32,057 nt of DNA from a virus: the IMG/VR virus record IMGVR_UViG_3300032245_000464, positions 1-32,057 of that record, one strand, 5' to 3'. Shown here piece by piece: positions 1 through 32,057 of this stretch (position 1 is its first letter; every line of letters starts with the position of its first letter). The position numbers were made by a program, and so were the translations under genes. The notes under the pieces are model-generated. The model had not been told where the DNA came from. It did not search any database and was given only the letters and a program-made list of their open reading frames with translations.

Positions 1-33
1 GCTGTGGCAGTTGGTGTGCAATATCGCTTCTAA
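1..33 (+). CDS. 3' end of an outer-membrane beta-barrel-like protein (partial)
   Basis: The first 33 nt read in frame as AVAVGVQYRF followed by TAA. The alternating hydrophobic pattern, the aromatic residue at -3 and the C-terminal phenylalanine are typical of the last beta-strand of outer-membrane barrel proteins, which the BAM machinery recognises. An intrinsic terminator follows about 60 nt downstream, consistent with this being the end of a plus-strand transcript. Only ten residues are visible, so the family cannot be named. A phage-carried barrel protein could alter the host surface, but this is inference. It could also be chance reading of non-coding sequence. Confidence 0.4.
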   Translation, partial: AVAVGVQYRF

Positions 34-94
34 TCTGCGTAGTTAATAAACCGACCGCAACGATAGAGCGGCACTGGAACTCGTAACCAGTACT

Positions 95-118
95 AAGGGC
101 CCGAAAGGGCCTTTTTTT
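95..118 (+). terminator. Rho-independent terminator
   Basis: An 8-bp perfect stem (AAGGGCCC paired with GGGCCTTT) closes a GAAA tetraloop and runs into seven T residues at 112-118. It is oriented to stop plus-strand transcription coming from the partial gene at the window start. The T-run also ends at the stop codon of the opposing gene at 117. On the minus strand no U-tract follows the stem, so it is probably one-directional. Confidence 0.9.
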
Positions 119-758
119 ATGATCGCATGAGTTGATCAGTAAATTCCCGTAACAAATGATGATGCCCACCAGCCCAGTGCTGACGCATCCATGAATACCC
201 ATCATACCAAAATTTGTCTGCTTCGGGATGACATCCTATCAAGCCAATTCTGTTCTGATAAATGGCCATGGCATCACCATTGACATAAGTTGCCACAGTT
301 TCAAATTTGGATTTATCCCCCACCAAGGCACACCCGTCATACCAGAACATGTGTTCAGGCTGGCCGCGCCAGACCACGCTCATGTTTTTGGCATGTGGTC
401 TGCGTGTGTCTGTGCCCGGACGTTTTAAATATTGCACAGCATCCACTGAGTCCAGGATGTTGAGATAGTGCCGCCCTGCCCAGTATGCACCCATGCAGAT
501 ACCCAGATATCTGCCGCCGCTGGCAACAAATTTACGCACAGCAGATGCATTGTTTTTGAACAGATGTTGATAACTGTCAGCATCACCAAAACCGCCAGGC
601 ACTGCAATCATGTCTACGTCATCAAAGAAAACATCTTCCACACGGTTCTTGCTGAACAGTTTGAAATTGTAATCATTGCCTAGAGCATGCATTATACCAT
701 TGCCGCTTTGGACAGAACATCTAGGGTCATGAATAAAAAGGGCTATGGTGGGTTTCAC
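117..758 (-). CDS. Class I glutamine amidotransferase-like (BPL_N-type) protein
   Basis: This 213-aa protein has a flavodoxin-like GATase1 fold signature: VPGGFGDADSY (53-63), the nucleophile elbow GICMGA with Cys88, and a C-terminal GCHPEAD with His177 and Glu179 completing a Cys-His-Glu triad. The layout is closest to the biotin-protein-ligase N-terminal-like GATase group, whose members often lack a partner synthetase. The substrate is unknown. The start is GTG at 758, the only usual start after the in-frame upstream stop. There is no clear Shine-Dalgarno sequence; instead a TATAAATA octamer lies 4 nt upstream. It is convergent with the terminator at 95-118. The catalytic residues look intact, so an active amidase or peptidase role is plausible. 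Confidence 0.75.
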   Translation of the reverse strand: MKPTIALFIHDPRCSVQSGNGIMHALGNDYNFKLFSKNRVEDVFFDDVDMIAVPGGFGDADSYQHLFKNNASAVRKFVASGGRYLGICMGAYWAGRHYLNILDSVDAVQYLKRPGTDTRRPHAKNMSVVWRGQPEHMFWYDGCALVGDKSKFETVATYVNGDAMAIYQNRIGLIGCHPEADKFWYDGYSWMRQHWAGGHHHLLREFTDQLMRS

Positions 759-762
759 GGGG

Positions 763-770
763 TATTTATA
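763..770 (-). promoter_or_regulatory. TATAAATA box directly upstream of the GTG start at 758
   Basis: Read on the minus strand this is TATAAATA, identical to the T4 late promoter consensus, ending 4 nt before the GTG. No -35 element is visible 15-19 bp upstream. A start point at the usual distance would fall on or beside the start codon, giving a leaderless message. Confidence 0.5.
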
Positions 771-833
771 AACACATAAATTACAGATTTATGTTGCATG
801 ATATAAGTACTACACACTGATGGAGGGTGGGCT

Positions 834-992
834 ATGAAACAACGGAAATTGGTTTCCAAGTTGTACCAGGCTTGCATCGACCACGACGAGAAAACTATTC
901 AGGAACTGCGCATGAAAGAGTTCCGGAAGATTGCTAAACGCCGAGCCGAGGGTAAGTCATTTACAACTCAATGGACCTTGGTTAGAATTTAG
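834..992 (+). CDS. Small basic conserved-type phage protein (52 aa)
   Basis: This is a short [21 protein letters not shown] then a charged helix and a C-terminal [10 protein letters not shown] segment, preceded by a good Shine-Dalgarno GGAGGG (822-827) about 6 nt before ATG. It is rich in Lys, Arg and Glu and predicted largely helical. Short proteins of this general look occur in T4-like phage genomes, but I cannot assign a function. A weak -10-like TATAAG lies at 802-807. The strong ribosome site, unusual on this strand of the window, is the main evidence that the ORF is real. Confidence 0.7.
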
Positions 993-1023
993 TCGTACAT
1001 AAATTTGTAATGATACTGTAATA

Positions 1024-1046
1024 CATCTAGTTGTAAATACTAGATG
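1024..1046 (+). promoter_or_regulatory. Perfect inverted repeat over the start codon of the LpxH-like gene
   Basis: CATCTAGT (1024-1031) and ACTAGATG (1039-1046) are exact reverse complements separated by the 7-nt loop TGTAAAT. The right arm contains the ATG at 1044, and a TAAATA box at 1034-1039 lies across the loop and stem. As RNA it would hide the start codon; as DNA it could be an operator over a leaderless start. Confidence 0.55.
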
Positions 1047-1916
1047 CAAAAGACCTATCGCTCAATTTTTATCAGCGATGTTCACCTTGGCACCAAGGAC
1101 AGCCAGGCTGACAAACTCAACAACTTTCTCAAACACAACACCTGCGAAACATTATATCTTGTAGGAGACATAATTGATGCCTGGAAAATCAAACAAAACA
1201 AGTGGCGATGGAAACAAAGTCACACCAATGTCATTCGCCGCGTTCTGGGTCATAGCAAACGTGGTACTCGTGTTGTATATGTGGCTGGTAATCACGACGA
1301 GTTTCTAAGACCGTTCATGCAATATGGCATCGGCCTAGGACTAATCGAAGTTGTAAATCAGGTCGAACACATTGGGGTCGACAACAAACATTATCTTGTG
1401 GTACATGGAGACTTGTTTGATGGTATTACTAGACTGGCGCCATGGTTGGCCATGTTGGGAGACAAAGCATATGACTTCATTCTTTCGCTCAATACAAGAA
1501 TCAATTGGATTCGTCATCGTATGGGCTTTGGTTATTTTAGCCTCAGTTTATTCCTCAAACATCGAGTCAAAAAAGCAGTAGACTTTATATTTCATTTTGA
1601 ACACAACCTTGCTGACTATTGCAAAAAGCGTGGGTTTGACGGTGTTATCTGTGGACACATACATCATGCTGAAATAAAAGAAATAGATGGCATAGTGTAT
1701 ATGAATGATGGTGACTGGGTAGAATCATGCACTGCATTAGTAGAACATCACAACGGGCAGTGGGAAATTATAACCTGGACTCGGGAGAATGACAATGTGG
1801 TTGATGATATTGATAGCAGTACACACAATGAATCCGCAAGATCAACCCGGAAGAATAGAATTAGTTTTCCCAAATCAAGTCAGTTGCGAACAAGTGTTAG
1901 CGACTATGAAATATGA
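1044..1916 (+). CDS. LpxH-like metallophosphatase (UDP-2,3-diacylglucosamine hydrolase family)
   Basis: The 290-aa calcineurin-like phosphoesterase carries the full metal-site series: SDVH (11-14), GD (41-42), GNHD (82-85), HGD (121-123) and GHIHH (204-208). These motifs and their spacing match the LpxH/YbbF-type UDP-2,3-diacylglucosamine diphosphatase family, which cleaves a pyrophosphate in lipid A assembly. Many bacterial relatives are paired with a glycosyltransferase, as here (33-nt gap to the next gene), and may act on other glycolipids. The C-terminal 40 residues are polar and probably disordered. No Shine-Dalgarno is evident; a TAAATA box ends 4 nt before ATG and an inverted repeat covers the start. 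The pair looks acquired from a bacterium. The exact substrate is not certain. Confidence 0.8.
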   Translation: MQKTYRSIFISDVHLGTKDSQADKLNNFLKHNTCETLYLVGDIIDAWKIKQNKWRWKQSHTNVIRRVLGHSKRGTRVVYVAGNHDEFLRPFMQYGIGLGLIEVVNQVEHIGVDNKHYLVVHGDLFDGITRLAPWLAMLGDKAYDFILSLNTRINWIRHRMGFGYFSLSLFLKHRVKKAVDFIFHFEHNLADYCKKRGFDGVICGHIHHAEIKEIDGIVYMNDGDWVESCTALVEHHNGQWEIITWTRENDNVVDDIDSSTHNESARSTRKNRISFPKSSQLRTSVSDYEI

Positions 1917-1949
1917 TTTGAAGTTTAAAAGTTTCAAGGTAACAGGACA

Positions 1950-2948
1950 ATGTCAAAAACAATCCTAATTGTAACAGATAATTTACCGGATCAAATTAAT
2001 GGCGTGGTTACCACTTACAAAAATATCGAAGCGTGTGCGGTTCGGGACAACTATCGTATTGTGTATCTTGACCCCCGGCGGTTCCGCTATGTTGATTGCC
2101 CTGGCTACAACGAAGTCAAGATTGCCTTTCCCCGGAACTTGGGCAAGATATTTGAGGAGATCCGTCCGGATCATATCCACATCGCCACAGAAGGTCCTAT
2201 TGGTCTGCGTGTTAGACAATATCTTGACAAACATCATTATAGGTACAACACTGCTTATCATACTAAGTTTCCAGAAGGACTTAGAAAACTATTTGGCATT
2301 CCTGAAGCCCTTACTTGGCCTCTAGTGCGTTGGTTTCACAAGCACTCAGGCAAGGTGCTGACCACTACAGATACCATGGTCAAGGAGTTGAAAGAACATG
2401 GGTTTGATGGGGAAATTGTGTCCTGGACACGTGGTGTTGATCGCACTGTGTTCTATCCCAGAGAACGCTTGCCCAATGCTAAAACCACACTGGTGTGTGT
2501 CAGCAGAGTCAGCAAGGAAAAGAACTTGGATGATTTCTGTGCTATGAGTTATCCTAACTCACGCAAGATCATGGTAGGCGATGGGCCATATCGCGAAGAA
2601 CTGCAAGCACGTTATCCTGACGTAGAGTTTGTGGGATTCAAAACTGGTGATGATCTAGCATACTATTACAACCTAGCAGATGTGTTTGTGTTCCCTAGTC
2701 AGTGGGAAACATTTGGAATTGTCATGATCGAAGCCATGGCCTGTGGCACACCAGTGGCTGCTTATCCCGCCACAGGCCCGTTGGATGTCATAGATGAAGG
2801 CATTACCGGCTGCATGAATCCTTACCTAAAACAAGCAGTAACCGATTGTTTGTTCCTGCCCAGACATCGAGTGTTTGATGGCAGTCGTCGGTGGAACTGG
2901 GACAGAGCCTGGGAAATTTTTAGAGACAATCTGGTACCTGTTGTGTAA
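1950..2948 (+). CDS. GT-B glycosyltransferase, family 4 type (mannosyl/sulfoquinovosyl-transferase-like)
   Basis: The 332-aa protein has the two Rossmann halves of a GT-B enzyme. The N-terminal half shows INGVVTTY (16-23) and AYHTKFPE (102-109). The C-terminal half shows RGVD (161-164), SRVSKEKNL (185-193), VGDGPYREEL (209-218) and the donor-binding E-x7-E element in ETFGIVMIEAMACGTPV (E253, E261). This pattern resembles GDP-mannose-dependent alpha-mannosyltransferases and SqdX/SQD2-like enzymes that glycosylate membrane lipids. It is slightly short at the C-terminus compared with bacterial relatives (about 360-400 aa). It follows the LpxH-like phosphatase and may act on the same glycolipid. 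Upstream lies AAGGTAACAGGACA, a weak ribosome site. Confidence 0.82.
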   Translation: MSKTILIVTDNLPDQINGVVTTYKNIEACAVRDNYRIVYLDPRRFRYVDCPGYNEVKIAFPRNLGKIFEEIRPDHIHIATEGPIGLRVRQYLDKHHYRYNTAYHTKFPEGLRKLFGIPEALTWPLVRWFHKHSGKVLTTTDTMVKELKEHGFDGEIVSWTRGVDRTVFYPRERLPNAKTTLVCVSRVSKEKNLDDFCAMSYPNSRKIMVGDGPYREELQARYPDVEFVGFKTGDDLAYYYNLADVFVFPSQWETFGIVMIEAMACGTPVAAYPATGPLDVIDEGITGCMNPYLKQAVTDCLFLPRHRVFDGSRRWNWDRAWEIFRDNLVPVV

Positions 2949-2959
2949 TAAATATATAC

Positions 2960-3571
2960 ATGCTAAATTTTGAATACAAAGATTTTCCAGTTGTTCCTGA
3001 TTCGTTAAAAGATCATATTCTCAAATTGACTGAGCCATTGATTTTAGCACAAGAGGGAATACTTAATGAAGTTCCAGACTCAGACTACAAAGATGATGAC
3101 AAAGATGATTCATTGGGAGTTTATTATCAAAAACAGCATATACACAAATATGATAAATCGTTGGCATTTCTTGATCAATACGACATCGGCGATGTTGCTA
3201 ATCAATGGATAAATCAAAATATCATACAACATAAAAGAGCCAGTTTACAAGTAATACACGGCGGTGAATTAGTTGCTCCACACAAAGATAATACTCCCGG
3301 TGATCCTTCCAAATCAAGAAAACGAGCTTTAAATTACTATTTTGAAACAGGTGGCGACTCTGCAGAACTTGTGTTCTATAAACCACTTGAAAAATATGCA
3401 CATCTAATACTGTATCCCGGAACACTGGTACCTTTTGACAGAATTGAAAAAATAGAATCAATCAAAATTGAACCCAATAGATGGCATGAAATACACACAC
3501 AAACCATGCACTCAGTGGAATTTTTAGATCCAACTAAAAAAAGAATAGGGTTGACAATAACTTTAGAGTAA
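2960..3571 (+). CDS. Putative Fe(II)/2-oxoglutarate-dependent dioxygenase
   Basis: The 203-aa protein has the likely metal triad of a double-stranded beta-helix dioxygenase: HKD (H108, D110) in LVAPHKDNTP, a distal His184 in QTMHSVEF, and Arg195 in KKRIGLTI that would hold 2-oxoglutarate. The length and spacing fit the small oxygenases frequent in T4-like phages, often labelled prolyl hydroxylase or 2OG-Fe(II) oxygenase. The substrate is unknown; nearby lipid and sugar genes make a glycan or lipid target possible. Residues 42-50 form an acidic DYKDDDKDD stretch. The start codon lacks a Shine-Dalgarno but sits 5 nt after AATAAATA, which overlaps the stop of the preceding gene. Confidence 0.65.
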   Translation: MLNFEYKDFPVVPDSLKDHILKLTEPLILAQEGILNEVPDSDYKDDDKDDSLGVYYQKQHIHKYDKSLAFLDQYDIGDVANQWINQNIIQHKRASLQVIHGGELVAPHKDNTPGDPSKSRKRALNYYFETGGDSAELVFYKPLEKYAHLILYPGTLVPFDRIEKIESIKIEPNRWHEIHTQTMHSVEFLDPTKKRIGLTITLE

Positions 3572-3620
3572 GATCAATTGCAAAATTTAAACTGCACAGT
3601 TTTTTCTACTATATATCAAC

Positions 3621-4787
3621 ATGGAAATAAAATATTGGTCGCCCGGCGAACAAGAAAAAACAGTTGTACGCACTCACGGATCTTGGGTTGAATATTCTAA
3701 CGGTCAGCAACATTTAGACATACAGTGTGGCAACATGGCTTATATTTTGGGCTATGGCAATCAAGCCATTGCTGACGCTGTCGCAACCAATGCTGTAAAC
3801 TTTATTCGTGGCAACACAGGCGAAACTGCTGAACAAAACAATAAATTGATCAAAGAAATTTGTCAATCTGGCAACTGGTCTGCTGTGTCCTGGGCAGTGA
3901 GTGGGTCAGACGCTGTGGAAGCAGCCATTGCCATGAACGACAGTTATTGGACTGCACGTGGCGAATCACGAGATAAAATTCTAAGTTTCTCGATGAGTTA
4001 TCACGGCACTACCATGCTGGCCAAGCACCTGCGTGGAGAGTACCCTGGCTTGGGTCGTGCTGTGTTGGTAGACAGTCCCAATTGGCAATATGCATATCAG
4101 CAACATGGGCAAGAACAACTTGCACTAAACAAAATTCGAGCACAACTGAAACAACACCCTGACATTGGATGTGTGTTGTTGGAAACTGTGAGTTGGGCCT
4201 TGGTCATGGCACCTTACAGCACCAAGTTCTGGCAAGATCTCCGAACTATTTGCACTGAAAATAACGTGCTAATGATTGTAGATGATGTGGCATTTTGTTG
4301 GGGCACCAATGGCACAATGTTTGGTTATGAGTCTTATGGCATTCAACCTGATATCTGCGCAATTGGAAAATCGCTGACTGGAGGATATTCACCTTTGGGT
4401 GCCGCAGTGTGTACAGAAGCAGTGAGATCTACTTTGAACATACAGTCCTGGGCTCACGGACATACCTGGCAACCTAACATGGCTGGTGTAGCCGCTGCCT
4501 TGAGTGCTACTCGTCAGATTCAATCACTGCTGCCGCGTGTGCCCGAAATTGAAAGTAGACTGCAGGCCATTGCTGATGAATTAGATTTAAATTCACGTGG
4601 TGCCAACACTTACCGCACATATGACTTTGATCAGGAGATTTCTCTGAGTGATCTCAATGACGTTGGCTTTGCTGCATCATTGCCCGGGTACAACAGTGTC
4701 AAAGTGTTTGCGCCATTGACTGCCGACGATCAATACTTTGATGAACTAAAGACTGGGCTTCAACGTCTGTCAATGAAACCGGTGTAA
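3621..4787 (+). CDS. Class III PLP-dependent aminotransferase
   Basis: This 388-aa fold-type I enzyme shows the class III signatures: SGSDAVEAAIAM (94-105, phosphate binding), SYHGTT (126-131, ring stacking), IVDDVAFCWG (219-228, with D221 for the pyridine nitrogen) and IGKSLTGGYSPLGA (248-261, with K250 as the Schiff-base lysine), then HTWQPNMAGVAAAL (281-294). It is related to glutamate-1-semialdehyde aminomutases, BioA and omega-aminotransferases but is shorter at the C-terminus. Active-site residues look complete. It could make an amino sugar, an amine or a modified nucleotide precursor; the context with glycosyltransferase and phosphatase genes favours a surface-glycan role, as inference. 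It overlaps the opposing gene by 28 nt and has TATATATC immediately upstream instead of a ribosome site. Confidence 0.8.
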   Translation: MEIKYWSPGEQEKTVVRTHGSWVEYSNGQQHLDIQCGNMAYILGYGNQAIADAVATNAVNFIRGNTGETAEQNNKLIKEICQSGNWSAVSWAVSGSDAVEAAIAMNDSYWTARGESRDKILSFSMSYHGTTMLAKHLRGEYPGLGRAVLVDSPNWQYAYQQHGQEQLALNKIRAQLKQHPDIGCVLLETVSWALVMAPYSTKFWQDLRTICTENNVLMIVDDVAFCWGTNGTMFGYESYGIQPDICAIGKSLTGGYSPLGAAVCTEAVRSTLNIQSWAHGHTWQPNMAGVAAALSATRQIQSLLPRVPEIESRLQAIADELDLNSRGANTYRTYDFDQEISLSDLNDVGFAASLPGYNSVKVFAPLTADDQYFDELKTGLQRLSMKPV

Positions 4788-5113
4788 TCAGCGCCTGGTG
4801 GTTCAGCCTGATATTTCTCAACACGTTTTAACAAGTTGGCGTAGAAACTGTCCAACTCACCGTTCCAACGTCCTGTGAGACCCTTGATGGCATGCAAGCA
4901 ATAGTCCCAGTTCTGGTCTCTATAGGCCTGCATCATATCAGCATGCACTTTGAGATATGGTTCCATCAAGGGAAAATCGCCCAGGGGAACTTTTTCAACC
5001 ACACAATAGCTGGTGCGTTTTTCACCGTCTGGCGGGAATACAAATGTATCCAGTTCCAGTACAGTGTAGTTGTCTGGCAAGGTGTCTAAGGCGTCTCCAA
5101 ATATAATGTTCAT
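4760..5113 (-). CDS. Conserved-type phage protein of unknown function
   Basis: A 117-aa acidic protein that starts MNIIFGDALDTLPDNYTVLE and has a helical C-terminal half (MMQAYRDQNWDYCLHAIKGL, then YANLLKRVEKYQAEPPGADY). The C-terminal half resembles the helical tail of CHASE2-type adenylate cyclases, where a YR..W..A..A..L...PP.DW.G pattern is common; the likeness is from memory and low confidence. No catalytic domain is present. A clear Shine-Dalgarno AAAGGA precedes ATG by 7 nt. Its 3' end overlaps the convergent aminotransferase by 28 nt, and its 5' end is only 24 nt from the divergent metallophosphatase. Confidence 0.65.
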   Translation of the reverse strand: MNIIFGDALDTLPDNYTVLELDTFVFPPDGEKRTSYCVVEKVPLGDFPLMEPYLKVHADMMQAYRDQNWDYCLHAIKGLTGRWNGELDSFYANLLKRVEKYQAEPPGADYTGFIDRR

Positions 5114-5137
5114 GTGTAATCCTTTTAAATATGTATC

Positions 5138-5926
5138 ATGAGTGTTGCGTTTGATTTAATTTCTGATTTGCATGCAGAAACCTGGGCAGAATTTGATTGG
5201 ACTGGCTTGGCCACAAGTCCTTACTGTATTGTGGCCGGCGATCTTGCACGAGATCGAGAAGTTGTGGTAAACACTTTGAAGCATCTTGGACAATGTTATC
5301 AGGCTGTGTTCTATGTGGATGGCAACGACGAGCATCGCTATCACTACGATGACTTGAATGCCAGTTATGCTGATCTAGCCCGCCGTTTGAAAAAAATACC
5401 CAACGTGGTTTTTTTGCAAGACAATGTGGTAGTGGTCGATGGTGTGGCTGTAGTCGGCACCAATGGCTGGTGGACTTACGATCTTGACCCAAGCATAGAT
5501 GCAGAGCAAACGTCATTGTGGTTTCAGGACCAATGCAAGATCAACGGACAGGTTGCCAAAACAGTGGGCCGACTGGCCACTACAGATGCTACTTACATGG
5601 TCACCAGTATCAAACGACTGCAAACTCATCATGATGTTCGAAAGATTGTATGTGTGACTCACACTGTGCCCAATTCTAGTTTGATTGCACACGACATCGG
5701 CCTGGCCAACACACTGCGTTTTAATACCATGGGCAATGGATTCATGATGCGAGCATTGAGTGCAGATTTAGAAAAGAAATTGCACACCTGGTGTTTTGGT
5801 CATTACCACGGAAGTGTAGATCAAATACGTCAAGGTGTGCGTTTTGTCAACAACTGTCGAGGACGAGGCGATACTGAATGGCGTCAATATGTGTATCATC
5901 CCTTGCGCATCGTTGTAGACGATTAA
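5138..5926 (+). CDS. Calcineurin-like metallophosphoesterase
   Basis: The 262-aa protein has DLH (10-12), AGD (33-35), GNDEH (62-66), VTHTVPN (173-179) and GHYHG (221-225), the ordered motifs of a binuclear metallophosphoesterase. The third motif is usually GNH followed by Glu or Asp; here Asp64 stands where the catalytic His is expected and His66 follows. Relatives occur in T4-like phages as generic phosphoesterases; the substrate could be a cyclic nucleotide, a nucleotide or a phosphoprotein. No Shine-Dalgarno is visible; TTTAAATA ends 6 nt before ATG. The 3' end overlaps the convergent ClpS gene by 4 nt. It is not closely similar to the LpxH-like enzyme at 1044. Confidence 0.8.
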   Translation: MSVAFDLISDLHAETWAEFDWTGLATSPYCIVAGDLARDREVVVNTLKHLGQCYQAVFYVDGNDEHRYHYDDLNASYADLARRLKKIPNVVFLQDNVVVVDGVAVVGTNGWWTYDLDPSIDAEQTSLWFQDQCKINGQVAKTVGRLATTDATYMVTSIKRLQTHHDVRKIVCVTHTVPNSSLIAHDIGLANTLRFNTMGNGFMMRALSADLEKKLHTWCFGHYHGSVDQIRQGVRFVNNCRGRGDTEWRQYVYHPLRIVVDD

Positions 5927-6234
5927 TTTACTGTTTCAGGTTCTAGTTTGATTTGCAGTGGATAACTCTGTGCTCTTGCACTGAGTGTAACTTCGATGCC
6001 TTTTTGTTCGGCTATTTCATAAGGTAATACTGCCACTGTAGCCTGTCCTGCTTGATGAATATCGATGGTGATTTGTTCAGCAGTTTCAGCAGTGTAATCA
6101 AAATATTCAACCAGGCTGTCTACCACAAAATCCATTGTGGTTTGGTTATCGTTTAGATAGATAACTTTGAACATGGGTGGCTCTTTTACAGCCTCTGACG
6201 GTTTGATTCGTGTGCGTGTATCGCTCTGTGCCAT
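5923..6234 (-). CDS. clpS: ClpS-like N-degron adaptor
   Basis: The 103-aa protein matches ClpS along its folded core from residue 20: PPMFKVIYLNDNQTTMDFV, a helix ending VEYFDYTAETAEQITIDIH, then QAGQATVAVLPYEIAEQK. The N-degron pocket residues appear present: Asn28 and Asp29, Met34 (gatekeeper) and His60. ClpS binds proteins with N-terminal Leu, Phe, Tyr or Trp and hands them to ClpA/ClpP. The N-terminal 20 residues would be the extension inserted into the ClpA channel. A good Shine-Dalgarno AAGGAA lies 5 nt before ATG. It is the last gene of the cluster with Hsp20, bS21 and ClpX. The phage partner here is ClpX, which classical ClpS does not bind, so host ClpA is the likely target. Confidence 0.88.
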   Translation of the reverse strand: MAQSDTRTRIKPSEAVKEPPMFKVIYLNDNQTTMDFVVDSLVEYFDYTAETAEQITIDIHQAGQATVAVLPYEIAEQKGIEVTLSARAQSYPLQIKLEPETVN

Positions 6235-6255
6235 TTCTATTCCTTGCTTACAATT

Positions 6256-6279
6256 AGTGGCAGCAGGATTGCTGCCACT
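6256..6279 (-). other. Perfect 10-bp intercistronic hairpin between hsp20 and clpS
   Basis: AGTGGCAGCA (6256-6265) and TGCTGCCACT (6270-6279) pair perfectly around a 4-nt loop. No T-run follows on either strand, so it is not a standard intrinsic terminator. It may protect or process the hsp20 mRNA end, attenuate read-through into clpS, or be a protein-binding palindrome. Confidence 0.75.
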
Positions 6280-6293
6280 GTATTTACATTATA

Positions 6294-6752
6294 TTACTCT
6301 TTGTAGGTAATCGCAATGGTCTTTGGCTTGGCTTCTTCCGGCACTTCACGTTTCAAGTGAATACTGAGGATACCTAGTTCAAGATGTGCATTGCTGATTT
6401 CCACGTGATCAGCTAGAGTAAATTCCCTGCGGAAACTACGCTCACTGATACCTTTGTGCAAGTATTTTGTTGTGGCGTCTTCGTTGTCCACAGTCTCGCG
6501 ACTGTGTTTGCCTTCCACTACCAAGGTCTTTTTGTCCTTGGTTACGCTCAAGTTGTCAGGCCCAAACCCAGCCACAGCCAATGAGATTGTGTACTCGTCG
6601 TCGTTGACTTGTACAATGTCATAGGGTGGATAGTTGGTGTTGCTTTGTTGAGCGTTCACACGCATGAGATCATCAAACAGGTTATCAAAACCGATACCAA
6701 ATTTGTGAATTGCGGGAAGATCGAAACTGCGAAGGGTTAGAGTTTTTGTCAT
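6294..6752 (-). CDS. Small heat-shock protein (Hsp20/IbpA family)
   Basis: The 152-aa protein has an alpha-crystallin domain from about residue 42 to 138: YPPYDIVQVNDDEYTISLAV, the conserved GISERSFRREF (101-111) and LELGILSIHL (124-133). An I-A-I motif near the C-terminus (146-148) would dock into a neighbouring subunit during oligomerisation. It acts as an ATP-independent holdase for unfolding proteins. Hsp20 genes are frequent in T4-like phages and may protect virion or replication proteins. The ribosome site AAAGGAG 6 nt before ATG is strong. A sigma70-like promoter at 6821-6849 gives it its own start inside the ClpX-bS21-Hsp20-ClpS cluster. Confidence 0.92.
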   Translation of the reverse strand: MTKTLTLRSFDLPAIHKFGIGFDNLFDDLMRVNAQQSNTNYPPYDIVQVNDDEYTISLAVAGFGPDNLSVTKDKKTLVVEGKHSRETVDNEDATTKYLHKGISERSFRREFTLADHVEISNAHLELGILSIHLKREVPEEAKPKTIAITYKE

Positions 6753-6818
6753 TTGTTTTCTCCTTTATTAAGCAAGATGACGTTTTGAATTGTAGCCCCA
6801 CTATGGGCACTACATGTA

Positions 6819-6849
6819 TATTTATAACACAAATTTCATTCTGTGTCAA
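6819..6849 (-). promoter_or_regulatory. Sigma70-like promoter of hsp20-clpS with TATAAATA -10
   Basis: On the minus strand TTGACA (6844-6849) is followed after exactly 17 bp by TATAAA (6821-6826), extending to TATAAATA. It lies between the end of the bS21 gene and hsp20, with a leader of about 60 nt. The octamer alone also equals the T4 late consensus, so the site could serve both modes. Confidence 0.75.
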
Positions 6850-6863
6850 AATATTTGGAAAAA

Positions 6864-7088
6864 TTAATGTGTTCGGGGAGGAAGTTTTTGACTCTCAAGA
6901 TACTTGCGCCAACGATTTTTGGCTGCACTGCGTTTGAGTTTTCTTTCTGTGGTGGGTTTGATGTAAAATTCACGTTCACGGAGATCATTCAGTATGCCGG
7001 AGTTTTGTACTTTTTTCTTGAACTTGCGCAGGGCTTTTTCAATATTACCGTCTTGAACTATGACTGATCTGGCGTGTGGTTTACTCAT
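6864..7088 (-). CDS. rpsU: Ribosomal protein bS21
   Basis: The 74-aa basic protein has the full bS21 plan: an N-terminal strand, [15 protein letters not shown] (19-33), the signature [12 protein letters not shown] (39-50) and a basic C-terminal helix. bS21 sits near the 3' end of 16S rRNA on the small subunit and affects mRNA selection at initiation; phage-encoded copies are known in marine and huge phages. The length equals the bacterial protein (about 71 aa). Its ATG overlaps the end of clpX by 8 nt, so it is translationally coupled. A phage copy may bias host ribosomes toward phage mRNAs, notably those lacking Shine-Dalgarno sequences in this window; that link is inference. Confidence 0.93.
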
Positions 7089-8292
7089 TTATTTCCCGAA
7101 GTGATTCAGGATTATTTACCAGGTCAGTGTTGATATTTAGGGTCTGTATTCCGCCCTTGCGATAACGTGTTAAATTGTACATGTGTGGCAACAGCACACG
7201 CTCAAGTTCACTGTGCAAGCCACGTGCGCCAGTTTTGTTGGCAATGGTACGTTCTGCAATCAAGTCCAGACTGTCAGCACTGAATTGCAATTCTACATGA
7301 TCACGCTTGAATATCCATTGGTACTGGCTGACATAACTGTGTTTGACATCTTGTAAGATACGAACCAAATCCTCTTTGTTGAGTTCTGCTAGTGCAACCC
7401 AACTGGGGAAACGTCCCACAAATTCAGGAATCATACCAAACTTGATCAAGTCTTCTGGTGTGGTTTTGTCCAAGGTCAGTGTGGCACTGTCTGCCACTAC
7501 CTGTGCTGAGAAACCAATGCTGGTGCCTTTTACACGGCTTTTAACAATGTTGTCTAAGCCAACAAATGCACCGCCAGCAATGAATAGTATGTTGGCTGTG
7601 TCAATTTCCACAGTTTCGCCTGCAGGATGCTTGCGGCCACCTTGTGGAGTGATTCTGCACTTGGTGCCTTCGACCAGTTTCAACAATGCTTGTTGTACAC
7701 CCTCACCTGACACATCTCGCGTGATACTGGCGCTCTCGCTACGGCGGCTGATCTTGTCAATTTCGTCAATAAACACAATGCCACGCTGTGTTTTGTCTAC
7801 ATCGCCACCAGCGGCTGTGTACAGTCTGGTGATCAAACTTTCCACATCGTCGCCCACATAACCTGCTTCGGTTAGGCTTGTGGCATCAGCAATCACAAAC
7901 GGCACATCCAAATAACGTGCCACAGTACGGGCTAGTAAAGTTTTGCCTGATCCTGTAGGACCCAACATGAGGATATTGGCTTTTTCGATTTCAGTGTCGG
8001 GATCTGCATTGGCAATGCGTTTGTAGTGATTGGCAATGGCCACACTCAGCACCATCTTGGCATGTGTTTGTCCAATCACATATTGGTCCAAGTGTTCTTT
8101 GATGGCTCTGGGATCTAAAGGTTCATCAGTTGCTTCTTTGTCTTTGACTGGCAATTCATCTTTGAGCAAGGTCTGGCACAGGTCCACACACTCATTGCAG
8201 ATTGATACTTCGCTGCCCACAATCAGTTTGGCTACTGAATCCTTGTGCTTGCCGCAAAAACTACAGTTGTCTAGGGTTTCAGGTGATTTCAT
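7081..8292 (-). CDS. clpX: ATP-dependent protease ATPase subunit ClpX
   Basis: The 403-aa AAA+ unfoldase has every key element of bacterial ClpX: the N-terminal zinc-binding domain (Cys10, Cys13, Cys32, Cys35), Walker A GPTGSGKT (111-118), pore-1 loop GYVG (144-147), Walker B IVFIDE (172-177), the RKH loop (220-222), the ClpP-docking IGF loop (259-261), an arginine finger in EFVGRFP (290-296) and sensor-2 GAR (355-357). It should therefore dock on host ClpP and degrade ssrA-like or adaptor-delivered substrates. No clpP is in the window. It starts 2 nt after the stop of the upstream membrane protein without a clear Shine-Dalgarno, implying coupling, and overlaps bS21 downstream. Confidence 0.95.
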
Positions 8293-8294
8293 GT

Positions 8295-9803
8295 TTAAAT
8301 TGGTTTTACACGACGAGCAATGGCATCTGCTTCAGCATCGCTCAACATGTCTGCATCATATTCGCCACTGGTGAGTTTGGCAATTAAGTGCTCGATGTAT
8401 GCATCATCGTATGTGTAGTTATCAGTTAAATTTTTGTCTGTAATAATCCAGTGATGTCCGTTGAACTTGTACAGCACATTGGGCATTTGATCCACACGCA
8501 TGAATGTGTCGCCCTTGACTGGGTTTGCAGGGAAGGAGATACCAAATCCTGATGTGGGCTCTCTGCCCAGGTCATTGTCTGCTACCAGTTGCATCCAGGG
8601 CAGTTCTTGTATTTTACCAGCAGCCAATTTGGCACGTTCTTCTTTGATTGTTCGGTCAGGATTTTCGCTTTTCCATTGTTTGATTGCGGCTTTAATGCCA
8701 GGATTGTCATGATCTTCTTGCTCAATGTCTTGTGCTACTGCATTCAAGTAGTCTTGGTTAAATTCCACTGGCGCTACCACGGGCTTCAAATCTTTGAAAT
8801 GATCAAACTTTTCCAAGTAAGGATGTTTTTCGTACATCCAACCTGGTGGGTGTGGATCCTGTGGCAGTTCGGGTTCTTGCTCATGTTCAAATGAGTCCGC
8901 AGGATGTTCTCCCGGGTCATCAAACAACTTGCTGGTTTCAACAACCTCGCCGGTGGGTAATTCTGGTTCCACCACTTCACGCAGTTGTTCAACCTGTGAG
9001 GCTGTAAGTGGTCCATCATCAGGTTCATATGCAGGTTGCGATCTGCGTTCACGTTCCCATTTCAAACTCTCTGTGGCGGCCAGCACCATCATGATAGCCA
9101 GTGGATCAAACACCACAACCAAGATGATAATAACCCAACGCACAGCACGTTCTAGTAAGTTGGCATCCGGGTTGTCCCCGTAGATGAACGCCGCGATATA
9201 CTTAATTGGCCCAACCTCTGCTTCGACTTTACGTACCTCGGCGGCAATAGGCGCACGGGCTTCGTTAAGTTCCGCAATAAGCTTCTGCGACTGTAGTATT
9301 TCAGCTTGAAGTCGACTACGCTCTTTCTGCTGGGCTTTTCTAAGAGCCACAGCTTTGTCGGCACCTTTTTCATCTGTTGAGCGGCCCAATACCGAGTCCA
9401 CCCCCTCATCCATCTGTTTAAGTGCTTTACGGTTTGCTTCAATATTGTCCTTTTGGGTTTTGATTTTTTCATCATATATTGCAATCTTTGATATTACATC
9501 ACCGCTGATTAAATTTTGATCGCTGTGTGCTTTTGACAGGAATCCAAAAATACCCATACTGGTAATAACCATGAGCATGCCCACGGCCGGCACAAGGTAT
9601 ATTTTCATCAGCAGTCTACAACGGTCCCAATACTCATGCAACCATACTGTGACAGTGACCTTGGCCACTTCCAAAATTGACCCCATGATAACAATGGGAA
9701 TAACTGCTGACGCAAAAATAGCAGTAAGGCCCAGTATACTGTACCAGGCCGCAACCACGCTCAATGACAGAGCGGTTAATAGTGTAAAATAGCTGAGAAA
9801 CAT
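8295..9803 (-). CDS. Membrane protein with long coiled coil (T4-like phage conserved type)
   Basis: The 502-aa protein has hydrophobic segments at about 4-22, 24-45 and 66-90, a charged helical stretch predicted as coiled coil (about 105-205), a fourth membrane segment (221-245), then a long acidic soluble region rich in Pro, Glu and Asp and a C-terminal domain with [11 protein letters not shown]. The N-terminal half ([20 protein letters not shown], later [16 protein letters not shown]) resembles a membrane protein conserved in marine T4-like phages; its function is unknown. It is the second gene after the promoter at 10324 and leads into clpX. An inner-membrane remodelling or superinfection-exclusion role is possible but unsupported. 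The start follows AATAAATA by 5 nt. Confidence 0.75.
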
Positions 9804-9807
9804 AGAT

Positions 9808-10125
9808 TTATTTATTGGGTGGTATACGTACTTGGACGGCTAGTTTAACGGCCAGCCATGTGGCAATCTTCTCGTCTGGTACATCAAACCAAACCCAGAG
9901 AGTTTTTTCAGGATTCCAGATCAAATCTTCCAATCGACGTCGAACATGATTTTGACCCTTCCAGTTGTTGACACCAAAGATTTGATTGAGTTCACGTATT
10001 ACTGCATACCAGACTTTGATATCACGCAACTCAATCTGAATACGGTGCATGACCAAGGGCGTTGATCTAAGAGAGTCAAGGGATTCAAACGTGCTCAACG
10101 CAGAGGTTTCAATTTCAACAGACAT
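9808..10125 (-). CDS. Conserved-type phage protein of unknown function
   Basis: A 105-aa protein, MSVEIETSALSTFESLDSLR at the N-terminus and a Trp-rich C-terminal half with KVWYAVIREL and TLWVWFDVPDEKIATWLA. The ATG at 10125 is preferred over an upstream in-frame GTG at 10140 because AGAAGGA sits 6 nt before the ATG. It is the first full gene after the consensus promoter at 10324-10352, separated from it by a roughly 190-nt structured leader. Its stop codon forms part of the AATAAATA box of the next gene. No recognisable domain. Confidence 0.7.
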   Translation of the reverse strand: MSVEIETSALSTFESLDSLRSTPLVMHRIQIELRDIKVWYAVIRELNQIFGVNNWKGQNHVRRRLEDLIWNPEKTLWVWFDVPDEKIATWLAVKLAVQVRIPPNK

Positions 10126-10164
10126 TGCTATCCTTCTCACTGTTTTTATCTACAAGGCATACTC

Positions 10165-10203
10165 CACTGGGTACCAGCCAGTGTTTTGATCTGTTGCCAG
10201 ATC
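10165..10203 (-). promoter_or_regulatory. Two hairpins in the 5' leader of the membrane protein-clpX operon
   Basis: Read on the minus strand, GATCTG and CAGATC close a GCAA tetraloop (10188-10203), followed by CACTGG and CCAGTG around a 7-nt loop (10165-10183). The segment ACACTGGCT occurs twice, once before each hairpin. With about 190 nt between the promoter and the first clear ribosome site, a structured regulatory leader is plausible. Confidence 0.5.
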
Positions 10204-10228
10204 TAGCCAGTGTCTCATCCTACGGGAT

Positions 10229-10291
10229 TTATGTTTCTGATGCCACGGCGCAGAGCAGGACCGGTTGCAGATCTATTCCTACTATGCCCAT
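10229..10291 (-). CDS. Possible 20-aa leader peptide
   Basis: Within the long leader an ATG at 10291 opens a 20-codon frame (MGIVGIDLQPVLLCAVASET) ending in TAA. A GGAGG sequence lies 11 nt upstream, a little far for optimal initiation. Position between promoter and structured leader hairpins would suit a leader peptide, but so short an ORF can arise by chance. Confidence 0.2.
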   Translation of the reverse strand: MGIVGIDLQPVLLCAVASET

Positions 10292-10323
10292 TAAACAACC
10301 CACCTCCCTGATCATGCACAGTG

Positions 10324-10352
10324 ATTATACTGCGACTGCTAGGCTTTGTCAA
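10324..10352 (-). promoter_or_regulatory. Perfect-consensus sigma70 promoter
   Basis: On the minus strand TTGACA (10347-10352), a 17-bp spacer and TATAAT (10324-10329) match the sigma70 consensus exactly. The -35 lies inside the end of the 155-aa gene whose stop is at 10339. Transcription should start near 10317 and run through the 105-aa, membrane protein, clpX and bS21 genes. This is the strongest type of host-recognised early promoter. Confidence 0.92.
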
Positions 10353-10806
10353 CTTGTTTTTTAGTTAATTCGCATACAAGGAGAAACTGCTCGTAGGCCA
10401 GTTTCACAGCAGGATTGGTCATGAGTTTTTCTGCTTCTGCTTGCATGGCTTTTATACCGGCTTCGGCAATGTCTCTGGCACAGGCAATTTCCAAAGTATA
10501 CACATCATCACCCAAGGCTTTGTTCAAACGTTGCCAAGCCTGTTGTTGCTTTTCGGTAAGTGGGTGGCGGCGTGGGCGCATGGCACTGGCATCACGCACA
10601 GCCTCAGTCATCCGGTCTTCAGCCACACGTCCGGCAGCAATCATGGGTGCTAGTGCAGGATCAATATTGTAGCGAGTGCTCTGCCCGCCAGGGTAAACCA
10701 TGATCAAATGGTTGCCATAGGGTAGCCCATCCATAAGGTACTCATCGTACTCCATTACAGGCACATACCTGCGTCCACGTTTTTCGTAGTAGATTTTCTT
10801 AGTCAT
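10339..10806 (-). CDS. T4-like phage conserved protein of unknown function
   Basis: The 155-aa protein begins MTKKIYYEKRGRRYVPVMEY and contains PYGNHLIMVYPGGQSTRYNI and DPALAPMIAAGRVAEDRM, a style I recognise from conserved hypothetical proteins of T4-like marine phages. The C-terminal half is helical and charged. No catalytic motif is evident. It overlaps the preceding gene by 8 nt, and its last codons contain the -35 element of the promoter at 10324-10352. Confidence 0.7.
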   Translation of the reverse strand: MTKKIYYEKRGRRYVPVMEYDEYLMDGLPYGNHLIMVYPGGQSTRYNIDPALAPMIAAGRVAEDRMTEAVRDASAMRPRRHPLTEKQQQAWQRLNKALGDDVYTLEIACARDIAEAGIKAMQAEAEKLMTNPAVKLAYEQFLLVCELTKKQVDKA

Positions 10807-11080
10807 TGGCTACCCAGGTATTTGCATGATAATCCCAATGTCTACTATCATACAAGTGAAACATCAGTTCATATCCAAACACTCCCAATTCTAATCTAAT
10901 GCCTGCATGGTCGCATCTAGTGGTCCAATCAAAATTAAAATGCAATAGATTTTCACAGTCTTGAAATACTTCCAATTCAAGATATTTGTGTTTGAATGGC
11001 GTACTCCAAACACGATTGAAAATATGATTGAATGACACCCTGGTCAAAGGGTACTCAATTGCAAATTTTAAATTGATCAT
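10799..11080 (-). CDS. Small conserved-type phage protein
   Basis: A 93-aa protein with WTTRCDHAGIRLELGVFGYE and a C-terminal YDSRHWDYHANTW motif. Similar short proteins rich in aromatic residues and ending in a HWDY pattern occur in many large phages; no function is known to me. It overlaps the 135-aa gene upstream by an ATGA junction and the next gene by 8 nt. GGAA lies 5 nt before its ATG. Confidence 0.65.
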   Translation of the reverse strand: MINLKFAIEYPLTRVSFNHIFNRVWSTPFKHKYLELEVFQDCENLLHFNFDWTTRCDHAGIRLELGVFGYELMFHLYDSRHWDYHANTWVAND

Positions 11081-11484
11081 TGTAGTTCCAAGTTTGCAAC
11101 CAATTGATCAGTAGGCACACTGTTTTGCACATAGCCTTCTGCTACCATGTTGTAATAGTGATTGCTGGGCGGCTGTTCATAGGATTGGTCAGTCATTTGA
11201 TAAACCAAAGCAGTGTCAGATCCACGGTCAGTATGCACCAAAACCGTGAAACGGGTGTAGTGCCAAGGATAGCCTTCCAGTCGATCCAGTGCTGCCAAGT
11301 TGTCGTCTGTGATTTCCCACAACACACCATCACACCACCCACCCGCCGCAGGTTCAATGTCTGCAAAATAGCGAAACACCAAGGCATAGTCATTGATCCA
11401 TGCAGGGCCTAGACAAACAGCACCCGGACATCGGGCTGCCATTTCATCCAAGTTGGTGTTCATACCATATGCAAAATACTTCAA
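11077..11484 (-). CDS. Gamma-glutamylcyclotransferase-like (AIG2/GGCT fold) protein
   Basis: The 135-aa protein starts with KYFAYGMN (2-9), the YGSN-type substrate loop of the GGCT fold, and has the catalytic glutamate in LDRLEGYPW (Glu70). The family releases 5-oxoproline from gamma-glutamyl amines or peptides; phage members are common and of unknown substrate. The start is TTG at 11484, overlapping the ligase stop as TTGA, with AGGTG upstream; family alignment supports this start because the conserved Y-F-A-Y follows directly. The Ser of YGSN is replaced by Met. Confidence 0.8.
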   Translation of the reverse strand: MKYFAYGMNTNLDEMAARCPGAVCLGPAWINDYALVFRYFADIEPAAGGWCDGVLWEITDDNLAALDRLEGYPWHYTRFTVLVHTDRGSDTALVYQMTDQSYEQPPSNHYYNMVAEGYVQNSVPTDQLVANLELQ

Positions 11485-12869
11485 ACTTTTTCACCTGCTT
11501 CGAAATCACGGAAACGTAAAAATCTAGGGAATCTCAAACTGTATGATCCGTCTTGGTTTTGCGTAACTGCGTCAGCCTGGACTTCAACCAAGTGCCCAAG
11601 AAGATCTGCCCGGCTGTTCCAATACTCATCACGATCGCTATCAGACAAGCCACTGCCAACATTAACTCGTATGTGTCTTCCATTGTCATCTCCTTCACAG
11701 ATTATAGCACCAAGCCTGTTGGCATTGCGACCTGTGCCTTCTTCAAATCCCACAATGTTTAAATCAACTGTGATTGTGGGTTTCCATTTCATCCAGTAGT
11801 CAGTGCGTTTGCACAGATAAGGAGCATCCATGCTCTTGATCATAATGCCTTCAAAGCCACCTTCCACAGCGGCTTCGGCATAGCGTTGCATGATGTCATG
11901 ACCTTCGGCTGTGTCCAAGTCTACTTCCAAACCGTTCATGATCTGCAAAGGACCATCTTCGGGCAGTCGGGCTCGAGCACGTTCCAAAGACTCCGTGCGT
12001 TTGTGTTGTTGTGCGTTGAAGTGTCCTTCTTGAAAACTGGCCAATGGCAAGATGTCAAAGATATGATATGTCATGCCTGTGGTCAATGCATTGCTTTTGC
12101 GATGTGCTTGCTTCATTAACTTCTGGAAACTCTCGCCCACAATCTCGCCATCTAACACCAGGCGGTGATTCACTCTATGACCACCACCATCGCCCAGCAT
12201 GAACTTGGTGCTGTGTTGTCGAATAGCATCCGCAATTTCGGGAAAGTTTTCAAACACCTTGCCATTGCGGCTGTACAGTGTGACATCACCATTGTCGATC
12301 ACCGCCAACACACGCACACCATCCAATTTACATTCTAAACGTTTGATGCCCTTGAGCTTCTTGGGTTGGTCTGTGGAGTCTTGTGCCAGTTGGCAGGTAA
12401 ACACAGGAATTTTCCACTCTGTTTTGCCCAAGACCTTGTTCAGTGTTTTCTCACTGATACCACAGCGCAGGTCTTTGATCAACACACGTCTGCAGAGATT
12501 GTTCCACTCAATAGAGTCAAACTGCTTCATTGTTTCTGCAATGGCATCTCTAGCACGGTGTCCAGTGATTGATCGTGTGCGCAGGCCTTCCAACAAGCCC
12601 CAAAACACAGGCCAAGGATTTGGCGCATGCTCAATGCCCTCACTCTCAGGCACCTGTTTGACATGGAATGTATAGTAAGGATTGTAGGCTTGATAGCAGT
12701 TGAACAAAAAACACTGGGCATTGGCACTGCCCAATTTTGCCGCCATGAGTGCTTTTTCAATCACTCGTTCTTTGTGCAAGCGACTGTCAGATGCTTCGAG
12801 GTCTCTTATCCAATCAGCTGCCACGGATACACCAGTGAATTGTTTGTGTGTGAAGTCAATGCCATTCAT
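11481..12869 (-). CDS. ATP-dependent DNA ligase (T4 gp30-like)
   Basis: A 462-aa protein from ATG 12869 (a TTG at 12887 would add six residues). It has the ligase motifs in order: adenylation site ECKLDGVRV (lysine near residue 181), LYSRNGKVF, VLDGEIVG, EGIMIKS and the YWMKWKPT element, then an OB-fold C-terminus. An all-helical N-terminal DNA-binding domain is present, with LIKDLRCGISEKTLNKVLG, as in T4 gp30. It seals nicks during replication and repair using ATP. It is driven by its own sigma70-like promoter (12907-12935). The initiator ATG is one nucleotide after a TTAAATA sequence and has only a weak GGA upstream. Confidence 0.93.
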   Translation of the reverse strand: MNGIDFTHKQFTGVSVAADWIRDLEASDSRLHKERVIEKALMAAKLGSANAQCFLFNCYQAYNPYYTFHVKQVPESEGIEHAPNPWPVFWGLLEGLRTRSITGHRARDAIAETMKQFDSIEWNNLCRRVLIKDLRCGISEKTLNKVLGKTEWKIPVFTCQLAQDSTDQPKKLKGIKRLECKLDGVRVLAVIDNGDVTLYSRNGKVFENFPEIADAIRQHSTKFMLGDGGGHRVNHRLVLDGEIVGESFQKLMKQAHRKSNALTTGMTYHIFDILPLASFQEGHFNAQQHKRTESLERARARLPEDGPLQIMNGLEVDLDTAEGHDIMQRYAEAAVEGGFEGIMIKSMDAPYLCKRTDYWMKWKPTITVDLNIVGFEEGTGRNANRLGAIICEGDDNGRHIRVNVGSGLSDSDRDEYWNSRADLLGHLVEVQADAVTQNQDGSYSLRFPRFLRFRDFEAGEKV

Positions 12870-12906
12870 ATATTTAAGAGTCCACAAGTTGTTTGAACAT
12901 GTTTAT

Positions 12907-12935
12907 ATTATAGCATTTTGGGAATTATTGGTCAA
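12907..12935 (-). promoter_or_regulatory. Sigma70-like promoter of the ligase operon
   Basis: On the minus strand TTGACC (12930-12935), 17 bp and TATAAT (12907-12912). The -35 region overlaps the last codons of the radical SAM gene (stop at 12925). It shares an extended block, TTGACCAATAATTCC, with the promoters at 15423 and 15559. Confidence 0.85.
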
Positions 12936-14463
12936 CCAGTTTTCTGCAAGCTTCAAGTTCGGGCACGTAGTCTGCCAATCGCACATTTCTGGCACGATCC
13001 AATTGATCATTGTAGTTAAAAAATTCCTTGAGATGTTGTAAGTTAGGTGTGGGATTATTTGAATAATATGTGTACAATGAATCAATGCAAGTTTGATTGC
13101 TTTTTCCGTCAGCGTAGTAAATTTTTGTTTGTTTGCATCTAGCCATTGATTCAACTACTAATTTTGAATTAGGATGATTATAGGCCGACTGTAGATCATG
13201 TGCATTGGTCTGCAAGTACATTCCAATATTTGGAAATTCTTGATCTAAGAATTCATATAACAAATGTAAATTTGTTACATTGTAAATGCCTGGCACACAG
13301 TTGATAGATAAAGGATACCCCAAGTCTCGTAGCAAATGCACATTTTTTATAATAGAATCAAAATCAGAACCCCAACGGTAATAATCATTGACCTTGCCAT
13401 ACCCGTCAATGCTGACTGAAAAATTTACATTGGTAAAATGTTTAATTAATTTTAAAAAACCTGTGCTTAATTTTACACCATTTGTTAAAATAGAAAAATC
13501 AAAATTAGTTTTATTCTTTTTGATACATTGTTTCATAAATGTCAGCACATCTGACATTATGGTTGGTTCACCGCCTGTGAGGTAAATTCTAGTATTTGCT
13601 GTCAAGGTATCGATGTTGACTAAATCTAAGTTGGAATATGTAAAGGTTTGTTTTGCTCTGTATTCGATATTGAATTTCTTATACTCATTTTCAATCAGGT
13701 TGCTGTATTCTGGCTTGCATCCTCTGCACATGAGATTGCATTTATTACTAAGTCGTATTTCATAATAATATGGTTGATCGATTTTGTCCAGATCCTCAAC
13801 ACTGTTAATATCTAGTTTGCTGATCCAATCTTTGGTTTCAAATTGACGATAACTTTCAATGCCTAATTTTTCATAGTCATAACAATAACTACAATGATCG
13901 GGCAATAGTTCTCCTGCCAACATGCTTTGTCTAATTTTGGTGTACTCTGGATCAGTTTTCCAGTCTTGTAATTTTTCTATTGATTTGATTTTTTTAGTGG
14001 ACCTACTGCACACAGTTAAATGGCCACTGTTTTCTGTAAGTTCAATCCAGGGATAAATGCAAAAACTTTTGTTTTCTTGCACCATTTCAAAAAATAATTT
14101 GAATTTTTTTATATTTTCATTGTCTTTGTATAATGTTTGATATCCAAGTTTGTCTAACTCCAACATTATTTTGTAAGTTGTTAACATTGGTTTCCAATGA
14201 CTCCACTGCTCCTGACTTTGGTCCAAGAATAGAATCTTGTCAAAGTGTTTTGACAGTGTGATAATTTCGCCTGTTGATAAATCAATCACAGTTGTGTGAT
14301 AATATCCTGGCAATTCAGGAACAAATTCAGCGTCGCTGATTAGTCCATGGTTTAGCGTATTATTGTCGTTGGCCAATATTTGGGTTCGTTGATCAGTGTC
14401 ATAATCGTTAGAACCCAAACATAAAATTTTTTCATCAAGCATCAGATACTTATTGGCACTCAC
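12925..14463 (-). CDS. Radical SAM protein with N-terminal twitch-type cysteines
   Basis: About 512 aa. The radical SAM core has C-x3-C-x2-C in NKCNLMCRGC (about 242-251) and a glycine-rich LTGGEP. Before it lie four further cysteines, SFCIYPW, TVCSRS and HCSYCY (about 136-195), as in the twitch-domain radical SAM group found in phages, which would hold an auxiliary Fe-S cluster. Relatives modify peptides or proteins, but no precursor is identified. The N-terminal 120 residues (LPGYYHTTVIDLSTGEI, FDKILFLDQSQEQWSHW) form an extra domain I cannot name. Starts are ambiguous: TTG 14466, GTG 14463 (GTGA overlap with the preceding stop) or ATG 14442. Base composition is noticeably more AT-rich than the neighbouring ligase. 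Confidence 0.82.
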   Translation of the reverse strand: MSANKYLMLDEKILCLGSNDYDTDQRTQILANDNNTLNHGLISDAEFVPELPGYYHTTVIDLSTGEIITLSKHFDKILFLDQSQEQWSHWKPMLTTYKIMLELDKLGYQTLYKDNENIKKFKLFFEMVQENKSFCIYPWIELTENSGHLTVCSRSTKKIKSIEKLQDWKTDPEYTKIRQSMLAGELLPDHCSYCYDYEKLGIESYRQFETKDWISKLDINSVEDLDKIDQPYYYEIRLSNKCNLMCRGCKPEYSNLIENEYKKFNIEYRAKQTFTYSNLDLVNIDTLTANTRIYLTGGEPTIMSDVLTFMKQCIKKNKTNFDFSILTNGVKLSTGFLKLIKHFTNVNFSVSIDGYGKVNDYYRWGSDFDSIIKNVHLLRDLGYPLSINCVPGIYNVTNLHLLYEFLDQEFPNIGMYLQTNAHDLQSAYNHPNSKLVVESMARCKQTKIYYADGKSNQTCIDSLYTYYSNNPTPNLQHLKEFFNYNDQLDRARNVRLADYVPELEACRKLVDQ

Positions 14464-14882
14464 CAACTGGAATTGTAAAACACCTTGAGTCCAAAAAACA
14501 GTTCCGCACGGGCTTCTTGAATGAATTTTAGATCACTGGGTTTGTAGTAATCATCAGCTTCATTGCCAAAAAAGAATCCTGATGTTGCAGGCAGGCGATC
14601 GTTTTGCACGTCATATTCCAAGTTGTCTAAATCTTCAGCGGTGAGTTCTAGTTCAATGCCGTTGAACTTGTCAGCATCATGATCACCGCCATTGCGTTGA
14701 TTCCACAAACGTTCCATCCAGCCATGCAGATTGGGATGTTTGCGCCAATAGCAAATTTGACGTGGCTTGTTAACATTGGGGTTTACAAATTCGCCAGTGT
14801 CTTTGTCATATTCGGCGCCATCGTAAAATTCATCTTGCTGACCTGCCTTGGCAGCCACGTATGCGTACATGTCAAGTCCCAT
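14460..14882 (-). CDS. Conserved-type phage protein (MGLDMY family)
   Basis: The 140-aa protein starts MGLDMYAYV and has QICYWRKHPNLHGWMERLW and a C-terminal ELFFGLKVFYNSSW. This pattern (MGLDMY, YWRKH.LHGWM) recurs in many phages and some bacteria; names given to it vary and I know no proven function. Strong Shine-Dalgarno CGGAG 8 nt before ATG. It overlaps the radical SAM gene by 4 nt. Confidence 0.75.
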   Translation of the reverse strand: MGLDMYAYVAAKAGQQDEFYDGAEYDKDTGEFVNPNVNKPRQICYWRKHPNLHGWMERLWNQRNGGDHDADKFNGIELELTAEDLDNLEYDVQNDRLPATSGFFFGNEADDYYKPSDLKFIQEARAELFFGLKVFYNSSW

Positions 14883-14893
14883 GGTTGTCTCCG

Positions 14894-15112
14894 TTAATCA
14901 AGTGGAACATTTTTCATTGGCTCAGTGCCATTCCAGTGTGCCTGGGTAATACATATACCTCGATATTGCACACCCATTGGGTGCTCGCCTTTTTTAGGCA
15001 GTGTTTTGATTGCCTTTTCACAGGCAGTTTTGGTAGGCATACTTACGGGCACTTTGTCTATGAAGTTGCCGCCGGGACTGATAAAGGCAATGAGCAAGAC
15101 CCATTCATTCAT
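14894..15112 (-). CDS. Small protein of unknown function (72 aa)
   Basis: MNEWVLLIAFISPGG at the N-terminus is moderately hydrophobic, followed by KTACEKAIKTLPKK and RGICITQAHW. The style (a short hydrophobic start, then a Cys-containing alpha/beta region) is shared with small phage proteins sometimes predicted to be exported; no domain is recognised. A GGAGG ribosome site lies 8 nt upstream. The start overlaps the preceding stop by one base (TAATG). Confidence 0.6.
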   Translation of the reverse strand: MNEWVLLIAFISPGGNFIDKVPVSMPTKTACEKAIKTLPKKGEHPMGVQYRGICITQAHWNGTEPMKNVPLD

Positions 15113-15393
15113 TATGCTGCCTCCAACATGTTAGCAGGGACCTTCCACAGCATCATGCCATCCTTGACTGTGATATATTTGATAGCAACTTTGGTCACTG
15201 TGCCAGTTACGGTGACGCCACGTTTGGTGCTGTGAAACTTCACTGTATCACCTTTGGTGAACGTGCGAATTTTCACTGCACGAAGTTGGGCACGAGCATA
15301 CTGCACCGCATCGTTGATGCTGTTGAGTTGCTCATTTGTAAAATTGCTGAACATGATCGAAGTGTTGACTTCTTGAATGGTTGCGTATGACAT
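15112..15393 (-). CDS. T4-like phage conserved small protein with SH3/KOW-like C-terminus
   Basis: A 93-aa protein. Residues 15-45 (FSNFTNEQLNSINDAVQYAR) form a helix, and the C-terminal half (GDTVKFHSTKRGVTVTGTVT, then ITVKDGMMLWKVPANML) looks like a small beta-barrel of SH3 or KOW type. I recognise this organisation from T4-like phages; function unknown, nucleic-acid binding possible. The Shine-Dalgarno AAGGAG is strong, and the promoter at 15423-15451 lies directly upstream. Confidence 0.72.
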   Translation of the reverse strand: MSYATIQEVNTSIMFSNFTNEQLNSINDAVQYARAQLRAVKIRTFTKGDTVKFHSTKRGVTVTGTVTKVAIKYITVKDGMMLWKVPANMLEAA

Positions 15394-15409
15394 CTCAGGC
15401 TCCTTTTTA

Positions 15410-15553
15410 CTACAATAACTCTATTATATACAAAACGGAATTTTTGGTCAACCAAATTGCGAGCACTGCAATCACCAGCAGTTCTACTACCGTAAATTTA
15501 GTACGATAGTATGCTTGTAATACTTTGTGTTTAATTTGATTTACCCGGTTCAT
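15410..15553 (-). CDS. 47-aa single-pass membrane peptide
   Basis: The frame starts at ATG 15553 and ends at TAG 15410. The product has a basic N-terminus (MNRVNQIKHKVLQAYYRTKF) and a hydrophobic helix (TVVELLVIAVLAIWL) followed by KNSVLYIIELL, so it should insert in the inner membrane. There is no room for a Shine-Dalgarno sequence: the -10 TATAAT of the promoter at 15559-15587 ends 5 nt before ATG, implying a leaderless message. The second promoter at 15423-15451 lies within its coding region. Candidate roles include toxin-like, lysis-timing or exclusion peptide, none demonstrated. The alternative is that this stretch is only a tandem promoter leader. Confidence 0.5.
   Translation of the reverse strand: MNRVNQIKHKVLQAYYRTKFTVVELLVIAVLAIWLTKNSVLYIIELL
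15423..15451 (-). promoter_or_regulatory. Sigma70-like promoter (inner of a tandem pair)
   Basis: On the minus strand TTGACC (15446-15451), a 17-bp spacer and TATAAT (15423-15428), starting transcription near 15416, just ahead of the AAGGAG of the 93-aa gene. The upstream half reads TTGACCAAAAATTCC, nearly the same as in the promoter at 15559. Confidence 0.88.
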
Positions 15554-15558
15554 GCTGT

Positions 15559-15587
15559 ATTATAGCACGTGGGCAATTTTTGGTCAA
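15559..15587 (-). promoter_or_regulatory. Sigma70-like promoter (outer of a tandem pair)
   Basis: On the minus strand TTGACC (15582-15587), a 17-bp spacer and TATAAT (15559-15564). It begins 4 nt after the stop codon of the virion-type gene ending at 15591. The predicted start point coincides with the ATG of the 47-aa peptide at 15553. Confidence 0.88.
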
Positions 15588-15590
15588 GTA

Positions 15591-16448
15591 CTACCCAAGT
15601 ACTACTTTTGCTCGGGCTTCAGCGGGTGTGTATTCATACTGAGCAATAGACACAGTTGGCGGGACAGCATTGGGCAGTTGGGGGATGTCGTTGTCTACTT
15701 TGATTCCAATCGCGTTGGTGCCTGCGTTGTTACCGGCTTCTAACAAAGCACCCACCATAGCCTGTCCATATTGGTTGGCTGTGTTAGCGATGCTGGTTAA
15801 GAAATCAAATGCCATACCTTCTTGACGGTCTTGTCCATATCCGGCCAATGCAGGAATAAAAGCAGTGATGGGCAATTGGGCGCCAGCAGTCAGCGTGGCG
15901 TAGTTGATACTTGCTTGAGTTTGAAACGTGGCTTCGTTGGCGCTGTGAGTGGTCATCGCAGTCCAGGCAGTGTTCAGTGTTGTGGTTGCTGTGCCCATGG
16001 CAGAGATGGCTGTGCCAATGGCAGCATCTGCTCCAGTTATCAACACTGCCAAGGCCGCATTATAAGATGCATAGGGATTTCCTGTGTTGTAAGGTGCTGG
16101 AAGATTTATTGCACCTGGCAACCCATATACATCGGTGATGAGATTTACCATATAAGAATATACAGTATTAAGTGTGGTCAGTGTGCCTGCTGTGAGTTGT
16201 GCAGAGATAGTCGAGGTAACTGTGGTCAAATCGTTGTTGTAAGGAATGCCGGCGGCTGACCCAAAAAAGTCTGTGGTTAGATATGTGCCATTGGGCCCTG
16301 ATCCTTTGGCCAAACTGTTTTGATAATATGTGGCCACAGCAGTAGGCACAGGAGTCTTAGTGCCATTGATTAAATCTAACCCTTTGAGAGTGGCTAGTTT
16401 TTTAGAATTACTAGCGGATACTGCCGCTATCTGAGAGAGTGTGGTCAT
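15591..16448 (-). CDS. Putative virion structural protein (285 aa)
   Basis: An Ala, Thr, Asn and Gly-rich protein of low charge without a recognisable catalytic motif, typical of phage tail or baseplate accessory proteins. N-terminal MTTLSQIAAVSASNSKKLAT, C-terminal VSIAQYEYTPAEARAKVVLG. It is coupled to the preceding 409-aa gene by an ATGA overlap and lies downstream of the PAAR gene. This order suggests that the three proteins belong to the same spike or baseplate assembly. Function is inferred from composition and position only. Confidence 0.6.
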   Translation of the reverse strand: MTTLSQIAAVSASNSKKLATLKGLDLINGTKTPVPTAVATYYQNSLAKGSGPNGTYLTTDFFGSAAGIPYNNDLTTVTSTISAQLTAGTLTTLNTVYSYMVNLITDVYGLPGAINLPAPYNTGNPYASYNAALAVLITGADAAIGTAISAMGTATTTLNTAWTAMTTHSANEATFQTQASINYATLTAGAQLPITAFIPALAGYGQDRQEGMAFDFLTSIANTANQYGQAMVGALLEAGNNAGTNAIGIKVDNDIPQLPNAVPPTVSIAQYEYTPAEARAKVVLG

Positions 16449-17674
16449 TGTAATATTGCCGCCAGTTGTTGTGTGGTTGTACCTGTAATGCCTTTGATCT
16501 GCTGAAATGCAATTTGCAATGCCCGGTTGGCAGCAGCGTTGGCAGGTGGAATAATTTTGGCCAAGTCATCGCAGCCAGTGGGACTCACTGAACCTGAATT
16601 CAATATAGGTGTTATGACAGAATTTACCGCGCCAGTTTCGTCGTATATTAACACAGGCCCACTGGGAGTAGGCAATGTCAAACTGCTGAAACTGGTAGGG
16701 AACAATTTCACAGGATTCAACAGGTCAGCCATGGTTTCAATACCTGGTGTAGTGCAATCCAGTATATCCAACACATCTTGCAAACAATTACCTTGCCCTG
16801 CAGATATCTGGTCATCTTGTAATCTGCTTACTACCGCGCCGAGACTGCCAGTAATTTTAGTAGTGCGAGTAATTTTAGTCAGTGCAGGATATGCTCTTCT
16901 TTGCAAAGTATCAAATTGATTTTGTGTAAGTCCAGTTTGATTGTACAGACTTTGTACATTGTCGTTTACAAGATCTGAAATGTCCTGATCTGTTAACCCT
17001 TCGGCCTTTAAGGCAGCAGTTACACAAGGAGTTGAACCATTCAACATGTTTCCACACTCGGCTAAATTTTGTAACAATCCTGCAGGGGTGCCAATGCGTT
17101 CTAGTCGAGTGAACTTGATTGCACAACCAATGTTGGCAAGGTCTGCACCAAATGCTGGAAATGCCAAATTGACCTGTGCTATGTCTCCGGTGATCAAATT
17201 GTTCATGTTGGAGAATGTGGGACCAAGATAATCATCACTGTTGGCATTGACTGCACTGTTGATGATGTTGTTTGTGAGACTGATGTATCCTTGAGCGGCG
17301 CCAAACGCCTGTGCAAACTTACCAAAGTCTCCTGAACCCAGATAGGTACTGGCCGCTGTAGTTATACTAGTAGCATAGCCTGCGTTGCCCACAGTCCATG
17401 ACACGTTGCTAGGCACTGAATCTCCCAAGGCAGGACAATAGTTTCCTGCTACATTGGCACCCAGTGTTTTGAGATTGGCTATTGTGCCTGCACTGATACC
17501 AAGACTGACATTGCTTGTGGCCTGGTTAATAGTGTATAACAAATTGGCTATGGGAGCCAGTGCATTATAACTGGCAATGCTATTGGATAGTTGTGTGTTG
17601 GCTGTGATAGCATTGCCTGAATAAAATCCCACACCTGCTGTGAGTTGTAAGGGTGTTGCTGTTGACTCTGCCAT
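16445..17674 (-). CDS. Putative virion structural protein (409 aa)
   Basis: A long protein rich in Ala, Asn, Ser and Thr, beginning MAESTATPLQLTAGVGFYSG, with scattered Cys pairs (GNCLQDVLDILDCTTPG) and no enzymatic motif. Its start overlaps the stop of the PAAR gene by one base and its end overlaps the 285-aa gene by 4 nt, so all three are co-translated. Composition and neighbourhood indicate a baseplate or tail component. The region 75-125 (NYCPALGDSVPSNVSWTVGN) could be a beta-rich domain. The specific role is unknown. Confidence 0.62.
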   Translation of the reverse strand: MAESTATPLQLTAGVGFYSGNAITANTQLSNSIASYNALAPIANLLYTINQATSNVSLGISAGTIANLKTLGANVAGNYCPALGDSVPSNVSWTVGNAGYATSITTAASTYLGSGDFGKFAQAFGAAQGYISLTNNIINSAVNANSDDYLGPTFSNMNNLITGDIAQVNLAFPAFGADLANIGCAIKFTRLERIGTPAGLLQNLAECGNMLNGSTPCVTAALKAEGLTDQDISDLVNDNVQSLYNQTGLTQNQFDTLQRRAYPALTKITRTTKITGSLGAVVSRLQDDQISAGQGNCLQDVLDILDCTTPGIETMADLLNPVKLFPTSFSSLTLPTPSGPVLIYDETGAVNSVITPILNSGSVSPTGCDDLAKIIPPANAAANRALQIAFQQIKGITGTTTQQLAAILQ

Positions 17675-17958
17675 TATGCTGCTCTCACTGTGCTAGATCC
17701 TGCCACACGACTGTGTCCGCAGGTATCTGAATCGCCATCTCTTATCACAGGTTTTCCTCCTGCACGTACTGTGCCTGAACCGCCCGAAGTCACTGCTGAA
17801 CAGTGTATGCCGCAACCAGGTTGTCCGCAGCATGGATGTGGTGTTACCCCGATACCAGGTACAACAATGGGGCGACCATTTACTCGTACAGAAGCCACAC
17901 CTGAAGTGTTGACTCCGCCTGCACCGTTTGGATCACCTTGTCGTTGTACTGCTGGCAT
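17674..17958 (-). CDS. PAAR-motif spike-tip protein
   Basis: The 94-aa protein has the repeating PAAR pattern: MPAVQRQGDPNGAGGVNTSG, VNGRPIVVPGIGV, the Cys/His-rich segment HPCCGQPGCGIHC (41-53), VRAGGKPVIRDGD and CGHSRVAGSSTV. PAAR proteins fold into a small cone with bound metal (usually three His and one Cys) and cap the trimeric spike that punctures the host envelope; T4 gp5.4 is the phage example. Its neighbours are likely spike or baseplate proteins. GGGA precedes ATG by 5 nt. Confidence 0.9.
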   Translation of the reverse strand: MPAVQRQGDPNGAGGVNTSGVASVRVNGRPIVVPGIGVTPHPCCGQPGCGIHCSAVTSGGSGTVRAGGKPVIRDGDSDTCGHSRVAGSSTVRAA

Positions 17959-17959
17959 G

Positions 17960-18259
17960 TTATCCCATTAAGATTTTATTGCGCACAGGTTTGATACCTG
18001 TTGTGGCTTCCAAATAACTGTCCCCAACGTCTTCACGCACAGGAGCGATCATGGCCACGCTAGATCTATTTACCGTGACTTCTTGCTCGGGATCTGCGGT
18101 AAACAGCGAGTTCATCAACTGTATGCCTTGCTGTCCAGGTACCACTGCTACAGGCTTGCTCAATGTATAGGTAGAGCTGTCAAGTGCTGTAATTTTTGCT
18201 ACAATTTCTTCACCATAGCCCATGCGCATGGTGTATGTGTTTCCTACTTCGATACTCAT
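17960..18259 (-). CDS. Conserved-type small phage protein (99 aa)
   Basis: MSIEVGNTYTMRMGYGEEIV is followed by alternating strands (AKITALDSSTYTLSKPVAVV) and ends with DSYLEATTGIKPVRNKILMG. The pattern of short beta-strands suggests a small barrel, perhaps Sm- or SH3-like. I recognise the type from T4-like phages, where the function is not established. Clear AAGGA 8 nt upstream; it lies 1 nt before the PAAR gene, so a virion-related or assembly function is possible. Confidence 0.65.
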   Translation of the reverse strand: MSIEVGNTYTMRMGYGEEIVAKITALDSSTYTLSKPVAVVPGQQGIQLMNSLFTADPEQEVTVNRSSVAMIAPVREDVGDSYLEATTGIKPVRNKILMG

Positions 18260-18861
18260 TCTAGTTCCTTTTTAACTATTGCCAACTGATAATTTACCAG
18301 GCCCAGTTTGAGTCTATCATAAAACATGTTTACAAAAGCATCAATACTGGCCTTGGCCCGTGCTAGATATCTTGGGTCTGCGTCCCACAAGTAATCGTCA
18401 AACAACATAACACCACCTGGACGCAACATACCAAAACACATTACTGCATCTGCTAGTGTTTCATCAGCATGATGACTGCCATCCACATAGATAAAATCAT
18501 ATTGTCGCTTGTCAACAATGAGTTGTGCCAGTGCAGGGAAACTCATGTCAGCATATACTTCCACAGTTTGTCCTGGCTTTTTAACTTCTGCAGTGTTAGC
18601 ACGAAAGATTTGTTCAATGCTGCGGTCTTCTGGAATCGAGTCCAGTGCAAATGCTGTAACAGGGCGATCAGCAAATGGATCAATACAGGTAATGGTGCCA
18701 GTATCTGACAGCATGTTTTCCAACATCCAACAACTGCTACGGCCTTCGTGGCTGCCAATTTCCAGTATGTCGTTGATGGGTTTTTCTTTTCTCAAATAAT
18801 CTTTGATGTATTCAAAGTTGACCAGGCCATTGCTGAACCAGTCGGATGTGAATTGTGGCAT
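18256..18861 (-). CDS. Class I SAM-dependent methyltransferase
   Basis: The 201-aa Rossmann protein has the SAM-binding glycine motif LEIGSHEGRSS (33-43), the acidic residue of strand 2 in ITCIDPF (Asp61) and FIYVDGSHHADETLADAV in the active region, features of the Methyltransf_24/cephalosporin-hydroxylase-like group that methylates small molecules or sugars. The segment RPGGVMLFDDYLW follows. The target is unknown; with the glycosyltransferase and aminotransferase elsewhere in the window, sugar O-methylation is one option. It overlaps glutaredoxin by 1 nt and the 99-aa gene by 4 nt. Confidence 0.8.
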   Translation of the reverse strand: MPQFTSDWFSNGLVNFEYIKDYLRKEKPINDILEIGSHEGRSSCWMLENMLSDTGTITCIDPFADRPVTAFALDSIPEDRSIEQIFRANTAEVKKPGQTVEVYADMSFPALAQLIVDKRQYDFIYVDGSHHADETLADAVMCFGMLRPGGVMLFDDYLWDADPRYLARAKASIDAFVNMFYDRLKLGLVNYQLAIVKKELE

Positions 18862-19082
18862 TACATCAACCTTTGGCGTAGTTCCTGGAATCCACCCACA
18901 TACTCATCATCCAAGAAGATTTGTGGCACTGATCGTGCAGTAGGCACTGATTCTAATAGTTGTTCACGTGTCCAGTCTTGACTGATGTTGCGTACTTCAT
19001 ATTCGATGCCTTTCATTTCCAACAAGCCTTTGGCTTGTTCGCAGAAGGTGCATTGGTCTTTTGACCATACTATTGCTTTCAT
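18861..19082 (-). CDS. Glutaredoxin
   Basis: A 73-aa thioredoxin-fold protein with the redox site CTFC (11-14), the cis-proline loop RSVPQIF (50-56) and the GG-containing C-terminal element YVGGFQEL. It reduces the disulfide of class Ia ribonucleotide reductase, whose large subunit here ends in a CESC tail. Gene order nrdB-75aa-grx on one strand supports this. The length is typical of phage glutaredoxins. AAAGGA lies upstream. It overlaps the preceding 75-aa gene by ATGA. Confidence 0.92.
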   Translation of the reverse strand: MKAIVWSKDQCTFCEQAKGLLEMKGIEYEVRNISQDWTREQLLESVPTARSVPQIFLDDEYVGGFQELRQRLM

Positions 19083-19306
19083 TTTGTTTTTCCTTTGGAG
19101 TCTAGTTTAATAATACACGGTGAATCAATACGATCCGACATGGCTTTGACACCATCTGCCCAGGTGTGCATTTTTGCTGACAACCAGTCTAAAAATTGCA
19201 CTCGCAGACAGCGATTCTTTTCTTCAATGCGTTCAAACTTGCTCATTACATTGCGAATGTTTTGAAAGTCTTCCGACTCTCGTATTGCAGGATTAGGTTT
19301 ATACAT
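19079..19306 (-). CDS. Small helical protein of unknown function (75 aa)
   Basis: MYKPNPAIRESEDFQNIRNV is followed by a charged helix (SKFERIEEKNRCLRVQFLDW) and a basic tail. Good AAAGGA ribosome site 7 nt before ATG and ATGA coupling to glutaredoxin. Its position between nrdB and glutaredoxin hints at a nucleotide-metabolism context, but no domain is recognised. Confidence 0.6.
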   Translation of the reverse strand: MYKPNPAIRESEDFQNIRNVMSKFERIEEKNRCLRVQFLDWLSAKMHTWADGVKAMSDRIDSPCIIKLDSKGKTK

Positions 19307-19315
19307 ATTTTCCTT

Positions 19316-20428
19316 TTATAAATTTGGTAGTTCATCGTAGTCCAAGCTGTCGCTCATGGCGCCGATAACATAGTTAGTTGATTCGTTCTCCTGCAGTGCA
19401 GTTTGTTTCTTGCTTGTGTCCACGTGCTTCATAAACCAAGGAATTGGTGTGCTACGCGGTGCAGGCTCCAGATACTTGATACCAATTTCTTTGAGTGCGC
19501 CCACTGCTGTGTAGTCCACAAAGTCCTTTAGGATTTGTGCATTGAGTCCAATCACAGGACCTAGCTTGAACAAATAGTCAGCCCAGGCTTTTTCTTCACG
19601 GATCACATCCAGATACATTTGATACACTTCGGCTTCACATTCTGCTTTGGCTGCGGCAAAACGTGGATCTTCTTTGACAACTTGGTTGATCATCCATGCA
19701 GTCCAGTCCTTGTGCAGGATTTCATCTTGCAGGATCAAACTGATGATGTTGCCGTTGCCAATAAAGATACGGTTCTCTACCATGGCCAATGACGTAGCAA
19801 ATGAAACCATGAAGCGGAATGCCTCTAGTGCATAACTGGCATTGAGTGCCAACCAAATTGCCTTGATATGTTCTTGTTCAAGAACCATACCTGTCATTTC
19901 ACTACTTAATTCTTTATGGCAATTTATTCTGTGTAGTTCGTCGTAGTACTTGCCCACACTGGATGCCATGTCCACAATCTCTTGTGTGTCGTGAATGGTG
20001 TTGAACACATCTTTGGGCACGTTGTAGATGTTGCGAATGATGTGCGAATAACTTCTACTGTGGATATTGGTTTCAAAGAAACTCCAGTTGTACATCAAGG
20101 CTTCCAGTTCAGGAATACCCACCACAGGAGTAAACACCTGTGCTGGGCCACGTCCTTGCAAACTATCCAATGCTGTTTGACGCAACAAGTTTGATGTAAA
20201 GATATGCTTGACTGTGTCGCTTGCATCTTTGAAGTCATTGGCGTCTTTGGTCAAGGATACTTCTTCTGGAATCCAAAAGAAGCCACGTGCTTCTTGTTCA
20301 AACTTCACAAGTTTATTGTACTTGACTTCTTCAAAGCGTTGAATTGTAACAGGACCTGCTGGGTCAAGAAACATCTTGCGATGCAGATAATCAGTTTTGG
20401 TTGAGAGATTGTATTGTGCTTGGCTCAT
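19316..20428 (-). CDS. nrdB: Ribonucleoside-diphosphate reductase class Ia, beta subunit
   Basis: The 370-aa ferritin-like protein holds the di-iron and tyrosyl radical site: Asp88 (ALDSLQGR), Glu119 and His123 (FFETNIHSRSY), Tyr127, Glu202 (YALEAFRF), Glu236 and His239 (QDEILHK). The Glu119 to His123 interval is one residue longer than in E. coli (Glu115 to His118), while the other intervals agree. The C-terminal tail (LDYDELPNL) would bind NrdA. It produces the radical for dNTP synthesis. The gene overlaps the AspH-like gene by 4 nt and is separated from nrdA by two modification-enzyme genes. No clear Shine-Dalgarno; translational coupling is likely. Confidence 0.95.
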   Translation of the reverse strand: MSQAQYNLSTKTDYLHRKMFLDPAGPVTIQRFEEVKYNKLVKFEQEARGFFWIPEEVSLTKDANDFKDASDTVKHIFTSNLLRQTALDSLQGRGPAQVFTPVVGIPELEALMYNWSFFETNIHSRSYSHIIRNIYNVPKDVFNTIHDTQEIVDMASSVGKYYDELHRINCHKELSSEMTGMVLEQEHIKAIWLALNASYALEAFRFMVSFATSLAMVENRIFIGNGNIISLILQDEILHKDWTAWMINQVVKEDPRFAAAKAECEAEVYQMYLDVIREEKAWADYLFKLGPVIGLNAQILKDFVDYTAVGALKEIGIKYLEPAPRSTPIPWFMKHVDTSKKQTALQENESTNYVIGAMSDSLDYDELPNL

Positions 20429-21222
20429 GTTTGTAAGTTGCTCATAGTTTTTAAATAATATTCTTTTTCATTGAATGGCTTGGCATATTTTTCCAATCGG
20501 TCGTCGTACAATGACCCTGGTGGCATACCGATGAATTCTCTATCTAAATCAATCATAAAGGTTAATCGATACTCATTAGACAAATTCCAAGAACTGTGTG
20601 CTAATTGATTATTAAATCCAACCAACCCACTCCAATCAACTTTTTCTCCGTTTACCTCTAAAAAAATGTCCCCCTCAGGAATAATCAGCGGTATATGTAT
20701 CCTGATATATTTTCCACTTCTATTCTCAGGGCCAGTATGTCTATGCAAAACTGTTCTTGGGCCTAGCACACTGTATAAAGATATTGGGCAGTATTCTCCG
20801 TAGTGTTTTATCAAACTCATTGCAGTAGGATATTGATTTGCCAACGAGGGATTGTCTTTTTCTAAATCATATTTTACATTATCTGCCCATGTTGGTGTGC
20901 GTGTTTCATATTTTAAAGACAAATTTTTCCAACTGTTGAGATTTTCTGTAAACTGATTTGTTTCTTGGTCAAATGTTTCAAGCAGTATTGGCTCAACGTT
21001 TTGTTGGTTTTGTACACCGTTGTATCCTTGGTAATCCCATCCCAAAGTACGAATACATCGTTCGTTAGCAAATGCTTCTTCTAAAGAATTAAACCCTGCT
21101 AAAAATTCTTCAGTTAATTTTTCTTGAAAACTCATCAGGTAATCGGCCACTGGTATCTCATGATGTTTGTATATTGCTTGTGGCCAAACAATATCATCTA
21201 AATTTGTTGAATTATCAATCAT
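20425..21222 (-). CDS. Aspartyl/asparaginyl beta-hydroxylase-like dioxygenase
   Basis: The 265-aa protein has the AspH-type core in its C-terminal half: SVLGPRTVLHRHTGPENR (151-168) with metal ligand His162, YIRIHIPL (Arg174), VDWSGLVGFNNQLAHSSW with the second ligand His209, and NEYRLTFMID with Arg219 for the co-substrate. AspH enzymes use only two His ligands, as seen here. The first 140 residues are a separate, uncharacterised domain. Family members hydroxylate Asp, Asn or peptides; the target is unknown. It lies between the PRMT-like gene (8-nt overlap) and nrdB (4-nt overlap). Confidence 0.8.
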   Translation of the reverse strand: MIDNSTNLDDIVWPQAIYKHHEIPVADYLMSFQEKLTEEFLAGFNSLEEAFANERCIRTLGWDYQGYNGVQNQQNVEPILLETFDQETNQFTENLNSWKNLSLKYETRTPTWADNVKYDLEKDNPSLANQYPTAMSLIKHYGEYCPISLYSVLGPRTVLHRHTGPENRSGKYIRIHIPLIIPEGDIFLEVNGEKVDWSGLVGFNNQLAHSSWNLSNEYRLTFMIDLDREFIGMPPGSLYDDRLEKYAKPFNEKEYYLKTMSNLQT

Positions 21223-22135
21223 ATGTTTTTTCCTTTATTGTATATGATATTTTCCCTGTGCAGAAATCGTGTTCTACCAATATTTTGCTGTTGGGTGCGT
21301 TTATCACCGCAGGATTTGCTGGTAGTTTCCAATGGCCAGTATCCAAGTAAAGTCTATCACTGCTATGTTGCATGCCTGCTCTGGGCACAATCAACACTGG
21401 TTGCTTGTCTATGTCAACTCGCAGTCGACGAACAGACTCATTCACAAACTGTGCGTTAGCATCAATCATGTATCGACCAGCATAGGTGTCGTTGGTGGCC
21501 CAGTCTATGTAAGTTGGCATGGGGGTTAGTTCTGTAACACCCTTGGGCAAACCTACTTTTGACTTGATGGGTTTATTGTATTTTTTTGACAACAACAAAT
21601 TGATGCACGACACAAATTGTGGATCAACATCCACACCTGGCGAGAACTGATGCTCTTCATGTGCTTGAATCAAATTACAAGCAACTTCTGCAGATATTGG
21701 CACAGCATATATTTCTAAGAAATATTGACCTGGCAAAAATCTCTTGCCTGGCTGCCTAGGCAGACTGTTGTACAGGCCTTCGCCCCAGATGTTGTCGTCC
21801 ACAGTCTCAGTAAACACCACGCTCTCGTTGTGATGGCATGTGTGATCATAGCGTCGATTGATCAGTGTAATTCGATCTTGCAGTTTCAACATCTTGATTA
21901 CTTCGCAGCCTAACTGATAACGATCAGCGTCTGACTCATAGGCCACAATGCTACGGGCACCATGCTTCAAGGCCAGCATGCTCAACAAACCCGTACCAAA
22001 TCCAATCTCTACACAATGTTGATCACGCACTTCGGTTAGAATCTGATCGTAGAAATGATTTCGCGAGACGTCATTTAGCATGGAGAGATATACCCCATCG
22101 TGATTTTCAAAATCAACGCGATCTAAAAAGTCCAT
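21215..22135 (-). CDS. PRMT-like class I methyltransferase
   Basis: The 306-aa protein has motif I VEIGFGTGLLSM (42-53), the ribose-binding Glu67 in VAYESD, and a double-glutamate loop with Glu110 (FTETVDD) and Glu119 (IWGEG), the hallmark of protein arginine methyltransferases. A beta-barrel-like second half follows. Phage-encoded PRMT relatives are found in T4-like phages; substrates are not known. It starts 2 nt after the nrdA stop, right after a TATAAT sequence at 22136-22141 that has no matching -35. Confidence 0.75.
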   Translation of the reverse strand: MDFLDRVDFENHDGVYLSMLNDVSRNHFYDQILTEVRDQHCVEIGFGTGLLSMLALKHGARSIVAYESDADRYQLGCEVIKMLKLQDRITLINRRYDHTCHHNESVVFTETVDDNIWGEGLYNSLPRQPGKRFLPGQYFLEIYAVPISAEVACNLIQAHEEHQFSPGVDVDPQFVSCINLLLSKKYNKPIKSKVGLPKGVTELTPMPTYIDWATNDTYAGRYMIDANAQFVNESVRRLRVDIDKQPVLIVPRAGMQHSSDRLYLDTGHWKLPANPAVINAPNSKILVEHDFCTGKISYTIKEKTYD

Positions 22136-22137
22136 GA

Positions 22138-24462
22138 TTATAGTTTACAGGATTCGCAGTCTTCTACATCATCAAAGTCAATGACTTCCAAGGGTGCAGC
22201 TTCTTCTTTGGCCGCTTTGGCACCTTGTTTGTTGATTAGACTGTAATAGAATGTCTTGATACCCCAGTGATGTGCTTGCATCAAGTTCTTGGCAATCAAT
22301 GTGGTGGGTACTTTGCGATCTGACCAGTGCGCAGGATTGTAGAATGTGTTGGTTGAGATTGACTGATCAATGTATGCTGCTAACACAGCGGCTGTTTTCA
22401 AGTAGCCAATGCAATCTTGTTGTGCCCACATTAGTTGGTACTTGTTTTTTAACTTGTGATACTCAGGTACCACTTGCGTCAAACTGCCTGCTTTAGATTC
22501 TTTGACTGAGATCAGGCTCATGGGCATTTCAATGCCATTGGTTGAGTTGATCACAACCGAGCTAGACTCTACAGGTGCCACTGCCATCAAGGTAGCGTTT
22601 CGAACTCCGTATGCTCGCATGTTGCCACGCAGGGTATTCCAATCCAGTGCAGGATCAGGTGTGAAGTCTGTGAGTTCGTTGACACCTTTGGCACGTAGTT
22701 CCCAAGGGAAAATTCCTTTGCCGTAACGTGTCTTGTCCGAGTCCTTGCAACAGCCTCGTTCTTTGGCCAATTCCACTGTGGCTTCGGTTAGGTAGTAGGC
22801 TTGGTGTTCCATCCAGGACTTGACTTCTGCTAGTGCATCTTTCTCGCCATATTCAAGTCCACGCTTGGCATGCCAGTAAGCCAAATTTGTAATACCAATG
22901 CCTAGTGGTTGAATCTCATCGTTGCTCAATTGAGACTGGATGGAGAGAAAATCTTGATAATCCAGTATGTTGCAAAGGCTACGCTGAAGAATGCGACAAG
23001 CACGGCGCATATCTTCTGGATGACGGAATGCGCCCCAGTTGATTGATCCAAGGGTACAAAGAGCGATGCGACCAGTATCGTCATCCAAACGTTTAAAGGG
23101 CTTAGTAGGAAGAAGTATTTCACAGCAAAGGTTACTCTGGTAAATGGTATGATATTCAGGATCAAACGGTCCTTGATTCATCACGTTGTCAACAAACACT
23201 AGATAGATACGTCCGGTGTCAGTACGTTCTTTGAGAATGCCTGACTTGAACACTTCTTCTGCACTCATTGTTTTCTTGCGCAGGTCCTTGCGCTTTTCGT
23301 ATTCAACGTACAGTTCTTCAAAGCGTTCAGTGTTTTGATAGAATGCTTCGTATAGATCTGGCACTTGGTTGGGGTCAAAGAATGTGATGTTTTCTTTGTT
23401 CTTGAAACGTCTCCAAAAGAACGCACTCAGCACCACACCATAGTCCATGTGGCGCACACGAGTTTCTTCTGTGCCTTGATTGTTCTTTAATACGATTAGA
23501 TCATCAAACTGATGATGCCATATGGGATAGAACACAGTGGCTGATGCATTGCGGATGCCGCCCTGACTACAACTGCGCAGATCACCAAACCACTTTTTCA
23601 AGAATGGAATCATGCCAGTGTGCATGATTTCGCCACCGCGAATTGGGGAGCCCAAGGGACGCAAACGTCCAATCTCTAATCCAATGCCAGCACGTTTGCT
23701 GGCATACTTGGCCATCATCTCACCGCTGGCAAATATACTATCGAGGTCATCATCGGATCGGATAAGAACACAACTGCTAAATTGCTTAGTAGGAGTACCA
23801 AGGCCAGCAAGCACAGGAGTTGCCAAAGTAAAGAGTCCATCACTCGCCGCAGTGTAATATTCTTTAATGTATCGCATGCGGGCTGTATTAGGTTCTTCCT
23901 TATGGAAAACTGTGGCCGCTGCCACCATGTATCTAACTTGCGGAGTTTCATATGTTTGTCCTGTACTACGATTCTTTACTAGGTATTTTTCAATCAACTG
24001 CTCTACTGCGGCATAACTGTAGCTTTCATCCTTGGCATGATCAATCATGTCTTGCATCTTGTTCCAGTCGTCCTCTGTGTACCATTCCAACAGTTCAGGA
24101 GTGTACAATCCGACTTCTACATTCTTCTTTACAAGATCATACAAGTGCGGAGGATCGTAGCTGCCGTATACATCTTTACGCAACATGCTGAGTCGCTGTT
24201 TGCCTGCCACATACTGATAGTTGGTATGCCCAACATCAGGGTTTGACTCTACATCAATCAAGTCCACAATAGCACGTAGTGTAATACCGTCAATTTCTTT
24301 GGTGGTAATACCATCGTAAAAGTGCAACTGTGCTTTGATCTCTACCATGCTCTGGCTAACGTCTGCTATGCCTGAACATACTTTGGCAATTTGGGTTTGC
24401 CATTTTTCCAAGGCGAGCGGTTCTCTACGCCCACTGCGCTTTACAACTGTAATGCTTTTCAT
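22138..24462 (-). CDS. nrdA: Ribonucleoside-diphosphate reductase class Ia, alpha subunit
   Basis: The 774-aa protein has an N-terminal ATP-cone (VVKRSGRREPLALEKW), the redox cysteines Cys231 and Cys469, the active-site loop SNLCCEILLPT (Asn444, Cys446, Glu448), the radical-transfer tyrosine pair in KTFYYSL, and a C-terminal CESC (Cys769, Cys772) that shuttles electrons from glutaredoxin. It reduces ribonucleoside diphosphates for phage DNA synthesis and, having an intact ATP-cone, should keep dATP feedback. Length matches bacterial NrdA. GGAT lies 4 nt before ATG. It heads the nrd segment of the long minus-strand run. Confidence 0.96.
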   Translation of the reverse strand: MKSITVVKRSGRREPLALEKWQTQIAKVCSGIADVSQSMVEIKAQLHFYDGITTKEIDGITLRAIVDLIDVESNPDVGHTNYQYVAGKQRLSMLRKDVYGSYDPPHLYDLVKKNVEVGLYTPELLEWYTEDDWNKMQDMIDHAKDESYSYAAVEQLIEKYLVKNRSTGQTYETPQVRYMVAAATVFHKEEPNTARMRYIKEYYTAASDGLFTLATPVLAGLGTPTKQFSSCVLIRSDDDLDSIFASGEMMAKYASKRAGIGLEIGRLRPLGSPIRGGEIMHTGMIPFLKKWFGDLRSCSQGGIRNASATVFYPIWHHQFDDLIVLKNNQGTEETRVRHMDYGVVLSAFFWRRFKNKENITFFDPNQVPDLYEAFYQNTERFEELYVEYEKRKDLRKKTMSAEEVFKSGILKERTDTGRIYLVFVDNVMNQGPFDPEYHTIYQSNLCCEILLPTKPFKRLDDDTGRIALCTLGSINWGAFRHPEDMRRACRILQRSLCNILDYQDFLSIQSQLSNDEIQPLGIGITNLAYWHAKRGLEYGEKDALAEVKSWMEHQAYYLTEATVELAKERGCCKDSDKTRYGKGIFPWELRAKGVNELTDFTPDPALDWNTLRGNMRAYGVRNATLMAVAPVESSSVVINSTNGIEMPMSLISVKESKAGSLTQVVPEYHKLKNKYQLMWAQQDCIGYLKTAAVLAAYIDQSISTNTFYNPAHWSDRKVPTTLIAKNLMQAHHWGIKTFYYSLINKQGAKAAKEEAAPLEVIDFDDVEDCESCKL

Positions 24463-24468
24463 TTTATC

Positions 24469-24894
24469 CTAACGAATTTTTTGTTTTATTTGTTCTTGAC
24501 TGACACGCCGACGGGGTTTTGACTTTCCCAGACTGATATTTACGACTTGATCAGGATCCCAATTCAGTATATATTTCTCTTGAGCGACTAGGACTAAATT
24601 GTCGCTTTGATATTCAATCATGCAGGAATCCTGCATGTCCACACGGTCTAGCATAGCTATAGTATACATGATTCCCAAGCCTCTAGCGACCGGACAATAC
24701 AGGTTATCACTCAATAACTGCCAGGGATCAGGCCAATCCGCTTGGTCGTCCCAATGCAAGTGGTAGGCAGTCCAGGGAGTTTGGAACCACCATTGATTGA
24801 TTTTGATTAAAGCAGGCTCTGAGTCCAGTGTTTGACATTGCTGTCTTAACTGTGCCCAACTCTCCAGCCGCTCACTGAAGTCTCTAGGCCACAT
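24469..24894 (-). CDS. T4-like phage conserved protein of unknown function (141 aa)
   Basis: Begins MWPRDFSERLESWAQLRQQC and is rich in Trp (KINQWWFQTPWTAYHLHWDD), ending in a basic tail KPRRRVSQEQIKQKIR. I recognise this Trp-rich protein from T4-like marine phages, where it commonly sits near replication or RNR genes; no function is known. It follows the tailspike gene by 5 nt and precedes nrdA by 6 nt. No strong ribosome site is visible. Confidence 0.72.
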   Translation of the reverse strand: MWPRDFSERLESWAQLRQQCQTLDSEPALIKINQWWFQTPWTAYHLHWDDQADWPDPWQLLSDNLYCPVARGLGIMYTIAMLDRVDMQDSCMIEYQSDNLVLVAQEKYILNWDPDQVVNISLGKSKPRRRVSQEQIKQKIR

Positions 24895-24899
24895 TGTGT

Positions 24900-26651
24900 T
24901 TAATAACTACGGCCCAAGTGTGTCAAACTATAATAGATTTTGCCAGCGGCTCTGGCGCTACTAGTGGTATACTTTATGCTCATTGTGCTGCCTACGTCAG
25001 TAACTTCTAATATTACATCAGTGTCTGAATTTTGCACATAGTCATCAGTATAACTCAATCCATCGCCGGCTGAATCGTCAGCATCGTTGACCACTGTCAT
25101 AGTACCTGTGCGTACTGAAGTTTCTCTAGTAATTGTGTAATCCATCTGGAATGCTTTGATCTGCACTGAACTCACTGTGAGCAATGTAGTAGCGGTGGCA
25201 CCAGCACTGAGTGTTGCTTGTGTACCAGTTTCTCTTACAAAACTGCCCATTTGAATTTGAGCGGCACTGTCAATACCAATGCTGGCAGGCACAGTCTGTG
25301 TGGTAGAATTAAAGATTTTAATTCTAGGATAGGTACCACTGTAAGCTGTAGTGCGCTGAAACATGTCTCCAACGCTGATATTGTTGATAGCATCAATTGT
25401 GATCACTGCTGATGCAGGACTTGCTGAGCCATTGAAGTGATTGCCTACGTCATAGAATATATTATATCCAGTGGCATTCAAACTCACCCCATTGATATAG
25501 ATGCCTTCTTCGTAGATGTTGTCAAACACATTGCCTATGAATTTTACACCTGTTGGCCCACCATTGCTGGGACTTGCACCTCCCAATATAGCACCTTGAT
25601 ACAACGTATCAAATTGACCGTTGCTGACTACACTGCCTTCAATTTGCTGTTCAGTATTCATGCTGTATGTAAATCCAGAAAACTTGCAGTTATCAAAGTT
25701 TACTTGTTTGCATGGCAGGCTTGGCGTGCTGGCCCAATCAACACATCGTGTGTCATCAACAGAAGTAGTGAGATCTGTTGCGGTCAACGGTCCAATAAAA
25801 TTCATGTTGCTGAAAGAACATTGTTGTGCGTTTTCAATCAACAGCCCATTGTTTATTTGGTCAGTAACAATGGCCATGCTGGACATTTCGATGTTCTTTG
25901 GTGGAGTGGCACCATTGGTGGCAATATTTACGCCGGTCTGTTGCAAACTGTCAGCAGTCTGCACCACATAACTAGGCAATGATTCAGCTGCCCAATACAA
26001 TGCATTTGAAATCACAACGCCTGTGGCAGGCACAGGAGCAATGCTTCTATAGTATGTGCTGGTGGGAACATAGTACACCAATGTGGCTTCAGCATAGGCG
26101 GTGTTGGCTGCCCAATTTTGCACTGAGAAATTGATGATCGAGCTGTCAGCGCCTTCGCCGTAGAGTCGAGCATAAGGCGGAATTTTTATTGTGTCAGTGA
26201 TTATATAATTACCGGCAGGGAAAAACAAACTGCGACGAATTGCAATGTTGTTCTGCACACAGAACAGTTGATACAATGCACGATTAATGGCTGCTGTGTC
26301 ATCTGTTACTCCGTCGCCTACTGCGCCAAAATCAGTTATCACTGCATAACTGTCCAGGCGACTTTGTATGCTTTGTGAAACAGGACTACTGGGTGTGGCA
26401 CCTGTTTGTGCAGTGTATCCAGCTGCTTCACCTTTGTAAGTGTACTGGCCAGCAAAACTCAAAATGTCCGAAAACTCAGTTAAGATCTCAGTGTTGCCAA
26501 CAACAGGAGCACCTTCTTCTAATGCACCATTACCAATGAACAATCTACGATCATCAACTGCCCAACCCAGTTCAGCTCCGGCCAGTGGTTGAGGTAAGTC
26601 TTCTTGTAGACCCTTGCGGGCGGTAATTCGAGATATTTGTATAATTGCCAC
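24900..26651 (-). CDS. Tailspike / receptor-binding protein with beta-helix domain
   Basis: The 583-aa protein has an N-terminal attachment segment resembling the Mtd N-terminal domain (RITARKGLQEDL, then LGWAVDDRRLFIGNG, 8-42) and a pectate-lyase-like right-handed beta-helix from about residue 104 (VITDFGAVGDGVTDDTAAIN) to about 430, followed by a Thr/Ser-rich C-terminal beta domain. This is the architecture of phage tailspikes that bind or cleave surface polysaccharide. No catalytic residues can be assigned by eye. Start is GTG at 26651 with AAGGA upstream, but that ribosome site is locked in a hairpin. It is embedded among metabolic genes, so its expression needs separate timing. This is a likely rapidly exchanged host-range gene. 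Confidence 0.85.
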   Translation of the reverse strand: MAIIQISRITARKGLQEDLPQPLAGAELGWAVDDRRLFIGNGALEEGAPVVGNTEILTEFSDILSFAGQYTYKGEAAGYTAQTGATPSSPVSQSIQSRLDSYAVITDFGAVGDGVTDDTAAINRALYQLFCVQNNIAIRRSLFFPAGNYIITDTIKIPPYARLYGEGADSSIINFSVQNWAANTAYAEATLVYYVPTSTYYRSIAPVPATGVVISNALYWAAESLPSYVVQTADSLQQTGVNIATNGATPPKNIEMSSMAIVTDQINNGLLIENAQQCSFSNMNFIGPLTATDLTTSVDDTRCVDWASTPSLPCKQVNFDNCKFSGFTYSMNTEQQIEGSVVSNGQFDTLYQGAILGGASPSNGGPTGVKFIGNVFDNIYEEGIYINGVSLNATGYNIFYDVGNHFNGSASPASAVITIDAINNISVGDMFQRTTAYSGTYPRIKIFNSTTQTVPASIGIDSAAQIQMGSFVRETGTQATLSAGATATTLLTVSSVQIKAFQMDYTITRETSVRTGTMTVVNDADDSAGDGLSYTDDYVQNSDTDVILEVTDVGSTMSIKYTTSSARAAGKIYYSLTHLGRSY

Positions 26652-26653
26652 AG

Positions 26654-26681
26654 TGTGATTCCTTGAGGTATCACATATTTA
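26654..26681 (-). promoter_or_regulatory. RBS-sequestering hairpin plus late-type TAAATA box of the tailspike gene
   Basis: On the minus strand TGTGAT (26670-26675) pairs with ATCACA (26654-26659); inside, CC pairs with GG across a TCAA loop with one A-A mismatch. The tailspike Shine-Dalgarno AAGGA is in the 3' arm. GCTAAATA ends at 26676, so a start six nucleotides downstream would be at about 26670 and would omit nearly the whole 5' arm. The hairpin also spans the stop codon of the exonuclease gene. Confidence 0.55.
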
Positions 26682-27432
26682 GCAAGTAATACTGTTCAAC
26701 CTTTTTCCACCACAAGTCCCGGTACTTTTCGAACTCCCGACCTTCCAGCACAAATTCCTGATATTCAGGCTGTGTGATCATGTTCATTTGTTCGTCTAGC
26801 TGGGGTTTAACGCACATCAAAACTACGCCTTTTTTGATTTTTGTACCATGTAATTCGTTATGTGCTTCTGCGTAGGCACACAACTGCACAAAGTAGTCAT
26901 CAATCCACTCGCGTTTTTTGGGCTTGTTGGTTTGCTTGTAGTCCAGGATGGCTTCTTCATTCAAGTGTATGCCCGCACCGTCTGTGGTACCTGCGTACAC
27001 TTTAGGAAAATACAGCGGAACTTCAATGCCCCAAAACTCACTCACATTTTTTAGCCCATGCTCTACAACTTTGTGTGCCATGGCATGGCTTGCCCAACTA
27101 AAAGGATTTGTGCCACGGTCTTTGATAGCGCCTTCTTTGACATACTGCTCAAGGTAGGTGTGCATCCTTGTGCCACGATTGGCTGCTTCTGTGGTGATGG
27201 TCTGTGCTTGTTCTACCCCTACTCTGGCACGCCAGTTTTGTAGTGCTTTTTTACTTTCCTCACTCTTGGTCTTGTCAAGTATGGTTGTCACAGAAGGCAG
27301 TTTGTTGCCGTCGGGAGTGGCATAATACCTCTTGCCTTCGATAACAACTCTAGGCACTGGCTGGTAATCAAAACGGGGATTTAACAAATTAAACTCTAAA
27401 ACTTTCTCCGCATCCACAGCGGTCGCGTTCAT
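26671..27432 (-). CDS. PD-(D/E)XK exonuclease (RecB/Cas4-like)
   Basis: A 253-aa nuclease from ATG 27432 (an ATG at 27477 would add 15 residues). It shows PSVTTILDKT, RGTRMHTYLE (His and Glu near the N-terminal helix), TTDGAGI with the first Asp, AILDYKQT supplying the D-x-K catalytic pair, and the helical FVQLCAYA with the Gln of motif QxxxY. This is the standard T4-like phage exonuclease related to RecB-family nucleases, acting in recombination or host-DNA degradation. Both candidate starts lie inside iscA (44 or 89 nt overlap) and neither has a clear ribosome site; a TTG nearer the conserved FNLLNPRF block is possible. Confidence 0.83.
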   Translation of the reverse strand: MNATAVDAEKVLEFNLLNPRFDYQPVPRVVIEGKRYYATPDGNKLPSVTTILDKTKSEESKKALQNWRARVGVEQAQTITTEAANRGTRMHTYLEQYVKEGAIKDRGTNPFSWASHAMAHKVVEHGLKNVSEFWGIEVPLYFPKVYAGTTDGAGIHLNEEAILDYKQTNKPKKREWIDDYFVQLCAYAEAHNELHGTKIKKGVVLMCVKPQLDEQMNMITQPEYQEFVLEGREFEKYRDLWWKKVEQYYLLNM

Positions 27433-27712
27433 TGGGGTTGGTAAATTCAAAACCTTCGTTGAGGCCTTGGCGTACATAGTCTACTTGGGTTCCACGCAAG
27501 TACACATCATGTTTTTTGTCAACTAGCACACAGAAATCATTTTGGGCATAATTTATGGTACTAGCATCAGGTTCATACTGTTTAACGTATTCTAACACAT
27601 AAGCCAATCCTGAGCAACCTGTTGTTTTTATGCCCAATCTTATGCCAGCATAGCCTTTGGCTTTGACTAATTTCTGTATTTTGGTTTGAGCCTGATCGGT
27701 TATGGTTATCAT
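27389..27712 (-). CDS. iscA: IscA/HesB A-type iron-sulfur carrier
   Basis: The 107-aa protein has the three invariant cysteines of the A-type carrier family: Cys33 in TTGCSG and Cys99 and Cys101 in RCGCGESF, with the family start MITITDQAQTKI. These proteins receive Fe-S clusters and pass them to target enzymes. HesB-like genes occur in several aquatic T4-like phages. It is next to a radical SAM gene that needs a 4Fe-4S cluster and shares the operon with IscU. TTAAATA, built on the stop codon of the upstream gene, ends 5 nt before ATG; there is no Shine-Dalgarno. Confidence 0.92.
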   Translation of the reverse strand: MITITDQAQTKIQKLVKAKGYAGIRLGIKTTGCSGLAYVLEYVKQYEPDASTINYAQNDFCVLVDKKHDVYLRGTQVDYVRQGLNEGFEFTNPNERDRCGCGESFRV

Positions 27713-27720
27713 ATTGATAT

Positions 27721-29439
27721 TTAATCTACGTCTGAGTGAATTTTGTCAATCATTTTTTGGAACTCAGAATTAACTGCCATTTTTAAAAATTTACGACGAT
27801 GATCAATCTCCAGAAATTCTGACAGGTATTTCAAAAAAGAGGCATCTTTGGTCAGTTGCAATCCCAGCGTTAAATCTGGAATTTGCGTGGGCTTGCCAGA
27901 AAAATCTATTGTATAATAAAAATTATTTTTCAGTGTCCAGTTGTGGTAAAGATTATTGTAAAGATTTGTATAGTGCTTGCTGGTTAAAAATTTATCAACA
28001 ATGCAAGAAATATTCAATGTTTGAGCACAGTGTTCTCGCAGTGCAAAATTAATAGCACTCAATGACAGGTACATAGCAGACAACAAATTCATTTGTACAA
28101 GATCTTTTTGATCAAAAGAACTGCTTTTTTTTGGAATTTTGCTTGAATAAACAGTGCCAAGTATTCTATTGCTGTAGATGTATTCGTATTGAAATTTGCG
28201 TTGATATTCAGGATCATATATGGCCGGACTTGCCGGCAACGGTTCGTTTAAAAAGATCACAGGTAAAATATCTTTTTGTGTTACTTGGTCAAGAGTTTGT
28301 CGCCAAGATGCAGGAGTCTGGCCAGGCAGTCCATATATCAACTGAGCTTTAACAATCAAATGGGGATATTTCTCGCGCAATTCATCAGCCATGGCAACAT
28401 GAACATCCCATCCAACATCAGGTCGATCAATGTTGTCTAATACCTGTTTGTTGATGTCTTGCACTGAGAAATTCAAAGTTTTATTGACCAGCTTGCCCTG
28501 TGCCATGATGTTGAAAATTTTCAAATTGTTTTCTTTTTTGAGCTTGCTGAAATTCCCGCCCACATGGAACCCAGCATTTTCATTGAGATTTTTTTGAGCG
28601 AAATAATCAATCATTTCGACATCTTCAGTGTACTGGCCAACATTGGCATCTGACAGATATATATTGGTCACTCCCAATCTTTGAAACAGATCAATTTCTT
28701 GCTGATAAGTGTTTTTTCGTCGAGACACTTTGTTGCCAAGTCCACTGTTCCAATCACAAAATGTGCATGAGTATGGGCATCCTCTTGTAAGTGTGTAAGG
28801 CAACCACACAGGTACATTTTTCTTTTTGGCATCTACCACCATGGCTTCAAACATTGTTTGGTTGTGTACAAACGGGCTGGTTTCTATCATTTTTACAAAC
28901 TTGTAGTCAGCCACTGTGGTTTTGCCAGTTTGCTGATTTCGCCAAGCACAGTTGGAAGTGTTGAATGCGATCAACGGTTTTTTAACAGCCAGGTGTGCAA
29001 CAATGTCTGCAAATGCCTGTTCGCCAGCACCGTATACTGCATAATCAATGCTGGGGTATTGATCAAAGAATTCTGAATTGTTGTTGACATCAATACTGGG
29101 CCCTCCAGCAATTATCTTAAACGTAGATTTCAACTGTGGTTTTATTGTTGCTATTTGCCGCGTCAAAAACGCATGATTCCAAAGGTAGTGGCTAGTGCAT
29201 AGCACATCTGCGTTTGTATGGTTGATGTGTTTGATTAATTCTTCGTCAGTGATTTCTTGCTGTATGGGAATCAACCATTCTAGGCATTCAGCCACGTCTG
29301 GATAAAACAAATCAATGTAGGTTTTTAATTGCAGTGCCGCAGGATACAGCCAAGCTGTGTGGCCACCAGCATGATAGAATAATATTTTTAGTTTGTTGTC
29401 TTGCTCAACAACATCACGTTGCTGAAAGGGTATCAGCAT
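27721..29439 (-). CDS. Radical SAM protein with N-terminal B12-binding-like domain
   Basis: The 572-aa protein has a Rossmann-like N-terminal domain (about 15-155, with KIIAGGPSIDV and YAVYGAGEQAF) typical of cobalamin-binding radical SAM enzymes, then the core LPYTLTRGCPYSCTFCDW with Cys221, Cys225 and Cys228, VTNIYLSDANVGQ, and KAQLIYGLPGQTPASW. The DxHxxG cobalamin-ligand motif is not seen, so cobalamin may be bound base-off without His, or not at all. Related enzymes are methyltransferases or cyclases of small molecules and peptides. The C-terminal 170 residues are unassigned. It lies between iscU and iscA and overlaps iscU by 26 nt. Substrate unknown. Confidence 0.85.
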   Translation of the reverse strand: MLIPFQQRDVVEQDNKLKILFYHAGGHTAWLYPAALQLKTYIDLFYPDVAECLEWLIPIQQEITDEELIKHINHTNADVLCTSHYLWNHAFLTRQIATIKPQLKSTFKIIAGGPSIDVNNNSEFFDQYPSIDYAVYGAGEQAFADIVAHLAVKKPLIAFNTSNCAWRNQQTGKTTVADYKFVKMIETSPFVHNQTMFEAMVVDAKKKNVPVWLPYTLTRGCPYSCTFCDWNSGLGNKVSRRKNTYQQEIDLFQRLGVTNIYLSDANVGQYTEDVEMIDYFAQKNLNENAGFHVGGNFSKLKKENNLKIFNIMAQGKLVNKTLNFSVQDINKQVLDNIDRPDVGWDVHVAMADELREKYPHLIVKAQLIYGLPGQTPASWRQTLDQVTQKDILPVIFLNEPLPASPAIYDPEYQRKFQYEYIYSNRILGTVYSSKIPKKSSSFDQKDLVQMNLLSAMYLSLSAINFALREHCAQTLNISCIVDKFLTSKHYTNLYNNLYHNWTLKNNFYYTIDFSGKPTQIPDLTLGLQLTKDASFLKYLSEFLEIDHRRKFLKMAVNSEFQKMIDKIHSDVD

Positions 29440-29809
29440 GTTTTTTTCTGTAGTCTTCTACGGCTGCTCGTATAGCATCTTCAGCAAGAATAGAACAATG
29501 AATCTTGACTGGTGGCAATGCGAGTTCTTGAGCAATCTCTGAATTTTTAAGAGCTGCGGCTTGGTCAAGCGTTCGTCCTTTAACCCACTCGGTAACAAGA
29601 GAGGATGAGGCAATCGCACTTCCGCATCCGTATGTTTTGAACCTGGCATCAGTTATCACTCCATCCTCGTTTACTTTTATCTGTAGTTTCATTACATCAC
29701 CACAAGCCGGTGCTCCTACCATGCCTGTGCCAATGGTGTCGTCAATGTCAAACTTGCCCACATTGCGTGGATTTTCATAGTGATCAATTACTTTTTGTGA
29801 ATAGGCCAT
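29414..29809 (-). CDS. iscU: IscU Fe-S cluster assembly scaffold
   Basis: The start is ATG 29809, giving 131 aa, because MAYSQKVIDHYENPRNVGKF matches the bacterial N-terminus and AAGGAA lies upstream; a longer frame from 29881 is not needed. Cluster ligands Cys36, Asp38, Cys62 and Cys105 are all present, as is LPPVK (98-102), the HscA chaperone-binding motif. By memory of the E. coli protein the similarity is very high across the whole length (for example GAPACGDVMKLQIKV and YGCGSAIASSSLVTEWVKG), suggesting fairly recent acquisition from a proteobacterial host. It should work with the host IscS and HscA. It overlaps its neighbours by 26 nt at each end. Confidence 0.95.
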   Translation of the reverse strand: MAYSQKVIDHYENPRNVGKFDIDDTIGTGMVGAPACGDVMKLQIKVNEDGVITDARFKTYGCGSAIASSSLVTEWVKGRTLDQAAALKNSEIAQELALPPVKIHCSILAEDAIRAAVEDYRKKHADTLSAT

Positions 29810-30338
29810 TAAATTGTTCCTTGGGGATAAACTTTGGTTCAGTGTCCTGAAGATGCTGATAATATTCTCTGCACTCTTCAATATTAGTTATTATCTTTCG
29901 ATAATTAAAAGGAGACTTTTTTGGCAAATCAATTTTATTAACTGGTATAAGATTCAACCGATTAAACACATGATCATGATGATTCAAAAAGTCTTCAAAA
30001 TAAAAATGTTCTATTCCAGCCCAGGGTTGGGAAAAGTCATGCTGTTGCTGATAATGTATGTTAAACAAGAATTCTTGGCGAAATACTTCTTGACTTATTG
30101 CAAATGGCTCAACATCTGCTAACTCATAATTGTTATACTGATGTGTTACTCGTCCTATTGACGCACTCAAAATAGCCCAAAATTTATTACGTCTACTTAC
30201 TGTTACCAAAAAAGTATTTGCATAGTCAACTTCTAATTTTGGATTATGTGTTTTTTCTGTTGAAACTCCAGCGGCGCCAACAAGAGCAATTAGATAATGA
30301 CTACCAACTCTGGTAGGAGAACTTATTAGATAGTGCAT
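29784..30338 (-). CDS. Sulfotransferase-like P-loop protein
   Basis: The 184-aa protein starts MHYLISSPTRVGSHYLIALV, resembling the 5'-phosphosulfate-binding loop of PAPS sulfotransferases (basic and small residues after an N-terminal strand), and has VTVSRRNKFWAILSAS (45-60), like the 3'-phosphate-binding SR helix. An FYFEDF element follows. It is shorter than bacterial sulfotransferases, so activity is uncertain. It is first after the consensus promoter at 30347-30375; ATG lies 8 nt from the -10 hexamer, implying an almost leaderless message. It overlaps iscU by 26 nt. Composition is AT-rich. Confidence 0.5.
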   Translation of the reverse strand: MHYLISSPTRVGSHYLIALVGAAGVSTEKTHNPKLEVDYANTFLVTVSRRNKFWAILSASIGRVTHQYNNYELADVEPFAISQEVFRQEFLFNIHYQQQHDFSQPWAGIEHFYFEDFLNHHDHVFNRLNLIPVNKIDLPKKSPFNYRKIITNIEECREYYQHLQDTEPKFIPKEQFNGLFTKSN

Positions 30339-30346
30339 TTGAATTG

Positions 30347-30375
30347 ATTATAGACTAAGCAGTCTAGGATGTCAA
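30347..30375 (-). promoter_or_regulatory. Perfect-consensus sigma70 promoter with palindromic spacer
   Basis: On the minus strand TTGACA (30370-30375), 17 bp and TATAAT (30347-30352) match the consensus exactly. The spacer holds TAGACT-AAGC-AGTCTA (30351-30366), a perfect 6-bp inverted repeat touching the -10, a plausible operator. It drives the sulfotransferase-like, iscU, radical SAM and iscA genes and possibly the whole minus-strand run to 15591. Confidence 0.92.
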
Positions 30376-30378
30376 TTG

Positions 30379-30735
30379 TTATTTGTTCATTCCACGTTGC
30401 ATTGCGGATTTAGCCGAAGCAGCCACAATGTCTTGTGCTTTGTTTACAGGCATTTTGGGCGCTACATCAGGTGCCGCACCTTTGTATTTGATTACACTAG
30501 GATTTTTAGAATCCATGGGTTCCAGCACTGCATCCAGTGGAGGTTGGCTCACAATGCTGACAATGTTCTTTTCGCTAACCGGAAATCCCAGGCTGCGAGC
30601 AGCTGATATAAATGCATCTGTACTGATTTGTTTTTGTGCATTCTCGTCATCAGCACGACCTGAAAGAAAATCCACTAGACCTTTGAGTTTGTTCGGGTCT
30701 AGTGGGTCTTTGTTTTCGACTTCGTCGATTCTCAT
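30379..30735 (-). CDS. T4-like phage conserved protein (118 aa)
   Basis: Contains DPNKLKGLVDFLSGRADDEN, KQISTDAFISAARSLGFPV and DAVLEPMDSKNPSVIKYKG, a pattern I recognise from T4-like marine phages and which sits here directly after a virion-type gene (1-nt overlap). Helical N-terminal half and disordered Ala/Lys-rich C-terminus. No catalytic motif; a head or scaffold accessory role is a guess from the neighbourhood. Confidence 0.68.
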   Translation of the reverse strand: MRIDEVENKDPLDPNKLKGLVDFLSGRADDENAQKQISTDAFISAARSLGFPVSEKNIVSIVSQPPLDAVLEPMDSKNPSVIKYKGAAPDVAPKMPVNKAQDIVAASAKSAMQRGMNK

Positions 30736-31646
30736 TATCTACGTGCTCGGCCCAATGCTGCTTTGGGTGCAGGTGCACCTGTTTCAAGATCAGCACCCAA
30801 GTCAGCACCTACCTCAGCACCTACGTCAGCACCGATATCTGCGCCAAGTTCTGCGCCAGGCACTGGTGGAGGTACTGCACCTGGCATGCCGCTGGCAGCC
30901 ATGCTGGTATCTAGCGCAGCTGGTTGGCCAGTAACCACACCCAATGCTGTTTCTAGTTGTTGCTTGGCACCTTGCAAGTTTTGTACAAGACCTTGCAATG
31001 CACCAGTGACATCAGTGTTGAACTGTGTGGCTTGTTCCATGCCAATTTGGTTGCGAATTGAATCAACCAAGGCAGGCAATTCTTTGAATTGCATTTCAGT
31101 GGTGTCTTCCAACATTGATTGCATCTTGTCAACCATGTCTTGTGCAGCCAATACTACTTGTGCCTGCTGTACTTCAGATTCTTTGAGCATCCGATAAGCT
31201 CTACGCAAACGGCTTTCTGCAGTTTTCATTGCTTGTCCAGCTACAAGTTTTTGTTCGTCTGGTGTGAGGTTTTGTCCTGATGCACTTTTCTTCAGAGCCG
31301 TTGCCAATTTAGGATCTTTGACTTCTATGCTGCCTTGTCCACCGTTGGGAGGAGGTGTGGTAGCTGTGCTAGATGTAACAGGTGGTGTTGGTACTACTTC
31401 TTCGCTGACACGATGTGCCAAGGCCTGTTCCATCATTACCAATTTCAAGTAAGCAGGGTTGCGCTCACTGGTATGACGTGTTGTACTACGCTGATGTTCA
31501 GCAATCACACCACGCACACGTTTTAGCATGGCCTGTGCTTCACGCACTGTGAGTTTGTTCACAGGCATCTTGGTTCCAAAGTAACTTTCAAATACTTGGG
31601 CTACTTGGCGGCTCTTTTTTGGTGTGGCCAGTTCGGTTAATTTCAT
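30735..31646 (-). CDS. T4-like virion-associated protein with Gly-Ala-Asp repeat tail
   Basis: The 303-aa protein is helical with SRQVAQVFESYFGTKM, MLKRVRGVIAEHQRST, RRAYRMLKESEVQQAQVVLA and MQFKELPALVDSIRNQIG. I recognise the type as a conserved T4-like marine phage protein, probably structural or head-assembly related. A Pro/Thr linker (85-104) splits two helical regions, and the C-terminus is a run of Gly-Ala-acid-aliphatic tetrapeptides (encoded by the 12-bp repeat at 30789-30860). Strong AGAGGA ribosome site; a TAAATA late-type box lies about 25 nt upstream of ATG. Confidence 0.72.
   Translation of the reverse strand: MKLTELATPKKSRQVAQVFESYFGTKMPVNKLTVREAQAMLKRVRGVIAEHQRSTTRHTSERNPAYLKLVMMEQALAHRVSEEVVPTPPVTSSTATTPPPNGGQGSIEVKDPKLATALKKSASGQNLTPDEQKLVAGQAMKTAESRLRRAYRMLKESEVQQAQVVLAAQDMVDKMQSMLEDTTEMQFKELPALVDSIRNQIGMEQATQFNTDVTGALQGLVQNLQGAKQQLETALGVVTGQPAALDTSMAASGMPGAVPPPVPGAELGADIGADVGAEVGADLGADLETGAPAPKAALGRARR
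30789..30860 (-). repeat. Six-unit 12-bp in-frame tandem repeat
   Basis: Six consecutive 12-bp units related to GTCAGCACCTAC (plus-strand sense) encode Gly-Ala-Asp/Glu-aliphatic tetrapeptides near the C-terminus of the 303-aa virion-type protein. The two 5'-most units on the coding strand (30837-30860) have diverged (ATCTGCGCCAAG, TTCTGCGCCAGG). The copy number is likely to vary between relatives by slippage. Confidence 0.85.
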
Positions 31647-32057
31647 TTGGCAAATCCTCTTAGTTGTAGATATTTAGCCGAATTTAAACATTTTTCAAGT
31701 TCTTGATTCAGCAGGGTAAGGTTCTCAATTTTGGGCGCAAGTTTGGTGCGCACCATTTCACGGAATTCAGGACGGGTACTGCGGTCTGCTTGCCCACGTC
31801 TGCAATGGATATCAGCAGTGAGTGTTTGTTTTTTGTTGTCTAAGATGCGGATGTTTTGTGCTAATTTATACTGTTGCAAGTGATCTGCCACACACCAACT
31901 CATAGCAGTTTTTTTACTGCTGAATGTGCTCACGAGATCATCGTTGTTGTACACTGCAAAGCACGAATTATCGGGACGCAAATGATAGCGTCCAAATGCC
32001 ACATATCCACCTTGTTCATCGTCAATAATGAGTTCAGTATACACACGCTTGAGTTCA
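31643..32057 (-). CDS. T4-like phage conserved protein, 5' end cut by the window
   Basis: The frame is open to the window edge. A GTG at 32044 would give 133 aa, but in-frame coding (ELKR) continues upstream, so the true start is probably outside. The sequence has YVAFGRYHLRPDNSCFAVYN, FSSKKTAMSWCVADHLQQYK and a charged helical C-terminus (VRTKLAPKIENLTLLNQELE). I recognise this type as conserved in T4-like marine phages next to the two downstream genes. It overlaps the 303-aa gene by 4 nt. Function unknown. Confidence 0.68.
   Translation of the reverse strand, partial: ELKRVYTELIIDDEQGGYVAFGRYHLRPDNSCFAVYNNDDLVSTFSSKKTAMSWCVADHLQQYKLAQNIRILDNKKQTLTADIHCRRGQADRSTRPEFREMVRTKLAPKIENLTLLNQELEKCLNSAKYLQLRGFAK
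31671..31676 (-). promoter_or_regulatory. Late-type TAAATA box before the 303-aa virion gene
   Basis: GCTAAATA on the minus strand, ending at 31671 inside the end of the preceding gene. A start six nucleotides downstream (about 31665) leaves a 19-nt leader with AGAGGA and then ATG 31646. The same GCTAAATAT sequence precedes the tailspike gene, another structural gene. Confidence 0.5.

Follow-up and report, generated by a model that had tools for sequence, protein, structure and literature searches.

A probable promoter-gated RNA lock on the tailspike gene of a T4-related phage

Synthesis of the tailspike encoded in the 32,057-nt stretch of viral DNA analysed here (the window, a virus record of 32 kb) is probably controlled by a promoter-gated RNA lock, whose start site, late timing and extent of silencing are all predictions. 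An mRNA entering by way of the upstream exonuclease gene would carry both strands of a two-part hairpin, the upper part hiding the Shine-Dalgarno sequence (SD) and spacer and the lower part pairing the start codon to bases that belong to the promoter itself, and ribosomes would initiate poorly on the tailspike in such read-through mRNA. A polymerase positioned at a TAAATA box would start at ~26670, where the 5' arm of the hairpin ends, and the resulting late mRNA would hold no 5' strand for pairing, leaving the SD and the GUG open. Because the proximal late promoter would both make and unlock the message, tailspike synthesis would be delayed to the late period despite the position of the gene in an exonuclease/ribonucleotide-reductase block.

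Layout of the exonuclease-tailspike junction

Coordinates are given on the plus strand, although the reading frames place all real genes around the site on the minus strand, to which the features described below belong; a plus-strand reading was rejected, since the open reading frames (ORFs) of that strand look spurious there. Read 5' to 3' on the minus strand, the junction is TTGC-TAAATA-TGTGAT-A-CC-TCAA-GG-A-ATCACA-CT-GTG-GCAA. The upstream gene (26671-27477) encodes a PD-(D/E)XK exonuclease of the RecB/Cas4-like type (phrog_298, E=1e-53); its ORF ends in ...TTG CTA AAT ATG TGA, and the TGA stop (26673-26671) falls in the 5' arm of the hairpin, 20 nt ahead of the GTG start (26651-26649) of the tailspike gene (24900-26651). 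The TAAATA box is located at 26676-26681. We take T4 late-promoter geometry to place +1 at the sixth base after the box, which gives a predicted late start at 26670-26671 (~26670); this position is consistent with a class of boxes, described below, that lie 4-8 nt from a start codon and whose transcripts would begin at the ATG.

In the predicted fold, the 5' arm UGUGAU (26670-26675), which is also recognized by comparison among relatives, pairs with the 3' arm AUCACA (26654-26659), situated between the SD and the start. The arms enclose an inner CC/GG stem with a UCAA loop (26661-26668; CC at 26668-26667 and GG at 26662-26661). The preliminary description had placed the SD in the 3' arm of a hairpin beginning at the end of the exonuclease gene. 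Both arms are present (26675-26670 and 26659-26654), but the SD, AAGGA (26660-26664), 8 nt ahead of the GTG, is not part of the outer 3' arm. It is located immediately 5' of it, extending across the apical loop and inner stem. It turns out that the structure is also larger than was first noted. The minimum-energy fold contains a lower stem between UUGCUA (26685-26680), which overlaps the promoter box and takes in the GCTA of the GCTAAATA box, and UGGCAA (26650-26645), which holds the UG of the GUG start. All 5' strands (26685-26670) are thus at or upstream of the predicted +1 (~26670), the box itself ending at 26676, and the geometry agrees with the initial proposal that a late transcript would lose nearly all of the 5' arm.

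TAAATA as a late-type promoter element

Relatives of the window were found via the exonuclease and include records of 212 kb and 225 kb. The bare hexamer TAAATA occurs 18 times within the window, not above chance (16.8 expected), whereas it is above chance in the longer relatives (212-225 kb) and strand-biased in two of them. Among the upstream hexamers of two relatives TAAATA stands out, with 94 occurrences in 525 upstream 60-mers, compared with 11-37 for its permutations and 58 for the overlapping AAATAT. The distance from TAAATA to the start codon is bimodal in two relatives (35 cases at 4-8 nt, none at 9-14 nt and 39 at 15-27 nt), and the spacing class is preserved between orthologous genes (10 and 10, with no switches). 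The hexamer is found before the sheath and fibre-like genes of the relatives and is absent from their helicase, gp44, PhoH, NrdA and NrdB genes; in phage CBB, a member of the same wider group, ATAAATA is present upstream of structural genes (PMC5259590). On the basis of the hexamer enrichment, the conserved spacing, the gene classes and the CBB precedent, TAAATA can be read as the T4-like late promoter element of this phage group, late timing being part of the prediction, and the late-type box proposed earlier stands, since it is enriched before genes of relatives and its position before the tailspike is conserved. The octamer TATAAATA, the T4 late consensus, was rejected as the box in favour of TAAATA, because it occurs only twice in the window, at chance.

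Homologues of T4 gp17, gp18, gp23, gp4, gp41, gp43 and gp44 were detected by phmmer in G001 and G002, two relatives of the window record, which assigns the phage group to the T4-superfamily myoviruses. Homologues of gp55 (phrog_234, phrog_12791) or gp45 (phrog_223) were not found in G001-G003; these records may lack parts of the genomes, and the families may be divergent.

TAAATA boxes only 4-8 nt before a start, with no room for an SD, occur in the window at 763-770 (minus), 1034-1039 (plus), 2949-2954 (plus), 5126-5131 (plus), 9809-9814 (minus) and 27718-27723 (minus), and the same class is represented by 35 cases across the G001 and G002 genomes. From their spacing, these boxes are predicted to give leaderless late mRNAs. 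The class is found in none of 16 T4 late genes and, with a single exception, is absent from 100 kb of phage PA5oct. A broader scheme, to which we give slightly less than even credence, is that the phages have two late start formats distinguished by the distance of TAAATA, namely leaderless starts without an SD (4-8 nt) and starts behind a short SD leader (15-27 nt), and that a few of the SD-leader genes, the tailspike above all, are locked and would be opened only by promoter-proximal initiation, the GC of the promoter doubling as a lock strand on the start codon.

Folding energies and controls

Read-through RNA (26700-26622) is predicted to fold at -16.0 kcal/mol, compared with -9.4 +/- 2.5 kcal/mol for shuffled sequences (4 of 200 as good), and RNA from the predicted start at 26670 is nearly unstructured (-1.9 kcal/mol). 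Opening the region from the SD to the start costs 10.5 kcal/mol on the read-through RNA versus 2.9 kcal/mol on the late RNA; by prediction, the SD and start are sequestered in a helix on RNA initiated upstream. When the sequence upstream of +1 was shuffled (30 nt, together with the first 5 leader bases), the opening cost was 5.4 +/- 1.9 kcal/mol (p=0.014), and an earlier null for a window-type leader gave p=0.15 when the arm was shuffled by itself and the box kept in place. Because of these two values, the single-sequence energetics are modest, suggestive rather than strong, and the comparative evidence carries the case.

The identical method was applied to T4 genes as positive controls. Gene e gave 16.0 versus 4.0 kcal/mol (0 of 200 shuffles) and gene 49 gave 12.6 versus 2.8 kcal/mol (p=0.03). 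The tailspike had originally been likened to T4 e and soc; the effect was recovered for e, as well as for 49, but the opening-cost test revealed no hairpin-lock effect for soc. Most of the 38 SD-type late leaders in two long relatives are also without a lock effect, and the tailspike genes are near the top of the ranking.

A 1755-aa fibre-like gene of G001 (record L081; box at 5576, region about 5570-5610) ranks beside the tailspikes. Its SD, AGGAC, is predicted to pair with GTCCT upstream of TAAATA (12.5 versus 2.2 kcal/mol, 0 of 150 shuffles), and this is possibly a second adhesin gene with a similar lock. In the leader of a ClpS-like gene the box precedes a long near-perfect hairpin (GTGGCAGCAATCCTGCTGCCAC), at about 111880-111930 in L086 (G001) and about 36285-36340 in G002. 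In L207 (region 383-404) and L296 (TAAATATGTGATAGCGATGAAGGACATCGC), AAGGA is surrounded by a strong hairpin, GCGATG/CATCGC, the whole of which falls downstream of the predicted start, and no ORF was seen to begin within 60 nt.

Conservation of the leader and hairpin

Protein-based searches, which are unbiased with respect to the leader, yielded 64 distinct tailspike upstream regions, and in 63 of these TAAATA is present 21-30 nt before the tailspike start. GC directly precedes the box in 60 of the 63 tailspike leaders versus 12 of 75 boxes of other genes, as would be expected from pairing of this GC with the GGC at the start codon. At least four of the expected arm pairs are retained in about three quarters of the unbiased relatives (49 of 63), and at least three of the expected lower-stem pairs in 43 of 63. 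Addition of pattern searches increased the collection to 87 distinct leaders. In a register-free test, in which the first 8 nt after the box were paired with the rest of the leader, 46 of the 87 have at least five Watson-Crick pairs, whereas leaders with swapped arms gave 28.9 +/- 2.6 and none of 2000 swaps reached 46, statistics that ignore shared descent. Native arms also hide the start better than swapped arms (7.9 versus 5.8 kcal/mol). Compensated stems comprise TGTAAT/ATTACA (L114), GTAATA/TATTAC (L335), TGTAATC/GATTACA (L179 and L351) and TGGAA/TTCCA (L305). These comparisons support the view that the hairpin has been kept in most relatives, partly through compensatory change.

Other relatives depart from this pattern. 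The hairpin has an A-C mismatch in L109, L121 and L361, and the lock is missing in several of the lineages compared (the CTGGATAG clade and L159/L169). Among 39 leaders without GTGAT, only five pair (2.0 expected, about 0.03). Covariation in a fixed register is weak (7 of 500 and 85 of 500 shuffles reach the score), since there are two registers in which the 3' arm can pair. A clade of six records (L051, L059, L063, L065, L075 and L076) is without the GTGAT hairpin just after the exonuclease match; here ATTCTG upstream of the box is complementary to a CAGAAT immediately ahead of the SD and might serve as another form of lock.

The main rival to the promoter-gated lock is translational coupling, because the stop codon of the exonuclease gene is inside the 5' arm. 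Ribosomes ending at this TGA would melt the hairpin and hand over to the tailspike, read-through mRNA would be active in proportion to exonuclease translation, and the hairpin would block only independent initiation. The short distance from the TGA to the GTG fits this idea, and most relatives likewise have the stop within the arm or at the box. In L149, L155, L158 and L166, however, the exonuclease ends with a TAG ~26 nt upstream of the hairpin, and the box and hairpin are unchanged; the leader is likewise kept in L061 and L077, where the stop is upstream as well. A ribosome stopping ~26 nt upstream would not reach the hairpin, which disfavors coupling as a general explanation, and we regard it as improbable, although ribosomes that finish the exonuclease within the 5' arm could open the hairpin in part. 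Since L149, L155, L158 and L166 keep the element with an upstream stop, it would not be a product of exonuclease coding and is best seen as travelling with the tailspike gene.

Two further explanations are less likely than the promoter-gated lock. The first, which we consider slightly less probable than coupling, is a plain late promoter and leader with an incidental hairpin, passed on through descent, whose sequence is restricted by what the exonuclease C-terminus, the stop codon and the SD require. The lineages in which the hairpin is absent or broken, PA5oct (see below) and the weak fixed-register covariation are all compatible with it, but the hairpin is kept where the 5' arm is non-coding, and the arm-swap result (not corrected for phylogeny), the compensated variants and the GC before the box argue against coincidence. 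The second, to which we assign the lowest probability, is that the inverted repeat TGTGAT-N10-ATCACA, a near-palindrome at about -5 to +17, serves as a DNA operator over the late promoter start site, to which a repressor of the phage or the host would bind; in contrast to what such a site would suggest, the arm spacing is variable (leaders of 22-27 nt) with two pairing registers relative to the SD, and the lower stem takes its 3' strand from the beginning of the coding sequence. CRP sites have an N6 spacing, from which TGTGA-N12-TCACA departs, and a CRP operator was rejected because the spacing is wrong and the arms re-register. A terminator was also rejected, since the hairpin is without a U-run and absent from a terminator scan, and an Rfam search gave no match.

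The tailspike and its gene context

The tailspike product comprises 583 aa, with an N-terminal phage-fibre-like domain and a pectate-lyase-like beta-helix, and matches PF12708 (64 bits; cut-off 27) and tail spike/appendage PHROGs. Its AlphaFold model (pLDDT 81) has a beta-helix and a C-terminal beta-rich part, and the best PDB matches by Foldseek are phage tailspikes (Sf6, Fri1 and phi297); because the TM-scores are low (0.2-0.3), the model-based assignment is one of fold class rather than of close relation. Relatives of the protein are mostly collinear over the full length, with about 40-90% identity outside the N-domain. The preliminary description called this a host-range gene, which is a guess, because what the relatives show is conservation and collinearity of the protein, not hypervariability.

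The tailspike gene is flanked by the exonuclease and NrdA genes, the latter (22138-24462, minus strand; phrog_84, E=6e-265) located downstream after a 141-aa ORF. A perfect sigma-70-type promoter, TTGACA-17-TATAAT (30347-30375, minus strand; 12/12 matches), is situated 3.7 kb upstream of the tailspike on the same strand, and similar promoters are recognized about 3.2 kb upstream in several relatives. Given this promoter as a possible source, early read-through into the tailspike is plausible. The box at 27718-27723 lies, by box and ORF positions, 5 nt ahead of a 107-aa gene that precedes the exonuclease; since this predicted late box (27723-27718) is upstream of the exonuclease, late read-through RNA would possibly be locked too. 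The window also contains, within 5923-9803 and 12925-29439, ClpS-like, Hsp20 and Clp-type ATPase-like genes and radical-SAM proteins, one of which has a B12-binding domain. DNA comparison of the region with isolates gave only short, weak matches.

Comparison with known systems

By terminase and exonuclease, the relatives of the window match PA5oct and the wider group of RaK2-like jumbo phages that includes CBB and GAP32. In CBB and GAP32 the ATAAATA-type motif is likewise upstream of structural genes (PMC5259590); a hairpin lock is not described in those phages. In PA5oct the exonuclease is followed by a structural protein gene with TAAATA 28 nt ahead of it, and then by a small ORF, NrdA and NrdB. 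This structural protein (gp243) was found by ESI-MS/MS, and its N-domain is homologous to that of the tailspike (E=1e-10). The syntenic PA5oct gene has the box and no lock (2.4 versus 2.8 kcal/mol), and for this reason the lock appears to be restricted to the clade of the window and its neighbours. In RaK2, a protein with a similar N-terminal motif, as judged by eye, is encoded just before nrdA.

In T4 genes e and 49, a late promoter is immediately upstream, and long early transcripts are locked whereas late ones are open (PMC3014915). The tailspike junction resembles them in its TATAAATA-type late promoter and in the location of the 5' strand of the SD hairpin at or upstream of the late start. 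It differs in that the gene is a tailspike of a distant phage group, the hairpin sequence is another one, and part of the box forms the lower stem with the start codon. The T4 homing endonuclease gene I-TevI has a late promoter embedded in an early/middle operon, and the hairpin is gone from the late transcript (PMC2988022). This embedded promoter and hairpin-free late transcript are shared by I-TevI, I-TevII, I-TevIII, segB and Aeh1 mobE, all of the T4 type, but those are selfish endonuclease genes, whereas here a virion adhesin is concerned and no intron is present. In the open-access literature we found no report of such a lock on a tailspike or tail fibre gene.

The T4 e/I-TevI switch has been documented in a handful of T-even-like phages, whereas dozens of distinct natural versions are found here, in environmental phages distant from T4 and on an attachment-protein gene within a nucleotide-metabolism block. 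They form a natural mutational series (intact, mismatched, compensated, re-registered and lost) that offers a direct test of the model, and they suggest a way of keeping a structural gene inside an early operon; the promoter map further predicts leaderless late mRNAs, unlike the T4 late genes checked. Thus, by analogy with T4 e, 49 and I-TevI, the tailspike lock would be a known kind of switch in a new gene and a new phage group.
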